Below, one piece after another: positions 1 through 64,000 of a DNA stretch of 64,000 nt. Every line of letters begins with the position of its first letter. The stretch's first letter is position 1. The notes under the pieces were generated by a model that did no database searches, was not told the origin of the DNA, and saw only the letters and a list, made by a program, of their open reading frames with translations. Both the position numbers and the translations under genes were made by a program. The stretch comes from SAR92 clade bacterium. Lineage in GTDB: Bacteria; Pseudomonadota; Gammaproteobacteria; Pseudomonadales; Porticoccaceae. The stretch lies in contig SHBP01000002.1 in the NCBI GenBank assembly GCA_004211905.1, positions 1 to 64,000 on the forward strand, given 5' to 3'.

Positions 1-1
1 T

Positions 2-1201
2 AATAATACGCCAGGTGCCGCGAATGGCGTGGCTAATTCGGCTACTGGTAGTTCCCTTTCCTTACATGGTGATAATCTGTCAGGTAATGATGTTTGGAAG
101 CTAAATGTAGGTGAGTGGTATGGGGGATCGGATGGTAACTTTGGCATGACTATCGGTATGATGGTATTCCAGATCCCTAATTTTGGGAATGTTGCAAATC
201 CGTTCTTGACCGCAGAGTTAGAAGTAACCTTAGCTCAGAAAGGTGATGGATTAGATTTCCCTGCGGATCTTTGGGCAGTTAGAGCTTCTGCCTCGGACGA
301 TCTTAACTTGAGTGATTGGTTTATTGGTCCAGAGACTGGCGCTCCTGGTGATGGAGCTGCTGGGACTTTAATCCAGCAGAGTTATCTCACACCCTCGAGC
401 GAGATCGGTAAGGTCCTGACTTCAACCTCTGGTAATAGCGCCTTACTCGAATACCTAAATGCCCGTTATGACAATGGCAATGGAATTGGAGATTATGTTT
501 TCTTCCGGGTGAACAAGGGAGATGAGGATGCGTTTGCTTATGGATGGAATGCATACGTTCTCAATTCCTCTCAAGCTGAGGAGGGAGAAGAGACAGCTCC
601 TGAAATAAAATATACATCCATTGAAGAACCGATGCCTCTTCCTGATCCAGAACCTGAGCCTGAACCTGAAACTCCAGTTTCGGGAGATAACCTTGTTTCA
701 AATGGTACGTTCGATGGTTCGACAGGATGGACAGTGATTAATCATTATGAAGCTGACAATACGATGGGCTCGGTCACAATTTCTGATGGCGTTGCGACCT
801 TTGTAGAGACAGATTCAGCAGAGGAAGGTGCATGGAAACATATGGGTCTCTACACTGAGATGATTTTAAATGCAGGTACCTACCAATTTGATATGACGAT
901 GGCCTATACAGAAATAAGCGATGCTTGGGGTGAGGTGTATATTGGAAAATCTGAACCAGTATCAGGCACTGAATATAATGGTGATCAACAAGTATTGAAT
1001 GCCTTTAATACTTGGGAATGTGCCAATATAAAAACCTATTCTGGATCGGCTATAGAGTCAGGATGCGCTGCTAATGCGAATCCGGGACAGTTTATCCTTA
1101 CGACCTCGGGTACCTACTTTTTGTTATTTAGAGCAGGCGGGGCTTCCTATGGTGACAATGGAATTATGATTGATGATTTATCGATAGTAATGACAAACTA
1201 G
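2..1201 (+). CDS. Secreted protein with C-terminal carbohydrate-binding-like domain (5' end missing)
   Basis: The reading frame is open to the left edge, so the gene starts outside the window. The first in-frame GTG at 29 is probably internal. The visible part has two beta-rich regions. The N-terminal ~200 residues are a Trp/Gly-rich domain that I do not recognise with certainty. A short acidic Pro-Glu linker (about residues 205-217 counted from the GTG) joins it to a C-terminal ~165-residue domain. That domain begins with a DNLVSNGTFDGSTGW motif and ends with IMIDDLSIV, the pattern of CBM4/9-type jelly-roll carbohydrate-binding modules. The upstream catalytic part, if any, cannot be seen. 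It precedes two modular polysaccharide-acting genes, so a role in glycan binding or degradation is likely but inferred. Confidence 0.6.
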   Translation, partial: NNTPGAANGVANSATGSSLSLHGDNLSGNDVWKLNVGEWYGGSDGNFGMTIGMMVFQIPNFGNVANPFLTAELEVTLAQKGDGLDFPADLWAVRASASDDLNLSDWFIGPETGAPGDGAAGTLIQQSYLTPSSEIGKVLTSTSGNSALLEYLNARYDNGNGIGDYVFFRVNKGDEDAFAYGWNAYVLNSSQAEEGEETAPEIKYTSIEEPMPLPDPEPEPEPETPVSGDNLVSNGTFDGSTGWTVINHYEADNTMGSVTISDGVATFVETDSAEEGAWKHMGLYTEMILNAGTYQFDMTMAYTEISDAWGEVYIGKSEPVSGTEYNGDQQVLNAFNTWECANIKTYSGSAIESGCAANANPGQFILTTSGTYFLLFRAGGASYGDNGIMIDDLSIVMTN

Positions 1202-1467
1202 TCAGTCATTAAATTTCCTATCTCCAAGACCGAATTAGGGATTGGTGCAGATACTAGTCTGGTTGAACATTTATTAACGTAGAGTACTTAAGATAGGTGT
1301 AAACGGAATTTTAAGTGAACAGGATAATTTGATTTTCTTGTTTAGAGGTCTAGGCATTGAATCTCGTTCGCTGTCGTACTTTTTAAAGTGCAGAATCTTA
1401 ATTGTGAAGGGGTGATTAGCTAATATTAGCCAATCTATTAAAACCAAATTAAAAAACACGAGCTGCT

Positions 1468-4400
1468 ATGACATTTTCTAAATATTTAAATAAAAACATT
1501 AAGTTTATCCTGGTAGCTCTGTTTGCATTAAGCATGTTGAGCTTGGGTGAGTCTATCGCTGTTGAGTCAGATGATTTAGCCCCTGACATGATAGCTAGTT
1601 CAGCGATGGTCAGTAATGATTGGGATATTGATGGTAATGGTCAGGCAGATGCCTTAACCGATGGTTTGTTATTTTTGCGCTATGCCTTTGGGTTAAATGG
1701 AGAACCGCTAATCAGAGGTGTTGTTGCTGACGATGCGCAATACACTACTGTGGAAGAGCTAGAATTGGAGTTAGAAGAGATTTTTGCCAGTTTCGGTGAT
1801 GTTGATGGTAATGGCTCTGTGGATGCGCTGACAGATGGATTGTTGCTGCTGAGATATTTGTTTGGTTTGGGTGGAAACGCCTTAACAGAAGATGTTGTTG
1901 GTGACGGCGCGATTAGAACAGATAGCGCTGGTTTAGAAGCTTACATGAGTGCGGTGATGCCGCAGGCTCCCTATATCACCCTCAATGGCAGTGTGACGGT
2001 CAATCATGAGCAGGCAACAACCTATGTTGATGCTGGAGCGACTGCAACAGATATTACTGATGGATCAGTAACGGTTATAACCACGGGATCAGTAGATTCT
2101 GATACGGCGGGAACTTATTTCTTGAGTTACTCGGCTACCGATAGCGAGGGCAACGTTTCTCGCACTTTGATACGTTCAGTGACGGTAGCTGATACGACGG
2201 CTCCAACGATTACCCTTATAGGTGAGTCGGCAGTTGAGGTTGAGTTAGATGCCTCTTATGAAGATGCTGGTGCGACGGCGACAGATACTGTTGATGGATC
2301 GGTGGAGGTGGTGACCACAGGTTCTGTTGACACAAGTATTGCTGTCACCTATACCTTGACCTATACCGCTACAGATACTGCTGGAAACTCATCCACTGCG
2401 ACGAGAGAAGTCACAGTCCTGTCTCCCAAAGCAGCCCTATCCATTGCCACACTTACAGGTAATTGGCGCCTTACTCGTGAGGCAGGTGCTCTTGCCCTTG
2501 GACCGACTGCCGATGATCTCACGTGGTGGTCCAATAGCGAAATAGACGTATGGCTTCGTGCTTGCTTGTTTGACGATGTATACATCTTCGGTGCTGATGG
2601 GACGTTTTCACAGACCTTGGGCTCTGATACTTGGCTTGAACCATTCCAACGAGTCGATTCAGAGGGATGCGGAGCGCCTGTCTCGCCTCATGATGGTAAT
2701 TTTGAAAACGGATCCTATCAGGTAGGGGGTTCCAGTATCACGATTAATGGTATTGGAGCGCACATCGGGTTAGCCAAGGTAGTCAATTCTGGAGAGTTGG
2801 AATCTTCTAGTGCTGCTCCTGGAAGTATCACGTACACAGTTTCTAATCTTGCCGATGACGGAAATAGTATTATCCTACAAGTAGCTCATACCGATCGCGT
2901 CTGGCAATTTAAGCTGAGTAAGGGCAATCCTGTAGCCAGTGAGTACGGCACTGGTCTAGATAAGGTGCTCAATATCGGCGAGGTAGTAGATTTTAATTCA
3001 GTGGGAACTGAATATGGTCTGATTGATTTTGGCGGGACCTCAAGTAGTGTCGTCGCTGATCCTACTGATTCTTCTAATATCGTAATCTCAGTAGTAAAGG
3101 GAACTAACGCTGAGCCCTCAGAGGCTTGGGCAGGAACTACCCTGCTTACGGGTAGGGTGTTTTATCCTCTGACCGCTACAAATACAGGCTTTACAGTAAA
3201 AGTGTGGTCCCCAGAAGTGGGGACCCAAGTGAAGTTGAAACTCGAGGAGTCAGGTGAAAATCCAGCTTCCGTTGAGACGGATGCGGTGACGACTGTGGCT
3301 AATGCATGGGAGACGCTTACCTTCGACTTTAATAATCACTCTTCTGGTACTGATGCTCTGGATCTCAGTAAGGTTTTCGATACCTTGATTATTTACTTCA
3401 ACTACGATGTTTCAGGTTCTGGAGAAACGTACTACTTTGACGATGTTCGATTTATTGGCTCTGTCCCTGTAGATGTTACATCAGCAGATTTAATCGGAAA
3501 TTGGAAGTTAGCTCCCGTTGAAGGTGCCATAAAGTCTGTGCCGACGGAAGGTAATACCTTCATTAGTAGTTCTGGGGACGTAACGAAGTTTAGCTGCCTT
3601 TTTGATGACCTGTATGTGTTTAATGCAGACGGTTCGTTTGTACAAGAGTTAGGTTCGCAAACTTGGGTAGAACAGTGGCAAGGTATTGATGTTGCTGCTG
3701 ATGGCTGTGCATTGCCAATATCGCCTCACAATAGCGTCAATGATGCGACCTATAGCTTAGTGGGAACTGATCTTACAATATCTGGGGTGGGTAATCACAT
3801 TGGGCTAGCTAAGGTAACAAATCAGGGAGAACTTGATGCTGATGATCCACCATCTGTTCCATCTACCATAAGGTACTCGATCACCTCCTTCACTGGTAAC
3901 GGACAGGATATGACGATTCAGGTCGACCATGGTGCTGGTACTTGGCAGTACAAACTTGTTAAAACCGATGACACCGCGCGAGGTGAGACGGTTAACGTGA
4001 CGGCAACTAGCAATGGTGGCTACGCTTACATTATTAATGGCGTCTCGAAGCCAGACTTGACTCTTGAGGTAGGCACTACTTACATTTTCAACTATCCAGG
4101 TAATCATCCGCTTAAATTTTCTACTGTGAGTGATGGGGTCCACAATGGAGGTGCCGAGTATACTCAAGGAGTTGATACATCTGGTACAAATCAAATTACT
4201 ATAAGGGTTACCTCATCAACAGCGAAGTCGCTGTTTTACTACTGCCAACTCCACGCACAACAGGGTGGGACAGTTACCGTCATAGAAGCGGCAACAAGCA
4301 ACGCGGTTAGGATTGAAGCTGAGAGCTTTATCTCCAAAATTGAGAATGATGACAATAAACCTGAAGCTGAAGGTACAAATGATGAGGGTGGTGGTCAGAA

Positions 4401-6045
4401 CCTTGGGTGGTTTGATGCGGGAGATTGGGTTGAGTATGACTTGCCAATCACTGTAGGGGGTAACTATAGAATTAACTACAGAGTCGCTAGTCAGGGAGGC
4501 AGTTCGCCAGGTATTAAAATTAAAATCAACTCTACTTGGGTGGATGCAGTCGAAATACCCAATACTGGTGGATGGCAGAATTGGCAAACTGTTGAGGGCC
4601 GCGTTGTTACCTTGGATGCAGGTAACTTAACACTAAGAGTTGAGGCGGTTTCTGGTGGAGCGAATATTAACTGGTTCTCTTTCAATTCCACGGAGACTGC
4701 CGCCGATGATCCTCCACAAGAAATTATAGACGAAGATCCCATTTTCGTTGGTGATTGGACGCTTTCACCCGAGGCTGGAGCATTAGGGGTTGGTCCAAGT
4801 GCTGGTAATATTGGGTGGTGGTCTAATAATTCAGAGGATGTACAAACAAGAAATTGTCTGTTCGATGATATTTTTAGATTTGGATCAGACGGATCGTTTG
4901 CCAATGTAATGGGTGATCAGACTTGGATTGAAACGTGGCAACAAGGTGCAACCTCAGAGGGCTGTGCTACCCCCATATCGCCTCATGATGGAAGTAACAA
5001 TGCTACCTTTGAATTTAATAGTGGAGCTGGGACTATTACTATTAACGGATTAGGTGCTCATCTTGGAATTCCTAAGGTAGTTAATGCCGGAGAGCTAAGT
5101 GCTAATCCGGCACCTTCAGTACCCGATTCAATTACGTATGAAGTTGTTACAAGCACTCCCACAAGTATGACTATTCAAATAGGTTATGGAGGTGGTTACT
5201 GGACATTTAAACTAGTTAAGGTGGCCGATACGGCACGCGCGGTAAGTAAGTCACTGTCACATGATGGCTTGAATCGATCCTACATTACTTACGTGCCTAA
5301 CACTTATGATGGCACAGAGAAGTTCCCTGTCCTTATGAATTTCCATGGCTTTAGTGGTGATGCTGGATATCATTTAACAGAGACCAATATGCATTACGCC
5401 GCTCACAGTAATAAATATCTATTGGTATACCCACAGGGCGCGTTACTAGAGGGTGAGCCTCATTGGAATCCATGCCTTCCATCTGCTGATAATAAGAGTG
5501 ATATCGATGACTTAGGTTTCGTGGAAGCTTTGTTGGATCAAGTTTCCTCGGACTATCTTGTTGATCGAAATAAAGTTTATGCAGTTGGTTACTCAAATGG
5601 TGGCATGATGAGTTACGGCTTGGCCATGCATAAGAGCGGTCTCATCACTGCATTTGGTTCAGTATCCGGTACGATGTTGGATTGCGGGGAGCAACCAAAT
5701 CATCTAATGCCGTTGATTGTTATGCATGGCACAAATGACTTCACCATACCGTACGATGGCAGTTCGGATACTGTTTCAATTGAAACAACCATCGAATATT
5801 GGAATAGCTTCAACAATACTAATACAACTCCCGTGGTAACCAGTGCCTCAGATGTTGGTGAGAAAGGTTCTTCGGTAGAGATAGAGCGGTATCAATATTC
5901 AGACGGTGATAATGGATCTGCGGTCGAGCTTTATAAAATTGTTGGTGGAGGACATGACTGGTTTGATCTTAGGTTCGATGGACAGCGAACTGGCCAGATT
6001 TTACTCAATTTCTTCTCTCAATACGATCTCAATACTCTTCTCTAA
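1468..6045 (+). CDS. Modular secreted CE1/PHB-depolymerase-like esterase with CBM6 and dockerin-like repeats
   Basis: This 1525-residue exported protein is built of modules. A signal peptide (1-30) is followed by two EF-hand/dockerin-like repeats (about 51-84 and 110-145, each with DxDGNGxxDALTDGLL) and two Ig-like DUF5011-type domains (169-320). Three copies of a ~160-residue module with conserved GNW, FDD, TW, SPH and GAH positions lie at about 325-490, 672-832 and 1092-1252. Between them sit a jelly-roll domain (500-668), a cupredoxin-like domain (840-941) and a CBM6-like domain (947-1074). The C-terminal ~265 residues are an alpha/beta-hydrolase of the LpqC/feruloyl-esterase/PHB-depolymerase type, with nucleophile Ser1376 in GYSNGG, Asp1424 in GTND and His1496 in GGGHDW. 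It probably removes acyl groups from a polysaccharide outside the cell. The exact substrate is not readable. It lies 124 bp upstream of a GH3 gene with the same N-terminal layout. Confidence 0.8.
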   Translation: MTFSKYLNKNIKFILVALFALSMLSLGESIAVESDDLAPDMIASSAMVSNDWDIDGNGQADALTDGLLFLRYAFGLNGEPLIRGVVADDAQYTTVEELELELEEIFASFGDVDGNGSVDALTDGLLLLRYLFGLGGNALTEDVVGDGAIRTDSAGLEAYMSAVMPQAPYITLNGSVTVNHEQATTYVDAGATATDITDGSVTVITTGSVDSDTAGTYFLSYSATDSEGNVSRTLIRSVTVADTTAPTITLIGESAVEVELDASYEDAGATATDTVDGSVEVVTTGSVDTSIAVTYTLTYTATDTAGNSSTATREVTVLSPKAALSIATLTGNWRLTREAGALALGPTADDLTWWSNSEIDVWLRACLFDDVYIFGADGTFSQTLGSDTWLEPFQRVDSEGCGAPVSPHDGNFENGSYQVGGSSITINGIGAHIGLAKVVNSGELESSSAAPGSITYTVSNLADDGNSIILQVAHTDRVWQFKLSKGNPVASEYGTGLDKVLNIGEVVDFNSVGTEYGLIDFGGTSSSVVADPTDSSNIVISVVKGTNAEPSEAWAGTTLLTGRVFYPLTATNTGFTVKVWSPEVGTQVKLKLEESGENPASVETDAVTTVANAWETLTFDFNNHSSGTDALDLSKVFDTLIIYFNYDVSGSGETYYFDDVRFIGSVPVDVTSADLIGNWKLAPVEGAIKSVPTEGNTFISSSGDVTKFSCLFDDLYVFNADGSFVQELGSQTWVEQWQGIDVAADGCALPISPHNSVNDATYSLVGTDLTISGVGNHIGLAKVTNQGELDADDPPSVPSTIRYSITSFTGNGQDMTIQVDHGAGTWQYKLVKTDDTARGETVNVTATSNGGYAYIINGVSKPDLTLEVGTTYIFNYPGNHPLKFSTVSDGVHNGGAEYTQGVDTSGTNQITIRVTSSTAKSLFYYCQLHAQQGGTVTVIEAATSNAVRIEAESFISKIENDDNKPEAEGTNDEGGGQNLGWFDAGDWVEYDLPITVGGNYRINYRVASQGGSSPGIKIKINSTWVDAVEIPNTGGWQNWQTVEGRVVTLDAGNLTLRVEAVSGGANINWFSFNSTETAADDPPQEIIDEDPIFVGDWTLSPEAGALGVGPSAGNIGWWSNNSEDVQTRNCLFDDIFRFGSDGSFANVMGDQTWIETWQQGATSEGCATPISPHDGSNNATFEFNSGAGTITINGLGAHLGIPKVVNAGELSANPAPSVPDSITYEVVTSTPTSMTIQIGYGGGYWTFKLVKVADTARAVSKSLSHDGLNRSYITYVPNTYDGTEKFPVLMNFHGFSGDAGYHLTETNMHYAAHSNKYLLVYPQGALLEGEPHWNPCLPSADNKSDIDDLGFVEALLDQVSSDYLVDRNKVYAVGYSNGGMMSYGLAMHKSGLITAFGSVSGTMLDCGEQPNHLMPLIVMHGTNDFTIPYDGSSDTVSIETTIEYWNSFNNTNTTPVVTSASDVGEKGSSVEIERYQYSDGDNGSAVELYKIVGGGHDWFDLRFDGQRTGQILLNFFSQYDLNTLL

Positions 6046-6169
6046 ACCAATAGTTTGTATCGAGCCTCCTATGGTTCATTTACTAATTCCAACTTTTCGT
6101 TAGAATAGCGCTGGACTTTGTTACATATATCTCCCAGAAAACTTCAGCATTATTAAATGGACCCTTATA

Positions 6170-9100
6170 GTGAGTAGTATTTTACGGTTATTAAAGAGTA
6201 ATGATGCTGTACATTTTCTGTTCCTGACTCTTGTTGCTGTGGCCTTTTCGTTGACCCTTCTTTCCAAAGAGTCCATTGCTTTCGAAAAATCTAGCGACGC
6301 GAGATCAATAGATTGGGACATTGACAACGATGGTCGTGCTGATGCACTGACTGATGGGTTGCTGTTTCTTCGTTTTACCTTTGGCCTAAGTGGCGACTCC
6401 CTGATCAATGGCCTTATCTCTAGTGGCAGTGAGTTTACCTCTGCATCTGATATTGAAAGAGAGCTCAAATCAATCTACGACGCATCAGGTGATATTGATG
6501 GTGATGGTAATATTGATGCCCTAACTGATGGCCTTTTGCTCTTACGTTATCTCTTTGGCTTAAGTGGAGAATCTCTCACCTCAGGTGTTGTTGCCAGTGG
6601 TGCAGTGCGCACTGATGGATCATCCATCGGATCTTATATCGGGACACTGATGCCAGAGGCTCCATACATTACTCTTAATGGCAGTGCTGAGCTCAATCAT
6701 GAGCAGGCAACCAGTTATGTGGATGCAGGGGCAACGGCGGCTGATTTTAAAGATGGATCAGTCACGGTCACTGTTACTGGATCTGTTGATGCTGATGAGG
6801 CAGGAGTTTATACCCTGACCTACTCAGCCATAGATAGTGATGGGAATATAGCAAAGCCGATGACTCGGACAATCACTGTTGCAGATACGGTTGGTCCGGT
6901 TATCACCCTTAATGGTGAGACATCTATGGAGATTAATCAGGACAGTGACTTCTCTGATCCTGGTGCAACAGCAACAGATGCGGTGGATGGTTCTGTTCGT
7001 GTTGTCACAACAGGCTCTGTTGATCCAAGTGCTGCAGGGACATACACCCTAACCTATACCGCCGTAGATAGTGCTGCTAATTCGGCATCTAAAGCTAGAT
7101 CTGTTGTGGTGAAATCTCTTAGTTTCTGGCCATTGGTAAAGAATCCAATTGATTTAGATGTGGAATCTATCGTCTCTGAAATTCTTAGTCGTATGTCTTT
7201 AGATGAAAAGATTGGTCAGATGGTACAGGCAGAGATTGGCTCTGTGACGGCGGCTGATGTGCGTCAATATAATCTTGGTTCGGTACTTAATGGAGGAGGA
7301 AGTTGGCCTAACGGAAAGCAATCATCTGTCAACGATTGGGTCTCACTAGCGGACAGTTTTTTTGTTGCAAGCACCGACAAAAGTGACGGTGGAGTTGGAA
7401 TTCCAGTTATTTGGGGAACAGATGCGGTGCATGGCCACAATAATGTTATAGGAGCCACTATTTTCCCACATAATATTGGACTGGGAGCTACAAATAATCC
7501 GGACCTGATTCGAGAGATTGGGGAGATTACGGCGCTAGAGGTTGCCGTCACTGGTATCGATTGGGTGTTCTCTCCAGTCGCAGCTGTTGTTAGGAATGAT
7601 CGCTGGGGAAGAAGTTATGAGGGCTACTCGGAGGATCCAGAAATTGTGGAGGCCTATATGGACGAAATGGTTAAGGGACTCCAAGGGGCAGCAGGCAGTG
7701 ATCATTTGTTTGGGCCCGATAGAGTGGTAGCTACCGCCAAACATTTTATTGGTGATGGTGGGACCACTAACGGGACGGATCAAGGAAATACTGAAGTCTC
7801 TGAGACAGAACTCAGAGATATTCATGGCAAAGGTTATATTTCCGCCCTCGGCGCTGGTGTTCAAACGATTATGGCAACTTATAACAGCTGGAACGGTACT
7901 AAAGTCCATGGAAGTGGTGAGTTACTAACAGATATTCTCAAGCAGCAGATGGGTTTCGATGGCTTTGTGATTGGTGACTGGAATGGTCATGCCCAGGTGC
8001 CTGGCTGCAGTAATGGCCAGTGCGCTGCGGCGGTTAATGCCGGAGTGGATATGATAATGGTGCCGAATGACTGGCGAGATTTTGTTCAAAATACTCGAGC
8101 TCAAGTCAATGACGGCAGTATCTCCATGACTCGGATAGATGATGCAGTAACACGGATACTTAGAGTTAAAGCAAGAACTGGATTGCTAGATCAGGTTAAG
8201 CCATCCGAAAGAAGTTACGCGAGTATTACGTCCTTGATTGGCGCATCAGAACATCGAGCAGTGGCTAGGAGAGCAGTACGTGAGTCATTGGTATTGTTAA
8301 AAAATAAGAATAGTCTTCTTCCGCTGAGTCGCAACTTAAGCGTACTAGTAACGGGTAGTGGTGCAGATAACATTGGACAGCAGAGTGGCGGCTGGACCGT
8401 GACCTGGCAAGGAACCGGCAACAGTAATTCAGATTTCCCTGGTGGAACTTCTATTTATGATGGAATCCAAGAGGCGGTTACATCGGGAGGAGGCTCTGTC
8501 CAACTTAGTGTCGGTGGCAGTTTTAATGGACCAGTTCCTGATGTGGCTATTGTTGTTTTTGGTGAGACTCCCTATGCAGAGGGAAATGGAGATATCAGTT
8601 CTCTAGAATATCAGCCTGGCAATAAATCTGATCTTGCCTTACTAAAATCTCTACAAGAGCAAGGTATCCCTGTCGTATCTATATTTATTTCAGGTCGACC
8701 ATTGTGGGTAAATCCTGAATTAAATGCTTCAGATGCGTTTGTAGCTTCCTGGCTTCCAGGCTCTGAGGGCATCGGCGTGGCTGATGTTATTTTCAAAAGC
8801 AATAATGGAATGGTGAATAATGACTTCAAAGGAAAATTATCGTTTTCATGGCCAAAATCAAAGTCGCAATTTGAATTAAATAGAAATGATATTAACTATG
8901 ATCCGTTGTTTTCGTATGGTTTTGGGCTGACCTACAATGATACTGATACCCTTGGAGACAATCTCGATGAGAGTGGAAGCACGGGTGGAGAGTCTCCTAT
9001 CATACATCCAGTCCCAGGGTTGATTCAGGCTGAGGACTACAGCGCGATGGACGGTATTCAGACGGAGACTAGCTCTGATGTTGGCGGTGGTTCGAATATT

Positions 9101-9385
9101 GGTTATGTTGATTCAGGAGATTGGGTTGAGTACAAAATTAATGTAGCCAGCGCGGGAAGTTACTTTGTTGAGTATCGTGTCGCAAGTTTAGGAGGAAGCA
9201 GTGGTTTTGAGGTGCTGGTAAATGGTATTAAAATTGATAACCAAAATATACCGGACACTGGAGGCTGGCAAGCTTGGACGACTAGTTCCGCTGTCTTTGA
9301 TTTAGCCGCCGGTAACCAAGTTTTAAAAATCAATGCGATTGGTGGGTCTTGGAATCTGAACTGGATAAACATAGTTTCGGAATAA
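6170..9385 (+). CDS. GH3 beta-glucosidase-like glycosidase with dockerin-like repeats and C-terminal CBM6
   Basis: This secreted family 3 glycoside hydrolase has 1071 residues, with GTG as the chosen start. The order is: signal peptide (1-38), two EF-hand/dockerin-like repeats (48-75 and 107-135), two DUF5011-like Ig domains (165-315), GH3 N-terminal barrel (about 325-650), GH3 C-terminal domain (about 690-915), and CBM6 (about 945-1071). Asp603 in the VIGDW motif is the expected nucleophile, and Glu804 in PYAEGNGD matches the acid/base position of the ExoP/barley ExoI branch. The family removes terminal beta-glucosyl units from beta-glucans and oligosaccharides. The CBM6 and the esterase upstream suggest a polysaccharide-utilisation cluster, plausibly for laminarin-type beta-glucan. 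That substrate is an inference. It is followed 16 bp later by the M28 peptidase and is probably co-transcribed with it. Confidence 0.9.
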   Translation: MSSILRLLKSNDAVHFLFLTLVAVAFSLTLLSKESIAFEKSSDARSIDWDIDNDGRADALTDGLLFLRFTFGLSGDSLINGLISSGSEFTSASDIERELKSIYDASGDIDGDGNIDALTDGLLLLRYLFGLSGESLTSGVVASGAVRTDGSSIGSYIGTLMPEAPYITLNGSAELNHEQATSYVDAGATAADFKDGSVTVTVTGSVDADEAGVYTLTYSAIDSDGNIAKPMTRTITVADTVGPVITLNGETSMEINQDSDFSDPGATATDAVDGSVRVVTTGSVDPSAAGTYTLTYTAVDSAANSASKARSVVVKSLSFWPLVKNPIDLDVESIVSEILSRMSLDEKIGQMVQAEIGSVTAADVRQYNLGSVLNGGGSWPNGKQSSVNDWVSLADSFFVASTDKSDGGVGIPVIWGTDAVHGHNNVIGATIFPHNIGLGATNNPDLIREIGEITALEVAVTGIDWVFSPVAAVVRNDRWGRSYEGYSEDPEIVEAYMDEMVKGLQGAAGSDHLFGPDRVVATAKHFIGDGGTTNGTDQGNTEVSETELRDIHGKGYISALGAGVQTIMATYNSWNGTKVHGSGELLTDILKQQMGFDGFVIGDWNGHAQVPGCSNGQCAAAVNAGVDMIMVPNDWRDFVQNTRAQVNDGSISMTRIDDAVTRILRVKARTGLLDQVKPSERSYASITSLIGASEHRAVARRAVRESLVLLKNKNSLLPLSRNLSVLVTGSGADNIGQQSGGWTVTWQGTGNSNSDFPGGTSIYDGIQEAVTSGGGSVQLSVGGSFNGPVPDVAIVVFGETPYAEGNGDISSLEYQPGNKSDLALLKSLQEQGIPVVSIFISGRPLWVNPELNASDAFVASWLPGSEGIGVADVIFKSNNGMVNNDFKGKLSFSWPKSKSQFELNRNDINYDPLFSYGFGLTYNDTDTLGDNLDESGSTGGESPIIHPVPGLIQAEDYSAMDGIQTETSSDVGGGSNIGYVDSGDWVEYKINVASAGSYFVEYRVASLGGSSGFEVLVNGIKIDNQNIPDTGGWQAWTTSSAVFDLAAGNQVLKINAIGGSWNLNWINIVSE

Positions 9386-9401
9386 TTGAGGTGATTAGAT
9401 T

Positions 9402-10799
9402 TTGAAAATTTTGCAATTAAGAAATATTTTATTGGGTTGTGTGTTGGGAGGTTTTCTTTCATTACTCGCTACACCTCTTTCTTACGCATCCGATGAGGCA
9501 GTGTATAAAGAAGCCAAGAGCCTTATTAAAAAAGGATTAGCGAGCGATGTGGGTTTTGAAATTGTGGAGAGTTTGACTACGGAGATTGGACCAAGACTGG
9601 CGGGAAGTGAAGCTGAGGCGCGCGCTCGATCTTGGGGTGAGGGCAAATTTAGAGAACTTGGATTTTCAAATATTAGGACAGAGCCGTTTTTGGTAAAGCA
9701 TTGGGAAAGAAAGTTTGAGCAAGCACAAATAATCTCGCCCTATCCTCAAAATCTTGTCATTACAGCCCTTGGTGGAAGTATTTCTACTCCACCAGATGGT
9801 GTGACAGGTGAAGTAGTTAGTTTTCCTACTCTACAGGATCTAAAGGACGCTCCTGTAAAAGGACTAGAAGGGAAAATTGTCTTTGTTGATGAGTACATGA
9901 CCCGCACTCAGGGTGGATCTGGTTATGGGATAGCTGTGAGGAAAAGATCTGGTGCAGCTAATGAGGCTGGGAAAAGAGGCGCAATTGCGGCCTTAATCAG
10001 ATCGGTAGGAACTGATCACCATCGTTTTGCTCATACTGGTCAGATGACATACGAGGATGATGTGACAAAGGTACCTGTTGCAGCACTATCGGCCCCAGAT
10101 GCTGATCAACTGCAGAGGGCTTTATTAAAAGGGACCGTAGAGGTTAATGTTGTTCTAGATGTTATTTCACAGGGTGAAGCTATATCAGGTAATGTCATCG
10201 CTGAAATTCCCGGTGAAACTGATGAGATAGTTTTGATAGGAGGTCACTTAGATAGCTGGGATTTGGGGACGGGAGCGATAGACGATGGCGCAGGAATAGG
10301 AATCACTGTAGGGGCAGCAAAGCTGATTTTAGATTTAAATAAGACACCCAGACGCACGATTCGAATCGTTATGTTTGGGTCAGAGGAAGTTGGCCTTATT
10401 GGCGCAAAAGCTTACGCAAAAAAGTACAGGGATAGACTTGATAAGCACATTGTCGGTGCCGAGTCTGATTTTGGGGCAGGGAGAATATGGAAGTTTGATA
10501 CAAATTTTGCCCAAGAAAAGCTATTCCTGGCAGAATCTATGCATAAAGTGCTTGAGCCTCTGGGAATTGGCCGAGGGGATAATAATGCCTCAGGTGGTCC
10601 AGATATTGGTCCGTTGAGAGAATTGGGTGTACCAGCTGTTACATTGAAACAGAATGGATGGGATTATTTTGATTATCACCATACAGCCGATGATACTCTA
10701 GACAAAATAGACAAGTCAGACATCGCGCAAAATGTTGCTGCTTACGCTGCTTTTGTGTGGATGGCTGCAAATCTAAACGGGCATTTTCGCAAGGACTGA
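9402..10799 (+). CDS. M28 family zinc aminopeptidase (carboxypeptidase Q-like), exported
   Basis: A 465-residue protein with a signal peptide (1-29, ending SYA). The TTG start is supported by a GAGGTGA ribosome site 6 nt upstream and by the fact that the signal peptide begins there. A protease-associated insertion (about 115-245) precedes the M28 catalytic domain. Zinc ligands are visible: His282 and Asp294 in the GGHLDSWDLGTGAIDDG stretch, a Glu pair in FGSEEVG, an Asp in ESDFGAG, and a His in DYHHTADD. The family cleaves N-terminal residues or dipeptides in the periplasm or outside the cell. The 16-bp gap suggests co-transcription with the GH3 gene, although the peptidase function does not obviously belong to glycan degradation. 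Confidence 0.88.
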   Translation: MKILQLRNILLGCVLGGFLSLLATPLSYASDEAVYKEAKSLIKKGLASDVGFEIVESLTTEIGPRLAGSEAEARARSWGEGKFRELGFSNIRTEPFLVKHWERKFEQAQIISPYPQNLVITALGGSISTPPDGVTGEVVSFPTLQDLKDAPVKGLEGKIVFVDEYMTRTQGGSGYGIAVRKRSGAANEAGKRGAIAALIRSVGTDHHRFAHTGQMTYEDDVTKVPVAALSAPDADQLQRALLKGTVEVNVVLDVISQGEAISGNVIAEIPGETDEIVLIGGHLDSWDLGTGAIDDGAGIGITVGAAKLILDLNKTPRRTIRIVMFGSEEVGLIGAKAYAKKYRDRLDKHIVGAESDFGAGRIWKFDTNFAQEKLFLAESMHKVLEPLGIGRGDNNASGGPDIGPLRELGVPAVTLKQNGWDYFDYHHTADDTLDKIDKSDIAQNVAAYAAFVWMAANLNGHFRKD

Positions 10800-10828
10800 G
10801 ATACAACCACTCTTCTGTGGAGAACTAA

Positions 10829-10856
10829 ATCGGGATTAGATTTCCCTAACCCCGAT
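10829..10856. terminator. Hairpin between convergent genes
   Basis: An 11-bp inverted repeat (ATCGGGATTAG paired with CTAACCCCGAT, one mismatch, 6-nt loop) sits between the stops of the M28 and M16 genes, which face each other. There is no strong T-run on either side, so terminator activity is likely but not certain. Confidence 0.5.
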
Positions 10857-10872
10857 CTGAGCGAGAGGCAGC

Positions 10873-13725
10873 CTAGATATCGTAATCTATTACTTCGTAA
10901 CCTAAAGCTTCCAGTTGCGGTCGCAGAGTCTTGGCATCCCCAACCACTACCATAAGCATCTCATTAATATTTAAGTGCTTTGTGGCCAATGCGTTAATTT
11001 CATCTTTAGTAATAGCCGCTACTATCTCACTGCGCTCATCGACAAACTCTGGTGTTAGATTGTGTTCGAGTATTTGCGCCAAGAACCCTAATTTAGCTCG
11101 CGGAGTTTCATACTTGAGTGCATCTTTTTGATTGATAGCACTGCGCATAAAATCTAATTCCTCATCGCCTATCCCTTGCTCAGCATAGATTTTTATTTCA
11201 TTCACAAATTCAGTAATTGATTTATCTGTCGCATCAGCTCTAACTTCTGCGCTAGCAGTGTATGAGCCCGAGAGTTTGTCTCCACTGAAATAAGAGCGTG
11301 CACCGTAGGTATACCCTTTGTCCTCACGCAAATTAAGGTTAATCCGACTATTGAACGCACCACCCAGAGGGAAGTTCATTAATGATGCCTTGTAAAACTC
11401 ACCTGTAATATCTTCTTTCAAAGAGCGCTTACCAATGCGGATTGCTGATTGGGCTGCATCATCTTTATTGACCAAGTAAATGACACCAAGTTTTGTGTCT
11501 GGTTGGGGGATAGAGAGGTTCAGTTTCTCTCCAGCACCCTCCCAGGCTTTAAAGAGTGATAGAGATTGAGTGGTTTTAGCTTGGCTCAGGTCAGAAACCA
11601 CGATCAGTTGCCCATTGGCAGGTTTAAAGTAACGACTGTAAAAGTCCTTGATATCGCCGATTGAGATATTGGAAAGTGTTTCTTCGCTACCAGAGCCGGA
11701 TGTTCCAGCAATGTTGTCCTGATTAAGCAGTTGTCTATAGGCTGTGGAGGCGAGATAACTGGCATCCTTTTTGTTGTTGATGGCACCCTGTATAGAATTA
11801 TTCTTTAATCGCTCAAATTCACTTTCAACAAACGCAGGTTGCCTCAGTTTCTCATAGGCTAATAACAAGGTCGCATCAAGATTCTTCGTAAGAGTACTGA
11901 TATTAACGTTCATGTAATGATTGCCAGCGTATATAGATATGCTACTACCAAGCTTTTCTAGAGCATTACTCATTTCCTCGGCACTGCGCTGAGTAGTTGA
12001 CTCATTTAACATGGCAGCCAATAGCTGTGCTGTTCCGGCTTTATCTTTCGTCGAGTAGTAATGGCCTGCAGGAATTTTAAGAAGCATTGAAGTCGTCGGA
12101 GTTTCAGAACTTTGAGTGCCCAAAATAGAGATGCCATTATCAATACTGCCTTCCCACATAGTTGGCACATCAACGGCTCGATTGGCCCCCGCAGTGGGAA
12201 TCTTACTTCGATCAAAGGTATCTTTTTTCTTGTCAGCGGCAATAGAATTAGACGCCACTGCATTATTTTCGCCGGTGCTTCTGGCTGGGGGTGCAAAATT
12301 ATCACTAGCCGCGATTGCTGAAAGCTGTCCCTTGGGGACGACACTCATAATGACAGCATGTTGGTCCTTGATATATTTTTTATAGACCCGCATTACGTCT
12401 TCTTTAGTTACTGCATTGTACCGCGCTATATCTTCCCCAATATAATTTGGATTATTAGAAAATGTTTGGTTCGCAGCTAGTTGACTCACCTTTCCTGAGA
12501 CACTTTGCAACCCAAATATGGAACCTGATTCAATTCCCGCTTTGACCTTGATCAGATCATCCTCTTGCACACCGCGCTCTTCAAATTCTATTAAACTATC
12601 GCGAATAACCTGCTCGATATCAGAAAGAGACTTTTGGGAAGCTGGGTGGGGTAGAGCATAAAAATTAAACGTACAGGCTAATTCAGCACAGGGATGACTG
12701 ACTGAGGCTTGAACGGCGATCTGAGTTTTAACAAGGTTTTTATAGAGTATAGATGTCTTGCCGCCCCCCAGAATACTGGAAAGAACGTCCAGTGGTGCTT
12801 CATCTTCATGTCGAAGCGACACTGTCGGATATGACATATAAATGAGCGACAGGTGGACATTATCCTCCATAGAGATATACCGGTCAGCATCAATTTCAAA
12901 GCTGGGCTTTTCAGGCATCGCTACATAAGGGCCCGCAGAGATAGGTCCAAAATATTTTTGAATGAGAGCCAAAGTTGAGGTTTTGTCTATATCACCCCCG
13001 ATTGTCAAAGTGGCATTATTAGGTCCATACCAGCGCTGAAAAAACGCTTTGAGGTCGTTTAGATCTGCTCGATTAAGGTCATCCATATACCCAATGACGG
13101 GCCAAGAGTAGGGATGCCCTTTGGGGTAAAGAGCCTCGGAAACACGCTCATTAAGCTGGCCATAGGGCCTGTTATCCACCCGCTGACCACGTTCATTTTT
13201 TACTGTTTCACGTTGGACTTCAAATTTTTCTTGGGTTACTGCATCTAGGAAAAATCCCATTCGATCAGCTTCTAACCACAACACTTTCTCGAGCTGATTG
13301 GCGGGAACAGTCTGATAATAATTAGTACGGTCCGTGTTAGTTGAACCGTTCATTGTGCCGCCAGCCTCGGTAACCAGTTTAAAATGCTGTTCATCGGCCA
13401 CATTGTCGGAGCCTTGGAACATCATATGCTCAAAGAAGTGGGCAAATCCTGATTTTCCAGGATCTTCTCTGCCTGAACCAACATGGTAGGTGATGTCAAC
13501 ATGTACTAACGGGTCAGAAGTGTCTTCATGAAGAATAACGGTTAAGCCATTATCAAGCTCGTATTTGCTGTAGGGTATGACCAGCGTTCCATTTTGATCA
13601 TTGACTTGTTCAATGAAATTAATCCCATCAATATTAATATCTGCTCCGGACATTCCTGTCTGCAGATCATTGTTTTGACATCCTGACATGCAAAAAGCTA
13701 TCAGCACCAAAGCCCAGTTTTTCAA
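10873..13725 (-). CDS. M16 family zinc metallopeptidase, two-unit lipoprotein
   Basis: A 950-residue insulinase/pitrilysin-family protein. The N-terminus is a lipoprotein signal with lipobox MSGC (Cys16), so it should be membrane-anchored on the periplasmic side. The first M16 unit carries the inverted zinc motif HFFEH (His96, Glu99, His100), and the third ligand Glu is expected in the ETVKNERGQR segment ~75 residues later. The second half (about 520-950) is a further M16 pair of domains without the HxxEH motif, the usual inactive partner. The length matches two-unit periplasmic M16 peptidases that degrade peptides. It is divergent from the S9 peptidase gene across ~220 bp. Confidence 0.9.
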   Translation of the reverse strand: MKNWALVLIAFCMSGCQNNDLQTGMSGADINIDGINFIEQVNDQNGTLVIPYSKYELDNGLTVILHEDTSDPLVHVDITYHVGSGREDPGKSGFAHFFEHMMFQGSDNVADEQHFKLVTEAGGTMNGSTNTDRTNYYQTVPANQLEKVLWLEADRMGFFLDAVTQEKFEVQRETVKNERGQRVDNRPYGQLNERVSEALYPKGHPYSWPVIGYMDDLNRADLNDLKAFFQRWYGPNNATLTIGGDIDKTSTLALIQKYFGPISAGPYVAMPEKPSFEIDADRYISMEDNVHLSLIYMSYPTVSLRHEDEAPLDVLSSILGGGKTSILYKNLVKTQIAVQASVSHPCAELACTFNFYALPHPASQKSLSDIEQVIRDSLIEFEERGVQEDDLIKVKAGIESGSIFGLQSVSGKVSQLAANQTFSNNPNYIGEDIARYNAVTKEDVMRVYKKYIKDQHAVIMSVVPKGQLSAIAASDNFAPPARSTGENNAVASNSIAADKKKDTFDRSKIPTAGANRAVDVPTMWEGSIDNGISILGTQSSETPTTSMLLKIPAGHYYSTKDKAGTAQLLAAMLNESTTQRSAEEMSNALEKLGSSISIYAGNHYMNVNISTLTKNLDATLLLAYEKLRQPAFVESEFERLKNNSIQGAINNKKDASYLASTAYRQLLNQDNIAGTSGSGSEETLSNISIGDIKDFYSRYFKPANGQLIVVSDLSQAKTTQSLSLFKAWEGAGEKLNLSIPQPDTKLGVIYLVNKDDAAQSAIRIGKRSLKEDITGEFYKASLMNFPLGGAFNSRINLNLREDKGYTYGARSYFSGDKLSGSYTASAEVRADATDKSITEFVNEIKIYAEQGIGDEELDFMRSAINQKDALKYETPRAKLGFLAQILEHNLTPEFVDERSEIVAAITKDEINALATKHLNINEMLMVVVGDAKTLRPQLEALGYEVIDYDI

Positions 13726-13944
13726 TGTAGGTCCCCTTTAATAAAATGTAAGACTTAAATGATTGATTATTTTGCTCTTAGGCGAATACACTTACTAACA
13801 GCGAAACGTAGAGGACATTCTGACTAACCACTGAGATATTACAAGCAACATTGAACCTATTTTCTTGGTTTTGTGACAAGCGCTGTCTTTTTATCTTCAG
13901 GAAGTCTATTTCTCTAAATTGGATAAGTTAAAAGTGTATTAGAA

Positions 13945-16110
13945 ATGAAAATATATCAGCAGCAAATATTATTCAGTATATTTATCACGATCCTATTTCT
14001 AAGCTCTTGCTCAGAGGTTGAGTTATCAAGAGATTATGAGCAAACAGGGTTTGACTACCCTAATACGATAAAAAGTGATGTTATTGATGAGTATTTTGAC
14101 ACTTTAGTGGCGGACCCTTATCGCTGGTTAGAAGATGACACGAGTGATGAAACAGGGGAGTGGGTGGTAGCGCAAAATAAAGTCACGCAGAATTACTTAA
14201 GTGTTATTCCCTATAGAGAAAAAATTAGGGATCGTATTAAAAAGTTGTGGGATTATGAGAAAGTCGGTGCGCCATTTAAGGAAGGTGAGTACACCTACTT
14301 TTACAGGAACGAAGGGCTCCAGAACCAGTATGTTCTGTATCGTACATCCAAAGAGGGTGAAACAGAGGTTTTCCTAGACCCCAATACTTTTAGTGAGGAT
14401 GGCACGACATCTCTCTCTTCTATTGGTTTTTCTCAAGACGGTTCTTTGGCTGCGTACTCTATTTCTGAAGCTGGTAGTGATTGGCGCAAAATTATAGTTA
14501 TTGATGCTGTAACAAGAGAGACAATTGAAGAACCTATAGTTGACGTTAAGTTTTCAGGAATTGCGTGGAAAGGGCAGGAGGGCTTCTACTACTCAAGTTA
14601 TGATAAACCTCAAGGTAGCGAGTTATCATCTAAGACAGATCAGCATAAACTCTATTTCCATCAAATAGGAACTCCGCAAAAAGAGGATAAAGTTATATTT
14701 GGCGCTATTGACGAACAAAAGCGCCGCTACGTAGGAGGTAGTATCACCGAAGATGGTCGTTATCTGATTATTTCAGGTGCTATCTCTACCTCAGGTAACG
14801 ACCTGTACCTGAAAGATCTTTCTGAACCAAATTCTCCTCTTCTGACTATACTAGATGACACTGATTCCGAAGCGTACGTAATTGATAGTGTGGGTGCCAA
14901 GCTTTATATAGTGACTGATCGAGATGCACCCAATCAAAAAATCGTCACAGTGGATGCTAGTGACCCTCGTCCTGAAAATTGGAAAGACTTTATTCCTGAG
15001 ACTGAAAACGTGCTATTACCATCAACTGGAGGTGGATATTTCTTTGTTGAATACATGATTGATGCACTGTCGAAAGTTTATCAGTACGACTACAGTGGAA
15101 ATCGTTTGAGAGAAATCATACTCCCTGGATCTGGCAGTGTGGGCAGTATTAGTGGAAAGCGTAAAGCAGAGAAACTTTATTACTCTTTTAGTAACTACAA
15201 TACTCCAAGCACCATTTATGAGCTTGATCTAGAGTCCAATAAGTCCAAGGTGTATCGTGAATCTGGCGTTGACTTTGATAGTGATCATTACGTATCAAAA
15301 CAAGTGTTTTATTCATCAAAAGATGGGACGCGAATCCCTATGATGATTACCCATAAAAAAGGCCTTATCTTGGATGGCAAGAATCCCACCATGCTCTATG
15401 GTTATGGGGGTTTCAATATCAGCATAACGCCAAGTTTTAGTACCACTAATGCGTTCTGGTTGGAGCAAGGAGGTATTTATGCAGTTCCTAATCTGCGCGG
15501 CGGTGGTGAGTATGGTAAGCGCTGGCATGATGCGGGAACGCAGCTAAACAAGCAAAATGTCTTTGATGATTTCATCTCAGCAGCAGAGTACCTGATAAAG
15601 AGTGGATACACCTCTAGCGACTATCTTGCAGTTAATGGGCGCTCCAATGGAGGGTTGCTGGTTGGCGCCGTTTTAACCCAACGACCTGATTTGATGAGGG
15701 TTGCACTGCCCGGCGTTGGGGTCTTGGATATGCTGCGTTACCACACATTTACAGCGGGTGCAGGTTGGGCGTATGACTACGGCACAGCTGAACAGAGCCG
15801 AGAAATGTTCGCATATTTACAGGCTTACTCCCCTGTCCACAACGTTAGGCGTCAAGGTTATCCAGCGACCATGGTCACCACAGGAGATCATGATGATCGA
15901 GTTGTTCCTGCTCATTCGTTCAAGTTTGCAGCGCATTTACAAGATAAGAATACAAGCCAAAGCCCGATGTTAATACGAATTGAGACTGACGCTGGACATG
16001 GTGCCGGTACGCCAGCTTCAAAAATTATAGAACAATATGCAGACAAGTTTGGCTTTACACTGTTCAACATGGGCTTTAATGAACTACCCTATCAGTATGG
16101 AGAAAATTAG
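13945..16110 (+). CDS. Prolyl oligopeptidase family S9A serine peptidase
   Basis: A 721-residue protein with the two-part S9A layout: an N-terminal beta-propeller (about 80-440) and a C-terminal alpha/beta-hydrolase domain. Catalytic residues are visible: Ser567 in NGRSNGG, Asp in [12 protein letters not shown], and His in DAGHGAG. The family cleaves short peptides after proline. The first ~22 residues are hydrophobic and end in LSSC, a plausible lipobox, so the enzyme is probably a periplasmic lipoprotein. It is transcribed divergently from the M16 peptidase. Together with the nearby M28 and M16 genes it suggests peptide scavenging. Confidence 0.92.
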
Positions 16111-16268
16111 CAGTTGGATCGTAGTCCAATAGCTTCGTTGTTATACTAGCCTTTGCAACAGGGCTGATATTGGTCAATAAGGATTGCCCAGAGGTTTTTC
16201 AGAATCCAAGGACGTTGTTTAACCGTATCTAGGCAAAGCAAACGTTTAATACATATTATGGAGTTATC

Positions 16269-16721
16269 ATGAAACAGATGTTAAAAGTAGCTATTGCATT
16301 AAGTTTTTTTGCCTGGGGAAGTTTAACTCAGGCCGCCTGTTCTTTCGATTTAGAGGTCGGTGACTATTTAAAGTTTAGTGCAGCTGATATGACAGTGGAG
16401 AAAAGCTGCGAATCTATTACTGTTAATTTGAAACACACCGGACAGTTGCCTGCAAAGATCATGGGCCATAATTGGGTGTTGTCTAAAAACGCCGATGTTC
16501 AAGCTTTGGCTACTGAGGGTATGAGTGCCGGATTGGTGGCAGACTACGTTCCTCCTGGAGATGCGAGAGTAGTTGCCTTTTCAGAGGTTATTGGGGGTGG
16601 CGAGAGCACTAGCTTGACATTTTCTACAGCCAGCTTAACCGTGGGTGAAGGCTACACTTTCTTTTGTTCTTTTCCCGGACATTCCTACAGCATGCGTGGC
16701 GCGTTTAACGTCAATTCCTAG
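16269..16721 (+). CDS. azu: Azurin, periplasmic blue copper protein
   Basis: A small periplasmic type-1 copper electron carrier of 150 residues. A 22-residue signal peptide ends at TQA, giving a mature protein of 128 residues, the usual azurin length. Copper ligands are in place: His45 (mature numbering) in GHNW, and the Cys, His and Met of CSFPGHSYSM near the C-terminus. Cys2 and Cys25 match the family disulphide. ATG follows the GGAGTT ribosome site. It stands alone between the S9 peptidase and the convergent fpr, closed by a strong hairpin. Azurins pass electrons to periplasmic oxidases and peroxidases. The partner here is unknown, although a di-haem peroxidase is encoded further on. Confidence 0.94.
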   Translation: MKQMLKVAIALSFFAWGSLTQAACSFDLEVGDYLKFSAADMTVEKSCESITVNLKHTGQLPAKIMGHNWVLSKNADVQALATEGMSAGLVADYVPPGDARVVAFSEVIGGGESTSLTFSTASLTVGEGYTFFCSFPGHSYSMRGAFNVNS

Positions 16722-16729
16722 CTAATGAT

Positions 16730-16765
16730 TAAAGTAAAGGCTGCCTCAGTGCGGCCTTTACTTTA
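16730..16765. terminator. Bidirectional terminator between azurin and fpr
   Basis: A perfect 12-bp inverted repeat (TAAAGTAAAGGC paired with GCCTTTACTTTA, 12-nt loop) lies 9 nt after the azurin stop and 22 bp before the convergent fpr stop. It probably serves both transcripts. Confidence 0.8.
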
Positions 16766-16786
16766 TCTATTTGAGAGATTGATTGG

Positions 16787-17560
16787 CTACCTTTCTACAA
16801 AGGCCCGTTCGAGCACATACTCTCCCATATGCCCATTTCGTGCTTCAGAGAATCCCCGATCCTCCAGAATCTTGCACATATCTTTTAGCATGCTTGGACT
16901 GCCACAGAGCATAAAGCGATCGTCTTGTTTATTTGGCAGTGGCATATCTATATCAATAAATAATTTTCCACAGGTCATCATTTCAGTGATACGCCCATTA
17001 TTGTCAAAAGGCTCTCGGGTGACCAGAGGATAGTAAATCAGTTTCTGTTTAACGAACTCTCCAAAATATTCGTGTTCAGGTAGTTCATTTTTTAAGTAAT
17101 CACTGTAGGCTAGCTCTGAGATATAGCGAACACCATGGGTTAAGATTATCTTATCGAATTGCTCATAAATCTCTGGGTCTTTAACAATACTCATAAAAGG
17201 GGCTAGGCCGGTTCCAGTACCTATTAAATAAAGATTTTTCCCAGGTAACATTTGATCAGTGATTAATGTCCCAGTCGGTTTTTTACCAATTAGGATTTTA
17301 TCCCCAGGTTTAAGATGTTGTAATTTAGAAGTTAGTGGTCCATCTTCTACCTTGATGCTAAAAAATTCTAACTCATCTTCATAGTTGGCACTCGCAATAC
17401 TGTATGCGCGCATTAATGGCTTGTTTTCATGTTCAAGTCCGATCATGACAAAGTGCCCATTTTTAAATCTAAAACTAGGGTCTCTTGTAGTTTTAAAGCT
17501 AAATAGGCTGTCATTCCAATGATGAACACTGGTGACGGTCTCAGTAATTAGTTTTGCCAT
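16787..17560 (-). CDS. fpr: Ferredoxin--NADP(+) reductase
   Basis: A cytosolic 257-residue FAD enzyme that moves electrons between NADPH and ferredoxin or flavodoxin. The FAD-binding RAYSIAS motif, the nucleotide-binding GTGTGLAPFMS motif, the CGSP segment and the C-terminal AFVER ending are those of bacterial Fpr. Length is normal. It is convergent with azurin and lies 158 bp downstream of aceE on the same strand. No ferredoxin or flavodoxin gene is next to it. A role as reductant source for the flavin-dependent halogenases is conceivable but not shown. Confidence 0.93.
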   Translation of the reverse strand: MAKLITETVTSVHHWNDSLFSFKTTRDPSFRFKNGHFVMIGLEHENKPLMRAYSIASANYEDELEFFSIKVEDGPLTSKLQHLKPGDKILIGKKPTGTLITDQMLPGKNLYLIGTGTGLAPFMSIVKDPEIYEQFDKIILTHGVRYISELAYSDYLKNELPEHEYFGEFVKQKLIYYPLVTREPFDNNGRITEMMTCGKLFIDIDMPLPNKQDDRFMLCGSPSMLKDMCKILEDRGFSEARNGHMGEYVLERAFVER

Positions 17561-17718
17561 GAAGACAACCTTTGTAAAATTGAAGCGGGTAAGGGTGAAA
17601 ATTAGCGGAGAATTATAAGGAAATTTGCCAACTAGGTATACTCTAAATATAAGTTGTATTACCCACGGTTGCTGATATATAGCCCATTAATGACTTTTGC
17701 GGGAATCTTCTGTAAAGC

Positions 17719-20418
17719 TTATATAGTCCAGGGATCTGGCGCGTCTGAGTTGATTTCGAATCGGGCCAGAGCTTCTCTCAGAACAGAAGAATCCATTAAT
17801 TGTAGTCTCACTAAAGATTCAATTGCCGCTAGCGCTATATTATATTTATCGACTTCAAAAAAGCCTCGCAAAACGGCTCGTTGATCACTTCGGCCAAAAC
17901 CATCGGTGCCTAGCGCGATAACACGACCCTCTACATAGGGAGCAATAAGTTGAGGCAGCGCAGCGACATAGTCTGTTGCTGCAATGATTGGCACATCGCC
18001 GGAAAGACATTCCTGCACGTGACTTTTTTTAGGAGTCTCAGATGGATTTAATCGATTTTCTCTTTCAACAGATCTTGCCTGTTTTGCTAGCTCGGTAAAA
18101 CTAGTGACGCTAAAGATATCACTGCTAATATTGAAATGCTCAAATAATATATCTGCCGCAGCGATCACTTCATTAAGGATAGTTCCAGAGCCAATCAGGC
18201 GCACTGCCAATTGATCAGAGCCCTTGCCTCGGTTTTGTATTTTGTGCATACCTTTAATAATATCTTCTTCTACATTTGAAGGCATGTCAGGCTGGACAGT
18301 ATTTTCATTCATTACTGTGATGTAATAAAACTCATCTACATTTAGCTCCATCATTTGCCGCATACCATGGTGCATAATAATGGCAAGTTCGTAAGCATAG
18401 GCTGGGTCATAGGCGCGACAGTTGGGTACGGTCGAAGCAATTAAATGGCTGCTACCATCCTGATGTTGTAATCCTTCTCCTGAGAGTGTCGTTCGTCCGG
18501 CGGTCGCTCCCAGCAAAAAGCCTCGGGCGCGCTGATCAGCGGCAGCCCAAATTAAATCTCCTACACGCTGGAAGCCAAACATTGAATAGTAGATATAAAA
18601 AGGTAAGGTTGGAATATCGTGGATCGCATAGGATGTTGCCGCGGCGGTCCAAGATGAAAGAGCACCAGCCTCATTGATCCCTTCTTCGAGTAGTTGTCCA
18701 TCTTTGACTTCTCTGTAGAACATCATCGATTCAGAGTCTTCTGGTTTGTATAACTGGCCGAGGGGAGCATAAATACCTATTTGACGAAATAGGTTGTCCA
18801 TACCAAAGGTTCTTGCTTCATCTGCGACGATTGGCACAATGCTTGGCCCCAAAGTCTTGTCTTTAAGCAATCCACCAAGCATACGAACGGCAGCCATGGT
18901 GGTGGACATTGATTTGCCTTTGGGCTCCATTGCAAACTTGGCGTATTGACTGATATCTGGAATTAAAGAAGAACCGCTCTTTGTGAGCGAAGCGTCCCTA
19001 AGACTAACTTTTCGAGCGGGCAGGGAGCCCCCCAAGGCCTCACGTTTTCCAATCAAATATGACATCTCGGGACTATCAGGGGCTGGTTTGTAAAAATTTA
19101 GTTCTTCTAAATCACTGTCACTTAAGGGTAGTGAAAAGCGGTCTCTAAAAGCGGTTAACGCATCAATATCCAAACTCTTAGCTTGGTGAGAAGACATTCG
19201 ACTTTCACCAGCGCCCCCCATACCAAAGCCTTTTTTGGTCTTAGCTAAAATAACTGTTGGCTTTCCTTTATGGGCTTTAGCAGCTGCAAAGGCGGCATAC
19301 AGTTTTCGTAAATCATGTCCACCACGCTTTAATTTGTTGATTTCTAAGTCAGTCATGTGGGCAACTAAAGCTTTGGTTGCCGGATCAGTATCAAAGAATT
19401 TAGCGCGGTTATAGTCACCATCTTTTGATCCTAGATCTTGATATTCCCCGTCAACGGTTTGGGCAAATCGACGCAATAGAACTTGATCGGTATCTCTAGC
19501 AAACAAACCATCCCACTCTGAACCCCATAGTACTTTGATAACGTTCCATCCTGCGCCGATAAAAAGACTTTCGAGTTCCTGGATAATTTGACCATTACCT
19601 CTAACTGGGCCATCTAGTCGCTGTAAATTACAGTTAACAATAAAGGTGAGGTTATCTAGCCCTTCTCGAGCCGCAAGTGTAAGTCCGCTAATGGACTCTG
19701 GTTCGTCCATTTCTCCGTCACCAAACACACCCCATACATGGCGATCAGTAGCTTTTGCTAAGCCTCTTCCCTCTAGGTAGCGCATATAACGCGCTTGATA
19801 AACAGCATTTAACGGGCCTAACCCCATAGAACCTGTGGGGAACTGCCAAAAATCGGGCATTAACCATGGGTGGGGGTAGGAAGATAGACCATTGCCCGCA
19901 ACCTCTTGTCGATAGTTAGACAGTTGGTTCTCGTCTAGCCGGCCCTCGAGAAAAGCCCGTGCATAAACTCCTGGTGCAGAGTGGGGTTGGAAATAAACCA
20001 AATCCCCGGCGAAGTCGCTAGTTTTTGCTCGAAAGAAATGATTAAAACCGGTTTCAAAAATTTCAGCTGCTGAGGCGTAACTCGCTATGTGTCCGCCCAG
20101 ACCGCCATAGGCTTTGTTGGCGCGCATGACCATCACCAGTGCATTCCAGCGATTTATAGCTGTAATTCGTTCCTCCAGTTCTAAATTACCTGGATAGGAA
20201 CCCTGTTGCTCTAAAGAGATAGAGTTGCGATAGGCTGAGAAAGGTTGGGCATTCGCAGCCCCTCCTGTATTTCTGATTACTTCTTCTATTTGCCTCAGTA
20301 AAAATTGAGCTCTTTCTGGTCCAGAAATTGAGCTGACAGAAAGCATAGAGTCAATCCACTCTTGAGTTTCAACTGGATCGCTATCGGGGATATCAGTGCC
20401 ATTATTGAACGGCTTCAT
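17719..20418 (-). CDS. aceE: Pyruvate dehydrogenase E1 component, homodimeric type
   Basis: An 899-residue thiamine-diphosphate enzyme that decarboxylates pyruvate and acetylates the lipoyl group of the E2 subunit. The TPP-binding region is visible as GDGEMDEPES followed ~28 residues on by NCNLQRLDGP. The HSAPGVYARAFLEGRL and GFGMGGAGESRM segments are typical of AceE. Length is the family norm of 880-900. No aceF (E2) or lpd (E3) is adjacent, which differs from the usual aceEF operon, so the E2 must be encoded elsewhere or this is an extra copy. Upstream lies a 564-bp divergent intergenic region. Confidence 0.95.
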   Translation of the reverse strand: MKPFNNGTDIPDSDPVETQEWIDSMLSVSSISGPERAQFLLRQIEEVIRNTGGAANAQPFSAYRNSISLEQQGSYPGNLELEERITAINRWNALVMVMRANKAYGGLGGHIASYASAAEIFETGFNHFFRAKTSDFAGDLVYFQPHSAPGVYARAFLEGRLDENQLSNYRQEVAGNGLSSYPHPWLMPDFWQFPTGSMGLGPLNAVYQARYMRYLEGRGLAKATDRHVWGVFGDGEMDEPESISGLTLAAREGLDNLTFIVNCNLQRLDGPVRGNGQIIQELESLFIGAGWNVIKVLWGSEWDGLFARDTDQVLLRRFAQTVDGEYQDLGSKDGDYNRAKFFDTDPATKALVAHMTDLEINKLKRGGHDLRKLYAAFAAAKAHKGKPTVILAKTKKGFGMGGAGESRMSSHQAKSLDIDALTAFRDRFSLPLSDSDLEELNFYKPAPDSPEMSYLIGKREALGGSLPARKVSLRDASLTKSGSSLIPDISQYAKFAMEPKGKSMSTTMAAVRMLGGLLKDKTLGPSIVPIVADEARTFGMDNLFRQIGIYAPLGQLYKPEDSESMMFYREVKDGQLLEEGINEAGALSSWTAAATSYAIHDIPTLPFYIYYSMFGFQRVGDLIWAAADQRARGFLLGATAGRTTLSGEGLQHQDGSSHLIASTVPNCRAYDPAYAYELAIIMHHGMRQMMELNVDEFYYITVMNENTVQPDMPSNVEEDIIKGMHKIQNRGKGSDQLAVRLIGSGTILNEVIAAADILFEHFNISSDIFSVTSFTELAKQARSVERENRLNPSETPKKSHVQECLSGDVPIIAATDYVAALPQLIAPYVEGRVIALGTDGFGRSDQRAVLRGFFEVDKYNIALAAIESLVRLQLMDSSVLREALARFEINSDAPDPWTI

Positions 20419-20982
20419 AGCTTAGAGCTCACGTTTAGATATGGATAGATTGTAGGATATTTATTGTAGTAGGTTTTGCCGTTCTGAGTCGAATATGAAA
20501 AAATATAAGCATAATAATTCCTATAATTATAAAAAAAGGCACAATATGCTGACCAGCAAGATTGATACGACAGGTCTGGGGATGCTATACGAACTTCAGT
20601 ATTTTGAAAAATTATCTCTTGCCTATTTCAAAAGCACATATCCCATTCTTGGGTGAAGTTTAGAATGGTAATTTATAGATCAACTCGGGGTTATAAAATA
20701 TGGGTATTTTTCGTAAAAAGTCTACTGCATTGCTATCTAGCTAAATGACCGAAGACAGAAACATTGGTTATTTGCCTCTACCGATTAGTCTTATAGCCGT
20801 TTTATCTCATATTTAGTGCCTTTAATCTCAAACTTGAAGTTTGCTCCACCATACTGTTTTATTCTTAATATTGGGTTAAATTTATAATTTGTCGGCTTGA
20901 AGTCTCTTACTCAACCCAAAGTGTCTTTAAACTGCCGTTCAAAATAATACGTATTACGTACTTACATTTCAGGGGTCTTAAA
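20419..20982. other. Long divergent intergenic region between aceE and the TonB receptor gene
   Basis: This is the only gene-free stretch above 300 bp. It is AT-rich and must hold promoters for both aceE (left) and the TonB receptor (right). A TATAAT element occurs at 20522-20527 without a convincing -35 box. A 36-codon ATG frame at 20546-20656 has an AAGG just upstream but no recognisable product. A 12-bp palindrome lies near the right end and is listed separately. I see no tRNA or riboswitch. Confidence 0.6.
20945..20956. promoter_or_regulatory. 12-bp perfect palindrome upstream of the TonB receptor, possible operator
   Basis: TAATACGTATTA reads identically on both strands and ends 26 bp before the receptor start codon, overlapping where a 5' leader or core promoter would lie. 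A repressor operator is possible. No regulator gene is adjacent to name the binding protein. Confidence 0.35.
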
Positions 20983-23961
20983 ATGGTATTCAGAAAGAGT
21001 TTACTTTCATCTAGCGTAGCTTTGGCATTAGTAGGAACATACTCACCTGCTTTTGCGCAGGACGATGAAGCGGTAATAGAGGAAATTATTGTTGAGGGTG
21101 GCATTCGTGGAAGTTTGAAAGCCTCTATGGATATCAAGCGAGACTCAATGGGTGTTGTGGATGCGATCTCAGCAGAAGACATTGGTAAATTCCCTGATGC
21201 TAACCTAGCCGAATCTCTCCAGCGAATTACTGGTGTTTCCATCTCTAGGAGCCGTGGTGAAGGCAGCCAAGTAACGGTTCGTGGTTTTGGCCCTGAATAC
21301 AATCTTGTTACCCTTAATGGTCGGCAGATGCCAACCCATAACGGGGCAAGTCGATCTTTTGACTTTGGTGACCTAGCATCTGAAGGCGTCGCTGGAGTTC
21401 AGGTCTACAAGACAGGTCGCGCTGATGTGCCATCCGGTGGTGTTGGTTCAACTATTAATATTTCGACCCCTAAGCCTCTTGAGGCAGATTCTGTGGGTAG
21501 TATTTCCGTCAAGGCTGTAAATGATACCTCCAGACGAGGGGACGATGATGGTCACCTAGGACAACTTACTCCTGAGTTCTCTGGTATTTACATGGATACC
21601 TTTGCCGAGGGAAGCATTGGTATTGCAGTAATAGCCAGTCAGCAAGAGCGAGAAAATGGTGTTAATGCAGCGAGCGTTGGAGGTTACTACACTCGAACCG
21701 GCGATGGTGCAGATCAAAAATTAGCTAATAATGACGCTCAAGTTAATCGCCCAACTACAGCAGATGCAAATTATTCTTTGCCTCAGTCCATGGCCTATAA
21801 CATTGCAGAATATCGCAGTAAGAGAACCAACGGACAGGTTGTGATCCAAATGGCGCCATCAGATTCAGTCACCATGACGTTGGATTATATTCAGTCTGAA
21901 ATGGACCTTGAACGATCTTATAGCGATCTCTCGGCATGGTTTTCAAACACCGCGGCGGTCTCTCAAAGTAGTGAATGGACAGACGGCCCAATTGCAGCTC
22001 CTCTTTACTACCAAGAAACAGTTGATAATAACGACTTTGCCATGGGTACTGGTGAAGATGGACGCAAAAACAAGAATAAATCGTTGGGCTTGAACTTTGA
22101 TTGGCAGGTTAATGATGAGTTGGTGCTTAACTTTGATTGGCATGATTCATCTGCAGAGACTGGTGCAAACAGCCCTAATGGAACCAGTTCATTGATTACA
22201 ATGGCAAGCTTCAATAAGGTTGGTCAAACCTTTATTACAGGGTATGACATGCCAGTTATGTTGCTGGATTTGAATTCTGGCGGTGAAACTAATCGACCAC
22301 TGTATAAGAATGATATGATTATCACGGGTAGTGCGTTCAGAAATGATGCTGCCTTGATGAACATTGAGCAGACTAAATTTAGCGGGACTTGGGATTTCTC
22401 TGATGAGTCAAGCATCGACTTTGGTGTCCAGCTTTCCGATGTTGATAACAAAGCTGTATCTAACTTTGTTCAGTTAAACAATTGGGGTGGAAGTACCAAC
22501 CCAGGAGACTTGGCAGACATTGTTATTCGTTCAAGTGTCGAAGGCCAATTTGATCAGTTGTCAGGACATGATTATGAGGGTATTCAGACTGAATACATGA
22601 CTGCTTCATTAGACGATCTAATCGCTGCGGGTGAGGCTTCCTACATAGCCAGCGGCGCTGATTATGAAGCTATAGGTGATTGTGGTACTGGCTATTGTGC
22701 ATCCACTGAATGGTCTGGCAACAATGTTTCTGGCTACAGTAATATTTTCACTCTGGAAGAGTCCATTGCAGCCTATATTCGATATAACTTGAATACTGAA
22801 GTTGCAGGAATGCCAGTTAATGTTCACATGGGTCTTCGTTATGAAGAAACCGACATTACCTCTCAAGCGGTGACGTCAGAGTATGAAGGAACTTCTTGGG
22901 CCAAAGCGGGTAACGAAGCTTATTTAGTGCCAAAGGTTGGAGGCGGTGAACCCACTGCTTACTTAGGCAACTATGATATGGTTCTTCCCAGCTTTGATTT
23001 CGATATTGAAATTGTTGAGGACGTAGTTCTACGAGCTTCTTTTAGTGAGACTATTACTCGCCCAAGTTATAATGATATTAAGGGTGGTCTAACTGCCAAT
23101 AGCACTCAGTTCTATGCTAATCAAAATGCGTTTGCATCCTCTGGTAACCCTGATTTAGAGCCAATTTTGTCTCGCAATATCGATTTGTCAGCAGAGTGGT
23201 ACTACGGTGAGGGAAGTTACCTGTCTGTTGGTTACTTCGATAAAGACGTTGATAAGTTCATTGGTTCAGGTATTGCTGAGCGCTCATTGGGCGCAATCCC
23301 TAATATCATCGGCGGTACCCTTTGGAATCAGGCAGTCGCTGAAAGTGGTCTTGATCCTAATCAATATACTGTCGTTGCACAGTACATTTTAGATAATTAC
23401 CAAGACAGTCCTTATGTTGATGGAGATACGATTACTGGCGCGCCAGGCGATCCCGACTTGATATGGACTGTGACCCAGCCTGTCAACCAGAAGAAAGCGA
23501 GGGTTGATGGAATTGAGATCAATTTGCAGCATTTCTTTGGTGAGTCAGGTTATGGCTTTATTGCTAACGCAACCTTTGCAGATGCTGATGTTGGCTATGA
23601 CAACATGAGATTTGATGAGGGACAGTTTGTTCTCAACGGATTAAGCGACTCAGCTAACTTGGTTGGTGTTTATGACAAAGATGGGTTGTCTGTTCGTTTA
23701 GCCTATAACTGGCGTGATGATTTTCTAGCGGGCGCTGGCCAGGGGCAGGGTACTAACACTAACCCAACAAACGTTGAGGCTTATGGTCAGTTGGATCTAG
23801 GTATTACCTATGAATACAATGATAGGCTGACTATTTATGCATCGGGTCTAAATATCACTGATGAGACAGTTCGTGTCTATGGCAAGACTAAAGATCTCGT
23901 ATTGCAAGCCGTTCAAGGTGGCCCAAGATATGATCTAGCCATACGTTACAAGCTATTTTAG
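20983..23961 (+). CDS. TonB-dependent outer-membrane receptor (large, carbohydrate/organic-ligand type)
   Basis: A 992-residue outer-membrane receptor that imports a ligand using TonB energy. The signal peptide ends at AFA (26). A TonB-box-like EEIIVEGG (32-39) is followed by a plug domain with DAISAEDIGKFPDANLAESL and ITGVSISRSRGEGSQVTVRG. A long beta-barrel ends in the terminal aromatic motif YKLF. The plug sequence is the type found in large receptors of Caulobacter/Xanthomonas/Alteromonas polysaccharide loci rather than in siderophore receptors. It heads a same-strand series with halogenase and SapC genes, an arrangement seen beside such receptors, and is closed by a hairpin terminator. 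Its ligand cannot be read from the sequence. Confidence 0.93.
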   Translation: MVFRKSLLSSSVALALVGTYSPAFAQDDEAVIEEIIVEGGIRGSLKASMDIKRDSMGVVDAISAEDIGKFPDANLAESLQRITGVSISRSRGEGSQVTVRGFGPEYNLVTLNGRQMPTHNGASRSFDFGDLASEGVAGVQVYKTGRADVPSGGVGSTINISTPKPLEADSVGSISVKAVNDTSRRGDDDGHLGQLTPEFSGIYMDTFAEGSIGIAVIASQQERENGVNAASVGGYYTRTGDGADQKLANNDAQVNRPTTADANYSLPQSMAYNIAEYRSKRTNGQVVIQMAPSDSVTMTLDYIQSEMDLERSYSDLSAWFSNTAAVSQSSEWTDGPIAAPLYYQETVDNNDFAMGTGEDGRKNKNKSLGLNFDWQVNDELVLNFDWHDSSAETGANSPNGTSSLITMASFNKVGQTFITGYDMPVMLLDLNSGGETNRPLYKNDMIITGSAFRNDAALMNIEQTKFSGTWDFSDESSIDFGVQLSDVDNKAVSNFVQLNNWGGSTNPGDLADIVIRSSVEGQFDQLSGHDYEGIQTEYMTASLDDLIAAGEASYIASGADYEAIGDCGTGYCASTEWSGNNVSGYSNIFTLEESIAAYIRYNLNTEVAGMPVNVHMGLRYEETDITSQAVTSEYEGTSWAKAGNEAYLVPKVGGGEPTAYLGNYDMVLPSFDFDIEIVEDVVLRASFSETITRPSYNDIKGGLTANSTQFYANQNAFASSGNPDLEPILSRNIDLSAEWYYGEGSYLSVGYFDKDVDKFIGSGIAERSLGAIPNIIGGTLWNQAVAESGLDPNQYTVVAQYILDNYQDSPYVDGDTITGAPGDPDLIWTVTQPVNQKKARVDGIEINLQHFFGESGYGFIANATFADADVGYDNMRFDEGQFVLNGLSDSANLVGVYDKDGLSVRLAYNWRDDFLAGAGQGQGTNTNPTNVEAYGQLDLGITYEYNDRLTIYASGLNITDETVRVYGKTKDLVLQAVQGGPRYDLAIRYKLF

Positions 23962-23993
23962 ATTTCATTAGTTATTAACTCAGTACCTATGAG

Positions 23994-24024
23994 GCCGCTC
24001 TATTTTTGAGCGGCTTCTTTGGTT
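23994..24024 (+). terminator. Rho-independent terminator after the TonB receptor
   Basis: GCCGCTC pairs perfectly with GAGCGGC across a TATTTTT loop, followed by a T-rich tail (TTCTTTGGTTTT). It lies 32 nt after the receptor stop, so the halogenase genes behind it probably have their own promoter or depend on read-through. Confidence 0.8.
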
Positions 24025-24147
24025 TTGACGTATATCAAAGCTGGAGAGAAAATAATATTAGGATATTCGGTTAGTATTATTCTTAACTGAGCTAATAAGC
24101 GATAATGTCGCTTATACTGAAATGCTGTGAATGGGTTATTGCGCTTT

Positions 24148-25731
24148 ATGACATCAAGTGAAAATTTAAAAAGTATCGTGATTGTTGGTGGAGGCACTGC
24201 TGGTTGGTTGACGGCGGGTATTATTGCCGCAGAGCATAGTTCTAATGGTTCTGAATCCGATGGGTTGATCGATATAAAAGTAACTTTGGTCGAGTCGCCA
24301 GACATCAGCACTATTGGTGTGGGTGAGGGCACTTGGCCGTCCATGCGTTCTACGCTTCAAAAAATGGGTATTTCTGAGACAGACCTAATTAGAGGCTGCG
24401 ATGCGAGTTTCAAACAGGGTACGCTATTTAAGAGTTGGAAAACCGGTGGCAGCGATGCGTATACGCATCCGTTTACTCCTCCCCACTCCTACGCTTCAAC
24501 TAATCTTGCTCCTCAATGGCAGAAGTTCAGTAATGAAGTCTCCTTTGCTGAAGCAGTTTCATCACAAAATGCCTTGATGTTTAAAGGCTTGGCGCCAAAA
24601 CAAATTTCTACGCCTGAATATGCATTTCATACTAATTATGGATATCATCTGGATGCGGGAAAATTTGCCGAGCTCCTCAGAAAACATTGTGTTGACAAGC
24701 TTGGGGTTACCCATTTAAAAGCAAATGTCGTTTCTGTTAATTCCTCAGCCGATGGAGATATTGCGTCCTTAAAGACTGATTCTCATGGTGATATCAGCGG
24801 CGATCTTTTTGTGGATTGCAGCGGCTCTAGAGCTCTGCTGTTGGGGGAGCATTTTGGTGTGCCGTTTTGTTCAAAAGGTCAGTTTCTATTTAACGATACC
24901 GCATTGGCCTCTCAAATTCCCTATGTCAATGCTGATGATCCTATTGCTTCGAGTACTTTATCAACTGCTCAGACCGCTGGATGGATATGGGATATTGGGT
25001 TACCCACGAGGAGAGGTATTGGACACGTTTATTCTAGCGGCCATACTACTGAAGATCGTGCTGCTCAAGAATTATTAGCGTATATTGCGGCCATCGTTAG
25101 TCCTGAGGCGGCAGCATCCGCATCGATTAGGAAAGTCCCCTTCAGTCCAGGACATCGCGCTAAATTTTGGCATAAAAACTGTGTTGCAGTTGGTATGTCT
25201 GCTGGATTTATAGAACCGTTAGAAGCCTCCGCACTAGTATTGGTAGAGCTCTCAGCTGCCATGATTGCTGAGCAATTACCGGCCAATCGACAGATAATGG
25301 ATGTAGTGGCAAAACGCTTTAATGACAAATTCCTCTATCGCTGGGACCGGATAATCGACTTTTTGAAGCTCCATTATATTCTCTCTCAACGACAGGATAG
25401 TGATTATTGGAAAGACAATATTTCCTCATCTAGCGTTCCTGATAATCTATCTGAACTTGTAAAGTTGTGGCGATGGCAAGCGCCCTGGCACAGAGATACT
25501 GGACATATTGATGAAATGTTTCCATCGGCAAGTTATCAATATGTGCTATACGGGATGGGATTTTTGACCCAGGATAGTACGACTGCGAGGCGATCAGATC
25601 GGGAAGCGCAATCTGTTGCAGAAGGACTTTTCCGTGAAAATGCTGAGAGAACCAAAAAGCTATTGGCTTCAATGCCAACGAACAGAGAATTAATCGAAAA
25701 AATCACCAATTACGGTTTACAAAAAATATAA
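24148..25731 (+). CDS. Tryptophan-halogenase-family flavin-dependent protein (first copy)
   Basis: This belongs to the PrnA-type FAD-dependent halogenase family, which uses reduced flavin, oxygen and halide to halogenate an electron-rich substrate. The FAD motif VGGGTAGW starts at residue 13. Lys89 in DASFKQG sits at the catalytic lysine position. The EPLEASA segment covers the conserved Glu. The WxWxIP signature appears as WIWDIGLP, a variant with Gly before the Leu-Pro. The ATG at 24148 puts the FAD motif at the usual distance from the N-terminus. A GTG at 24127 is also in frame, and neither start has a strong ribosome site. The natural substrate of copies beside TonB receptors is generally unknown. 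Halogenase chemistry is inferred from family membership. No flavin reductase gene is adjacent. Confidence 0.88.
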   Translation: MTSSENLKSIVIVGGGTAGWLTAGIIAAEHSSNGSESDGLIDIKVTLVESPDISTIGVGEGTWPSMRSTLQKMGISETDLIRGCDASFKQGTLFKSWKTGGSDAYTHPFTPPHSYASTNLAPQWQKFSNEVSFAEAVSSQNALMFKGLAPKQISTPEYAFHTNYGYHLDAGKFAELLRKHCVDKLGVTHLKANVVSVNSSADGDIASLKTDSHGDISGDLFVDCSGSRALLLGEHFGVPFCSKGQFLFNDTALASQIPYVNADDPIASSTLSTAQTAGWIWDIGLPTRRGIGHVYSSGHTTEDRAAQELLAYIAAIVSPEAAASASIRKVPFSPGHRAKFWHKNCVAVGMSAGFIEPLEASALVLVELSAAMIAEQLPANRQIMDVVAKRFNDKFLYRWDRIIDFLKLHYILSQRQDSDYWKDNISSSSVPDNLSELVKLWRWQAPWHRDTGHIDEMFPSASYQYVLYGMGFLTQDSTTARRSDREAQSVAEGLFRENAERTKKLLASMPTNRELIEKITNYGLQKI

Positions 25732-25771
25732 ACTGTGAAGAATCAATAATAATGTGTTGTTTGGAGAAGCT

Positions 25772-26494
25772 ATGAGTAATTACGTCTTGTTAGGTACAAA
25801 CGCCCACAAAGACTTAAAAGTGATCACTGCCAGATCAAAGAATTATGGTGATAATGTTATGCACGCTATGACGTTTCCCATGGAGTTTCGTGATGTGCAG
25901 TCAAGTTATCCAATCTTTTTCTGTAAAGACCCAGAGTCTGGACAGTTTTATCCAACCGCTCTTTTTGGACTTGAGCAGGACCAAAATTTGTTTCTGACGG
26001 AAGACGGATGGGATGCAGCCTATATACCTATGATGATTAGACGACATCCGTTTCTGATTGGTTATCAAGCTGATTCTGAACATGAAGATGGTAAGAGACC
26101 CGTCGTATCTATTGATATGGACAATCCAAGAATCAGTGAGAGTGAGGGCGAACCACTTTTTACTGAGAGTGATGAACCCACTGATTATCTGAAGGCATCC
26201 ATCAGTGTTCTAGAATCGATTCACCGAGGGCATGAGCACAACAAAGGGTTTATTGAGACATTGTTAGAGCTCCAACTTCTGGAAGCATTTACCTTGGAGG
26301 TAACTTTGAATGATGGTTCAAATAATCAGCTGTCGGGGTTCTATACTATTGCAGAGCAAAACCTCCACCAGTTAGACGGAGATACCTTTGATATGCTTAA
26401 TAAGAAGGGGTACTTACAGGCCATCTTTATGGCCGTTGCCTCTCATTCACGACTCAGGCCTCTCATTGAAAAGAAAAATGCATTATTGAAGTAA
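25772..26494 (+). CDS. SapC family protein
   Basis: A 240-residue SapC-family protein of unknown biochemical role. The N-terminal MSNYVLLGTNAHKDLKV, the HAMTFPMEFRDVQSSYPIFF segment and the C-terminal ASHSRLRPLI ending match this family, often found next to TonB receptors and tryptophan-halogenase-like genes. There is no signal peptide, so it should be cytoplasmic. The ATG at 25772 is chosen because a GGAGAAG ribosome site lies just upstream; an in-frame GTG at 25754 lacks one. It is placed between two halogenase genes, 40 bp after the first. Confidence 0.85.
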   Translation: MSNYVLLGTNAHKDLKVITARSKNYGDNVMHAMTFPMEFRDVQSSYPIFFCKDPESGQFYPTALFGLEQDQNLFLTEDGWDAAYIPMMIRRHPFLIGYQADSEHEDGKRPVVSIDMDNPRISESEGEPLFTESDEPTDYLKASISVLESIHRGHEHNKGFIETLLELQLLEAFTLEVTLNDGSNNQLSGFYTIAEQNLHQLDGDTFDMLNKKGYLQAIFMAVASHSRLRPLIEKKNALLK

Positions 26495-26586
26495 TTGTTG
26501 ATGTACTAGTCAGTGTATAGATCATTAGTTTTATGGTCGTTAATTAATGAATTCAGGGTGCGGACGTTTTGATTGGAGATGTTAAT

Positions 26587-28074
26587 TTGGCTCAGCAAAA
26601 AATTAAAAAGGTCATTATTGTTGGCGGTGGCACTGCAGGGTGGATGGCGGCTGCCTCGCTTTCTAAGCTGATTGGCAGGGATCTAGATATATCGTTGATC
26701 GAGTCTGATCAGATTGGCACGGTTGGTGTTGGAGAAGCGACTATTCCCACCTTTTTTGCCCTTCATCAATTATTAAAGATAAACGAGGCAGAGTTTCTCT
26801 CTGAAGTCCAAGGTACTATTAAGCTGGGAATCTCATTTGAGAATTGGAAAAACAATGGTGAAGACTACATTCACGCTTTTGGTTATACCGGTCAATCCTG
26901 TTGGGCCGCTGGATTTCAACATTTTTGGCTGAAAGGAAAAACCTTAGGAATTAGTGAGGAATATAGTTGTTACTCGCCTGAACTAATGGCTGCTAAAGCG
27001 AATAAGTTTGGCTTACTAAAACAGAATGCACTGAATTATGCCTATCACATTGACGCTAGCTTGTACGCCAAGTTTTTACGCCGGTTAGCTGAGAAAAATA
27101 ATGTAACACGAATAGAAGGCAAGATTATTACGGTCAATCAAGCTGATGATGGAAATATCAAAAGTGTACAGTTGGAATCTGGGCTAACTATTGATGGCGA
27201 CTTATTTATAGATTGCTCTGGGTTCGCTGCTCTATTGATTGACAAAACTTTGGGTACAGAATATGAAGACTGGTCCCATTGGCTTCCGTGTGACCGCGCG
27301 GTTGCTGTGCAGACTAAATCTGTATCCCCACCTATTCCTTATACTCGGTCAATTGCCAGAGAATGTGGTTGGCAGTGGCGTATTCCTTTGCAGTCTAGAG
27401 TAGGAAATGGGCTAGTGTTTAGTAGCGAGCATATGAGCGAGGATGAAGCGACGAGCACCTTGCTTAATAATGTCGAAGGGGAAACTCTGACTACCCCGCG
27501 AGTAATTAAATTTCGTACCGGACAAAGAACTGTTCAGTGGAACAAAAATTGCGTTGCTCTGGGGCTTTCTGGAGGATTTTTAGAGCCTTTAGAGTCTACT
27601 AGTATTCATCTTATTCAGCGCGGCATTATTCGACTCATGCAGATGTTCCCTCTGTCAGGAATCACAGAGGCAGACCGTGATGAATTTAACCGCCAAATGA
27701 GCGATGAATATAACTTCATTCGCGACTTTATTATCATGCATTATCATGTGACTGAGCGAACTGATACAGAATTTTGGCGACAGTGTAAAAACATGGATAT
27801 TCCTGATTCACTGGATCATCGCCTCAGATTATTTAAGGACTCTGGTAGGGTCTTTCAGGGAGAGGGCGACGTATTCGGAGAGAATAGTTGGACTCAGGTT
27901 ATGCTAGGACAAGGTTTAATGCCTGAGCAGTATCATCCTATTGTTAACATGATGAGCGACAATGAGCTAGAACGTTTTTTGAAAGGCAATAGAGCCTCGG
28001 TAGACAATACTTTAAAGCAATTGCCTACACATCAGCAGTTTATTGCTCAGTATTGTCCTGCAAAGCCAATTTAA
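26587..28074 (+). CDS. Tryptophan-halogenase-family flavin-dependent protein (second copy)
   Basis: A second PrnA-type protein with complete signatures: FAD motif VGGGTAGW near residue 13, Lys in GTIKLGISFENW at the catalytic lysine position, canonical WQWRIP, and FLEPLESTSI containing the conserved Glu/Ser. The start is uncertain. TTG at 26587 has GGAG 8 nt upstream and is preferred; TTG at 26569 would add six residues. It resembles the first copy only moderately, so the two are old paralogues rather than a recent duplication. The DUF2237 gene follows 16 nt later, suggesting co-transcription. Substrate unknown. Confidence 0.88.
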   Translation: MAQQKIKKVIIVGGGTAGWMAAASLSKLIGRDLDISLIESDQIGTVGVGEATIPTFFALHQLLKINEAEFLSEVQGTIKLGISFENWKNNGEDYIHAFGYTGQSCWAAGFQHFWLKGKTLGISEEYSCYSPELMAAKANKFGLLKQNALNYAYHIDASLYAKFLRRLAEKNNVTRIEGKIITVNQADDGNIKSVQLESGLTIDGDLFIDCSGFAALLIDKTLGTEYEDWSHWLPCDRAVAVQTKSVSPPIPYTRSIARECGWQWRIPLQSRVGNGLVFSSEHMSEDEATSTLLNNVEGETLTTPRVIKFRTGQRTVQWNKNCVALGLSGGFLEPLESTSIHLIQRGIIRLMQMFPLSGITEADRDEFNRQMSDEYNFIRDFIIMHYHVTERTDTEFWRQCKNMDIPDSLDHRLRLFKDSGRVFQGEGDVFGENSWTQVMLGQGLMPEQYHPIVNMMSDNELERFLKGNRASVDNTLKQLPTHQQFIAQYCPAKPI

Positions 28075-28090
28075 GTTTTTGGAGAGTTAT

Positions 28091-28459
28091 GTGAGTCAAA
28101 CTAACGTATTTGGTGAGCCTATTGATGAATGTTGCAGTCATCCAATGACAGGCTATTTTCGCGACGGATTTTGTCGCACCAGTAAGTATGACATGGGCTC
28201 CCATACAGTGTGTGCTTTGATTACTGATGCTTTTTTAGTTTTTTCTCAGTCTCGCGGAAATGATTTATCAACACCAAAACCCGAGTTTGAATTCCCCGGT
28301 CTTGCGGAAGGTCAATCTTGGTGTCTGTGCGCTGCTCGCTGGCTTGAGGCTCATGAAGCCGGATGCGCACCCAAAGTGCATTTGAAAAGAACAAATATTG
28401 AAGCTTTAAAAATTGTTCCTATGGATATATTGCGTGGTTATGCAACTGACCTAAATTAA
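28091..28459 (+). CDS. DUF2237 family protein
   Basis: A 122-residue small soluble protein of the DUF2237 family, function unknown. Family hallmarks are visible: NVFGEPIDECC, PMTGYFRDGFC, a GSHTVCALIT core, SRGNDLSTPKPEFEFPGL and the WCLCAARW stretch with its cysteines. The GTG at 28091 is chosen because GGAG lies 6 nt upstream and the family motif begins right after it. It is tucked between the second halogenase and the methyltransferase with gaps of 16 and 21 nt, so it is probably translated from the same mRNA. Confidence 0.85.
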   Translation: MSQTNVFGEPIDECCSHPMTGYFRDGFCRTSKYDMGSHTVCALITDAFLVFSQSRGNDLSTPKPEFEFPGLAEGQSWCLCAARWLEAHEAGCAPKVHLKRTNIEALKIVPMDILRGYATDLN

Positions 28460-28480
28460 TTCCGCTACAACAGGAGATCA

Positions 28481-29104
28481 ATGATGAGTTTTTACGACAA
28501 ATATATTTTACCAAGCTTTTTGAATTGTGCCTGTGGATCAAAACCGATCAACTACCAACGTGAGAAAGTCGTACCTCAAGCACAGGGTGTTATTTTAGAA
28601 GTAGGTATAGGATCTGGCTTAAATATTCCTTTTTATGATAGAACAAAGGTGGAAAAAATCATTGGTCTGGATCCTTCTCCTGAGCTTAATGCTATGGCAC
28701 AAAAAGTGGCTGATGAGCATGCATTAAACATTGACTTTATTCTGAGTGGTGCTGAGGACATACCTCTGCCGGACAACTATGTGGATTCAGTGCTAGTCAC
28801 TTACACTATGTGCACGATTCCTGATGCACTTACAGCTAACAAAGAAATGCTCAGAGTCTTAAAACCCGATGGAAGATTGATTTTTTGTGAGCACGGCTTG
28901 GCTCCTGATGCCAAGGTATCGAAATGGCAGGGCCGAATTGATCCTTTTTGGGGAAAGATTGCTGGAGGCTGCCATCTAAATCGTAATATTCCTGAACTAA
29001 TCCGTTCCGCAGGATTCCAGATCCAGACAATGGACGAGATGTACTTGCCTAGCACACCAAAATTTGCAGGCTATAACTACTGGGGCGTAGCCTCTGCAAG
29101 TTAA
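28481..29104 (+). CDS. Class I SAM-dependent methyltransferase
   Basis: A 207-residue methyltransferase. Motif I is LEVGIGSGLN (about 39-48), the acidic residue ending strand 2 is in GLDPSPEL, and motif IV-like TYTMCTIPD and post-motif LRVLKPDGRLIFCEHG are present. This pattern is closest to the UbiE/METTL7-like group. AGGAG at 28472 serves either ATG 28481 or ATG 28484. It is the last gene of the halogenase cluster. A substrate shared with the halogenases is possible but only inferred from position. Confidence 0.85.
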   Translation: MMSFYDKYILPSFLNCACGSKPINYQREKVVPQAQGVILEVGIGSGLNIPFYDRTKVEKIIGLDPSPELNAMAQKVADEHALNIDFILSGAEDIPLPDNYVDSVLVTYTMCTIPDALTANKEMLRVLKPDGRLIFCEHGLAPDAKVSKWQGRIDPFWGKIAGGCHLNRNIPELIRSAGFQIQTMDEMYLPSTPKFAGYNYWGVASAS

Positions 29105-29187
29105 CTTATAGCCAATACTGCGGGTGAGTCGTTGATATATCGTTAAACACGAAAATTTGTATTAAGACTCAAAGCCACCAGTATGGC

Positions 29188-30123
29188 CTACAACTTAAAA
29201 TGAACCTCAGTTGCGATCAGTGCATCGCCACATTGATTACAGCGTACCTCAGGATTTAAATGCTCACCACAGGGTTCATGTTTGAGTAAAATAGGATTGC
29301 CATTACCTTTGGAGCACCACTTGTCGCCCCATGACAGTAGAGATACGAAATAGGGAAATAGGTCTCGACCTTTGTCAGTAAGGTGGTATTCATAACGCAA
29401 CGGACTTTGTTGATAAGGTAGTCGATAAAACACACCTTCATTGATTAGTAGTTTTAATCGGTCTGTAAGAATATTTGTCGCTATTGGGAGCTCCTGGTGG
29501 AAATCATCAAAACGGTTCAAGCCATGGAAAGCCAAAGCGATAACGTTAGCAGTCCAACGGTCACCGAGTAAATTAATCAAATTTCTGTACAGAGTTTTAC
29601 CTTGATCTTCGGATGAGGCGCTGGAAGATGACCGTCTCCGAGTCTTGGTTATGCGTGTATCTTTCGTGGCCCCAGGCCCGGGATGAAAGCTAACATCGTC
29701 GGAGCTTACCGGTTGATTACAGTGGCCGCACTCCATTACTGGCCAAAAGGCTTTGGCGCAGGTCTTGTGAGTTAACTCTACGGAGTCAAGAGTGGGGGTG
29801 GCGAAATACTTGCGCTCCCAGACCATTGCCATCAATCCATTAGAATAAAGTTCAATGGATTTTTTCGTCAGATGATAGGTAGGGCGTCTAGGTCCATTTT
29901 CCACCTCTTCTTTGCGTAGACAATCCTTAGTCTGTAACCAGTTAAGTCTATCACTGAGAACTCCGCGAGAAGCACCTGTTCCGGCTAACATCCCATTAAA
30001 AGTATTAACCCCCCAGAAAACTTCTTGAAGAATTAACAGACACCATTTATCACCAATTTCATCTAGTGCACGATTAATTGAACTCGCTCTTGTGCTGAGT
30101 GTATGTTTCTGAAAAACGCTCAT
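29188..30123 (-). CDS. Tandem HxlR-type transcriptional regulator with two zinc-ribbon-like tails
   Basis: A 311-residue DNA-binding regulator made of two HxlR winged-helix domains, whereas ordinary HxlR proteins have one domain of ~110-150 residues. Domain 1 (about 15-110) has IGDKWCLLILQEVFWG and the wing region PTYHLTKK. Domain 2 (about 170-275) has LLGDRWTANVIALAFHG and YEYHLTDKG. Each is followed by a cysteine/histidine knuckle: CGHCNQPVS after domain 1, and CGEHLNPEVRCNQCGDAL at the C-terminus. It lies 36 bp downstream of the carotenoid-oxygenase gene on the same strand and is the likely local regulator of that gene and of the divergent CoA operon. Confidence 0.85.
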   Translation of the reverse strand: MSVFQKHTLSTRASSINRALDEIGDKWCLLILQEVFWGVNTFNGMLAGTGASRGVLSDRLNWLQTKDCLRKEEVENGPRRPTYHLTKKSIELYSNGLMAMVWERKYFATPTLDSVELTHKTCAKAFWPVMECGHCNQPVSSDDVSFHPGPGATKDTRITKTRRRSSSSASSEDQGKTLYRNLINLLGDRWTANVIALAFHGLNRFDDFHQELPIATNILTDRLKLLINEGVFYRLPYQQSPLRYEYHLTDKGRDLFPYFVSLLSWGDKWCSKGNGNPILLKHEPCGEHLNPEVRCNQCGDALIATEVHFKL

Positions 30124-30159
30124 TGAATAGTATTTTCCTATGGCACCATCTGAAATGGA

Positions 30160-31665
30160 TTACTTCCAAAGGTCCTCTCCGCGACTCCACCAGGCATGAA
30201 AGCCAGTAGGTACACGGTGAGGTATTTTGACGCGAGCAATAGGTCCTTGAGTAATATCTTGGGCATTAAAAATCTGTAGTTCAGATTTCCAAGTATTACT
30301 ATCAGTGACAAGAGACATTACATAGCCGTGGTCTTCCTCACTTTCGCGGTTCGCACCTTTGACAGGAGCAAAAGGAGTTTCACTTCCATAAACACCATCG
30401 CCATAGTCCCATTGAACAGATTGACCGGTTTCATTGTTGTATTTAACCAGGCCATTAAAGCGCAGAGTGTAACCTCCTTCTTCTAGTAGCGGAATTCGCT
30501 GATGATAAGCATATTTAGATTTTACACCATGATAGATTTGGTTGATTTTATTAAACTCAGTATTTAGGTCGTCAATATCTCCCTCTCGCACCTCACCGGT
30601 GACTAAATTAAAGCGCCAACGATAATTGTTGGCTTCCAAGCGCATGTAGGCAAGCATATGAGATAGGGCGCCTTCCTCATTTGTGGCATCCGGCATTGGA
30701 TTAGTTGATCGGCACCCATCCATTGTTATCCAGTCACCTTCTTCCCAACAATTAGATACGTGCAGAATAAAACAGGGCTCACAATCGAACCAGCGAATAT
30801 CTGTACCATGACCATAGCGAGGAATTACGCCAAAACGAGACGGCATGTCACGATGAAAATTCAAGACGCGCATATTATGGTTACGCAGTACATTCATATC
30901 ATGGAAGAATGGAAGGTCATGGAGAATGGTGTAATTTGTCGTGAATCCCAAATCATGGGGTAAGCGCGGCCCAGGTAGTTCTATATCCACCTCATGACGT
31001 AAGGTCCCATCTGGGTTGGCAACTCCATAGGTCATAAATGGGACTTCATCACCATAATCCATGAAAATTAACTCACCGGATTTCCAGTCAATGTGACTGT
31101 GGGCTGACATATTGCGTCGAGTACGCCCCTTAACATCGAAAACCCCCTGATTTTCCAGAGTTAGTGGATTCATTTGGTAGGGGATACCCGCGTTGTACCA
31201 CGTTGGTATCAAGCTACCATTAAACATAACCACGTCGGTGTTGCCCGTATCTTTGATCGGAAAATCAGGCAATGAAAAGTCAAACGGACCCATTACCCCG
31301 GGCCATATAGCCTCACGTTGGCTAAGCTCATACTGAAGGGCGGCAGTGTGGATGTAGCTATTACGATAAGATGCTTTACCATCACGTATGTACACAGCGT
31401 GCACCATGCCATCTCCGTCAAATGGGTGGTATGAATTTTTCGGCTTGAATACAGGGTTCGGCCCATTGCGGTAATAAGCCCCAAATAAATCATCAGGGAG
31501 TTCCCCAATCACTTCTAATTCATTGACTACGATCTCATCCGAGGTCGGCGCATAGGCACCATGAAGGTAGGGGTTATCTAACTCATAGATCCAATTCTGT
31601 GTATTATCAAACTGCGGAGCAGATCCAATACATTTTTCAGTAATTTCAAAAAAATTCGCACCCAT
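30160..31665 (-). CDS. Carotenoid/stilbene-cleaving oxygenase (RPE65/CCD family)
   Basis: A non-haem iron dioxygenase of ~501 residues that cleaves a C=C bond in a carotenoid, apocarotenoid or stilbene-like substrate. The four iron-binding histidines of the family can be placed (numbering from the upstream GTG): His192 in SAHSHID, His240 in LPHDLG, His305 in FILHVSNCWEEGD and His493 in GFHAWW. The ATG at 31665 is preferred because AAGGTGG lies 5 nt upstream; the GTG at 31674 is in frame. No signal peptide. It is divergent from the nitronate monooxygenase/CoA-ligase operon and shares a strand with the tandem HxlR regulator. Whether the substrate is a carotenoid or an aromatic stilbene cannot be told. 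Confidence 0.9.
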   Translation of the reverse strand: MGANFFEITEKCIGSAPQFDNTQNWIYELDNPYLHGAYAPTSDEIVVNELEVIGELPDDLFGAYYRNGPNPVFKPKNSYHPFDGDGMVHAVYIRDGKASYRNSYIHTAALQYELSQREAIWPGVMGPFDFSLPDFPIKDTGNTDVVMFNGSLIPTWYNAGIPYQMNPLTLENQGVFDVKGRTRRNMSAHSHIDWKSGELIFMDYGDEVPFMTYGVANPDGTLRHEVDIELPGPRLPHDLGFTTNYTILHDLPFFHDMNVLRNHNMRVLNFHRDMPSRFGVIPRYGHGTDIRWFDCEPCFILHVSNCWEEGDWITMDGCRSTNPMPDATNEEGALSHMLAYMRLEANNYRWRFNLVTGEVREGDIDDLNTEFNKINQIYHGVKSKYAYHQRIPLLEEGGYTLRFNGLVKYNNETGQSVQWDYGDGVYGSETPFAPVKGANRESEEDHGYVMSLVTDSNTWKSELQIFNAQDITQGPIARVKIPHRVPTGFHAWWSRGEDLWK

Positions 31666-31849
31666 AGTGTCCACCTTACTAGCCTTTTATGAAACTATGC
31701 CTCATTATGGTCTATTTATGCAAGTATCTTGGGTGTTTTCATGATTACGTAATCTAGGTCATTTGCCAGTAGGCGAGCAGTTGGTTAATATTTTACTGAT
31801 TAATGGTCTAATTATAAAAGTAATGAATTTGTTAGAAGGATAGCCACAG

Positions 31850-32755
31850 ATGTCAGACAATAACATTTGTTTACCCGTAATCCAGGCGCCAATGTTCTTG
31901 TTGTCCGGCCCCGATATGGTAATTGCCAGCTGTAGGGCTGGAATCGTTGGATCCTTTCCTTCTCCTAATGCTCGCACTACTGATATTCTTAATCAGTGGC
32001 TTGAAAGGATTACAACTGAGCTATCAGAGACTCCCCGCGCGGCACCCTGGGCTTTAAATTTGGTCATGCACCGATCTAATCCCAGGCGACATGACGACCT
32101 AGAGCTTGCTATTAAATACCGCGCGCCCATCGTTATCACTGCATTGGGAAGTCCGGTAGAAGCTGTCGAGAGTGTGCATGCTTATGGCGGTAAGGTGTAT
32201 GCTGATGTAACAACGATTGATTTTGCTCGACGGGCAGCGGTATCTGGCGTAGATGGATTGGCATTAGTCTGTTGTGGTGCCGGTGGACATACAGGGTTAT
32301 TGTCACCCTTTGCCTTTGTTGATGAGGTCAGGCAATTTTTTGACGGTGAGATTATTTTGTCTGGGGCAATCAGCAATGGTCGAGCAATTCGCGCTGCTGA
32401 GGTTCTCGGGGCAGATTATGTTTATATGGGAACTAGGTTTATACCTACTAAAGAGTCGCTTGCCCAAGATGAATACAAAGAAATGGTGGTAGAGGCCAGC
32501 GGCGCTGACATAGTGACCTCAGATTCAATTACTGGTGTTAAGGCTAATTGGCTTAAAGGAAGTCTGGAGAAGGGGGGCTTTGATATTGATAATATGCCGC
32601 CGCCTGGTCCAATAAATTTTCTAGAGGCAGCCAGCGATGCGAAGCGTTGGCGAGATATATGGGCCGCGGGCCAAGGTGTGGGTTCAATCGATAGGAAACA
32701 ATCTATTGCTGAGGTAGTGGAGCAGTTAACTGAAGAATATAGGTCCTGTTTATGA
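31850..32755 (+). CDS. Nitronate monooxygenase / 2-nitropropane dioxygenase-like flavoprotein
   Basis: A 301-residue FMN TIM-barrel protein. The start motif PVIQAPM, GSFPSPNAR, the ALVCCGAGGHTG segment with the conserved His, and the phosphate-binding LSGAISNGRAIRAAEVLGADYVYMGTRF are those of the NMO/NPD family. Members oxidise nitronates, but many are misnamed and act on other substrates. It is the first gene of a four-gene operon, and its stop overlaps the acyl-CoA ligase start by 4 nt (ATGA). That context suggests a step in breaking down an organic acid rather than nitroalkane detoxification. Confidence 0.85.
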   Translation: MSDNNICLPVIQAPMFLLSGPDMVIASCRAGIVGSFPSPNARTTDILNQWLERITTELSETPRAAPWALNLVMHRSNPRRHDDLELAIKYRAPIVITALGSPVEAVESVHAYGGKVYADVTTIDFARRAAVSGVDGLALVCCGAGGHTGLLSPFAFVDEVRQFFDGEIILSGAISNGRAIRAAEVLGADYVYMGTRFIPTKESLAQDEYKEMVVEASGADIVTSDSITGVKANWLKGSLEKGGFDIDNMPPPGPINFLEAASDAKRWRDIWAAGQGVGSIDRKQSIAEVVEQLTEEYRSCL

Positions 32756-34437
32756 TTACATCACCAAAACAAAGAATTTCTGATTACCGAGAGCGCGGCT
32801 GGTGGGGAGATGACACTCTGCATGGATTATTAGCATCAAATGCTAAGCAATATCCCGACACATTGGCAGTTGCAGATCAACCTAATCGATTAGACCTGAC
32901 CGGCGATGAACCCTGCCGATTAAGCTTTACAGAACTAGATGTAGCAAGTGATCAGTTAGCCTGCCAACTCCTAGATCGGGGCATCAGCACTGGAGATAGG
33001 GTGATTGTACAACTCCCTAATATCGTTGAACTGGTGGTTTGTTACATGGCATTTAGCAAAATTGGGGCCATTATATCTCCCGTTCCTGTGCAGTACGGAA
33101 GCCATGAATTAGAGCATATTAGTGCGACTATTTCTCCTGTAGCTATAGTGACCTTAAACCGCTTTGGAGCACTAGAACTGGCAAAGACAGCAGAGAGTAT
33201 TACCAATGGCAGTGTCCAATTACTAGTGTTTGGGACAGATCTCAATATTACTTCTACACTGGACCCTGAGAAGTGCCTGCAGGTAAGGAACCATCAAGAA
33301 CGTTATTCAACTGGTGCTGATCATATACTTACTATCTCTTGGACATCTGGCACCACAGGTACGCCAAAGGGTGTGCCAAGATCTCACAATATGTGGGTTG
33401 CAACAGCACGGTGCTGTGCTGAAGCAGGCAATTACAAACAGGGCGATCGATTTTTAAATATTTTCCCTTTGGTCAATATGGCATCCATCGGCGGGTTTCT
33501 GTATCCGGCACTTCTCCTAGGTTGCAGTATCATTTTGCATCATCCTCTAGATCCAGGGTTATATCTTACTCAGCTTCAAAATGAGAAAATTACTTTTACC
33601 ATAGCGCCCCCAATGTTATTGAATCAGCTCTCCAAATCACAGGATATGTGGAATCAATTTGATTTTTCCCACCTGCGCTCAATTGGCTCTGGTTCGGCAC
33701 CCCTCGCACCTTGGATGATCGAAACCTTTAGACAGCAATACGGTCTTGAGGTGATAAATTTTTATGGCTCCAATGAGGGTATCAGCCTGTTTTGCACACC
33801 GATGCATACCGCGGATAGTGAAGTCAGAGCCACCATGTTTCCAAGATTAGGCTGTGGTATCACGCGTTTTGACTCTTATGCCAATCGCGCTATTCTCAGT
33901 AAAGTAGTGGACACCGAAACGGGAGAAATGATTACTGAGTCAGGGCATGTGGGCGAGTTATTATTTGCAGGTGCTACCGTATTTGATGGTTATCTGGGGA
34001 CAAATAACGATGAGCTATTTAGCGATGATGACTACTTTCATACAGGTGATTTAGTAGAGTTATGTGGTGATCCACCCGCCTTCTATCGCATCGCAGGACG
34101 ATGTAAAGATATTATCAACCGAGGAGGTATGAAAATATCTCCTGCAGAGATCGATATCCTTCTTGAGGGTCTGCCCGGTGCGTCGGAGGTTGCTGTGTGT
34201 GCTTATCAAGACGATGTGCAGGGGGAAAAAGTATGCGCCTGTTTAGTTGTTGAGCCTGACACTGATAGGCCGAGCCTGGATGATGTTATTGATTATTTGC
34301 TAAAACAAGGATTAGCCAAATTTAAGTTACCTGAGCGGATTGAGTTCCTTGATAATCTCCCGCGTAATCCCTTAGGTAAGGTCCAGCGATTCATTTTAGA
34401 AGATACTATAAGCCAAAGAGATCAGGAGGGTAACTAA
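32752..34437 (+). CDS. AMP-dependent acyl-CoA/aryl-CoA ligase
   Basis: A 561-residue ANL-superfamily enzyme that activates a carboxylic acid through an acyl-adenylate to its CoA thioester. The phosphate loop SWTSGTTGTPKGVPRSHN lies at about residue 197. Later motifs NFYGSNEG, YFHTGDLV and GRCKDIINRGGMKISP are intact, and the catalytic Lys is in NPLGKVQRF near the C-terminus. The N-terminal YRERGWWGDDTL opening resembles the DhbE/cyclohexanecarboxylate ligase branch, hinting at a cyclic or aromatic acid. It overlaps the preceding gene by 4 nt and the next by 1 nt, so translation is coupled. Confidence 0.9.
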   Translation: MITSPKQRISDYRERGWWGDDTLHGLLASNAKQYPDTLAVADQPNRLDLTGDEPCRLSFTELDVASDQLACQLLDRGISTGDRVIVQLPNIVELVVCYMAFSKIGAIISPVPVQYGSHELEHISATISPVAIVTLNRFGALELAKTAESITNGSVQLLVFGTDLNITSTLDPEKCLQVRNHQERYSTGADHILTISWTSGTTGTPKGVPRSHNMWVATARCCAEAGNYKQGDRFLNIFPLVNMASIGGFLYPALLLGCSIILHHPLDPGLYLTQLQNEKITFTIAPPMLLNQLSKSQDMWNQFDFSHLRSIGSGSAPLAPWMIETFRQQYGLEVINFYGSNEGISLFCTPMHTADSEVRATMFPRLGCGITRFDSYANRAILSKVVDTETGEMITESGHVGELLFAGATVFDGYLGTNNDELFSDDDYFHTGDLVELCGDPPAFYRIAGRCKDIINRGGMKISPAEIDILLEGLPGASEVAVCAYQDDVQGEKVCACLVVEPDTDRPSLDDVIDYLLKQGLAKFKLPERIEFLDNLPRNPLGKVQRFILEDTISQRDQEGN

Positions 34438-35672
34438 TGAGTGCACCAATCTATGTTCTTGGAGGGTCTCAAACTGATTTCGCTCGTAATTGGGCTAGAG
34501 AATGCCTTTCTATCTACGACATGTTCCAGGAAACACTTGATCAGGCTTTGCATTCTACTGGTATAAATCCAGATCAAATTGAGGTTGGCCATGTAGGTAA
34601 TTTTGTTGGAGATTTATTTACAGGGCAGGGTTTAATTGGTGGGTTTTTTGCTGAGGCGCACCCTGAATTATCGTCAATACCGACCAGCCGGCATGAGGCT
34701 GCTTGTGCCTCAGGATCCATTGCGATTTTAAGTGCAATGCGAGATCTTGAGGGAGGGCACTATGATTTAGCTTGTGTGTTAGGGCTGGAATATATGCGTA
34801 ATGTCGATGGTCAAACGGGTGCTGAGCATCTGGGTGCGGCTACTTGGAAGGGCGTTGAAGCAACGAATTGTGATTTCCCATGGCCCTTTATGTTTAGTCA
34901 AATCATTGATGAGTACGACGCTCGGCACGGGATTAACTGTGATCATTTAAAATCTATCTCAAAGATAAACTTTGATAATGGACGCCGTAATCCAAATGCT
35001 CAAACCCGCAATTGGGATTTCCCTCCTCAATGTTACAGCGATGATGATCAATACAATCCTATTATTGAAGGAAAAATCAGAAAAATGGATTGTGGTCAAA
35101 TTACTGATGGCGCAGCCTGTGTCTTTCTGGCCAGTGAAAAGGCAGCTAAAGCCTATGCGAAAGATCACCAGTTAAAATTATCAGATATACCTATTATCAA
35201 AGGCTGGGGTCACCGTTCGGCGCCGATTAGTTTAGACAGCAAGCTTAAGTTGAGTGCAGGCCAACCCTTCTTGTTTCCCCATGTAAATCAAATTATGACA
35301 GATGCACTAGGTCGGGCTGGTTTTTCAGCAGTGACTGATCTGGATGGTCTAGAGACCCATGATTGTTTTTCTATTACCGAGTATATGGCAATAGATCATA
35401 TAGGTCTTACCGCTCCAGGAGAGAGTTGGAAGGCGATTGAAGAGGGGCGTATTGGCATGGATGGTGATTTTCCCATAAACCCAAGTGGCGGTTTACTTGG
35501 TTTAGGCCATCCGGTCGGCGCAACCGGGGTTCGTATGCTACTGGATTGCGCTAAGCAGGTCACTGGTAAGGCTGGGCCATGTCAAATCGATAATGCAAAA
35601 AACATGGCAACCTTTAACTTAGGTGGCAGTACCACCACCTGTGTTAGTTTTATTGTCGGCGTCAATCAATGA
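34437..35672 (+). CDS. SCP2-type thiolase family acyltransferase
   Basis: A 411-residue thiolase-superfamily protein of the SCP-x/SCP2 branch. The nucleophile Cys90 lies in EAACASGSIAI, HDCFSITEYM carries the second Cys, and His358 in GLGHPVGATG is the catalytic histidine. Members cleave 3-ketoacyl-CoA, often branched or cyclic, or run the reverse condensation. The start overlaps the ligase stop by 1 nt, and its stop overlaps the next thiolase by 4 nt. Two thiolases in one operon suggest two chain-shortening steps. Confidence 0.9.
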   Translation: MSAPIYVLGGSQTDFARNWARECLSIYDMFQETLDQALHSTGINPDQIEVGHVGNFVGDLFTGQGLIGGFFAEAHPELSSIPTSRHEAACASGSIAILSAMRDLEGGHYDLACVLGLEYMRNVDGQTGAEHLGAATWKGVEATNCDFPWPFMFSQIIDEYDARHGINCDHLKSISKINFDNGRRNPNAQTRNWDFPPQCYSDDDQYNPIIEGKIRKMDCGQITDGAACVFLASEKAAKAYAKDHQLKLSDIPIIKGWGHRSAPISLDSKLKLSAGQPFLFPHVNQIMTDALGRAGFSAVTDLDGLETHDCFSITEYMAIDHIGLTAPGESWKAIEEGRIGMDGDFPINPSGGLLGLGHPVGATGVRMLLDCAKQVTGKAGPCQIDNAKNMATFNLGGSTTTCVSFIVGVNQ

Positions 35673-36871
35673 ATTCGACGTTTATTTATGAAGCAATAAG
35701 AACGCCACGAGGTAAAGCACGACCCGATGGCGGTCTTGCTGATGTAACACCGTTTGAATTAATGAAAACACTGTATGACGCGTTGGTCGAGCGTACTAGC
35801 CTCGACAAAAACTGCGTCGAGGACGTGATTCTTGGCTGTGTTACTCAAGCCGGAGAGCAGGGAGGTAACATAGCGAAGGCATCCTTACTGTATTCCGGTT
35901 GGCCAGATCAGGTGCCTGGATTAACGGTTAACCGATATTGTTCATCAGGACTAGATGCTATCAACATAGCGTCCATGAAAGTGATGACTGGGCAGGCTCA
36001 CTGCACCATAGCCGGTGGCATAGAAATGATGTCTAGGGTTCCAATGCTATCGGATAAAGCGACTATGTTTGCAGATGCGGAATTTGCGTTAAATCATCGT
36101 ATGTTAATGATGGGTAGCGGTGCAGACTTAATAGCCTCTCTTTATAACATCAGCAGAGAGAATGTAGATGCCATCGCATTTTTAAGTCAACAGCGAGCGG
36201 CCAAAGCCAGCAACTCGGGTTGGTTTAAATCCATTATTCCTGTGAGTAACTCTGTTAAAGATATCACTGTCGCTACAGATGAGTGTATTCGTGGTAAGAC
36301 CACTATGGCATCACTGGCTTCACTGCCACCTGCTTTCTCAGCCTTAGGTGAGCAGGGAGTGGATGCCCTCCAAACCCAAGAACACAGGAATCTGGACTCT
36401 ATACATCATGTCCATACAGCCGGTAATTCTCCAGCCATGGCAGATGCAGCATCTTTGTTGTTAATTGGTGATGAGAGATTGGGGGAGAGAATAGACAAAA
36501 AGCCTCGCGCTAGAATCATCGCTGCTGCCACAGTATGTGATGATCCCCTACAGGTAGTTTCAGGTTGTGCTAAAGCAACTGCATCTTTAATGAATCAAAA
36601 GAATTTGACCCCAGAGGATGTGGACTTATTTGAACTTCATGAGGCATTTGCCGCCACCAGCATCAAATGTCAGCGAGATCTAGGTATTAGCCATGAGAAA
36701 CTTAATGTTAATGGTGGGGTGATCGCACTGGGTCATCCAATGGGTGCTACCGGGGGGATTATGATGGGTACCTTGCTTGATGAATTAGAGCGAAGAGATC
36801 TAAAAACTGGTATTGTTGCCGCCAGCGGCGCAGCTGGAAGTGGAACTGCCCTGTTGATCCAGAGACTGTAG
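35669..36871 (+). CDS. Acetyl-CoA acetyl/acyltransferase (thiolase), second catalytic Cys replaced by Ser
   Basis: A 400-residue thiolase of the FadA/AtoB branch. Cys91 in NRYCSSGLDAIN is the acyl-accepting nucleophile, and His356 in ALGHPMGATGG is present. The second catalytic Cys, which lies 30 residues after this His in canonical thiolases, is Ser386 here (VAASGAAGSG instead of a CxGGG-type motif). Otherwise the protein is full-length and well conserved. It may still cleave or condense acyl-CoAs with altered proton transfer, or act on a different substrate. Last gene of the coupled operon, starting inside the stop of the preceding gene. Confidence 0.88.
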   Translation: MNSTFIYEAIRTPRGKARPDGGLADVTPFELMKTLYDALVERTSLDKNCVEDVILGCVTQAGEQGGNIAKASLLYSGWPDQVPGLTVNRYCSSGLDAINIASMKVMTGQAHCTIAGGIEMMSRVPMLSDKATMFADAEFALNHRMLMMGSGADLIASLYNISRENVDAIAFLSQQRAAKASNSGWFKSIIPVSNSVKDITVATDECIRGKTTMASLASLPPAFSALGEQGVDALQTQEHRNLDSIHHVHTAGNSPAMADAASLLLIGDERLGERIDKKPRARIIAAATVCDDPLQVVSGCAKATASLMNQKNLTPEDVDLFELHEAFAATSIKCQRDLGISHEKLNVNGGVIALGHPMGATGGIMMGTLLDELERRDLKTGIVAASGAAGSGTALLIQRL

Positions 36872-37037
36872 TTAAATTTTGTTTAAGAAAGTCTTCAAAT
36901 AAAAATGGTTAGTTCTTACCAATAAAATATTGTTATATGTCGAGTGTTTTTTAACAGACTAATTAGTCGTTTAGTTCTTCAAATTAGATTATCATCGCGC
37001 CTGCGTTTAGTATCTAAGCTGATTTTGGAAATATTTC

Positions 37038-38816
37038 ATGAAAAGTCCTAGTCTCCTGATAAAGTGGGTCTTTAGTTTTGTAGTTCTTGTGGGTACTAGT
37101 TTTTCGGTATTGTCCAAAGAAGCTGTCATTATTGATCCTCAGTCTCGATTTCATTCGGTTTACGGATCATCGGGGATGGTTGTTTCTCAAGAAATTTTGG
37201 CGAGTACAGTGGGAGCTGAGATTTTACGTCAAGGAGGCAATGCAATAGATGCTGCAGTAGCGACCGGCTTTGCCCTTGCGGTTACTCTGCCTCGGGCGGG
37301 TAATCTGGCGGGTGGTGGATTTATGATGGTTTATCTCGCCGATCAGGGAAAAACGATTGCCCTAGATTACCGAGAGATGGCTCCGTCAGGGGCGACTCGC
37401 GATATGTTCCTTGATGCGCAGGGCGATGTTGATAACCAACAAGCTCGCTTCAGTATAAGTTCCTCAGCCGTCCCTGGCACTGTTGCTGGGCTCCTACATG
37501 CCCATAAAGAATATGGCTCCCTAAGTTTATCTAAAGTGATTAATCCAGCAATAGAGCTCGCTAAACACGGATTTGAGGTTAGCGTTGATTTGTCCACTTC
37601 TCTTCAGTCCAGGGCTTCAAGGCTGAGTAAAAATAAGGCTTCACGGGGCTATTTTTATAAGAAAAATGGAGGTCTCTATCAACCTGGTGAAAAGTTTGTG
37701 CAATCGGATCTTGCTGCCACCTTGCGGCGAATTCGAGACAGAGGTCGTGAGGGGTTCTATCAAGGTAAAACTGCAGAGTTACTCTTGCAAGAGATGAAAC
37801 GTTCAAACGGGTTGATTACTAGAGCAGACCTAAATAATTATAGGGTCGTAACACGTGAACCAGTGTGTGGGAATTATAAAGCTAATAAGATTTGTGCGAT
37901 GCCTCCACCTTCCTCAGGTGGAGTACATTTAGTGCAGATGCTCAACATACTTGAGGGTTGGGATATTGAACAACTTGGGCACAACAGTGCAGCTTATATC
38001 CATAGGTTAGTGGAGGTAATGCGTCGTGCCTATGCTGATCGCAGTGCTTATTTGGGCGATCCTGACTTTTATGATGTGCCAGTCGAGCAACTTATTGATA
38101 AGCGATATGCCGCGTCCCTAAGAGACACTATTGACTTAAAAAAAGCAGCACTCTCATCCAATGTTCAGCCCGGTTTAGATATTGATGTAGAAGAATTATC
38201 TAAGAAACGTTATTTGGCGGCTAAAGAGTCCGTTGAAACTACCCATTTCTCGACCTGGGACAAGTGGGGGAATGTTGTTAGTAGTACCACCACTTTAAAC
38301 TTCTCATATGGAAGTGGTATTTCAGTGGCAGGTACTGGATTTTTACTCAACAATGAAATGGATGATTTTTCTGCAAAAGTTGGCTCTCCAAATGGCTTTG
38401 GACTTATTGGTGGCGTGGCCAATTCCATTGAACCGGGAAAGCGACCCTTATCTTCTATGACTCCGACTATCGTATTTAATACTGATGGGAAACCAACACT
38501 AGCAACTGGCAGTCCAGGGGGTAGTACGATTATCACGGTTGTTCTGCAAACTGTGCTCAACGTCTTGGCTTTTGATATGGGAATCGCAGAGGCCTCTTCA
38601 GTTCCAAGAATTCATCATCAGTGGCTACCGGATCAAGTTTATGTTGAATCTGGTATTTCAAAAGACACTGTGCAAATGCTCCGAAATATGGGCCATACAG
38701 TAGCTAAGAATCCGAGAATATTAGGGGCAACCCAAAGTATTCAAAAAGGCCCTCACAGTGTTATTCTCGGCGCCTCAGACCCCCGTCGTCAGGGTGCTGG
38801 CGCTGTAGCACAGTAG
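37038..38816 (+). CDS. ggt: Gamma-glutamyltranspeptidase
   Basis: A 592-residue periplasmic enzyme that hydrolyses or transfers the gamma-glutamyl group of glutathione. A signal peptide (about 1-27) is followed by a region with GGNAIDAAVATGFAL and NLAGGGFMMV. The self-processing site is Thr402 in ETTHFSTWD, which becomes the N-terminal nucleophile of the small subunit. Later motifs NNEMDDFS, PGKRPLSSMTPT and GSPGGSTI are the family signatures. Length is normal. It stands alone, 166 bp after the thiolase operon, on the plus strand. Confidence 0.95.
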   Translation: MKSPSLLIKWVFSFVVLVGTSFSVLSKEAVIIDPQSRFHSVYGSSGMVVSQEILASTVGAEILRQGGNAIDAAVATGFALAVTLPRAGNLAGGGFMMVYLADQGKTIALDYREMAPSGATRDMFLDAQGDVDNQQARFSISSSAVPGTVAGLLHAHKEYGSLSLSKVINPAIELAKHGFEVSVDLSTSLQSRASRLSKNKASRGYFYKKNGGLYQPGEKFVQSDLAATLRRIRDRGREGFYQGKTAELLLQEMKRSNGLITRADLNNYRVVTREPVCGNYKANKICAMPPPSSGGVHLVQMLNILEGWDIEQLGHNSAAYIHRLVEVMRRAYADRSAYLGDPDFYDVPVEQLIDKRYAASLRDTIDLKKAALSSNVQPGLDIDVEELSKKRYLAAKESVETTHFSTWDKWGNVVSSTTTLNFSYGSGISVAGTGFLLNNEMDDFSAKVGSPNGFGLIGGVANSIEPGKRPLSSMTPTIVFNTDGKPTLATGSPGGSTIITVVLQTVLNVLAFDMGIAEASSVPRIHHQWLPDQVYVESGISKDTVQMLRNMGHTVAKNPRILGATQSIQKGPHSVILGASDPRRQGAGAVAQ

Positions 38817-39070
38817 GGTAGGCCACCCCGATCTAATGAGTTACCTTTTTTGCTGGTGCGCTTGGCCGAGCGGGGTTAGCATTACTTCATTGCATATTTG
38901 ATACCCTCGGTCTTAACGTATAGCGTTGCCTTGCGGTACTCCTTCCAAAATTAGCGCTATTCACTTGTGTAATAGCCTAGGTATTGTTACTCTCAAATCA
39001 CGCTTTAGTTATACAACAAAATTTTAATCGGTTATTTAAGTTTACATAAATGTAATGGGATATTATATCT

Positions 39071-40678
39071 ATGCTTTCTTCAAGCAGAACCACCTCGTCA
39101 ATAGTTAAATTTGTATGCTTAAGTTTTCTAATTGCAGGGCTGACAGCCTGCGGAGGTGGAGGTGGAGGTGGGGCAAAAACGGTGCCACCAGCTGTAATTG
39201 ATCCAGGATCTGGTTGGGTAGCTGGAGAGTATGAAGACTGGCGATTGGATTCCATGCGAAATGTTTGTGCAAACCCTCGCACAACCGGTGGATATAGTGA
39301 TACTCAGGGAGATGTAACTGACGAGAACTTTTGGATTCGTTCTTATAGTAATGACACCTATCTATGGTATTCAGAATTGCCGGACATCGACCCCGGCACA
39401 GTAAGTAGCACGGAAAACTACTTTGATCTAATGGTAACTGATGGTCTATCACCTTCAGGAAACCCGAAAGACCAATTCCACTATAGCCAGGATACTGAAG
39501 AATATAATAATTATTACTCTGGGGTGTCTGCAGGATATGGGGTGAGATTTTTCATTATAGAAAGTTCGCCTCCTCGAAAAATAGTTGTCGGTTATAACGA
39601 ACCCAATACACCCGCTTCAGATAATAATTTATCTCGTGGAGCGGAAATTATTTCCATTGATGGGGAGAAAATTGAAGATAGTAATAATGTGGACGCATTG
39701 AATGCTGGTTTGTTCCCAGTAGCTGTGGGCGAGTCACACACGTTCGTTGTCAAAGATCTTAATGCTACCGAAGAGCGCACTTTTACGATGGTTAGTGCAG
39801 AGACAACCTCTATGCCAGTGAAGAATGTGACCACATTTGATGTCGCCGGCTCTAAGGTCGGTTATTTTACATTTAACTCTCACATAAAACCTGCAGAGAC
39901 ACAGCTAATAAATGCAATTAGTGATCTTAAAGCGGAAGGCGTTGACGAACTGGTCGTTGATCTTAGATACAACGGAGGAGGCTACTTAGCCATCGCTGCA
40001 GAACTTGCTTATATGGTCGCGGGTCCTATTTCCGAGGGTCGAGTTTTTGATGAACTTACCTTTAATGACAAATACACTGAGCGAGATCCCATTAACAATA
40101 ATATATTAGAGCCCTCAAGATTTGTTTCTACTGCCGCAGGGTTTAATGCCCCAACGGATCCAACACCAGCTGGATCGACACTACCGTATCTTGGTTTGTC
40201 TAGAGTATTTGTACTCTCAAGTGGAGGTACAGCCTCAGCAAGTGAGGCTGTCATTAACGGATTAAGAGGTGTCGATGTTGACGTTATTCTCATCGGTGAG
40301 GCGACACGGGGTAAGCCTTATGGCTGGTATGCGTTAGATAATTGCGGAACAACTTATAGCACCATTCAATTTAAAGGCTCTAACGCAAAAGGATTTGGGG
40401 ATTATAGCGACGGATTTTTCCCTGTTACCAGCGCTGATCTTTCAGGTGCTGAGGTGACAGGCTGTATCGTGCCTGATGATCTTTCTAATTTGCTGGGCGA
40501 TTCCAACGAAGGTCGCTTATCAGCAGCTTTAACCTACATCGAAACTGGAGCCTGTCCGGTAGATGCCAGCTCCGCACTAACCTCTTCTGATAAAGGTTAT
40601 GCAGAGGGTAAGTTACACCCATTATCTGCAGTGTCGGGCAAATTGATTCAGCCAGAATTGGGTAAAGTGATCAGGTAA
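39071..40678 (+). CDS. S41 family peptidase lipoprotein with PDZ domain
   Basis: A 535-residue C-terminal-processing-type serine peptidase. The lipobox LTAC (Cys27) is followed by a run of glycines, so it should be lipid-anchored with a flexible linker. A PDZ-like region (about 165-250) precedes the catalytic domain. The domain contains VGYFTFNSHI, LVVDLRYNGGGY and the nucleophile Ser389 in SSGGTASASEA, with the general-base Lys in GEATRGKPYG. It is solitary between ggt and an MFS transporter gene. The specific protein substrate is unknown. Confidence 0.9.
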   Translation: MLSSSRTTSSIVKFVCLSFLIAGLTACGGGGGGGAKTVPPAVIDPGSGWVAGEYEDWRLDSMRNVCANPRTTGGYSDTQGDVTDENFWIRSYSNDTYLWYSELPDIDPGTVSSTENYFDLMVTDGLSPSGNPKDQFHYSQDTEEYNNYYSGVSAGYGVRFFIIESSPPRKIVVGYNEPNTPASDNNLSRGAEIISIDGEKIEDSNNVDALNAGLFPVAVGESHTFVVKDLNATEERTFTMVSAETTSMPVKNVTTFDVAGSKVGYFTFNSHIKPAETQLINAISDLKAEGVDELVVDLRYNGGGYLAIAAELAYMVAGPISEGRVFDELTFNDKYTERDPINNNILEPSRFVSTAAGFNAPTDPTPAGSTLPYLGLSRVFVLSSGGTASASEAVINGLRGVDVDVILIGEATRGKPYGWYALDNCGTTYSTIQFKGSNAKGFGDYSDGFFPVTSADLSGAEVTGCIVPDDLSNLLGDSNEGRLSAALTYIETGACPVDASSALTSSDKGYAEGKLHPLSAVSGKLIQPELGKVIR

Positions 40679-40686
40679 TCTAAAAA

Positions 40687-40724
40687 GGCAGCCTTGCACA
40701 ATAATGTTTCGCTGCCCTACTTTT
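40687..40724 (+). terminator. Probable terminator after the S41 peptidase
   Basis: GGCAGC pairs with GCTGCC across an 18-nt loop, followed by CTACTTTT and a T-rich stretch. It begins 9 nt after the stop codon. The long loop makes it weaker than the other terminators here. Confidence 0.5.
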
Positions 40725-40920
40725 CTGGTCTTTTTTCTTTCAAATTCTATGCAATGGTTATTCCCAACACATTCGTCTGTATAAAAGAGCGCTAAACACT
40801 GCAAATCCAATAGTAGTGATGTTCTCGGCTGCGTCTCTGTGTATACTTGGGCGCTGCTAAATCAACCATTAGTTAGCTCTGGGGCTTATAAACATAAATA
40901 ACTAGAAAGTAGAGATTCCA

Positions 40921-42246
40921 ATGACCAATCAACATAATCCGAGTAAAAATTACCGAACATTCGTCTTGATACTGCTTACCTTGGTATATAGTTTTAATTT
41001 TATTGATCGACAAATTGTTGGGATTCTCGCACCCTTTATACAAAAAGATTTGGATCTTACTAATACTCAAATGGGCTTGCTGACCGGGCTACTATTTGCA
41101 GCTTTATATACCGTTGTTGCCATCCCCATCGCTTGGTTAGCGGACCGTTATAACCGCGTTAATATTCTCTCGATCGCATTGGCCACATGGAGCGGATTTA
41201 CAGCTCTATTTGGTTTGGCTGGTAACTTCATGCAAATTGGCCTCGCTCGGATGGGTGTTGGTATAGGTGAGGCGGGGGGGAGCCCAGCATCACATTCTAT
41301 TATCTCAGACCTGTATTCCAAAGAGGAAAGAGCGGGTGCGCTTGGTGTTTATTCTATGGGCATCCCATTGGGAGTAATGGCCGCCTATTTTGTTACCGCG
41401 TCTCTGGTAGGTTCGTCCGGGGAGGAGGTAGACTGGCGTAGAATTTTTGTGATACTTGGAGTTACTGGTATTGGTTTAGCCGTTGTTGTGAAGCTTGTAC
41501 TACGTGAACCCGTTCGAGGTGCAATGGAATTTGACAGCACTGCAAACGTAGTGCAGCCGCCATTTATGGAATCATTAGTGACATTATTAAAGATTCCATC
41601 TTGGTGGTGGATGTGCTTCGGCATTGCTTTTGGGTCTTTTGTTTCCTATTCTTTTTCCGCTTGGCAGACAAAATATTTATTGCTGCTTAATCCTGACTAC
41701 AATTTCCAGACCCTCCTTATCATTTTGGGTATTATTAACGGCACCACCTATGCTGGGGGAACATTTTTAGGTGCAAGGCTTGCCGATAAGTGGGGAGCGA
41801 AAAATATTCGAGTCTACGGATGGCTCCCAGCTGTCGCTATATCCTTATGTTTACCTATAGGTATTGCTAGTTTCTGGGTTCCGTCAATTGATGCGCACTT
41901 AATACTGACTACTTTATTTCTGCTCTTTATGGGCATGTATCTTGGCCCGAGCTTTGCTATTGCCCAAACATTAGCCCCTATTAATCAGAGAGCAATGTCG
42001 ACGGCTTTGTTCTTTTTTATTCTGAATTTCGTTGCTTTAGGTGGTGGGCCCACAATAACTGGTTGGATGATTGATTTATTCAAAGAGAGCAATGCTGATC
42101 TGGAGTCAACACGTTACGCACTAACGGTAACCTGTTTAATGTTTGTTCCATCCGTAATTAGCTTTTTGGTTGTTGCTCGGGTACTTCCTAAAGACTGGGC
42201 CGCCGCGGAGAAAAGAAATCTAGAATTAGCCAAAGGTGGCGAGTGA
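40921..42246 (+). CDS. MFS transporter, spinster-like
   Basis: A 441-residue inner-membrane protein with twelve predicted hydrophobic segments. The start motif FNFIDRQIVGILAPFIQKDL and the cytoplasmic loop AWLADRYNR fit the spinster-like branch of the major facilitator superfamily. GEAGGSPASHSIISDLY in TM4-5 is also typical. Substrates in this branch are diverse organic anions and lipids; none can be assigned. Its stop codon lies inside the bidirectional hairpin shared with the convergent serine hydrolase. Confidence 0.88.
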   Translation: MTNQHNPSKNYRTFVLILLTLVYSFNFIDRQIVGILAPFIQKDLDLTNTQMGLLTGLLFAALYTVVAIPIAWLADRYNRVNILSIALATWSGFTALFGLAGNFMQIGLARMGVGIGEAGGSPASHSIISDLYSKEERAGALGVYSMGIPLGVMAAYFVTASLVGSSGEEVDWRRIFVILGVTGIGLAVVVKLVLREPVRGAMEFDSTANVVQPPFMESLVTLLKIPSWWWMCFGIAFGSFVSYSFSAWQTKYLLLLNPDYNFQTLLIILGIINGTTYAGGTFLGARLADKWGAKNIRVYGWLPAVAISLCLPIGIASFWVPSIDAHLILTTLFLLFMGMYLGPSFAIAQTLAPINQRAMSTALFFFILNFVALGGGPTITGWMIDLFKESNADLESTRYALTVTCLMFVPSVISFLVVARVLPKDWAAAEKRNLELAKGGE

Positions 42247-42260
42247 TTGTCGCCACTTTT
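42232..42260. terminator. Bidirectional terminator containing the MFS stop codon
   Basis: AAAGGTGGCGA pairs with TCGCCACTTTT (11 bp, one G-T pair, 7-nt loop). The hairpin spans the last codons and TGA of the MFS gene and touches the stop of the convergent hydrolase. T-runs flank it for either direction. Confidence 0.75.
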
Positions 42261-43560
42261 AGTTCATCTCGATAATTGCCTGGTACGTAAGGTTTTTGAA
42301 TTCTGCCCGAACATTTTGGGGGTAGGGGATCATCTGCATCAACAGGATAGCGGTTAAATTCTCTTTAGGGTCACACCAAAAATCCGTGCCAAATATACCT
42401 GCCCATCGAAAGTTTCCTTTGGAGCCTGAAGCTGTTTTTGGTGCTTCCGTTTTAAGACCAAAGCCTAGACCAAAGCCTGTTGTTCCTGCTATTCCAGGTC
42501 TTGGGTCATATTTAAGTTGCTGTTCATAGGTTAGCTGATTGCGAGTCATTAAATCAATTGTGGTTGGGCTTAGAATTCTAACGCCATTTAGTTCTCCTCC
42601 GTTGAGCATCATTTGAGTATATCTAATGTAGTCCGATGCAGTGCTCACTAGGCCACCTCCAGCGGAGAGGAATGACACATTATTAGCAAAATCACTGCTT
42701 CCCGGACGGTCAACGACCATTAGTTTTCCAGTTTGATCTATAGTGTGGAGCGTCCCAAATCGGTTTAATTTATCCTCGGGGACTTCAAAAAAAGTGTCTT
42801 TCATCCCTAGGGGCTGGAACAATCTTTCTTCCATAAAGGTGTCGAGCGGTTGGCCGGAAACTTTTTCTATAACTGCACCTAAGATGTCCACCGATAAGCT
42901 ATATACCCATTGGGTTCCTGGTTGATATTGCAAAGGAATAGGCCCAATGGTGGCTACCAGATCATCTAAGGTTTTGAGTTGACTATCGGGAGTATCATTG
43001 TTGGCGATGCTCCTAAAATTAAACGTATTATTTTCTCCAAACATGGCTTCACGATACTGTTGATCGATAGGAGAGTTACCAAAAATCCCGTAGGTTAGGC
43101 CGCCAGTATGGCTCATCAACTCTCGAATGGTAAATGGATGTGTAGCGTCAACTAATTCGCCATCCACCAATACTTTTTTATCCTTAAAGGCAGGTAAATA
43201 TTTTTCAACAGGATCATCTAGTAGTAACTTCCCCTCTTCAAAAAGTATCATTGCTGCAGTGGTCGCCACTGGTTTTGTCATAGATGCGATACGAAATAAT
43301 GAGTCATTCTTCATCTCTGCGCCGGTATCCAGATTCAGAGTACCTACTTGCTCAAAGTGCACTATCTTTCCGTTTCTAGCGATAATTGTTTGAATGCCTG
43401 CGACTTTACCCTCGTCCACATAACGTTGCATGTGAGGTTTGATTTTGGCTAATCGCTCGCTAGACATGCCAACACGCTCTGGCTTAATGGTTGTTAAATC
43501 TTCACCATACGCTAGTGGAAAAATAGAGATTAGAAAGACCAGCAAGACTTTTATGAACAT
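42259..43560 (-). CDS. Class C beta-lactamase-like serine hydrolase/esterase
   Basis: A 433-residue exported protein with a signal peptide ending near LAYG (19). The SxxK motif is Ser93-Met-Thr-Lys96. The second motif is YSLS, at the position of YxN, and HTGGLTYG is present, a pattern common in EstB-like esterases and other penicillin-binding-protein homologues of this family. True beta-lactamase activity is unlikely from the second motif. Substrate unknown. It is convergent with the MFS gene and divergent from the DUF4399 gene. Confidence 0.88.
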   Translation of the reverse strand: MFIKVLLVFLISIFPLAYGEDLTTIKPERVGMSSERLAKIKPHMQRYVDEGKVAGIQTIIARNGKIVHFEQVGTLNLDTGAEMKNDSLFRIASMTKPVATTAAMILFEEGKLLLDDPVEKYLPAFKDKKVLVDGELVDATHPFTIRELMSHTGGLTYGIFGNSPIDQQYREAMFGENNTFNFRSIANNDTPDSQLKTLDDLVATIGPIPLQYQPGTQWVYSLSVDILGAVIEKVSGQPLDTFMEERLFQPLGMKDTFFEVPEDKLNRFGTLHTIDQTGKLMVVDRPGSSDFANNVSFLSAGGGLVSTASDYIRYTQMMLNGGELNGVRILSPTTIDLMTRNQLTYEQQLKYDPRPGIAGTTGFGLGFGLKTEAPKTASGSKGNFRWAGIFGTDFWCDPKENLTAILLMQMIPYPQNVRAEFKNLTYQAIIEMN

Positions 43561-43782
43561 TATTTTGTAACCCTCTTTTTCGTAATATTATTGGTGACAA
43601 TTGACCTCAAATCGAAGTCGCATGAATAGTAACTGAATATGCTTCACTGTCATAGGCAATCAGATCTAGGCCGTTATACTAATTTCATGCCTTATAATCT
43701 GGTTACGTTTACTGCTTGTTTCACGATCAACTTTACGTCATTCTAGTGGCGGATAGAACTAGAAATGGAATGGAGAGTTTTG

Positions 43783-44271
43783 ATGGGTAAATATTTAGAG
43801 TGGCAACGAATGCCTATATTTGTGAGGCCCCTTATTTTAAGTATCACGCTATGGATTGCGATTATCCCCTCAGTAATGTCGGGCCAGTTAGCGGATATAC
43901 CTAATTTTTCATCTCCTGCAAATGCTAAGGTCTATTTTTTATCGCCAATCAATGGCCAAGTATTTAAAACTGCAGATTCCGAGGGTATCACCGTTGAATT
44001 TGGCTTGAATGGGATGACAGTCTCTCCAGCAGGACTTGCAGTACCTGACTCTGGACACCATCATTTACTGATTAATATGAATGAACTTCCAGATCTTACT
44101 AGGCCGTTGCCAGCAAGTGATCAGGTGTTACATTTTGGTAAGGGTCAGACAAGCACAAAGATTAAGTTGCCTCCAGGCTTTCATCGGTTACAACTCGTTT
44201 TGGGTAATCATGTCCATATACCTCACAATCCCCCAGTGATGTCTGAGGTTATTGAAATAGAGATAAAATAG
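43783..44271 (+). CDS. DUF4399 domain protein, exported
   Basis: A 162-residue protein with a membrane-targeting signal (about 18-38) followed by a DUF4399 domain. Visible hallmarks are VYFLSPINGQVF, the VEFGLNGMTVSPAG stretch, DSGHHHLLIN and PGFHRLQLVLGNHVHIPHNPPV. The histidine-rich surface suggests metal binding, but the function is not known. The ATG at 43783 is chosen because GGAGAG lies 5 nt upstream; an in-frame ATG at 43765 has none. Confidence 0.82.
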   Translation: MGKYLEWQRMPIFVRPLILSITLWIAIIPSVMSGQLADIPNFSSPANAKVYFLSPINGQVFKTADSEGITVEFGLNGMTVSPAGLAVPDSGHHHLLINMNELPDLTRPLPASDQVLHFGKGQTSTKIKLPPGFHRLQLVLGNHVHIPHNPPVMSEVIEIEIK

Positions 44272-44368
44272 ACATCTCTATTTTGGGTAATCGAGCATAG
44301 TCATGGTGATCTGGGTGTTTATGATGTAATCTATTAAGTCGATCAACGGCAGTTTAAGCGGAGTATGT

Positions 44369-44614
44369 ATGGATCTTGATAAAGGATTGCAGGGAAGAAG
44401 AAATTTTATTAAGAAATTTGGTATTGCCACGGCAGGTGTATCAGCATCTGCACTTTTGGCAAACGGCGCACAGCAGATGAAGCAGAGTGGCGACTTGGCT
44501 AAAGATGAATTAGATCGATTATCTAAAGTCTATAAGGACTTAGATAAGCGCACGCAGCTAATTATGCGCGGCATGTTTGTTTTACTGGGAATTGATGTTC
44601 TTCTGTTGGTATAG
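44369..44614 (+). CDS. Small Tat-signal-bearing membrane protein, hypothetical
   Basis: An 81-residue protein not recognised by name. The N-terminus holds a twin-arginine motif (Arg10-Arg11, GRRNFIKKFG) and a weakly hydrophobic stretch ending near ANGA, consistent with Tat export or a Tat-like anchor. The middle is charged and helical (about 36-62). The last ~16 residues (MFVLLGIDVLLLV) form a hydrophobic C-terminal segment. It lies 39 nt upstream of the Bax-like gene on the same strand and is probably co-transcribed with it. Confidence 0.7.
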   Translation: MDLDKGLQGRRNFIKKFGIATAGVSASALLANGAQQMKQSGDLAKDELDRLSKVYKDLDKRTQLIMRGMFVLLGIDVLLLV

Positions 44615-44653
44615 CAATCCTATGCTGCTAGCCAAATCGTCTAAGAGTTACCC

Positions 44654-45394
44654 ATGAGTAATGTTAACCGCTTTGTTGTTATTATCACCGTATTTGTGAC
44701 GCTCTCAGTCGTCGTAGTTGGCATATCACAGCAGAATAAAAACCCACTGCCAGACTTCACCCAGTATCAGAATGTTAAAGCCAAAAAATTAGCCTTCTTC
44801 AATTATATTTTGCCCCTCGTGCAGGCTCAAAATGCAACCATAAAAAACCAACGGGAGCAGCTTGCCGAACTAAAGCATCTCTCCGAAGAAGAATATAGAC
44901 AGTCTCATCGAAAGCTCATCTTGGACCTTGCCAAGGATTACCGTCTTAATACTGAGTCAGCTACAAAAAAAGAGGTTGCAGAGCTATTACTTCGTGTCGA
45001 TCAAGTTCCTGCCTCTTTAGCCTTGGCTCAAGCTGCCATGGAGTCTGCTTGGGGAACGTCTCGATTTGCGGTACAGGGGAACAATCTTTTTGGTCAGTGG
45101 TGCTATCAGAAGGGTTGTGGGTTAGTGCCATTGCGACGAAACGCAGGCAGTACTCATGAAGTCGCCAAATTCGACTCAGTAAGTGATGCAATAAAATCTT
45201 ACTTGAAAAATATTAATACTCATCGTGCTTATGCGGATCTTCGCAATGATCGAGCCTCTCTTCGCTCCGCAGGAAAACCGATTACTGGGCACCAGTTAGC
45301 CGAAGGATTGATTGATTACTCAGAATTGCGCGAAGCCTATGTACATGAGATTCAAGCGGTCATTAGGATCAACAAATTGAGTCAGTACGACTAG
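44654..45394 (+). CDS. bax: Bax-like protein with glucosaminidase domain
   Basis: A 246-residue membrane-anchored peptidoglycan hydrolase candidate. One N-terminal transmembrane segment (6-24) leads to a helical linker (40-110) and a glucosaminidase/FlgJ-like domain (about 115-240). The catalytic Glu is Glu130 in AQAAMESAWGTSRFA, and NNLFGQWCY and YLKNINTHRAYADLR match E. coli Bax. It would cut the glycan strand of peptidoglycan in the periplasm. Likely forms an operon with the Tat-signal small protein and is convergent with the glutaredoxin-fold gene. Confidence 0.85.
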   Translation: MSNVNRFVVIITVFVTLSVVVVGISQQNKNPLPDFTQYQNVKAKKLAFFNYILPLVQAQNATIKNQREQLAELKHLSEEEYRQSHRKLILDLAKDYRLNTESATKKEVAELLLRVDQVPASLALAQAAMESAWGTSRFAVQGNNLFGQWCYQKGCGLVPLRRNAGSTHEVAKFDSVSDAIKSYLKNINTHRAYADLRNDRASLRSAGKPITGHQLAEGLIDYSELREAYVHEIQAVIRINKLSQYD

Positions 45395-45413
45395 CCTGCA
45401 GAAAAACCTAGCA

Positions 45414-45788
45414 TTACTGATTTTGTTTCAGTAAATCGTGCAGCTCACCAGTTTCTATTAACGCTCGCATATCGCTCGATCCGCCGATCAAGGTGCCATT
45501 AACAAATACCATTGGGAAAGTTGGCCAACCTGTCCACATCTTAAGTGCGTTGCGTCGTCGCCACTCTTTAAAGTAATTACCGTATTCTAAATACCTATAG
45601 TCGATACCAATTTCATCAAGTACTTTTCGCGCCCTTTTTGGCGCAGGATTTTGTGCCATCCCCACTATTACCAAGGCATTGTCACTAATAGCTTCTTGAA
45701 CCTCCGCGACGATATCTGCATGGTTAGTTTCAATAATATTGAGTGCTTTGGGGTGTATCTTTGTTGCATCTAGTATCTGCCGAGCCAT
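45414..45788 (-). CDS. Glutaredoxin-fold protein lacking all cysteines
   Basis: A 124-residue protein with the glutaredoxin fold pattern: a beta strand ALVIVGMA, then the helix RARKVLDEIG, YRYLEYG, and the GSH-site region TGWPTFPMVFVNGTLIGGSSDM that matches monothiol glutaredoxins (cis-Pro in TFP and the GG-D motif). The segment that normally holds CGFS or CPYC reads NPAPKRA (47-53), and no cysteine occurs anywhere in the protein. It therefore cannot do thiol redox chemistry. A structural or glutathione-binding role is possible. Start is the ATG at 45788. Confidence 0.8.
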   Translation of the reverse strand: MARQILDATKIHPKALNIIETNHADIVAEVQEAISDNALVIVGMAQNPAPKRARKVLDEIGIDYRYLEYGNYFKEWRRRNALKMWTGWPTFPMVFVNGTLIGGSSDMRALIETGELHDLLKQNQ

Positions 45789-45966
45789 TGTTGATCCTTA
45801 ATATCTAATAATATACGGGTTGGAATTAACGCGGACTCTTTATACCCCGATAGATATTGGTTGTCGATGTAATTTACTGTTAATCCCGACCGAATACCCT
45901 CACTATTGAGTTCCGTTGCAATTTATATTTAAAATGGTTAAACAATAAATTTAGGCTAGCCAATTT

Positions 45967-46737
45967 ATGAGTACCGTCTCTAGAGTCGTTTTGGTTACTG
46001 CTGGTGGATCTGGAATAGGACTTGCCATTGCTAAGCACTTCTTAAAGCAGGGTGATGAAGTGCACATATGTGACATCGATCAGTTAGCTATCGATAAAGC
46101 CCTGGCTGAATTGCCGACGATGACTGCAACCTGTGCAGATCTGACCAAGGTCAATCAAGTTGACACTGTTTTCGAGGACCTTCAAAAAACTCATGGTGAG
46201 TTGGATGTTTTGGTCAATAATGTCGGTGTTGCTGGGCCAACCGCTGCTGTTGAAGATATTCTTCCTCAAGAATGGAATGACACTATAGGCGTCGATCTAA
46301 ACAGCATCTTTTATGTCACGCGCAAAGCTGTCCCATTACTCAAAAAGTCTAAGGGTGTAATGATCAATATGTCATCTAACGCAGGTTTGTTTGGATGTCC
46401 TCTGCGTTCTCCCTACGCTGCTGCGAAGTGGGCAATCATAGGTTTAACGAAAACCTGGGCTATGGAACTTGGGCCCTTTGGTGTACGGGTGAATGCGCTA
46501 TGCCCAGGCAGTGTAAATGGCCCTCGCATTGACAAAGTCATAGAACTAGATGCCGAGGCACGCGATATTCCTGCAGGTACAGTTCGCGAGTTATATTTAC
46601 AACAGAATTCCCTTGGTGTGTTTGTAGAGGCTGATCATATTGCACAGACAGCCCATTTTTTGTGTTCTCCGGCTGCCCAACATATTTCAGGCCAGGCCAT
46701 TCCAATCGATGGGCATACAGAGACCCTATCTAGCTGA
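45967..46737 (+). CDS. SDR family NAD(P)-dependent oxidoreductase
   Basis: A 256-residue Rossmann-fold dehydrogenase. The nucleotide motif VTAGGSGIGLAIA starts near residue 11, NNVG lies at about 84, a catalytic Ser is in NMSSNAG, and the active-site pair is Tyr150/Lys154 in SPYAAAKWA. LCPGSVNGPRID and SGQAIPIDG follow. Substrate not identifiable. First of three same-strand genes with a quinone reductase and a carboxylesterase. Confidence 0.9.
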   Translation: MSTVSRVVLVTAGGSGIGLAIAKHFLKQGDEVHICDIDQLAIDKALAELPTMTATCADLTKVNQVDTVFEDLQKTHGELDVLVNNVGVAGPTAAVEDILPQEWNDTIGVDLNSIFYVTRKAVPLLKKSKGVMINMSSNAGLFGCPLRSPYAAAKWAIIGLTKTWAMELGPFGVRVNALCPGSVNGPRIDKVIELDAEARDIPAGTVRELYLQQNSLGVFVEADHIAQTAHFLCSPAAQHISGQAIPIDGHTETLSS

Positions 46738-46782
46738 AACATCAAAATAACAGACACTTTATAAAGCAACTGAGATGAAATT

Positions 46783-47778
46783 ATGAAAGCAGCATGGTTT
46801 GAAAATTTTGGTTCCCCAGAAGATGTTCTTCAGGTGGGTGAGCAGCCAAAACCTATTACCGAAGAGGGTCAGGTATTGGTTAAATTGGTCACCAGCGGAG
46901 TCAATCCGTCAGATGTTAAAAAGCGTGCAGGCTCCTTCCCTAACTTATTAGATGGGGGTTTAGTTATTCCCCATAGTGACGGTGCCGGAGTTATTGAGGC
47001 AGTGGGTAATGGTGTTTCACCGAGCCGGATTGGAGAGCGCGTCTGGATTTATCAGGCTCAATATGGGCGACGACAGGGCACGGCAGCTGAATACGTTACC
47101 TTGGACGCCCAACGCGTCATAAAACTACCTCATAATACTGATTTTGACGTGGGAGCCTGCTTGGGTATTCCAGCCATGACTTCTCATCGTTGCGTACATG
47201 CAGATGGAGATATTAATGGCCAAACCCTGCTAATAACTGGCGGTGCTGGAAGAGTTGGCTATTATGCTATTCAATGGGCCGTTATGGCCGGTGCAGAGGT
47301 TATCACTACAGCCAGTAACTCTTCAGATCGAGACTTATGCCTAGCTCTGGGCGCCAAGGCAGTAGTAAATCATCGAGAGGAAGATTGGGGTCAACAGGTT
47401 TTAGTAGCGACCAGCGGAAAGAAAGTTGATCGAGTGATTGATGTAGAGTTTGGCGCTAACTTACCACAAATACTTGGTTGTATAGCCCCCAATGGAGTCA
47501 TAGCAACTTACTCGTCCACCCAAGTAAAAACCCCCTCGCTACCATTTTTAGACATGATGTACATGGACCTGACCCTGCGAATGGTAATTGTTTATGCTAT
47601 GCCAGAATCGGCAAAGCAGGCGGCCATTGAAGCCATTAGTATTGCCTTAGAGCAAGAGAAATTGGAACACCGCGTGACGCACGTGGTACCTCTAGAGAAA
47701 ATATCTAAGGCCCATGAGCTTATAGAGACTGGTGGTTTTGGCGGCTGTGTCGTTGTGTCTATGGAGTCATCAGAATGA
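46783..47778 (+). CDS. NADPH:quinone reductase-like zinc-independent MDR protein
   Basis: A 331-residue medium-chain dehydrogenase/reductase of the quinone oxidoreductase branch. An N-terminal GroES-like domain (VKLVTSGVNPSDVKKRAG) is followed by a Rossmann domain with TGGAGRVGYYAIQWA. Zinc-binding cysteines of alcohol dehydrogenases are absent. It reduces quinones or activated alkenes with NADPH. The stop overlaps the next gene by 4 nt (ATGA), so translation is probably coupled to the carboxylesterase. Confidence 0.9.
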   Translation: MKAAWFENFGSPEDVLQVGEQPKPITEEGQVLVKLVTSGVNPSDVKKRAGSFPNLLDGGLVIPHSDGAGVIEAVGNGVSPSRIGERVWIYQAQYGRRQGTAAEYVTLDAQRVIKLPHNTDFDVGACLGIPAMTSHRCVHADGDINGQTLLITGGAGRVGYYAIQWAVMAGAEVITTASNSSDRDLCLALGAKAVVNHREEDWGQQVLVATSGKKVDRVIDVEFGANLPQILGCIAPNGVIATYSSTQVKTPSLPFLDMMYMDLTLRMVIVYAMPESAKQAAIEAISIALEQEKLEHRVTHVVPLEKISKAHELIETGGFGGCVVVSMESSE

Positions 47779-49355
47779 ACCTGACTCAAAAGCTTGTTAT
47801 CAAAGTTGGCCTTGGCTTTATGCTATTTATACTGAGCGCTTGTGAGTCTAAGATCGACACAGATATCATTGTACAACCACAGATTCAGTTAGACGCCACA
47901 TCAACTATTGTTGGGCAAATATCAGAGGATGGGAGAACAGAGTCTTTTCTAGGGGTTCCTTTTGCTCAGCCTCCTGTGGGTGATCTTCGTTGGGCACCGC
48001 CGCTACCACTGACCAAAATAGAAAGTCCTTTTAACGCAAGTAATTTCGCCCCAGCCTGCATGCAAGCTGATCGCATAACCCAGTGGTATAAAAATGTAGT
48101 CAAAGGATTTGGTGGTAACCCTGATGTTGTTGAGGCGCCAGCCGTCAGTGAGGACTGTCTGTATTTGAATATTTGGCGGCCTAAACAGATCAGTGAAAGG
48201 GGACAGCCATTACCTGTCATTGTCTATATACATGGTGGCTCAAATAAAGCTGGATGGTCTTACGAGCCAAATTATATGGGTCATAACATGGCTGCTGACG
48301 GTGTTATCGTTATTTCCATTGCCTACCGATTAGGTGCTTTGGGCTTTTTTTCTCACCCTGAATTTGAACATTCAAATTTTGGATTGCTCGACATGGTGGA
48401 GGCTCTGCAATGGATCAACCGGAATATCGAAGCTATTGGCGGTGATGCCTCAAGAATTACCCTCATGGGGGAGTCTGCGGGTGCAGGTAATATCGACTAT
48501 CTAATGGCTATGCCCTCCAGTTCAGGCTTGTTCTCACGGGCTATTCATCAGAGTTCAGGGTCCGCCATAACAAATAGAAGCACTCAGCAAGAGCACACCG
48601 TTCTGGGGATAGAGTTAGCAAAAACACTACTGAGTACCAAAATAGAAAATATAGCTGATCAACTCAGAGCAGTTTCTGCGGAGCGGGTTATAACCGTCGC
48701 AGAAGAAGTCTATTCAGGTCATTATTTTGATGTCGCAGTAGATGGCCAAAGTGTCTACGAGCCATTCGGCGACACACTTAAAGCCAAAAATCTGCATACA
48801 GTAGAACTCTTAGTGGGCTCCAATGAGCATGAGTCTTTGATGTATTTGGATGACAACCAGACTGTAGATGGTTGGCTGGAATCTCAGGTTGGTTCAGAAG
48901 AAGCCAAAAAATTAAAACAAATGATTAACCATATGCCTAAGGGCAGAGACCAATTAAATAGCCTCAGCACTGCAGCTTCTTTTATGTGCCCTGCCTTACT
49001 CCTAGCTGAGGAGATCTCCAAAATGGAGGGTACCTCATGGTTTTATTTCTTTAATCGTCAGAGAGAAGGTGAAGTCGCGGCATCTATGGGCGCTTATCAC
49101 GGAGCTGAATTACCGTATGTTTTTGATACCCACGATGATTGGCTGCCCACTTCAAAGTTTGATCGTGAGCTTACTCAACTAATGAAGAATTATTGGGTCA
49201 ACTTTGCTAAAACGGGTGATCCAAATCAGGCCAACTTGACTGAATGGCCGGTATTTACTGCTGAATCTCCAGAGGTATTGATTTTGGGTGATAGGGTGGT
49301 CTCATCACTCCACCCCAATGCCGGTCTGTGTGAATTTTTGGGGCCTAGACTGTAA
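47775..49355 (+). CDS. Type B carboxylesterase, lipoprotein
   Basis: A 526-residue serine esterase. The N-terminus has a lipobox LSAC (Cys23), placing it in the periplasmic or outer-membrane leaflet. Family signatures are FLGVPFAQPPVGDLRW, EDCLYLNIWRP and the nucleophile Ser234 in GESAGAG; His lies in GAYHGAELPYVF. It hydrolyses carboxylic esters of unknown identity. Coupled to the quinone reductase by a 4-nt overlap. Its last 11 nt overlap the convergent acetoacetyl-CoA synthetase gene. Confidence 0.92.
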   Translation: MNLTQKLVIKVGLGFMLFILSACESKIDTDIIVQPQIQLDATSTIVGQISEDGRTESFLGVPFAQPPVGDLRWAPPLPLTKIESPFNASNFAPACMQADRITQWYKNVVKGFGGNPDVVEAPAVSEDCLYLNIWRPKQISERGQPLPVIVYIHGGSNKAGWSYEPNYMGHNMAADGVIVISIAYRLGALGFFSHPEFEHSNFGLLDMVEALQWINRNIEAIGGDASRITLMGESAGAGNIDYLMAMPSSSGLFSRAIHQSSGSAITNRSTQQEHTVLGIELAKTLLSTKIENIADQLRAVSAERVITVAEEVYSGHYFDVAVDGQSVYEPFGDTLKAKNLHTVELLVGSNEHESLMYLDDNQTVDGWLESQVGSEEAKKLKQMINHMPKGRDQLNSLSTAASFMCPALLLAEEISKMEGTSWFYFFNRQREGEVAASMGAYHGAELPYVFDTHDDWLPTSKFDRELTQLMKNYWVNFAKTGDPNQANLTEWPVFTAESPEVLILGDRVVSSLHPNAGLCEFLGPRL

Positions 49356-51309
49356 GCTCACTAAGGTTTTTGAAGTGATTGAGAGCCTCTGGGTTAGCTA
49401 GAGCATCTGTGTTGTTCACGACTTCATTATGCACTACTTTGCGCACGGCTAATTCCACAATTTTGCCGCTAATAGTGCGCGGAATATCGGCTACAGCGAT
49501 AATTTTAGCAGGCACATGGCGCGGCGTTGTTTCTCGACGAATAGTTTGGCGAATAGCCTTTTCAAGGTCAGGGCTTAACTCAACATCCTCTTTCAAGACC
49601 ACAAACAGAATAACGCGCACGTCATCATCCCAGACTTGACCGATACAGACGCTATCAATAATCTCATCTAGTTTTTCAACTTGGCGATAGATTTCAGCGG
49701 TACCAATACGCACACCGCCGGGATTTAACACCGCGTCTGAGCGCCCGTGTATCACCATGCCGCTATGCTCGGTGATCTCCCCATAGTCGCCCTGCGCCCA
49801 GATGCCTGGATAGGTATCAAAATAGGCATCTAGATATTTCTTATTGTCTGTATCGTTCCAAAAATAGATAGGTGCATTTGGGAAGGGTTTTGTGCACACC
49901 AACTCACCTTTTTGCTCAACTACCGAATTGCCGTGGTCATCCCAAATGTCCACCGCCATGCCCAAACCGCGACACTGAATCTCGCCCTCCCATACTGGCA
50001 AGCAAGGGTTGCCCAATACAAAGCAAGATAGGATATCAGTACCCCCAGAGATAGACGCCAAACAGAGATCACTTTTTATATCTCGATAAACATACTGAAA
50101 ACTTTCATGAGACAACGGTGATCCAGTGGATAAAATAGTATTGAGCGTTTCTAGATTGTGGGTTTCCCTTGGCCTTACACCGGCCTTTTCTAAGGCTGCT
50201 ATATATTTCGCGCTGGTTCCAAATACTGTCAACTGTTCTTCTTCAGCCATATCAAAAAGCGATTTAGGCTCGGGATAAAAAGGTGAGCCGTCAAATAACA
50301 CCAATGTCACCTCAGAGGCGAGGGCACTAACTAACCAATTCCACATCATCCAGCCACAGGTAGTGTAAAAAAACATCTTGTCAGCAGGCTTCAAGTTCAC
50401 ATGTAATTGGTGTTCTTTAAGGTGTTGAATCAATGTGCCACCAGCGCCGTGCACAATACACTTAGGCACACCAGTAGTGCCGGAGGAGTACATAATATAT
50501 AGCGGGTGATTAAAAGGCAGTTGCTCAAAGACTAATTCGGGGGTGTTATGAGTGATCAAAAAATCATTAAAAAGTACAGCCTTTCCGTGCGCCGATAAAT
50601 CAGCCAGTTGCTCAATAACAGGTACAACGACCAGTTGTTCAATACTATCAATCTTGTCACATATTTGCTGAAGAGTGGCGGTGGAGTCGATGGTCTTACC
50701 GTTGTAGTAATAACCGTTACAACCGAACAATAGCTTGGGCTTTATCTGCCCAAAGCGGTCCATCACTCCGTTAATGCCAAAGTCTGGTGAGCAAGAAGAC
50801 CAAATAGCGCCAATACTAGTAGTAGCCAGCATAGCAACCACAGTCTGGGCCACATTGGGCATAAATCCGGCAACGCGGTCACCACATTCAACACCCACAG
50901 AACGCATGGCCGCGGCACATTGTTCAACCTGCTCATAGAGCTGGCCATAACTTAGGGTTGTTCGGCTGCCATTTTCTAAACGTCCTACAATGGCAATCCT
51001 ATCACTGCGATTGCGTAATAAATTCTCAGCAAAATTAAACCGAGCACCGGCAAACCAGGTCGCTCCGGGAAACTGATCGGCATTGGTTAATACAGAATTC
51101 CAATCAACCGATGCTTTGATTTCGGTATAGTCCCAAACTTCAGCCCAAAAGCTCTCAGAATTATCAACAGACCACTGGTGAAACTCATCATAGTTGGCAC
51201 TAGGCAGTGACAACTTTTCTGACACCACTCCTATAAACTGGTGCAAGTTAGTTTTGTTAATTTGTTCTTGACTGGGTTGCCATAGCGCCGAGGATGACTC
51301 TTCTACCAT
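49345..51309 (-). CDS. Acetoacetate--CoA ligase
   Basis: A 654-residue ANL enzyme that activates acetoacetate to acetoacetyl-CoA. The N-terminal region WFAGARFNFAENLLR and IWSSCSPDFG are specific for acetoacetyl-CoA synthetase. The phosphate loop is YSSGTTGVPKCIVHG, and the C-terminal Lys lies in RTISGKIVELAVRK. Length is the family norm (~650). It would let the cell use acetoacetate, for example from PHB or leucine breakdown. The gene ends inside the convergent carboxylesterase by 11 nt. Confidence 0.93.
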   Translation of the reverse strand: MVEESSSALWQPSQEQINKTNLHQFIGVVSEKLSLPSANYDEFHQWSVDNSESFWAEVWDYTEIKASVDWNSVLTNADQFPGATWFAGARFNFAENLLRNRSDRIAIVGRLENGSRTTLSYGQLYEQVEQCAAAMRSVGVECGDRVAGFMPNVAQTVVAMLATTSIGAIWSSCSPDFGINGVMDRFGQIKPKLLFGCNGYYYNGKTIDSTATLQQICDKIDSIEQLVVVPVIEQLADLSAHGKAVLFNDFLITHNTPELVFEQLPFNHPLYIMYSSGTTGVPKCIVHGAGGTLIQHLKEHQLHVNLKPADKMFFYTTCGWMMWNWLVSALASEVTLVLFDGSPFYPEPKSLFDMAEEEQLTVFGTSAKYIAALEKAGVRPRETHNLETLNTILSTGSPLSHESFQYVYRDIKSDLCLASISGGTDILSCFVLGNPCLPVWEGEIQCRGLGMAVDIWDDHGNSVVEQKGELVCTKPFPNAPIYFWNDTDNKKYLDAYFDTYPGIWAQGDYGEITEHSGMVIHGRSDAVLNPGGVRIGTAEIYRQVEKLDEIIDSVCIGQVWDDDVRVILFVVLKEDVELSPDLEKAIRQTIRRETTPRHVPAKIIAVADIPRTISGKIVELAVRKVVHNEVVNNTDALANPEALNHFKNLSELTV

Positions 51310-51426
51310 CTAAAATCTCTTTTTTAATTTGCCATAATTTAAAACGCGGAAGTATAACGTATTTGTAGCGTTTGCTTTTGTCAATTTTGGCAGTACCGTT
51401 GTCGACGCAATGGTCGCCTTAAGATG

Positions 51427-51957
51427 TTACTTGACCAATGCTGATCTTAACTGCTCAAGGGCAATCCGATCATTTTTGCTCTTAGCATCCATGACCGCCT
51501 GAATGTCATCATTGGGAATGGTTAGCGATAGGACATAGTGTTCAATTTTAAATTCAGCGTTGTCAAATTCAATCACACCTGAACCCCTACACACGCCCAT
51601 CCAGGTATCCAGCAATTCATCAAACCAAATGAGGGTTTTTGACTCATTGATATAAATGTTTCTTTCGAGGGTTTTGAAATCCCAAGCATCACCCTTGTCA
51701 AAATGGGGCTTGCTGTAGGCTTCAAACTGTTGCTTGGTCCAATTTTCTGACGCATCAGTGCCTATAAATACAGATTGGGTATCCATTTTCCCGAAATAAT
51801 TCTCAAAATTAGCATTAGAGGCTGCTTGGTGCCAACTGTCCATAAAGGCATTCACATCCTTAATTATTTCAATCTCTGTAACATTCTCAATATTATTTTG
51901 AGTGGCACAAGAAGAGACACTTAATAGCAAAAATAAAATAGCAGCGTTTTTGATCAT
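51427..51957 (-). CDS. NTF2/SnoaL-like lipoprotein
   Basis: A 176-residue small exported lipoprotein with lipobox VSSC (Cys17). The rest is an NTF2-like cone fold, recognisable from VNAFMDSWHQAASNANFENYF, VFIGTDASENWTKQQF and an ending with a conserved Trp-rich strand. Function unknown; such proteins bind small ligands or act as isomerase-like folds. It lies 117 bp upstream of acetoacetate--CoA ligase on the same strand, but the gap gives no firm sign of an operon. Confidence 0.75.
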   Translation of the reverse strand: MIKNAAILFLLLSVSSCATQNNIENVTEIEIIKDVNAFMDSWHQAASNANFENYFGKMDTQSVFIGTDASENWTKQQFEAYSKPHFDKGDAWDFKTLERNIYINESKTLIWFDELLDTWMGVCRGSGVIEFDNAEFKIEHYVLSLTIPNDDIQAVMDAKSKNDRIALEQLRSALVK

Positions 51958-52134
51958 GAGATGATTTTACATTACATGTCACGATTTATGTAATCAATAG
52001 ATTTTAATACTGACGAGCTTGTTATTTGTCCTGATATAGAGCAAACATTGCAAGAAAATTCTTGGATATTACAACACTTGTCATGCCATACTAATTTGTA
52101 CAGATTTGATGTTACAGAAGTGAGACCGATAACT

Positions 52135-53163
52135 ATGTACAAAGGCACTTACACCCTGATTGGCCAAGAGTTGAGTATGTTTACGCGCAAGCTTGAGGCC
52201 CAGTTGCGTTATCAAGGCATACCCTACGTGTGGCAGTACAAAACAATGGCCTCAGCTTCAGAGATTGAGGCACGGGCGGGCACACGGTTTATCCCGCTTT
52301 TAGATACCCCTGATGGTTGGCTGCTGAACGACACAATAAGTATCGGCCCTATGTTACATGAGCGTTTTAGTGATCAGCCTGTAATTCCGTCGAGCCCAAA
52401 CCAGCGAAGTCTATGCTTTGTGCTGGAGGATTTCTTTAACCATTGGTTGCCGCGACATGCATTGCATTCGCGCTGGTGTTACCCAGAGACAGTGGCCGCG
52501 GCAGGCAAAAATTTTGGCATGAACCTTCTCTTAGCGAAATCCATAGATGATTCAAGAACCGATACTGAAGAAGAGCAAGTCGCTGGTGTAGGGGAGATGA
52601 TGCATAATTCTTTTGGCGCTGCAGCCTGCATAGTGCAGGGGGCAGGCGATGATCAGAAAGAAGCTATGCAGAGAGACTTTGGTGTTTTTGTTGACTTGCT
52701 GGCAGAGCATTTTGAGCACCACAAATTTTTGTTGGGCGATCGCGCATGCATTGCCGACTTTGCTTTGGTGGGACCTTTCAAAGGACACTTTTTACTGGAT
52801 CCAGAGCCAAAGGCTTGGCTAGGTGATAAGTTGCCTGTATTTGAAGATTATGTGGCTAAGGTTTGGCAGCAGGCTGAAGATGACGCAGATTGGTTAGCAG
52901 ATGATGGCATACCTGAGGCTCTTGAGCCTTTACTAGACTATATGCAGCGTACCTATCAGAAGTTTGCGACTGCTAGCATTAAAGCAGCTCAGGCCAATGA
53001 AAAGTTCTTTGACTTGGATGTCGGTTATGGGGTTTTTACCGCCAGATCAATGAAACGTTTAGAAAAAGCCCGATTACATGTTCAAAATGAATTGCGCCGC
53101 TGTCAAGCAGACACCCTGCCATTAAATAAGCAGGGTATCCTAGATTTTTACTTGGATAGCTAA
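52135..53163 (+). CDS. Glutathione S-transferase family protein
   Basis: A 342-residue protein with an N-terminal thioredoxin-like GST domain (about 5-80, with QELSMFTRKLEAQLRYQGIPY and the TRFIPLLDTPDGW cis-Pro region) and a helical C-terminal GST domain. A ~100-residue C-terminal extension makes it longer than ordinary GSTs. Upstream TTG codons extend the frame to 52048, but the GST fold begins just after the ATG at 52135, so that start is chosen. Substrate unknown. Confidence 0.82.
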   Translation: MYKGTYTLIGQELSMFTRKLEAQLRYQGIPYVWQYKTMASASEIEARAGTRFIPLLDTPDGWLLNDTISIGPMLHERFSDQPVIPSSPNQRSLCFVLEDFFNHWLPRHALHSRWCYPETVAAAGKNFGMNLLLAKSIDDSRTDTEEEQVAGVGEMMHNSFGAAACIVQGAGDDQKEAMQRDFGVFVDLLAEHFEHHKFLLGDRACIADFALVGPFKGHFLLDPEPKAWLGDKLPVFEDYVAKVWQQAEDDADWLADDGIPEALEPLLDYMQRTYQKFATASIKAAQANEKFFDLDVGYGVFTARSMKRLEKARLHVQNELRRCQADTLPLNKQGILDFYLDS

Positions 53164-53188
53164 ACGCAGTTTAATTTGATGTGATCGT

Positions 53189-54700
53189 TTAGTTTCCTAC
53201 CTGCAAAATATAATTGGCTACCGCTAGCTGGGTCTCAGCATCCAAATAATTTTGCGCAGGCATTTCTGGATAATCTGACCGCATTGGTGTTGGCGCGTTA
53301 ATATAGCTTACCAGTGCCTCAGGACGGTTGGCATAAAGTGCCTGAATTTCTTGAACTGAAGGGCCAATCAAACGGCCAGCATAGGCATGACAACCAGTGC
53401 AAACGCCGAGGTAAGCAATTTCACCGCGCTCAGAAGGCGCTATGACCCTTGGCTCGGCACCACCAGCAATCAGGTAGTTTTCGATATCATCGGTGTTGGT
53501 AAAGTCACAATCTGTAAAGTCACCAATACCAACGGTTTTATAACGATGACGATTGATAATACAACTACCTTCTGTGGGGCCTATTTGAAAGATATCAATA
53601 TTGCCCGTATGCAGTTCAGTAAGTGCAAATGCTTTAACCTCATCAATTGTGTCGTACCCGTTGTTGAGCATGACATTGTCAAGAATCATTGCACCGTCAG
53701 CATTGGGGTCTGATTCAGGATCAAGAGTTAGATTAGCCGCATTACCGTGATCAGTGATTAAGATGCCTGCAGTTTTATGGTTGCTGATGATATTACCTTC
53801 TACTACCACATCATCTGCCGCCATAATCAAAATACCCGTCCCTGCGGGTATACCTGCAACCGTAGATCCTGGCGCACCGAAGTTGGGGGTATTGTTATTC
53901 AAAATAAAGTTATTGCGAATAATCACATCGTAGGTGTCTTTAACGGGCAACCCCGGCGTGATGAATGCCAAAATACCGCCAGTGTTGTGATGCGTATTGT
54001 TGTGCTCAACAATAGCGTGACGGCTATTTTCAATTTCAATGCCTGCGACGCTATCAAACACTTCGTTATAGGCCACATGAATGTTATCGCTCATACCTAC
54101 ATATATTGCCGCATCGGCAATACCGGACACCACATTGTGTTCGATCAATCCGTTCTTACCTAACTGAGGAAAGATACCGTAAATACCTGTATCGACAATC
54201 ACATTGTTGCGAATCTCAAAATTATTGCCAGCTTGACTCATAATGCCATTGCCTTTGTAGTCAATAATTTTAAAGTTCTCGATAATGATGTTATTACCTG
54301 AGTACAGAATGGCGTCATTGAGTTTTCCTAAGCCATCTAGGGTTGCGCGTTCACCTTCTTTAATTACACCGAGAAGATGGATATCATCTTTATCGATGTA
54401 TACCGTTTCGGAATAGATGCCGGGCATAACCTGAATAGTGTCCCCGGGTTGGGCTAGCTCAACCGCGGTCTGGATAGAGTCACCAGGATTTATCACATGA
54501 ATTTCACCTTCTGTGGTGCGTAGCTTCACTGCACCCTCAGATTTGGCACTTGTCGATTGTTCGGTGACATAACCACCACTATAACTCTTGCCCCCTTTGC
54601 TACTTGTAATAGTGAGGGTCTCATCACTACTGCCGACATACCAACCCACGGCGAAGGTGGCAGCAGCAAGTGCAACTGCCAAGGTGTTAAGATTTTTCAT
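53189..54700 (-). CDS. Right-handed beta-helix protein fused to a C-terminal cytochrome c domain
   Basis: A 503-residue exported protein. An N-terminal hydrophobic segment (about 4-23) acts as signal or anchor. Residues ~75-400 are repeated beta-helix turns rich in GNNIIIENFKI, NFEIRNNVIVDTG and AIVEHNNTHH patterns, as in NosD-like or pectate-lyase-type folds. The last ~78 residues form a c-type cytochrome domain with CTGCH (Cys434, Cys437, His438) and a likely axial Met480 in EMPAQ. The combination suggests a periplasmic or surface protein that both binds a polymer and passes electrons. It overlaps the di-haem peroxidase by 14 nt, so the two are translated together. Enzymatic activity unknown. 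Confidence 0.82.
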   Translation of the reverse strand: MKNLNTLAVALAAATFAVGWYVGSSDETLTITSSKGGKSYSGGYVTEQSTSAKSEGAVKLRTTEGEIHVINPGDSIQTAVELAQPGDTIQVMPGIYSETVYIDKDDIHLLGVIKEGERATLDGLGKLNDAILYSGNNIIIENFKIIDYKGNGIMSQAGNNFEIRNNVIVDTGIYGIFPQLGKNGLIEHNVVSGIADAAIYVGMSDNIHVAYNEVFDSVAGIEIENSRHAIVEHNNTHHNTGGILAFITPGLPVKDTYDVIIRNNFILNNNTPNFGAPGSTVAGIPAGTGILIMAADDVVVEGNIISNHKTAGILITDHGNAANLTLDPESDPNADGAMILDNVMLNNGYDTIDEVKAFALTELHTGNIDIFQIGPTEGSCIINRHRYKTVGIGDFTDCDFTNTDDIENYLIAGGAEPRVIAPSERGEIAYLGVCTGCHAYAGRLIGPSVQEIQALYANRPEALVSYINAPTPMRSDYPEMPAQNYLDAETQLAVANYILQVGN

Positions 54701-55907
54701 TGTGATTATTCTCCATGTGCTTAAACGACAGGCCAGAAGGCAACTGCGCGGGTGTGCTGGGAACTAAGCTCTCATCACTAAGGGTCTTCATAAAGTCTAC
54801 CAGTCGATCAAGTTCATCGTTGGTTAAATCAGGCTCTGATATATGCCAGTGTAACAATAAGACCTCACCTTCGGGTACCGCATGGCCACGCCCCCCAGTA
54901 TAAAATTCTGCTGCCTCTCTAAGAGTTTCAAAACGACCTGAATGCATATAAGGCGCTGTTTGGGCAATATTTCGCAACGTAGGCACTTTAAAGCCGCCAC
55001 GCAATACCTTTGATTTGAATGTTTTCTCCGCGCCTATATCTCGCGGTAACCCTTCTGGCTCAGGGGTGCCTATTACCGCAATTTGTTGGTTCGTAAACAG
55101 AGGTGGGGTATGGCACTGGGAGCAACGAGCCACAAAAGACCTAAACACATTCAGGCCCGCAATCTCGTCATCATTCAAAGCGTCATGGTACCCATGAGCA
55201 TATTGATCATAACGACTATTGAGCGATATTAATGAACTCTGAAAAGCAGTTAGAGCAGTGGCTATATTACCAATCGAGATAGGCGCTTTTTGTTCGGGAA
55301 ACGCCTGTTTAAAAAGACCGACGTAGGTATCGGTATTCTTTAGGCTCATTAATAGTTGCTTGGGTGTATTGCCCATTTCAGCAGGGCTAAATAGTGGGCC
55401 TACTGCCTGTTCTTCGAGGCTTTCGGCTCGCGCATCCCAAAAAAATGAAGAGAGAAAAGCACTGTTCCATAGCGTGGGCGCCGATCGTGTCTGTATCTGC
55501 CCATTAATTCCTACACTGCGGCCCATGGCATCACTGAAGCCCTGTTTAGGGTTATGGCAGGTGGCGCAAGAAACACTATTGTCTGCTGATAAAATGGGGT
55601 CAAAGAATAATAGTCGACCCAGATCAATCTGTTGAGGGCTAAACCCATCCCTAGCTTTGGGTAGTGCAGTTTTAAGACCACCAATGCCACTGTCTTGCAG
55701 TGAGTCATAGAGTTGGTACATATGTCGCAGAGAACATCGATTATCTGTCCCTAAACTAAAACTGGGGGGGCAGGTATCGGCTAGCTGAATCTGAATATCA
55801 CCCTCTTTAGCAAAAGCGCTGGACGCTATAAAAAGTGCCGCACAAATCAAAGTAGAGACACTAATCTTAGCGCTATATTGGCGTTTATAAAATAAGGCTT
55901 TACCCAT
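54687..55907 (-). CDS. Di-haem cytochrome c peroxidase (CcpA/MauG family)
   Basis: A 406-residue periplasmic protein with a signal peptide ending SAFA. Two c-haem sites are visible: CATCH (Cys114 to His118) and CSQCH (Cys262 to His266). RSAPTLWNSAF, FFWDARAESLEEQA and the distal segment TLRNIAQTAPYMHSG are family signatures. It reduces hydrogen peroxide with electrons from small cytochromes or azurin, or oxidises a protein substrate as in MauG. The ATG at 55907 gives a proper signal peptide; TTG at 55943 is in frame but unlikely. The next gene starts inside its end by 14 nt. Confidence 0.88.
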   Translation of the reverse strand: MGKALFYKRQYSAKISVSTLICAALFIASSAFAKEGDIQIQLADTCPPSFSLGTDNRCSLRHMYQLYDSLQDSGIGGLKTALPKARDGFSPQQIDLGRLLFFDPILSADNSVSCATCHNPKQGFSDAMGRSVGINGQIQTRSAPTLWNSAFLSSFFWDARAESLEEQAVGPLFSPAEMGNTPKQLLMSLKNTDTYVGLFKQAFPEQKAPISIGNIATALTAFQSSLISLNSRYDQYAHGYHDALNDDEIAGLNVFRSFVARCSQCHTPPLFTNQQIAVIGTPEPEGLPRDIGAEKTFKSKVLRGGFKVPTLRNIAQTAPYMHSGRFETLREAAEFYTGGRGHAVPEGEVLLLHWHISEPDLTNDELDRLVDFMKTLSDESLVPSTPAQLPSGLSFKHMENNHNEKS

Positions 55908-56098
55908 CTCAAAACCTGAGTCTTTGTTATTACGATTACCCAAAATAGTAGGTAAAGTATCAATGATTTCTATCGCTATATTGCCATAGCTAAAGGGATA
56001 AAGCTTTAGTCAGTTTTGTGTTGGTGAGGTGGGTGGGGGTGGGAATTACATAAACGACAGATAATGTCGGCCTTGTGCGGCCTTAGTGCCTGTGGCGA

Positions 56099-57310
56099 TC
56101 AACTGATGTGAACAATTTTCTGAGAGACAAGCTCGTCTATGCGGCTTTCACTCCAACCAATTTCTCGCAATATGTCGCGACTTTGCTCGCCAAGGGTGGG
56201 GCTAGGAAGTGCCTGAGTGGTGAGGTTTCCGGCAAACTGAACTGGTGGTGTGGGAGCAGTTAGGGAACCAAGATGTTTTGCCACATAGGTTTCCAGTGCA
56301 CCAATTGCGTTTACTTGCGGGTTATGGGCGATATCACTCTGATGCGCACAGGGCCCGCAAGGCACATCTGCAGCTCTCAGTATTTCTAGTGCTTTAGCAA
56401 CGCCAACATCTTGCCTTGGTGATTTTAGTACTTTAAGTACCTCTGACATGTTGCTTAACCGAGCACCCATGGTTTTAAACATGGGATTGTCCACTAACTC
56501 GGGGTACCCAATAAGCGGCAGTAGCGCTTCCCAGTGTTTGTCTTGCAAAGCAGCCACTGCAATAGAACCATCCTTCAAATCTAGAGTCTGGTAGTAGTCA
56601 GATACCGGTGACATTGCAATAACATCGTCATCATGCAGGGTATGGTGCATCATGCCGTCAGGCCAAACAAATGCAAGACAGGCATGCAACATCGAGATAT
56701 CAATATGCTGCCCTTCACCGGTGGTTGCTCGGGCTAGGAGTGCCGCAGTCGCCGCTTGGCAAACGGTGTAGGCTGTGATTTTGTCGCAGAGTAGAGTTCT
56801 CACAAAACTGAAGTTGCTTTCCCCATCTCCTTGAAGATCAGTGATACCTGTCATTGCTTGAATAACATGATCATAGGCTGGGTCTCCTGACATCGGTCCT
56901 TTATTACCGAATCCAGTGACGGCGATATAGGTGAGGCGATCGTTGATCTCTCTCAGTGAAGTGCTGCCTAGCCCCATGCGGTCCATTACGCCAGGCCGAT
57001 AGTTGTGCATAAGGAGGTCAGACTCCATGGCGAGCTGGTTTACTGCTTCGACGCCTGCTGATGATTTTAAATCAATGGCTAAGGATCTTTTGCCGCGGTT
57101 ACAGTTATGAAATAAGGCAGATATCCCATTTTTCTGATGGCCAAGGTGACGCATAACATCTCCGCCTAATGGGGGTTCAATTTTAATAACCTCTGCCCCC
57201 TGAGCTGCCAATGTCATACTGGCAAGGGAGCAGGTAACCATCGTTGAAAGTTCAAGAATTTTGACTCCCGCCAGTGGTTGTTCAGCAGTAGGCACTTTGG
57301 AATGTGTCAT
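56099..57310 (-). CDS. CaiB/BaiF family CoA transferase
   Basis: A 403-residue class III CoA transferase. ILELSTMVTCSLASMTLAAQGAEVIKIEPP opens the Rossmann fold, NRGKRSLAIDLKS follows, and the catalytic Asp lies in SGDPAYDHVIQAMTG. It moves CoA between organic acids through a mixed anhydride. Substrate not readable. AGAAGGAAAG precedes the ATG. It lies 55 bp downstream of a thioesterase gene on the same strand and probably shares its transcript. Confidence 0.88.
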   Translation of the reverse strand: MTHSKVPTAEQPLAGVKILELSTMVTCSLASMTLAAQGAEVIKIEPPLGGDVMRHLGHQKNGISALFHNCNRGKRSLAIDLKSSAGVEAVNQLAMESDLLMHNYRPGVMDRMGLGSTSLREINDRLTYIAVTGFGNKGPMSGDPAYDHVIQAMTGITDLQGDGESNFSFVRTLLCDKITAYTVCQAATAALLARATTGEGQHIDISMLHACLAFVWPDGMMHHTLHDDDVIAMSPVSDYYQTLDLKDGSIAVAALQDKHWEALLPLIGYPELVDNPMFKTMGARLSNMSEVLKVLKSPRQDVGVAKALEILRAADVPCGPCAHQSDIAHNPQVNAIGALETYVAKHLGSLTAPTPPVQFAGNLTTQALPSPTLGEQSRDILREIGWSESRIDELVSQKIVHIS

Positions 57311-57365
57311 TCAACTTTCCTTCTAATTTATATGCACACCTTTATTAGAGGGGCGAAAAAGCAAG

Positions 57366-58166
57366 TCATCGGCGTTGGTCATAGACGCCTACAAGTTGAC
57401 GGCTGACCGCTAACAGCTGGCCGTTCGGATGAAATATTTTTGCATCAGTGTGAGCATAGCCCAAATCAGCTTGCACTACATCACAGTCATAGAAAAGATA
57501 ATCTTTTGTCTCCAGAGATTCTCGGGGCTGGATAAATTCTAGATTCCAAGTAATCGTGCTGGCTGGGGCCTGTGTTGTCAGAAGTGGCAGAACAGCAGGG
57601 GGCCATGCATCGATTAATACAATCATGGCGCTGTCATTAAGCGCTTCCGTTGGTTCTTTAAAGCGCATCCATCCGCTGACTCCACCTTGTTTGGCCCCAC
57701 TATAAGGAGGGTTGTCGCTGGTGAGTCGAAGATCAAAATAGCGTACAAATTCAGGTGTTCTACCCGGAGTAAAAGGAAAAACCATCGCTTCTGAAAGACT
57801 TTTTGGTGGCTTAATCGGCGACGGATTTATCTGGATAGATGATTGCCTCTGCGCACCAAAACAGGCGACTATTTGAGTTTTTACTTCACCGTTTTGTAAA
57901 AGTTGTCCCACTACTTGGAAAACAGATTTACCATTAGATAGTACTCTGTGTGTAAATTCACAGGATTCATCCAGCATAACTGCACCACAAAAATGAATAT
58001 TAATTGTTCTTAGATCACGATCAGTGAGGCCAGTTTGCTGTTCAATATGAGTCAGCACTAGGGCGGCGGTTAGACCGCCAAAGGCGCTTCGACCTTGCCC
58101 CCAGCCACTGTCGATAGACATAGGTAGACATTGTTGAACCTGATCTTGATAGTATTTGTAGTCCAT
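57366..58166 (-). CDS. TesB-like acyl-CoA thioesterase
   Basis: A 266-residue double-hotdog thioesterase. QGRSAFGGLTAALVL near the start and SITWNLEFIQ-type strands late in the protein (here STITWNLEFIQPRES) match the TesB-type/thioesterase-family fold. An upstream TTG at 58214 extends the frame, but the ATG at 58166 fits the fold and is chosen. It hydrolyses acyl-CoA to free acid and CoA. The downstream CoA transferase suggests a shared acyl-CoA pathway. Confidence 0.82.
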   Translation of the reverse strand: MDYKYYQDQVQQCLPMSIDSGWGQGRSAFGGLTAALVLTHIEQQTGLTDRDLRTINIHFCGAVMLDESCEFTHRVLSNGKSVFQVVGQLLQNGEVKTQIVACFGAQRQSSIQINPSPIKPPKSLSEAMVFPFTPGRTPEFVRYFDLRLTSDNPPYSGAKQGGVSGWMRFKEPTEALNDSAMIVLIDAWPPAVLPLLTTQAPASTITWNLEFIQPRESLETKDYLFYDCDVVQADLGYAHTDAKIFHPNGQLLAVSRQLVGVYDQRR

Positions 58167-58316
58167 TTCTAGCTCGCTTATCCTTAGAAAATTATAGGGC
58201 GAGAAGAATAACAATAAAGCCGCTAAAAGCTATACCTTTGAGTATCTTTTTCATACACTCACGATCTATATTAAATTTTAATACAACCAAAATATAAGCT
58301 TACTTTGAGGCAATCC

Positions 58317-59594
58317 ATGACAACCTTATTTTCCCAATCACTAGAGTTACCTTGTGGTGCAGTATTACCTAATCGCCTTTCCAAGGCCGCTATGACGGAA
58401 GGATTAGCGACCGCTGATGGGCTACCCACAGCTGAGTTGGCTCGTCTTTATGGTTTATGGAGTGATGGGGGAGCTGGCATGTTGTTATCAGGTAATATTA
58501 TCGTAGATAAAGACCACTTAGAGCGCCCCGGAAACGTCGTTATTGATCGTCCGCCTAGTGAAGAAATGCAGGAAGCATTGAAGCGTTGGGCTGATGCGGC
58601 TACACGTAATGGCAATCATTTTTGGGCACAGATTAGTCATGCTGGGCGGCAAACTCAGAAGTTGGTTAACCCCAATCCAAAAGCACCCTCAGCCGTAAAG
58701 TTGGGTCTCCCTGGTGGTCAGTTCGGTGAGCCTGTGGCACTGACTTCTGTGGAAATCGAAGAAATTATTGTGCGTTTTGGTATTTGCGCGGCGGCGGTTA
58801 AAGAAGCAGGATTTACGGGGGTGCAAATTCATGCTGCACACGGTTATTTATTATCACAATTTTTGAGCCCGCGCAGTAACCTTCGAACTGACGAATATGG
58901 CGGAGACTTGGCTAATCGCGCGCGTGTCCTGTTAGCGGTGGTTGCTTCTGTGAGAGCTGCTGTGGGCCCTGATTTTCCAGTAGCTGTTAAATTGAATAGT
59001 GCAGATTTTCAAAAAGGTGGTTTTGCCTTTGAGGAAAGTTTGCAGGTTGCCCAGTGGTTACAAGAAGCTAGCATTGATCTGATTGAAATTTCTGGGGGCA
59101 CCTACGAACAGCCAAAGTTACTTGGTTTAAGTGGAATGGAAGAGGAAGAAAAGCAGAATGTGGCGGAGTCAACGTTGATGCGTGAGGCCTATTTTGTTGA
59201 TTTTGCAGTAGCCATGGGCGAGAAAGTTAATGTCCCGTTAATGGTCACTGGAGGATTTCGGCAACGTGCAGCAATGGAGCAGGCGCTGCAAAGTGGCAGT
59301 GCTGATGTTATCGGTTTAGGGAGGCCTATGTGTGTAATGACTGATGCACCTAATCAGTTGATCAATGGATTAGATGAGTTGCCGCGTTATGAAGATTCGT
59401 TGTCTCTTTTTCCGCAGTGGTTGGCTTGGCTGGGTAATCTTAAAATGCTCAAGGCCGTGGCTGGATTCGCTGTTCAGTATTGGTACTATGGTCAAATAGA
59501 CGCGATCGGACGAACGGGCAATGCGAACTCCAAGTTAACTGTATTTCAAGCTACCAAACAAACGATGGCTTTACAGAAAAAACTAACTCGTTAA
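58317..59594 (+). CDS. NADH:flavin oxidoreductase, Old Yellow Enzyme family
   Basis: A 425-residue FMN TIM-barrel protein. NRLSKAAMTEGLAT at the start, QISHAGRQ, the substrate-site pair in IHAAHGYLLSQFLSPRSN and GLGRPM phosphate-loop elements are typical. It reduces activated C=C bonds with NAD(P)H. No Fe-S cluster domain follows, so it is the single-domain OYE form. GAGG at 58307 lies 6 nt before the ATG at 58317, which decides the start over the TTG at 58305. Confidence 0.88.
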   Translation: MTTLFSQSLELPCGAVLPNRLSKAAMTEGLATADGLPTAELARLYGLWSDGGAGMLLSGNIIVDKDHLERPGNVVIDRPPSEEMQEALKRWADAATRNGNHFWAQISHAGRQTQKLVNPNPKAPSAVKLGLPGGQFGEPVALTSVEIEEIIVRFGICAAAVKEAGFTGVQIHAAHGYLLSQFLSPRSNLRTDEYGGDLANRARVLLAVVASVRAAVGPDFPVAVKLNSADFQKGGFAFEESLQVAQWLQEASIDLIEISGGTYEQPKLLGLSGMEEEEKQNVAESTLMREAYFVDFAVAMGEKVNVPLMVTGGFRQRAAMEQALQSGSADVIGLGRPMCVMTDAPNQLINGLDELPRYEDSLSLFPQWLAWLGNLKMLKAVAGFAVQYWYYGQIDAIGRTGNANSKLTVFQATKQTMALQKKLTR

Positions 59595-59625
59595 TATAAG
59601 GCTGTGAAGGGTATCAGGAATAAAA

Positions 59626-59649
59626 AAGGGAGCCGTAGATGGCTCCCTT
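59626..59649. terminator. Bidirectional terminator between OYE gene and TonB receptor
   Basis: AAGGGAGCC pairs perfectly with GGCTCCCTT around a 6-nt loop, flanked by an A-run on the left and TTAAAATTTT on the right, so it can stop transcription from both sides. Confidence 0.85.
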
Positions 59650-59675
59650 AAAATTTTACTATTTATACTGCGAAA

Positions 59676-61871
59676 TTAAAATGTATAGCGAACCCCAACT
59701 GTGGCTGTGCGCGCTTTATTAGGACGTGCTCCCTTCGGTTGGCGAGCGACAATGTCAGCTTCGTCGGTGATATTTTCCATTCTTAAATAGACACCGAAAT
59801 CATCACTGACTTGATAATTACCGACAACATCTATCAATGTCGATTCATTTGTTTTCTCGAAGTCTCCGCAACTGGCTTTTACGCAAACGGCATCAACATA
59901 GTTAAGCACTGCATTAACTTGGAAAGTATTACTTTCAATACCGACGGAGAAAGCGTACTGACTTTTAGGGATATAGGGTATGGGGTCACCTTTGCTTACT
60001 TCGCCAAAAAATTCGCTATCAAAAGTGCTATCAAACTCTGCGTCCGTGTGTGTATAAGTCAGAGACATGGGAAGCTCTAAACTATCGGTGAGCTGAGTGA
60101 CATTTGCTAGTTGAAATTCAAATCCCTTGACGGTGGCTTCGCCGCCGTTAAATTGGTCACCTATATCGCAATTTCCTGTGCTTGATGAGGCTGTACACTC
60201 ACCAACTAAATTCTCATAGTCACTAGTGAAGGCAATTAACTCCACCAAAAGATCGTCTTTTTGATACCTACCCCCAAATTCAATATTAATAGCATCTTCC
60301 TCTTCCACTCCGTCACTGGTGGTAGGAGTGCCAAAGCCATTATATGCACCTGCTAACAGCGACAGTTGATCGTTAAAGTTATAGAGCACGCCCATACTAG
60401 GTAAAACAGCTGTAACGCTATTGCTTTTAACGCTGGGGTTTGCGTTGCGAGGAAGAGCAGACCAGTCTCGTCGAAGAAGGTCAATATCTTCGAAACGTAG
60501 ACCTGGTGTGACAACGAATTTACCAAAGGTGATACTGTCTTTAACGTATATGGCTAGGGCTTCAGCTTGAACTACGCGATTGTTTTTATTGCCACCGGTT
60601 AAACCGATCGAATCCAGTAAAAGACTTTGATTTATCTGCGTATACTTGTCTGTGCGCTGAAGGCGATCTTCTTCATCTTCATGATATCTAATGCCTAGCT
60701 CTATGTCGTGAGCCACATCGTCAGACTCAACCGACCAGTCGAATTTTACAGAGAGGCCCCTAGAATAGTAGTCCCGATTATTATCTTTTATAGCAACATC
60801 GCCGGCGGCACTATCACCACCTAATAAAATAGCCTGTAAGTCAGCATCTGAATACTCTGAGGCCCCTTTATTAATGTCAGCGATTATTTTTTCTGGACCC
60901 ACTCCTGCTAACTTGTCTAGTTTATACCAACTCCTAGCATGATCATTGTTATAGGCAGTGGTTGTTACATTGACATCTTCACTGATGGAGAACTCGTGGC
61001 GCAGGATCAATTGATTATGTTCGGTTAGCATCAAGTCATTTTGAGAAATAGAATAGCGACGATAGGGATCGGCCTTGAAATCCTCATCGGTAATTCCTAG
61101 ATAGGTTTGGTTTGACTCTTGATCCGCGTATTGATATTTCAATTCAAATACATGGCGTGAATCGATAGGAGCATAAGATAGCTTCACAGTATAGTCTTTG
61201 ATATCTAATCCAGTGTTGCCGTTGTCACCATCAATCGTCTGAAACCCATCGCTTTTCCATTGATGAGTTTCTAATAAGTAGCCAAAACCTGAGCTATTAG
61301 TTGAGCCAAAAACAGCGTGTACCCGTGTTGTAGAGTCTTCGCCGATCTCAGCAATCACCTTGCCTTCAGCTTGCTCGGGAATAGGAGTGGAGATCATGTT
61401 GATCGCCCCTCCAATTGTGTTGGGCCCCTCGGTAATTGCGGCAGGACCCTTGAGTACTTCCATGCTGTACATCCTACCGGCAGTAGGGAAATAGTAGGCG
61501 CTTGATGCAGCATAGGGCGCTGGTGCGATTGGCACACCATCTTCCAAAAGCATAATCCGGCTGCTACGTTCGGTTTGAACGCCACGAATGCCAATATTGG
61601 GGCGTAAACCATAACCATCTTCCAGTTGCAGATTGACGCCTGGCACTTTGCGTAAAATTTGCTGAATATCAGCGTAGTTGAATACCTCTAATTCATCATC
61701 AGAGATAAAGTGAGCGGAGCCAGGCATCATGCGCGCCCTCTCCGTATTGCCGATAATAGTAATTTCTTCAAAAAACTCTGCTTTTTCCGCATGATCGGCA
61801 TAAATGACGGGAGAGGCTGTCAATGAGGTTAATACGAAAAATGTAGAGAATAGTTTGCAGTGTTTAAACAT
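59676..61871 (-). CDS. TonB-dependent receptor, iron-siderophore/FecA-like
   Basis: A 731-residue outer-membrane receptor. The signal peptide ends near IYA (25). A TonB-box-like FEEITIIG is followed by a plug domain with RKVPGVNLQLEDGYGLRPNIGIRGVQTERSS motifs (cut here across two short elements), MEVLKGPAAITEGPNTIGGAINM, and a barrel ending VGVRYTF. The plug resembles FecA/Fe3+-ligand receptors. A Fur-like site lies ~95 bp upstream of the start, consistent with iron-repressed expression. The ligand is not identified. Confidence 0.9.
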   Translation of the reverse strand: MFKHCKLFSTFFVLTSLTASPVIYADHAEKAEFFEEITIIGNTERARMMPGSAHFISDDELEVFNYADIQQILRKVPGVNLQLEDGYGLRPNIGIRGVQTERSSRIMLLEDGVPIAPAPYAASSAYYFPTAGRMYSMEVLKGPAAITEGPNTIGGAINMISTPIPEQAEGKVIAEIGEDSTTRVHAVFGSTNSSGFGYLLETHQWKSDGFQTIDGDNGNTGLDIKDYTVKLSYAPIDSRHVFELKYQYADQESNQTYLGITDEDFKADPYRRYSISQNDLMLTEHNQLILRHEFSISEDVNVTTTAYNNDHARSWYKLDKLAGVGPEKIIADINKGASEYSDADLQAILLGGDSAAGDVAIKDNNRDYYSRGLSVKFDWSVESDDVAHDIELGIRYHEDEEDRLQRTDKYTQINQSLLLDSIGLTGGNKNNRVVQAEALAIYVKDSITFGKFVVTPGLRFEDIDLLRRDWSALPRNANPSVKSNSVTAVLPSMGVLYNFNDQLSLLAGAYNGFGTPTTSDGVEEEDAINIEFGGRYQKDDLLVELIAFTSDYENLVGECTASSSTGNCDIGDQFNGGEATVKGFEFQLANVTQLTDSLELPMSLTYTHTDAEFDSTFDSEFFGEVSKGDPIPYIPKSQYAFSVGIESNTFQVNAVLNYVDAVCVKASCGDFEKTNESTLIDVVGNYQVSDDFGVYLRMENITDEADIVARQPKGARPNKARTATVGVRYTF

Positions 61872-61962
61872 GTTAATCCTTTAAAGAGAAAAAATAGGTT
61901 AATAAAAAGGTTACGACGATTAAGTTGAGAGTATTTTACTTAGAATTAATACAAATGCAACT

Positions 61963-61995
61963 AGTTCTCATTATCATTAGTATTATTATTATCAA
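61963..61995 (-). promoter_or_regulatory. Probable Fur-binding region upstream of the second TonB receptor
   Basis: Read on the minus strand, the region contains TAATGATAATGAGAAC, close to the Fur consensus left half (GATAATGATAAT) with a degenerate right half, and is preceded by further AT-rich ATAATAATA repeats that could hold an overlapping site. It lies 90-125 bp upstream of the receptor ATG, a normal promoter position. Confidence 0.65.
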
Positions 61996-62165
61996 ATTTG
62001 TAACATAAATGATTAAACATAATTAATAATGTGATCTCATAGCGATAAACTTTGCGCTAATCATGTATTTTGTCGATGCGTATTTTTGTCTTAGCGAGGG
62101 TGTGCTTGGCGTTCAGGCAAACTTGTATAAAAGAAGAAAAGGAATCACTGCGGGGGTAAGTAAAA

Positions 62166-63104
62166 TTGGGAATAAGAAACATAATTATTGCTAGCATACT
62201 AGGGAGTTTTATAAGTCTCGTTGAGGCTGATTCTTCACATAGTTACATTCAGCGGTATCCACTCATAACCGTTATCGCGAATGACATAGAAATTTCTTAC
62301 AGAGAAATAGGGGTAGAAGACAACCCTAAAGTTCTACTGATTATGGGTTTAGGTGCTTCACATCTTGTTCATGGTGACAATTTAGTTCGTGGTATTGAGC
62401 AGGCAGGCTATCAGGTTTTGATATTTGATAATCGTGATACTGGGGGTTCGACCCGATTTGATGATTGGGGGCAGCCAACCATTTGGTGGCAACTGTTAAA
62501 AGATAAATTGGGTTTTCGCGTTGATGCGCCCTACAGCCTCGATGACATGACCGAAGACACCGTCGGGCTTCTCGATGCGGTTGGGTATGAGCATGCTCAC
62601 GTTATGGGCTTTTCTATGGGGGGTATGATTGCGCAACAATTAGCGGCTAAATATCCTGAGAGGGTGCTTACTCTCACCTCGGTAATGTCGACTACTTTTG
62701 CGAAACACTTACCCCCACCTACTGGAGCTGCAGAAACGGCATTAACCAACTTAGCTTCAGGTGAGGCATCAGAAAGTCGAATCGAGGCTATTCGCAAGCG
62801 CGGTTTCTACCCAGAGTCTATGCCCCGGCAAATGATGGCTATATTTAAAACCGGCGATCGCTCGAATGAGGTAAAAACCATTAATGTTAACACCCTAGTT
62901 ATACACGGTGAAGACGATGGGCTTGTACCTCCAGCACATGGAGAGCATACAGCTGAGCTTATTAGAGGAGCTGAGCTAGTAATTTTTCCAGGCATGGGAC
63001 ATAACATTCCAAAAGACGTGTTACCTAAAATGTTAGGTTATATGATTGAGCATATGAAGACTGTTGATTATGGCAAGGACACTCTGAACACCGCACTAGA
63101 CTGA
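62166..63104 (+). CDS. Alpha/beta hydrolase, exported
   Basis: A 312-residue alpha/beta-hydrolase with a short N-terminal hydrophobic signal (about 4-22). The start codon is TTG, supported by the signal peptide beginning there and by the purine-rich GCGGGGGTAAG upstream. Nucleophile Ser150 lies in GFSMGGM, an acid Asp in HGEDDGLVPP, and His in GMGHNIP. The DNRDTGGSTRFDDWG stretch is typical of the aclacinomycin-methylesterase/haloperoxidase-like branch. Substrate unknown. Confidence 0.85.
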   Translation: MGIRNIIIASILGSFISLVEADSSHSYIQRYPLITVIANDIEISYREIGVEDNPKVLLIMGLGASHLVHGDNLVRGIEQAGYQVLIFDNRDTGGSTRFDDWGQPTIWWQLLKDKLGFRVDAPYSLDDMTEDTVGLLDAVGYEHAHVMGFSMGGMIAQQLAAKYPERVLTLTSVMSTTFAKHLPPPTGAAETALTNLASGEASESRIEAIRKRGFYPESMPRQMMAIFKTGDRSNEVKTINVNTLVIHGEDDGLVPPAHGEHTAELIRGAELVIFPGMGHNIPKDVLPKMLGYMIEHMKTVDYGKDTLNTALD

Positions 63105-63112
63105 GGACGATT

Positions 63113-63226
63113 ATGTATTATGGAGGAAGACTTAATAGTATAAACCATCTGATTGGGGCAGCCCTCGCTCTTGTTGCATTGGGCTCTACAGCCCATTTTA
63201 TTGCCATCATTGGTTATGTGCGCTAG
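63113..63226 (+). CDS. Small 37-residue single-pass membrane protein (hypothetical)
   Basis: ATG at 63113 is preceded by GAGGAC (63103-63108), which ends 4 nt upstream, and the frame runs to TAG at 63226. The peptide is mostly one hydrophobic helix (about 12-35, HLIGAALALVALGSTAHFIA). It starts 8 nt after the alpha/beta-hydrolase stop, so it is likely translated from the same mRNA. No family recognised. Confidence 0.5.
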   Translation: MYYGGRLNSINHLIGAALALVALGSTAHFIAIIGYVR

Positions 63227-63231
63227 CTAGC

Positions 63232-64000
63232 CTAATTGGCTGGAGCAACCTCTTCTTCTGCATGAAGCAGAGTACCTACGGGTGCTGCCGCTGCTTGAAG
63301 TGTACTTTGAACTTTGTATTCAGCAGGTAGCGCAGGAATGGTAAGCACACGCCAGATACTCATGACTCCCATCCCCAAAAGGCTGACAGCGATGAGTAGA
63401 AAAAAGCTCTTTAGCCCAAATATTTGCAGCCAAAAGACGGCTGTAATTGGGCCTGTGATAGAGGTCAGGCCACTGATCAAAATAATAGTGCCACTGGCAG
63501 GAACAATCTCCGCGGGGCGCAAATGATCATTAGTAAACGCAACAACAATTGAATACAGTGACAGCGAACATCCGCCAAATAGGAAAATCAATCCGTATAA
63601 CCAGACAGATGCCTCGTTGATAAAGCTAATAACGATGGCAAGAAATACTGCAGACACGCTCGCAAAGCCGATAACCCATCGGCGATCAATAGTGTCAGAG
63701 AGTTTGCCCAGTGGCCACTGCAAGAACATACCGCCTGCCATCATTGCTCCCATAAAGTTAGCAACTTGATAAACGGTAAAGCCGAGTTTTGTTACATAAA
63801 CAGCCCCCATGCTGAACAGGATGCTTGAAACCCACTGGGATACTATGATGGCTATGACACCCACTCGTGTGCGATACCATAGGTGGCTTATAGAGACTCG
63901 CTCTGTTTCTTCAATGGGAGGCGTTTGCACTACAGACAATAAAATAGGTACAGCTGCAACACTTACCATAACGGAGATTAGTATAAATAAGGTAAACCCA
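63232..64000 (-). CDS. MFS transporter (C-terminal half; 5' end beyond window)
   Basis: The frame stays open on the minus strand through the right edge, so the ATG at 63969 is internal. The visible ~255 residues hold about six hydrophobic segments, including the loop MGAMMAGGMFLQWPLGKLSDTIDRR, which corresponds to the second-half signature loop of major facilitators. The C-terminal tail is acidic and soluble. The substrate cannot be told. Confidence 0.8.
   Translation of the reverse strand, partial: GFTLFILISVMVSVAAVPILLSVVQTPPIEETERVSISHLWYRTRVGVIAIIVSQWVSSILFSMGAVYVTKLGFTVYQVANFMGAMMAGGMFLQWPLGKLSDTIDRRWVIGFASVSAVFLAIVISFINEASVWLYGLIFLFGGCSLSLYSIVVAFTNDHLRPAEIVPASGTIILISGLTSITGPITAVFWLQIFGLKSFFLLIAVSLLGMGVMSIWRVLTIPALPAEYKVQSTLQAAAAPVGTLLHAEEEVAPAN

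Follow-up and report, generated by a model that had tools for sequence, protein, structure and literature searches.

A conserved TonB-dependent receptor and halogenase cassette adjoining a DUF2237-methyltransferase pair in a SAR92 clade bacterium

Gene organization of the locus

We analyzed the first 64,000 nucleotides of contig SHBP01000002.1 of a SAR92 clade bacterium (GCA_004211905.1), a stretch called the window throughout. Six plus-strand genes occupy 20983-29104 (Table 1), all present and correctly placed in the first-pass annotation, which also gave the right gaps (16 and 21 nt) around the DUF2237 and methyltransferase genes. As judged by sequence comparison, the first four genes, encoding a TonB-dependent receptor (TBDR), two proteins of the flavin-dependent halogenase family (FDH1 and FDH2) and SapC, are a conserved cassette, and the DUF2237 and methyltransferase genes are a separate adjoining pair. 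The open frame of FDH2 begins at 26569, and the TTG at 26587 is its more likely start. Profile cut-offs were 310 bits for TIGR01782, 21 for PF04820, 28.9 for PF07277 and 25 for PF09996. Plug and barrel domains (PF07715, PF00593) were found in the receptor, and TBDR folds ranked top in a PDB search with its AlphaFold2 model.

Table 1. Coordinates of the predicted genes and of the hairpin in the window, with supporting matches
Feature	Position	Strand	Match or remark
C-terminal part, probably of a GH5-CBM6 protein truncated at the contig start	2..1201	+	
Ig-like/CBM6 protein	1468..6045	+	Glycan context
GH3 glycosidase with Ig-like and CBM6 domains	6170..9385	+	Glycan context
TonB-dependent receptor (TBDR)	20983..23961	+	TIGR01782, 618.6 bits
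Terminator-like hairpin, receptor/enzyme gap	23991..24017	+	10 pairs, 7 G-C, T-rich tail
FDH1, flavin-dependent halogenase family	24127 (or ATG 24148)..25731	+	PF04820, 382 bits
SapC family protein	25772..26494	+	PF07277, 233 bits
FDH2, flavin-dependent halogenase family	26587..28074	+	PF04820, 621 bits
DUF2237 protein	28091 (GTG)..28459	+	PF09996, 173 bits
Class I SAM methyltransferase	28481..29104	+	PF08241, 71 bits

Conservation of the cassette among relatives

The best 80 of 590 confirmed FDH2 matches comprised 67 loci with a TBDR, 64 with SapC and 67 with Cupin_8 (PF13621), and in the 58 of these loci uncut by contig ends the counts were 57, 50 and 52; since the loci were chosen as the best matches to the FDH2 query, these frequencies are limited to close relatives of FDH2. 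Cupin_8 is the fifth cassette gene, located in most relatives between SapC and FDH2. The predicted gene set TBDR-FDH1-SapC-Cupin_8-FDH2 is thus a conserved cassette in alpha-, beta- and gammaproteobacteria, and the window, which keeps the order of receptor, FDH1, SapC and FDH2, is a variant without Cupin_8, as its SapC-FDH2 gap of 92 nt is too short for that gene. G043 likewise has no Cupin_8 between SapC and FDH2. The sole Cupin_8 found in the window's genome (91% complete) lies on another contig (C2:1249-1971), next to the genome's second receptor from the clade of the window receptor. The predicted cassette proteins diverge in step, with pairwise distance correlations of 0.73-0.87 across 55 canonical sets and 0/999 permutations as high for any of the ten pairs, and these correlations partly mirror the organism phylogeny common to all cassette proteins.

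The hairpin scan detected 9 sites in the window against 6.2 in shuffles, so a single site alone proves little. The terminator that the first-pass annotation placed after the receptor is nevertheless present as a terminator-like hairpin, and it is conserved, recurring at this position in relatives, with such a site in 49/66 TBDR-FDH gaps. Among control receptors, 16/41 are also followed by a terminator-like site, and most enzyme-enzyme gaps without such a site are too short to accommodate one.

Halogenases, SapC and Cupin_8

The catalytic lysine and glutamate of PrnA (K79 and E346) have counterparts in both halogenase-family proteins. In FDH1 (aligned with 2pyx), K89 and E359 were kept in 54/54 relatives with a residue at these positions; in FDH2 (aligned with 6y1w), K85 was kept in 55/55 and E342 in 54/54. 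The W-x-W-x-I-P motif is a hallmark of the flavin-dependent tryptophan-halogenase family. FDH2 carries it as WQWRIP, whereas the FDH1 group has W-x-W-x-I-G instead (WIWDIG in the window; last residue Gly in 51/54 FDH1 relatives). The closest solved structure to FDH1, matched over its whole length at 625 bits, is the tryptophan halogenase family structure 2pyx, which appears as a halogenase without a name in PMC7336383; the two papers found to name the entry are, judged by their titles and abstracts, not functional studies. FDH2 aligns over nearly its full length with Xcc4156 (6y1w, 637 bits, the closest solved structure) and BrvH (6frl, 454 bits), and it retains the catalytic Lys and Glu. These two proteins are flavin-dependent halogenases, and the FDH2 of the window is a predicted one. 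Xcc4156 and BrvH have no known native substrate (PMC7336383), and BrvH reportedly brominates free indole slowly, does not brominate tryptophan and lacks the residues that bind the amino acid part of tryptophan (PMC5945002). For BrvH, a peptide has been put forward as the substrate, an idea extended to Xcc4156 (PMC7336383). The words TonB and SapC are absent from the text of both papers.

The bromination of free indole by BrvH would fit halogenases that make a signal or defence compound from a free small aromatic (indole, a tryptophan derivative or an algal aromatic), with a receptor link that is regulatory only. We regard this explanation as possible but somewhat unlikely, because it is TBDR, SapC and Cupin_8 that recur beside the halogenases, not recognisable biosynthetic genes, and because the halogenases co-diverge with the receptor. 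The cassette flanks also argue against it: 98 of the 187 listed flanking proteins were scanned (19 LacI, 9 GH16, 7 SSF, 6 MFS_2), and the top 25 of 75 families among them were mostly regulators, sugar transporters and glycosidases. Such flanks, with many LacI and glycan genes, fit a glycan-uptake locus.

SapC was present in 19/20 genomes with a strong FDH versus 5/41 others in a 61-genome family sample. It stands out as a small protein whose predicted fold is a confident model, for which a PDB fold search gave no match and thus no solved relative. The metal triad of Cupin_8 (H157-x-D159...H241, L081 numbering) was found in 55/55 cassette copies. FIH and JMJD5 are protein hydroxylases; they are the nearest solved relatives of Cupin_8 over the JmjC core (phmmer E 2.5e-22 and 3.4e-16), a comparison that concerns the C2 copy used as query, the window locus itself carrying no Cupin_8.

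A receptor clade linked to the enzymes

A single clade (support 1.0) holds 88/91 enzyme-adjacent TBDRs, including the window receptor, and 0/40 control TBDRs; the controls, drawn from 14 genomes, were TIGR01782 receptors selected because FDH, SapC and Cupin_8 matches were absent nearby, a set that leaves out at least three further full-length receptors. The window receptor therefore shares a family with other TIGR01782 TBDRs but falls in a sub-clade tied to FDH, SapC and Cupin_8. In L055 and L073, an FDH lies near a receptor outside this clade. Within the clade, L209 and L211 have no enzyme gene in their stretches, and FDH-free variants comprise TBDR-SapC-Cupin_8 (L094, L095, L097) and TBDR-Cupin_8 (L092), which together indicate that halogenation is not required for every linked-clade receptor.

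The receptor glycan is probably a beta-glucan oligosaccharide, judging from neighbouring GH3, GH5, GH30 and CBM6 genes. An N-terminal part that matches the product truncated at the contig start ends contig C2, beside the second linked-clade receptor and Cupin_8.

Trp319, which we judge from the secondary structure of the model to lie at the top of a predicted extracellular loop, is present in 83/87 FDH-adjacent receptors versus 2/40 controls. Together with the single receptor clade as main partner, the closeness of Cupin_8 to FIH and JMJD5 and the peptide substrate proposed for BrvH and Xcc4156, this suggests that the cassette might modify the receptor or its precursor by adding halogen and hydroxyl groups to residues such as Trp319. 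However, Trp319 is missing from four FDH-adjacent receptors (L055, L073, L127, L171) and present in 6/6 clade receptors that lack FDH, of which 4 have Cupin_8 and 2 no enzyme gene, including L095 from G013, a genome without any FDH match. Stacking against sugars would equally call for an aromatic residue on the extracellular side. We therefore regard receptor modification as unlikely. Its most elaborate form, which we hold to be quite improbable, is a post-translational modification system of FDH1, FDH2, SapC and Cupin_8 dedicated to one glycan-receptor clade, in which receptor residues such as loop Trp319 would be halogenated, with bromide in sea water, and hydroxylated, both before export, while SapC would hold the unfolded receptor.

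The DUF2237-methyltransferase pair

The first-pass annotation had further proposed a single pathway that halogenates a ligand brought in by the receptor, with methylation next and a DUF2237 protein contributing another step. Consistent with this are the six same-strand genes with short gaps and the recurrence of both genes beside halogenases in other genomes, with the order FDH2-DUF2237-methyltransferase in G024 and L106. The pair also lies upstream of the receptor in L107 and G055, the methyltransferase occurs by itself downstream of FDH2 in G052 and upstream of the receptor in G043, and DUF2237 and strong FDH co-occur above chance in the family sample (12/20 vs 8/41, p 0.003, without phylogenetic correction). 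Such recurrence is rare, however: the pair was found in 2 loci among the best 80 of 590 matches, both Porticoccaceae. Across the family, DUF2237 directly adjoined a halogenase in 2/12 genomes with both, and the distance from the methyltransferase to a strong FDH was at most 6 kb in 5/13 genomes with both. DUF2237 and methyltransferase were adjacent in 8/20 family DUF2237 loci, only two of which adjoined FDH2, one lying about 5 kb off and five far from any halogenase or on another contig. DUF2237 is reduced to a remnant (aa 98-122) in G052 and G058, and in G058 an intact methyltransferase, 88% identical to that of the window, has outlived the lost cassette. In a 185-genome class sample, DUF2237 was present in 37 genomes, a strong halogenase in 8 and both in 2, with adjacency only in the window's genome. 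Since the pair is rare beside cassettes and mostly unlinked in the family, the single pathway is not supported and seems to us very improbable, and we judge the two genes to be an independent pair with no putative step in the cassette's work. What stands of the earlier interpretation is the receptor-linked halogenase-family gene set, which recurs widely with its catalytic residues kept, and the hairpin.

The window DUF2237 protein matches 4ioh (E 8.1e-43), one of three solved DUF2237 structures with 2lq3 and 3ush. In PMC5932025, DUF2237 proteins are tied to phototrophy, not halogenation: they show enrichment alongside rhodopsin and photosystem genes, and a Synechocystis knockout lowers phototaxis. 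The pair could thus be a light- or phototrophy-related unit, placed here by synteny, to which we assign roughly even chances. Rhodopsin scored above cut-off in 15/20 DUF2237 family genomes versus 8/41 others (Fisher p 4.8e-5, without phylogenetic correction), and G052 carries a rhodopsin gene some 7 kb upstream of its receptor gene. Against this, rhodopsin was not found in the window's genome (91% complete), G052 itself has no intact DUF2237, the methyltransferase shows no tie to light, and DUF2237 correlates with FDH too, so phylogeny may drive both.

Implications

Taken together, we consider it likely that the locus combines a glycan-uptake receptor and a standing FDH1/SapC/FDH2 cassette without Cupin_8 with the independent DUF2237-methyltransferase pair. 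We favour a halogenase role in an oxidative modification linked to the receptor. Because the oxidative enzymes mix and match around one constant receptor clade, their substrate is probably receptor-linked, be it the receptor chain itself, a peptide or a ligand bearing an aromatic group, and not a free secondary metabolite. The receptor would import its glycan, and the hairpin 3' of its gene would pass part of transcription, setting an expression ratio with the enzymes in small catalytic amounts. The two flavin enzymes may work in the cytosol, using FADH2, O2 and halide to halogenate or oxidise an aromatic group in vivo; SapC may serve as a partner without enzymatic activity, and hydroxylation may fall to the JmjC-like Cupin_8, while DUF2237 and the methyltransferase would have no step in this mechanism.

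Many environmental proteobacteria carry halogenases of the Xcc4156/BrvH group, which are studied as biocatalysts and whose native substrate is still sought. The defined cassette of receptor clade, SapC, Cupin_8, two halogenases and conserved hairpin offers named partners for testing, and DUF2237 and the methyltransferase drop out as suspects in halogenase function. The question of what these halogenases do thereby shifts from secondary metabolism to glycan uptake. If the receptor-modification system were true, it would give a large set of environmental 'tryptophan halogenases' a natural function.

The cassette in the window and in related genomes

All six genes that the first-pass annotation had joined into one halogenation locus were borne out, coordinates included. 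The four-gene core, consisting of the TonB-dependent receptor (TBDR), two flavin-dependent halogenase-family proteins (FDH1 and FDH2) and SapC, is a member, here without Cupin_8, of a widespread receptor-linked cassette.

Coordinates of the six genes in the window
Gene	Start	End	Remark
TBDR	20983	23961	
FDH1		25731	
SapC	25772	26494	
FDH2		28074	TTG at 26587, with GGAG ahead, gives the protein length of relatives
DUF2237	28091	28459	
Methyltransferase	28481	29104	

Scanning an FDH2 alignment against GTDB species genomes yielded at least 592 matching stretches, of which 590 were confirmed and the best 80 kept. Going by record titles, these 80 loci belong to alpha-, beta- and gammaproteobacteria. 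A six-frame profile search of the best 80 of 590 detected the TBDR at 67, SapC at 64, Cupin_8 at 67 and DUF6445 at 11; at the 58 of the best 80 that are uncut by a contig end, the counts were 57, 50, 52 and 7, respectively. In most relatives the TBDR is followed by FDH1 and SapC, then by an extra gene (about 337 aa) ahead of FDH2, and this extra gene is Cupin_8. In the stretches read, exactly FDH-SapC-Cupin_8-FDH follows 48 of the 90 receptors scoring above 800 bits, and after the others cassette members are added, dropped or reordered. Across 55 canonical sets, pairwise distance correlations were 0.73-0.87 for all ten protein pairs, values to which shared organism history contributes, and none of 999 permutations equalled the observed correlation for any pair. 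The window forms the beginning of contig C12 in a genome of 2.28 Mb that is 91% complete; among the matches listed, the closest named relative at the locus is L106, from a Porticoccaceae genome (FDH2 87% identical).

Several variants were observed. Teredinibacter waterburyi (locus L152) carries tandem cassettes, TBDR-FDH-SapC-Cupin_8-FDH followed by TBDR-SapC-Cupin_8-FDH. At eight loci (L072, L078, L087, L052, L054, L107, L109 and L114) a second Cupin_8 gene lies just 3' of FDH2 in the opposite orientation. DUF6445 is an additional member at L074, L084, L126, L128, L132, L135, L140 and L173; a sequence search for its solved relatives, extended to E 0.1, found none.

DUF2237 and the methyltransferase

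DUF2237 and the methyltransferase had been proposed as further steps of the pathway, which was not borne out: the pair stands beside the cassette at only two of the best 80 of 590 loci (L106 and L107, both Porticoccaceae). Among the 61 genomes of the family sample, 20 encode a strong FDH (a count excluding PF04820 matches below 130 bits, that is, 12 of the 32 genomes with any match), 20 encode DUF2237 and 12 both. Within these 12, DUF2237 lies directly beside the strong FDH in two (G000 and G024) and about 5 kb from it in G055. The methyltransferase was detected in 37 of the 61 genomes; 13 genomes carry both it and a strong FDH, and in 5 of these the two lie no more than 6 kb apart. It adjoins DUF2237 at 8 of the 20 DUF2237 loci. 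Of the 185 genomes in the class sample, DUF2237 was present in 37, a strong FDH in 8 and both in 2, with adjacency in the window's genome alone.

Two family genomes, G052 and G058, bear on the history of the pair. The sequence of G058 follows that of G052 almost to the end of FDH2 and from there continues with the region 5' of the receptor, so that it lacks the receptor, FDH1, SapC, Cupin_8 and the greater part of FDH2. No FDH, SapC or Cupin_8 was found in the G058 genome. At the deletion junction relative to G052 (positions 7431-7792 of L091, the G058 stretch), what is left of FDH2 (aa 445-499) and of DUF2237 (aa 98-122) lies between the methyltransferase, whose frame is intact, and AceE. G052 has kept the cassette and shows the same DUF2237 remnant. 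We therefore infer that the ancestor of G052 and G058 had the pair beside FDH2, that DUF2237 decayed with the cassette in place, and that the methyltransferase outlived the loss of the cassette in G058.

DUF2237 has a reported link to phototrophy: it is enriched in genomes with rhodopsin and photosystems, and Synechocystis shows reduced phototaxis without it (PMC5932025). In the family sample, rhodopsin was detected in 15 of 20 DUF2237 genomes versus 8 of 41 others; these counts leave out three matches under the cut-off, and the statistics ignore phylogeny. No rhodopsin was found in the 91% complete genome of the window.

Genes flanking the locus

Downstream of the six genes, the opposite strand carries a gene for a double HxlR regulator and one for an RPE65-type oxygenase. 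They belong to a block apart from the cassette (29188-36871) that also includes a nitronate monooxygenase, an AMP-binding enzyme and two thiolases, and whose gene order is conserved across several relatives. A flavin reductase-like gene (16787-17560) was rejected as the FDH partner, because it is kept beside AceE in the cassette-less G058. The AceE-like protein of the window (17719-20418) scores above the cut-offs of both aceE and TIGR03186, an NCBIfam exception model named 'alpha-ketoglutarate dehydrogenase'.

A distinct receptor clade

Control receptors were drawn from 77 TIGR01782 matches, which came from 18 of the 30 genomes searched; this gave 40 regions from 14 genomes with 42 receptors, none near known FDH, SapC or Cupin_8 matches. 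A tree of 133 receptors contained a single 90-member clade (support 1.0) that holds 88 of the 91 enzyme-adjacent receptors and 2 of the 42 fetched receptors (L209 and L211), with the other 40 outside; the controls were chosen for absence of the enzymes, and the result is that they form a different receptor set. The three enzyme-adjacent receptors outside the clade are those of L055 and L073 and the second receptor of L171. The same 90-member clade was recovered with each of the 40 controls taken as root. A first, arbitrary placement of the root had shown no clean clade, with controls inside and support of 0.34. The tree leaves out three full-length receptors with no known enzymes nearby (G047:C2, G009:C30 and G024:C20) and the cassette receptors of G072, G199, G203 and G227, and G001:C68 is not among the controls. 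The clade receptors of L209 and L211 lie beside a GH3-like gene (L211 also has a GH30-like gene), and neither stretch contains FDH, SapC or Cupin_8.

Only two TIGR01782 receptors above the cut-off were found in the window's genome, one in the window and one on contig C2, the latter followed by the only Cupin_8 found in the genome. The genome consequently has two clade receptors, one SapC, one Cupin_8 and two FDH over two loci.

We considered whether the cassette modifies the receptor itself. Trp319, which the secondary structure of the predicted model places at the apex of an extracellular loop, occurs in 83 of 87 FDH-adjacent receptors versus 2 of 40 controls. It is also present in all 6 clade receptors that lack FDH and missing from four FDH-adjacent receptors, so receptor modification stays a bold and rather improbable reading. 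Trp319 and Trp639 distinguish FDH-linked receptors from controls, but they follow the receptor clade, not FDH presence, and were therefore not counted as evidence of halogenation; Trp319 is more simply read as a sugar-stacking residue. The structure predictions for SapC and the receptor drew on 65 SapC and 63 receptor sequences, plus the window's own.

Predicted chemistry of the cassette proteins

The catalytic Lys and Glu of FDH1 and FDH2 are kept in all relatives with letters at these positions, and both proteins are therefore probably active flavin enzymes. In FDH1, the final Pro of the W-x-W-x-I-P motif is replaced by Gly. The native substrates of BrvH and of three halogenases from Xanthomonas are reported as unknown, and a peptide has been proposed as a possible substrate for BrvH, a proposal extended to Xcc4156 (PMC7336383). 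With N-termini judged by eye, no export signal was seen in cassette proteins except the receptor, so the chemistry is probably cytosolic.

SapC was predicted confidently, with a mean pLDDT of 97 and a pTM of 0.90. Foldseek returned no PDB match with E < 0.001 for this model, and none of the 998 best chains reached Z >= 2 on realignment. The SapC model is thus one with no solved relative found, from which novelty of the fold does not follow. The nearest solved relatives of Cupin_8 are FIH and JMJD5, and its candidate metal triad (H-x-D...H) is present in 55 of 55 cassette copies.

Gene spacing and the hairpin after the receptor

The enzyme genes are closely packed (median gaps 14-25 nt), and no terminator-like site was found between them (0 of 69 SapC-Cupin, 0 of 68 Cupin-FDH and 0 of 63 FDH-SapC gaps, most of them shorter than such a site requires). 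Between TBDR and FDH the median gap is 130 nt, and a site is present in 49 of 66 cases; compared with single-base shuffles, the figures were 48 of 64 versus 0.2 of 64. The window hairpin (23991-24017) belongs among these sites. A terminator-like site follows 62 of 90 high-scoring receptors versus 16 of 41 controls. The hairpin between TBDR and FDH1 would favor abundant receptor and scarce enzyme.

Literature context

No paper on a halogenase, SapC and TonB gene set was found in the open-licence literature, which is a weak absence. SapCa-2 is a clay unrelated to the gene set, SapC of the peptide permease is a different SapC, and neither a bromoalterochromide cluster paper nor one on phage and Colwellia halogenase transcripts concerns this gene set; the latter speculates on redox modulation of virus-host receptors. 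The words TonB and SapC are absent from PMC8269204, halogenase and SapC from PMC3400609, and halogenase, SapC, tryptophan and cupin from PMC1790865.

Glycan setting of the locus

The 98 proteins scanned, of 187 listed as flanking cassettes elsewhere, are rich in LacI regulators (19), GH16 (9), SSF (7) and MFS_2 (6). Neighbors of other cassettes differ, including, for example, a sulfatase. In G052 (L077), the genes directly 5' of the receptor encode lycopene cyclase, beta-carotene dioxygenase and an FMN-dependent dehydrogenase-family protein; a rhodopsin gene lies farther upstream. Genes similar to those of the cassette are reportedly found in Xanthomonas N-acetylglucosamine loci.

At one end of contig C2 (L092) lies a frame of 249 aa that matches GH5. 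A 1754-aa GH5-CBM6 protein of G024 shares 79% identity with this frame across its residues aa 14-244, and 66% identity with window positions 1-1201 across its residues aa 1357-1752. Since the two contig ends match N- and C-terminal parts of one protein, they are probably one broken GH5-CBM6 gene, and C2 probably adjoins C12, the contig of the window. Judged by the neighboring genes alone, the ligand class here is likely beta-glucan. If C2 and C12 adjoin, a GH30, an AraC-type regulator, a GH3, the second receptor, Cupin_8 and the GH5-CBM6 gene would lie upstream of the Ig-CBM6 and GH3 genes of the window.
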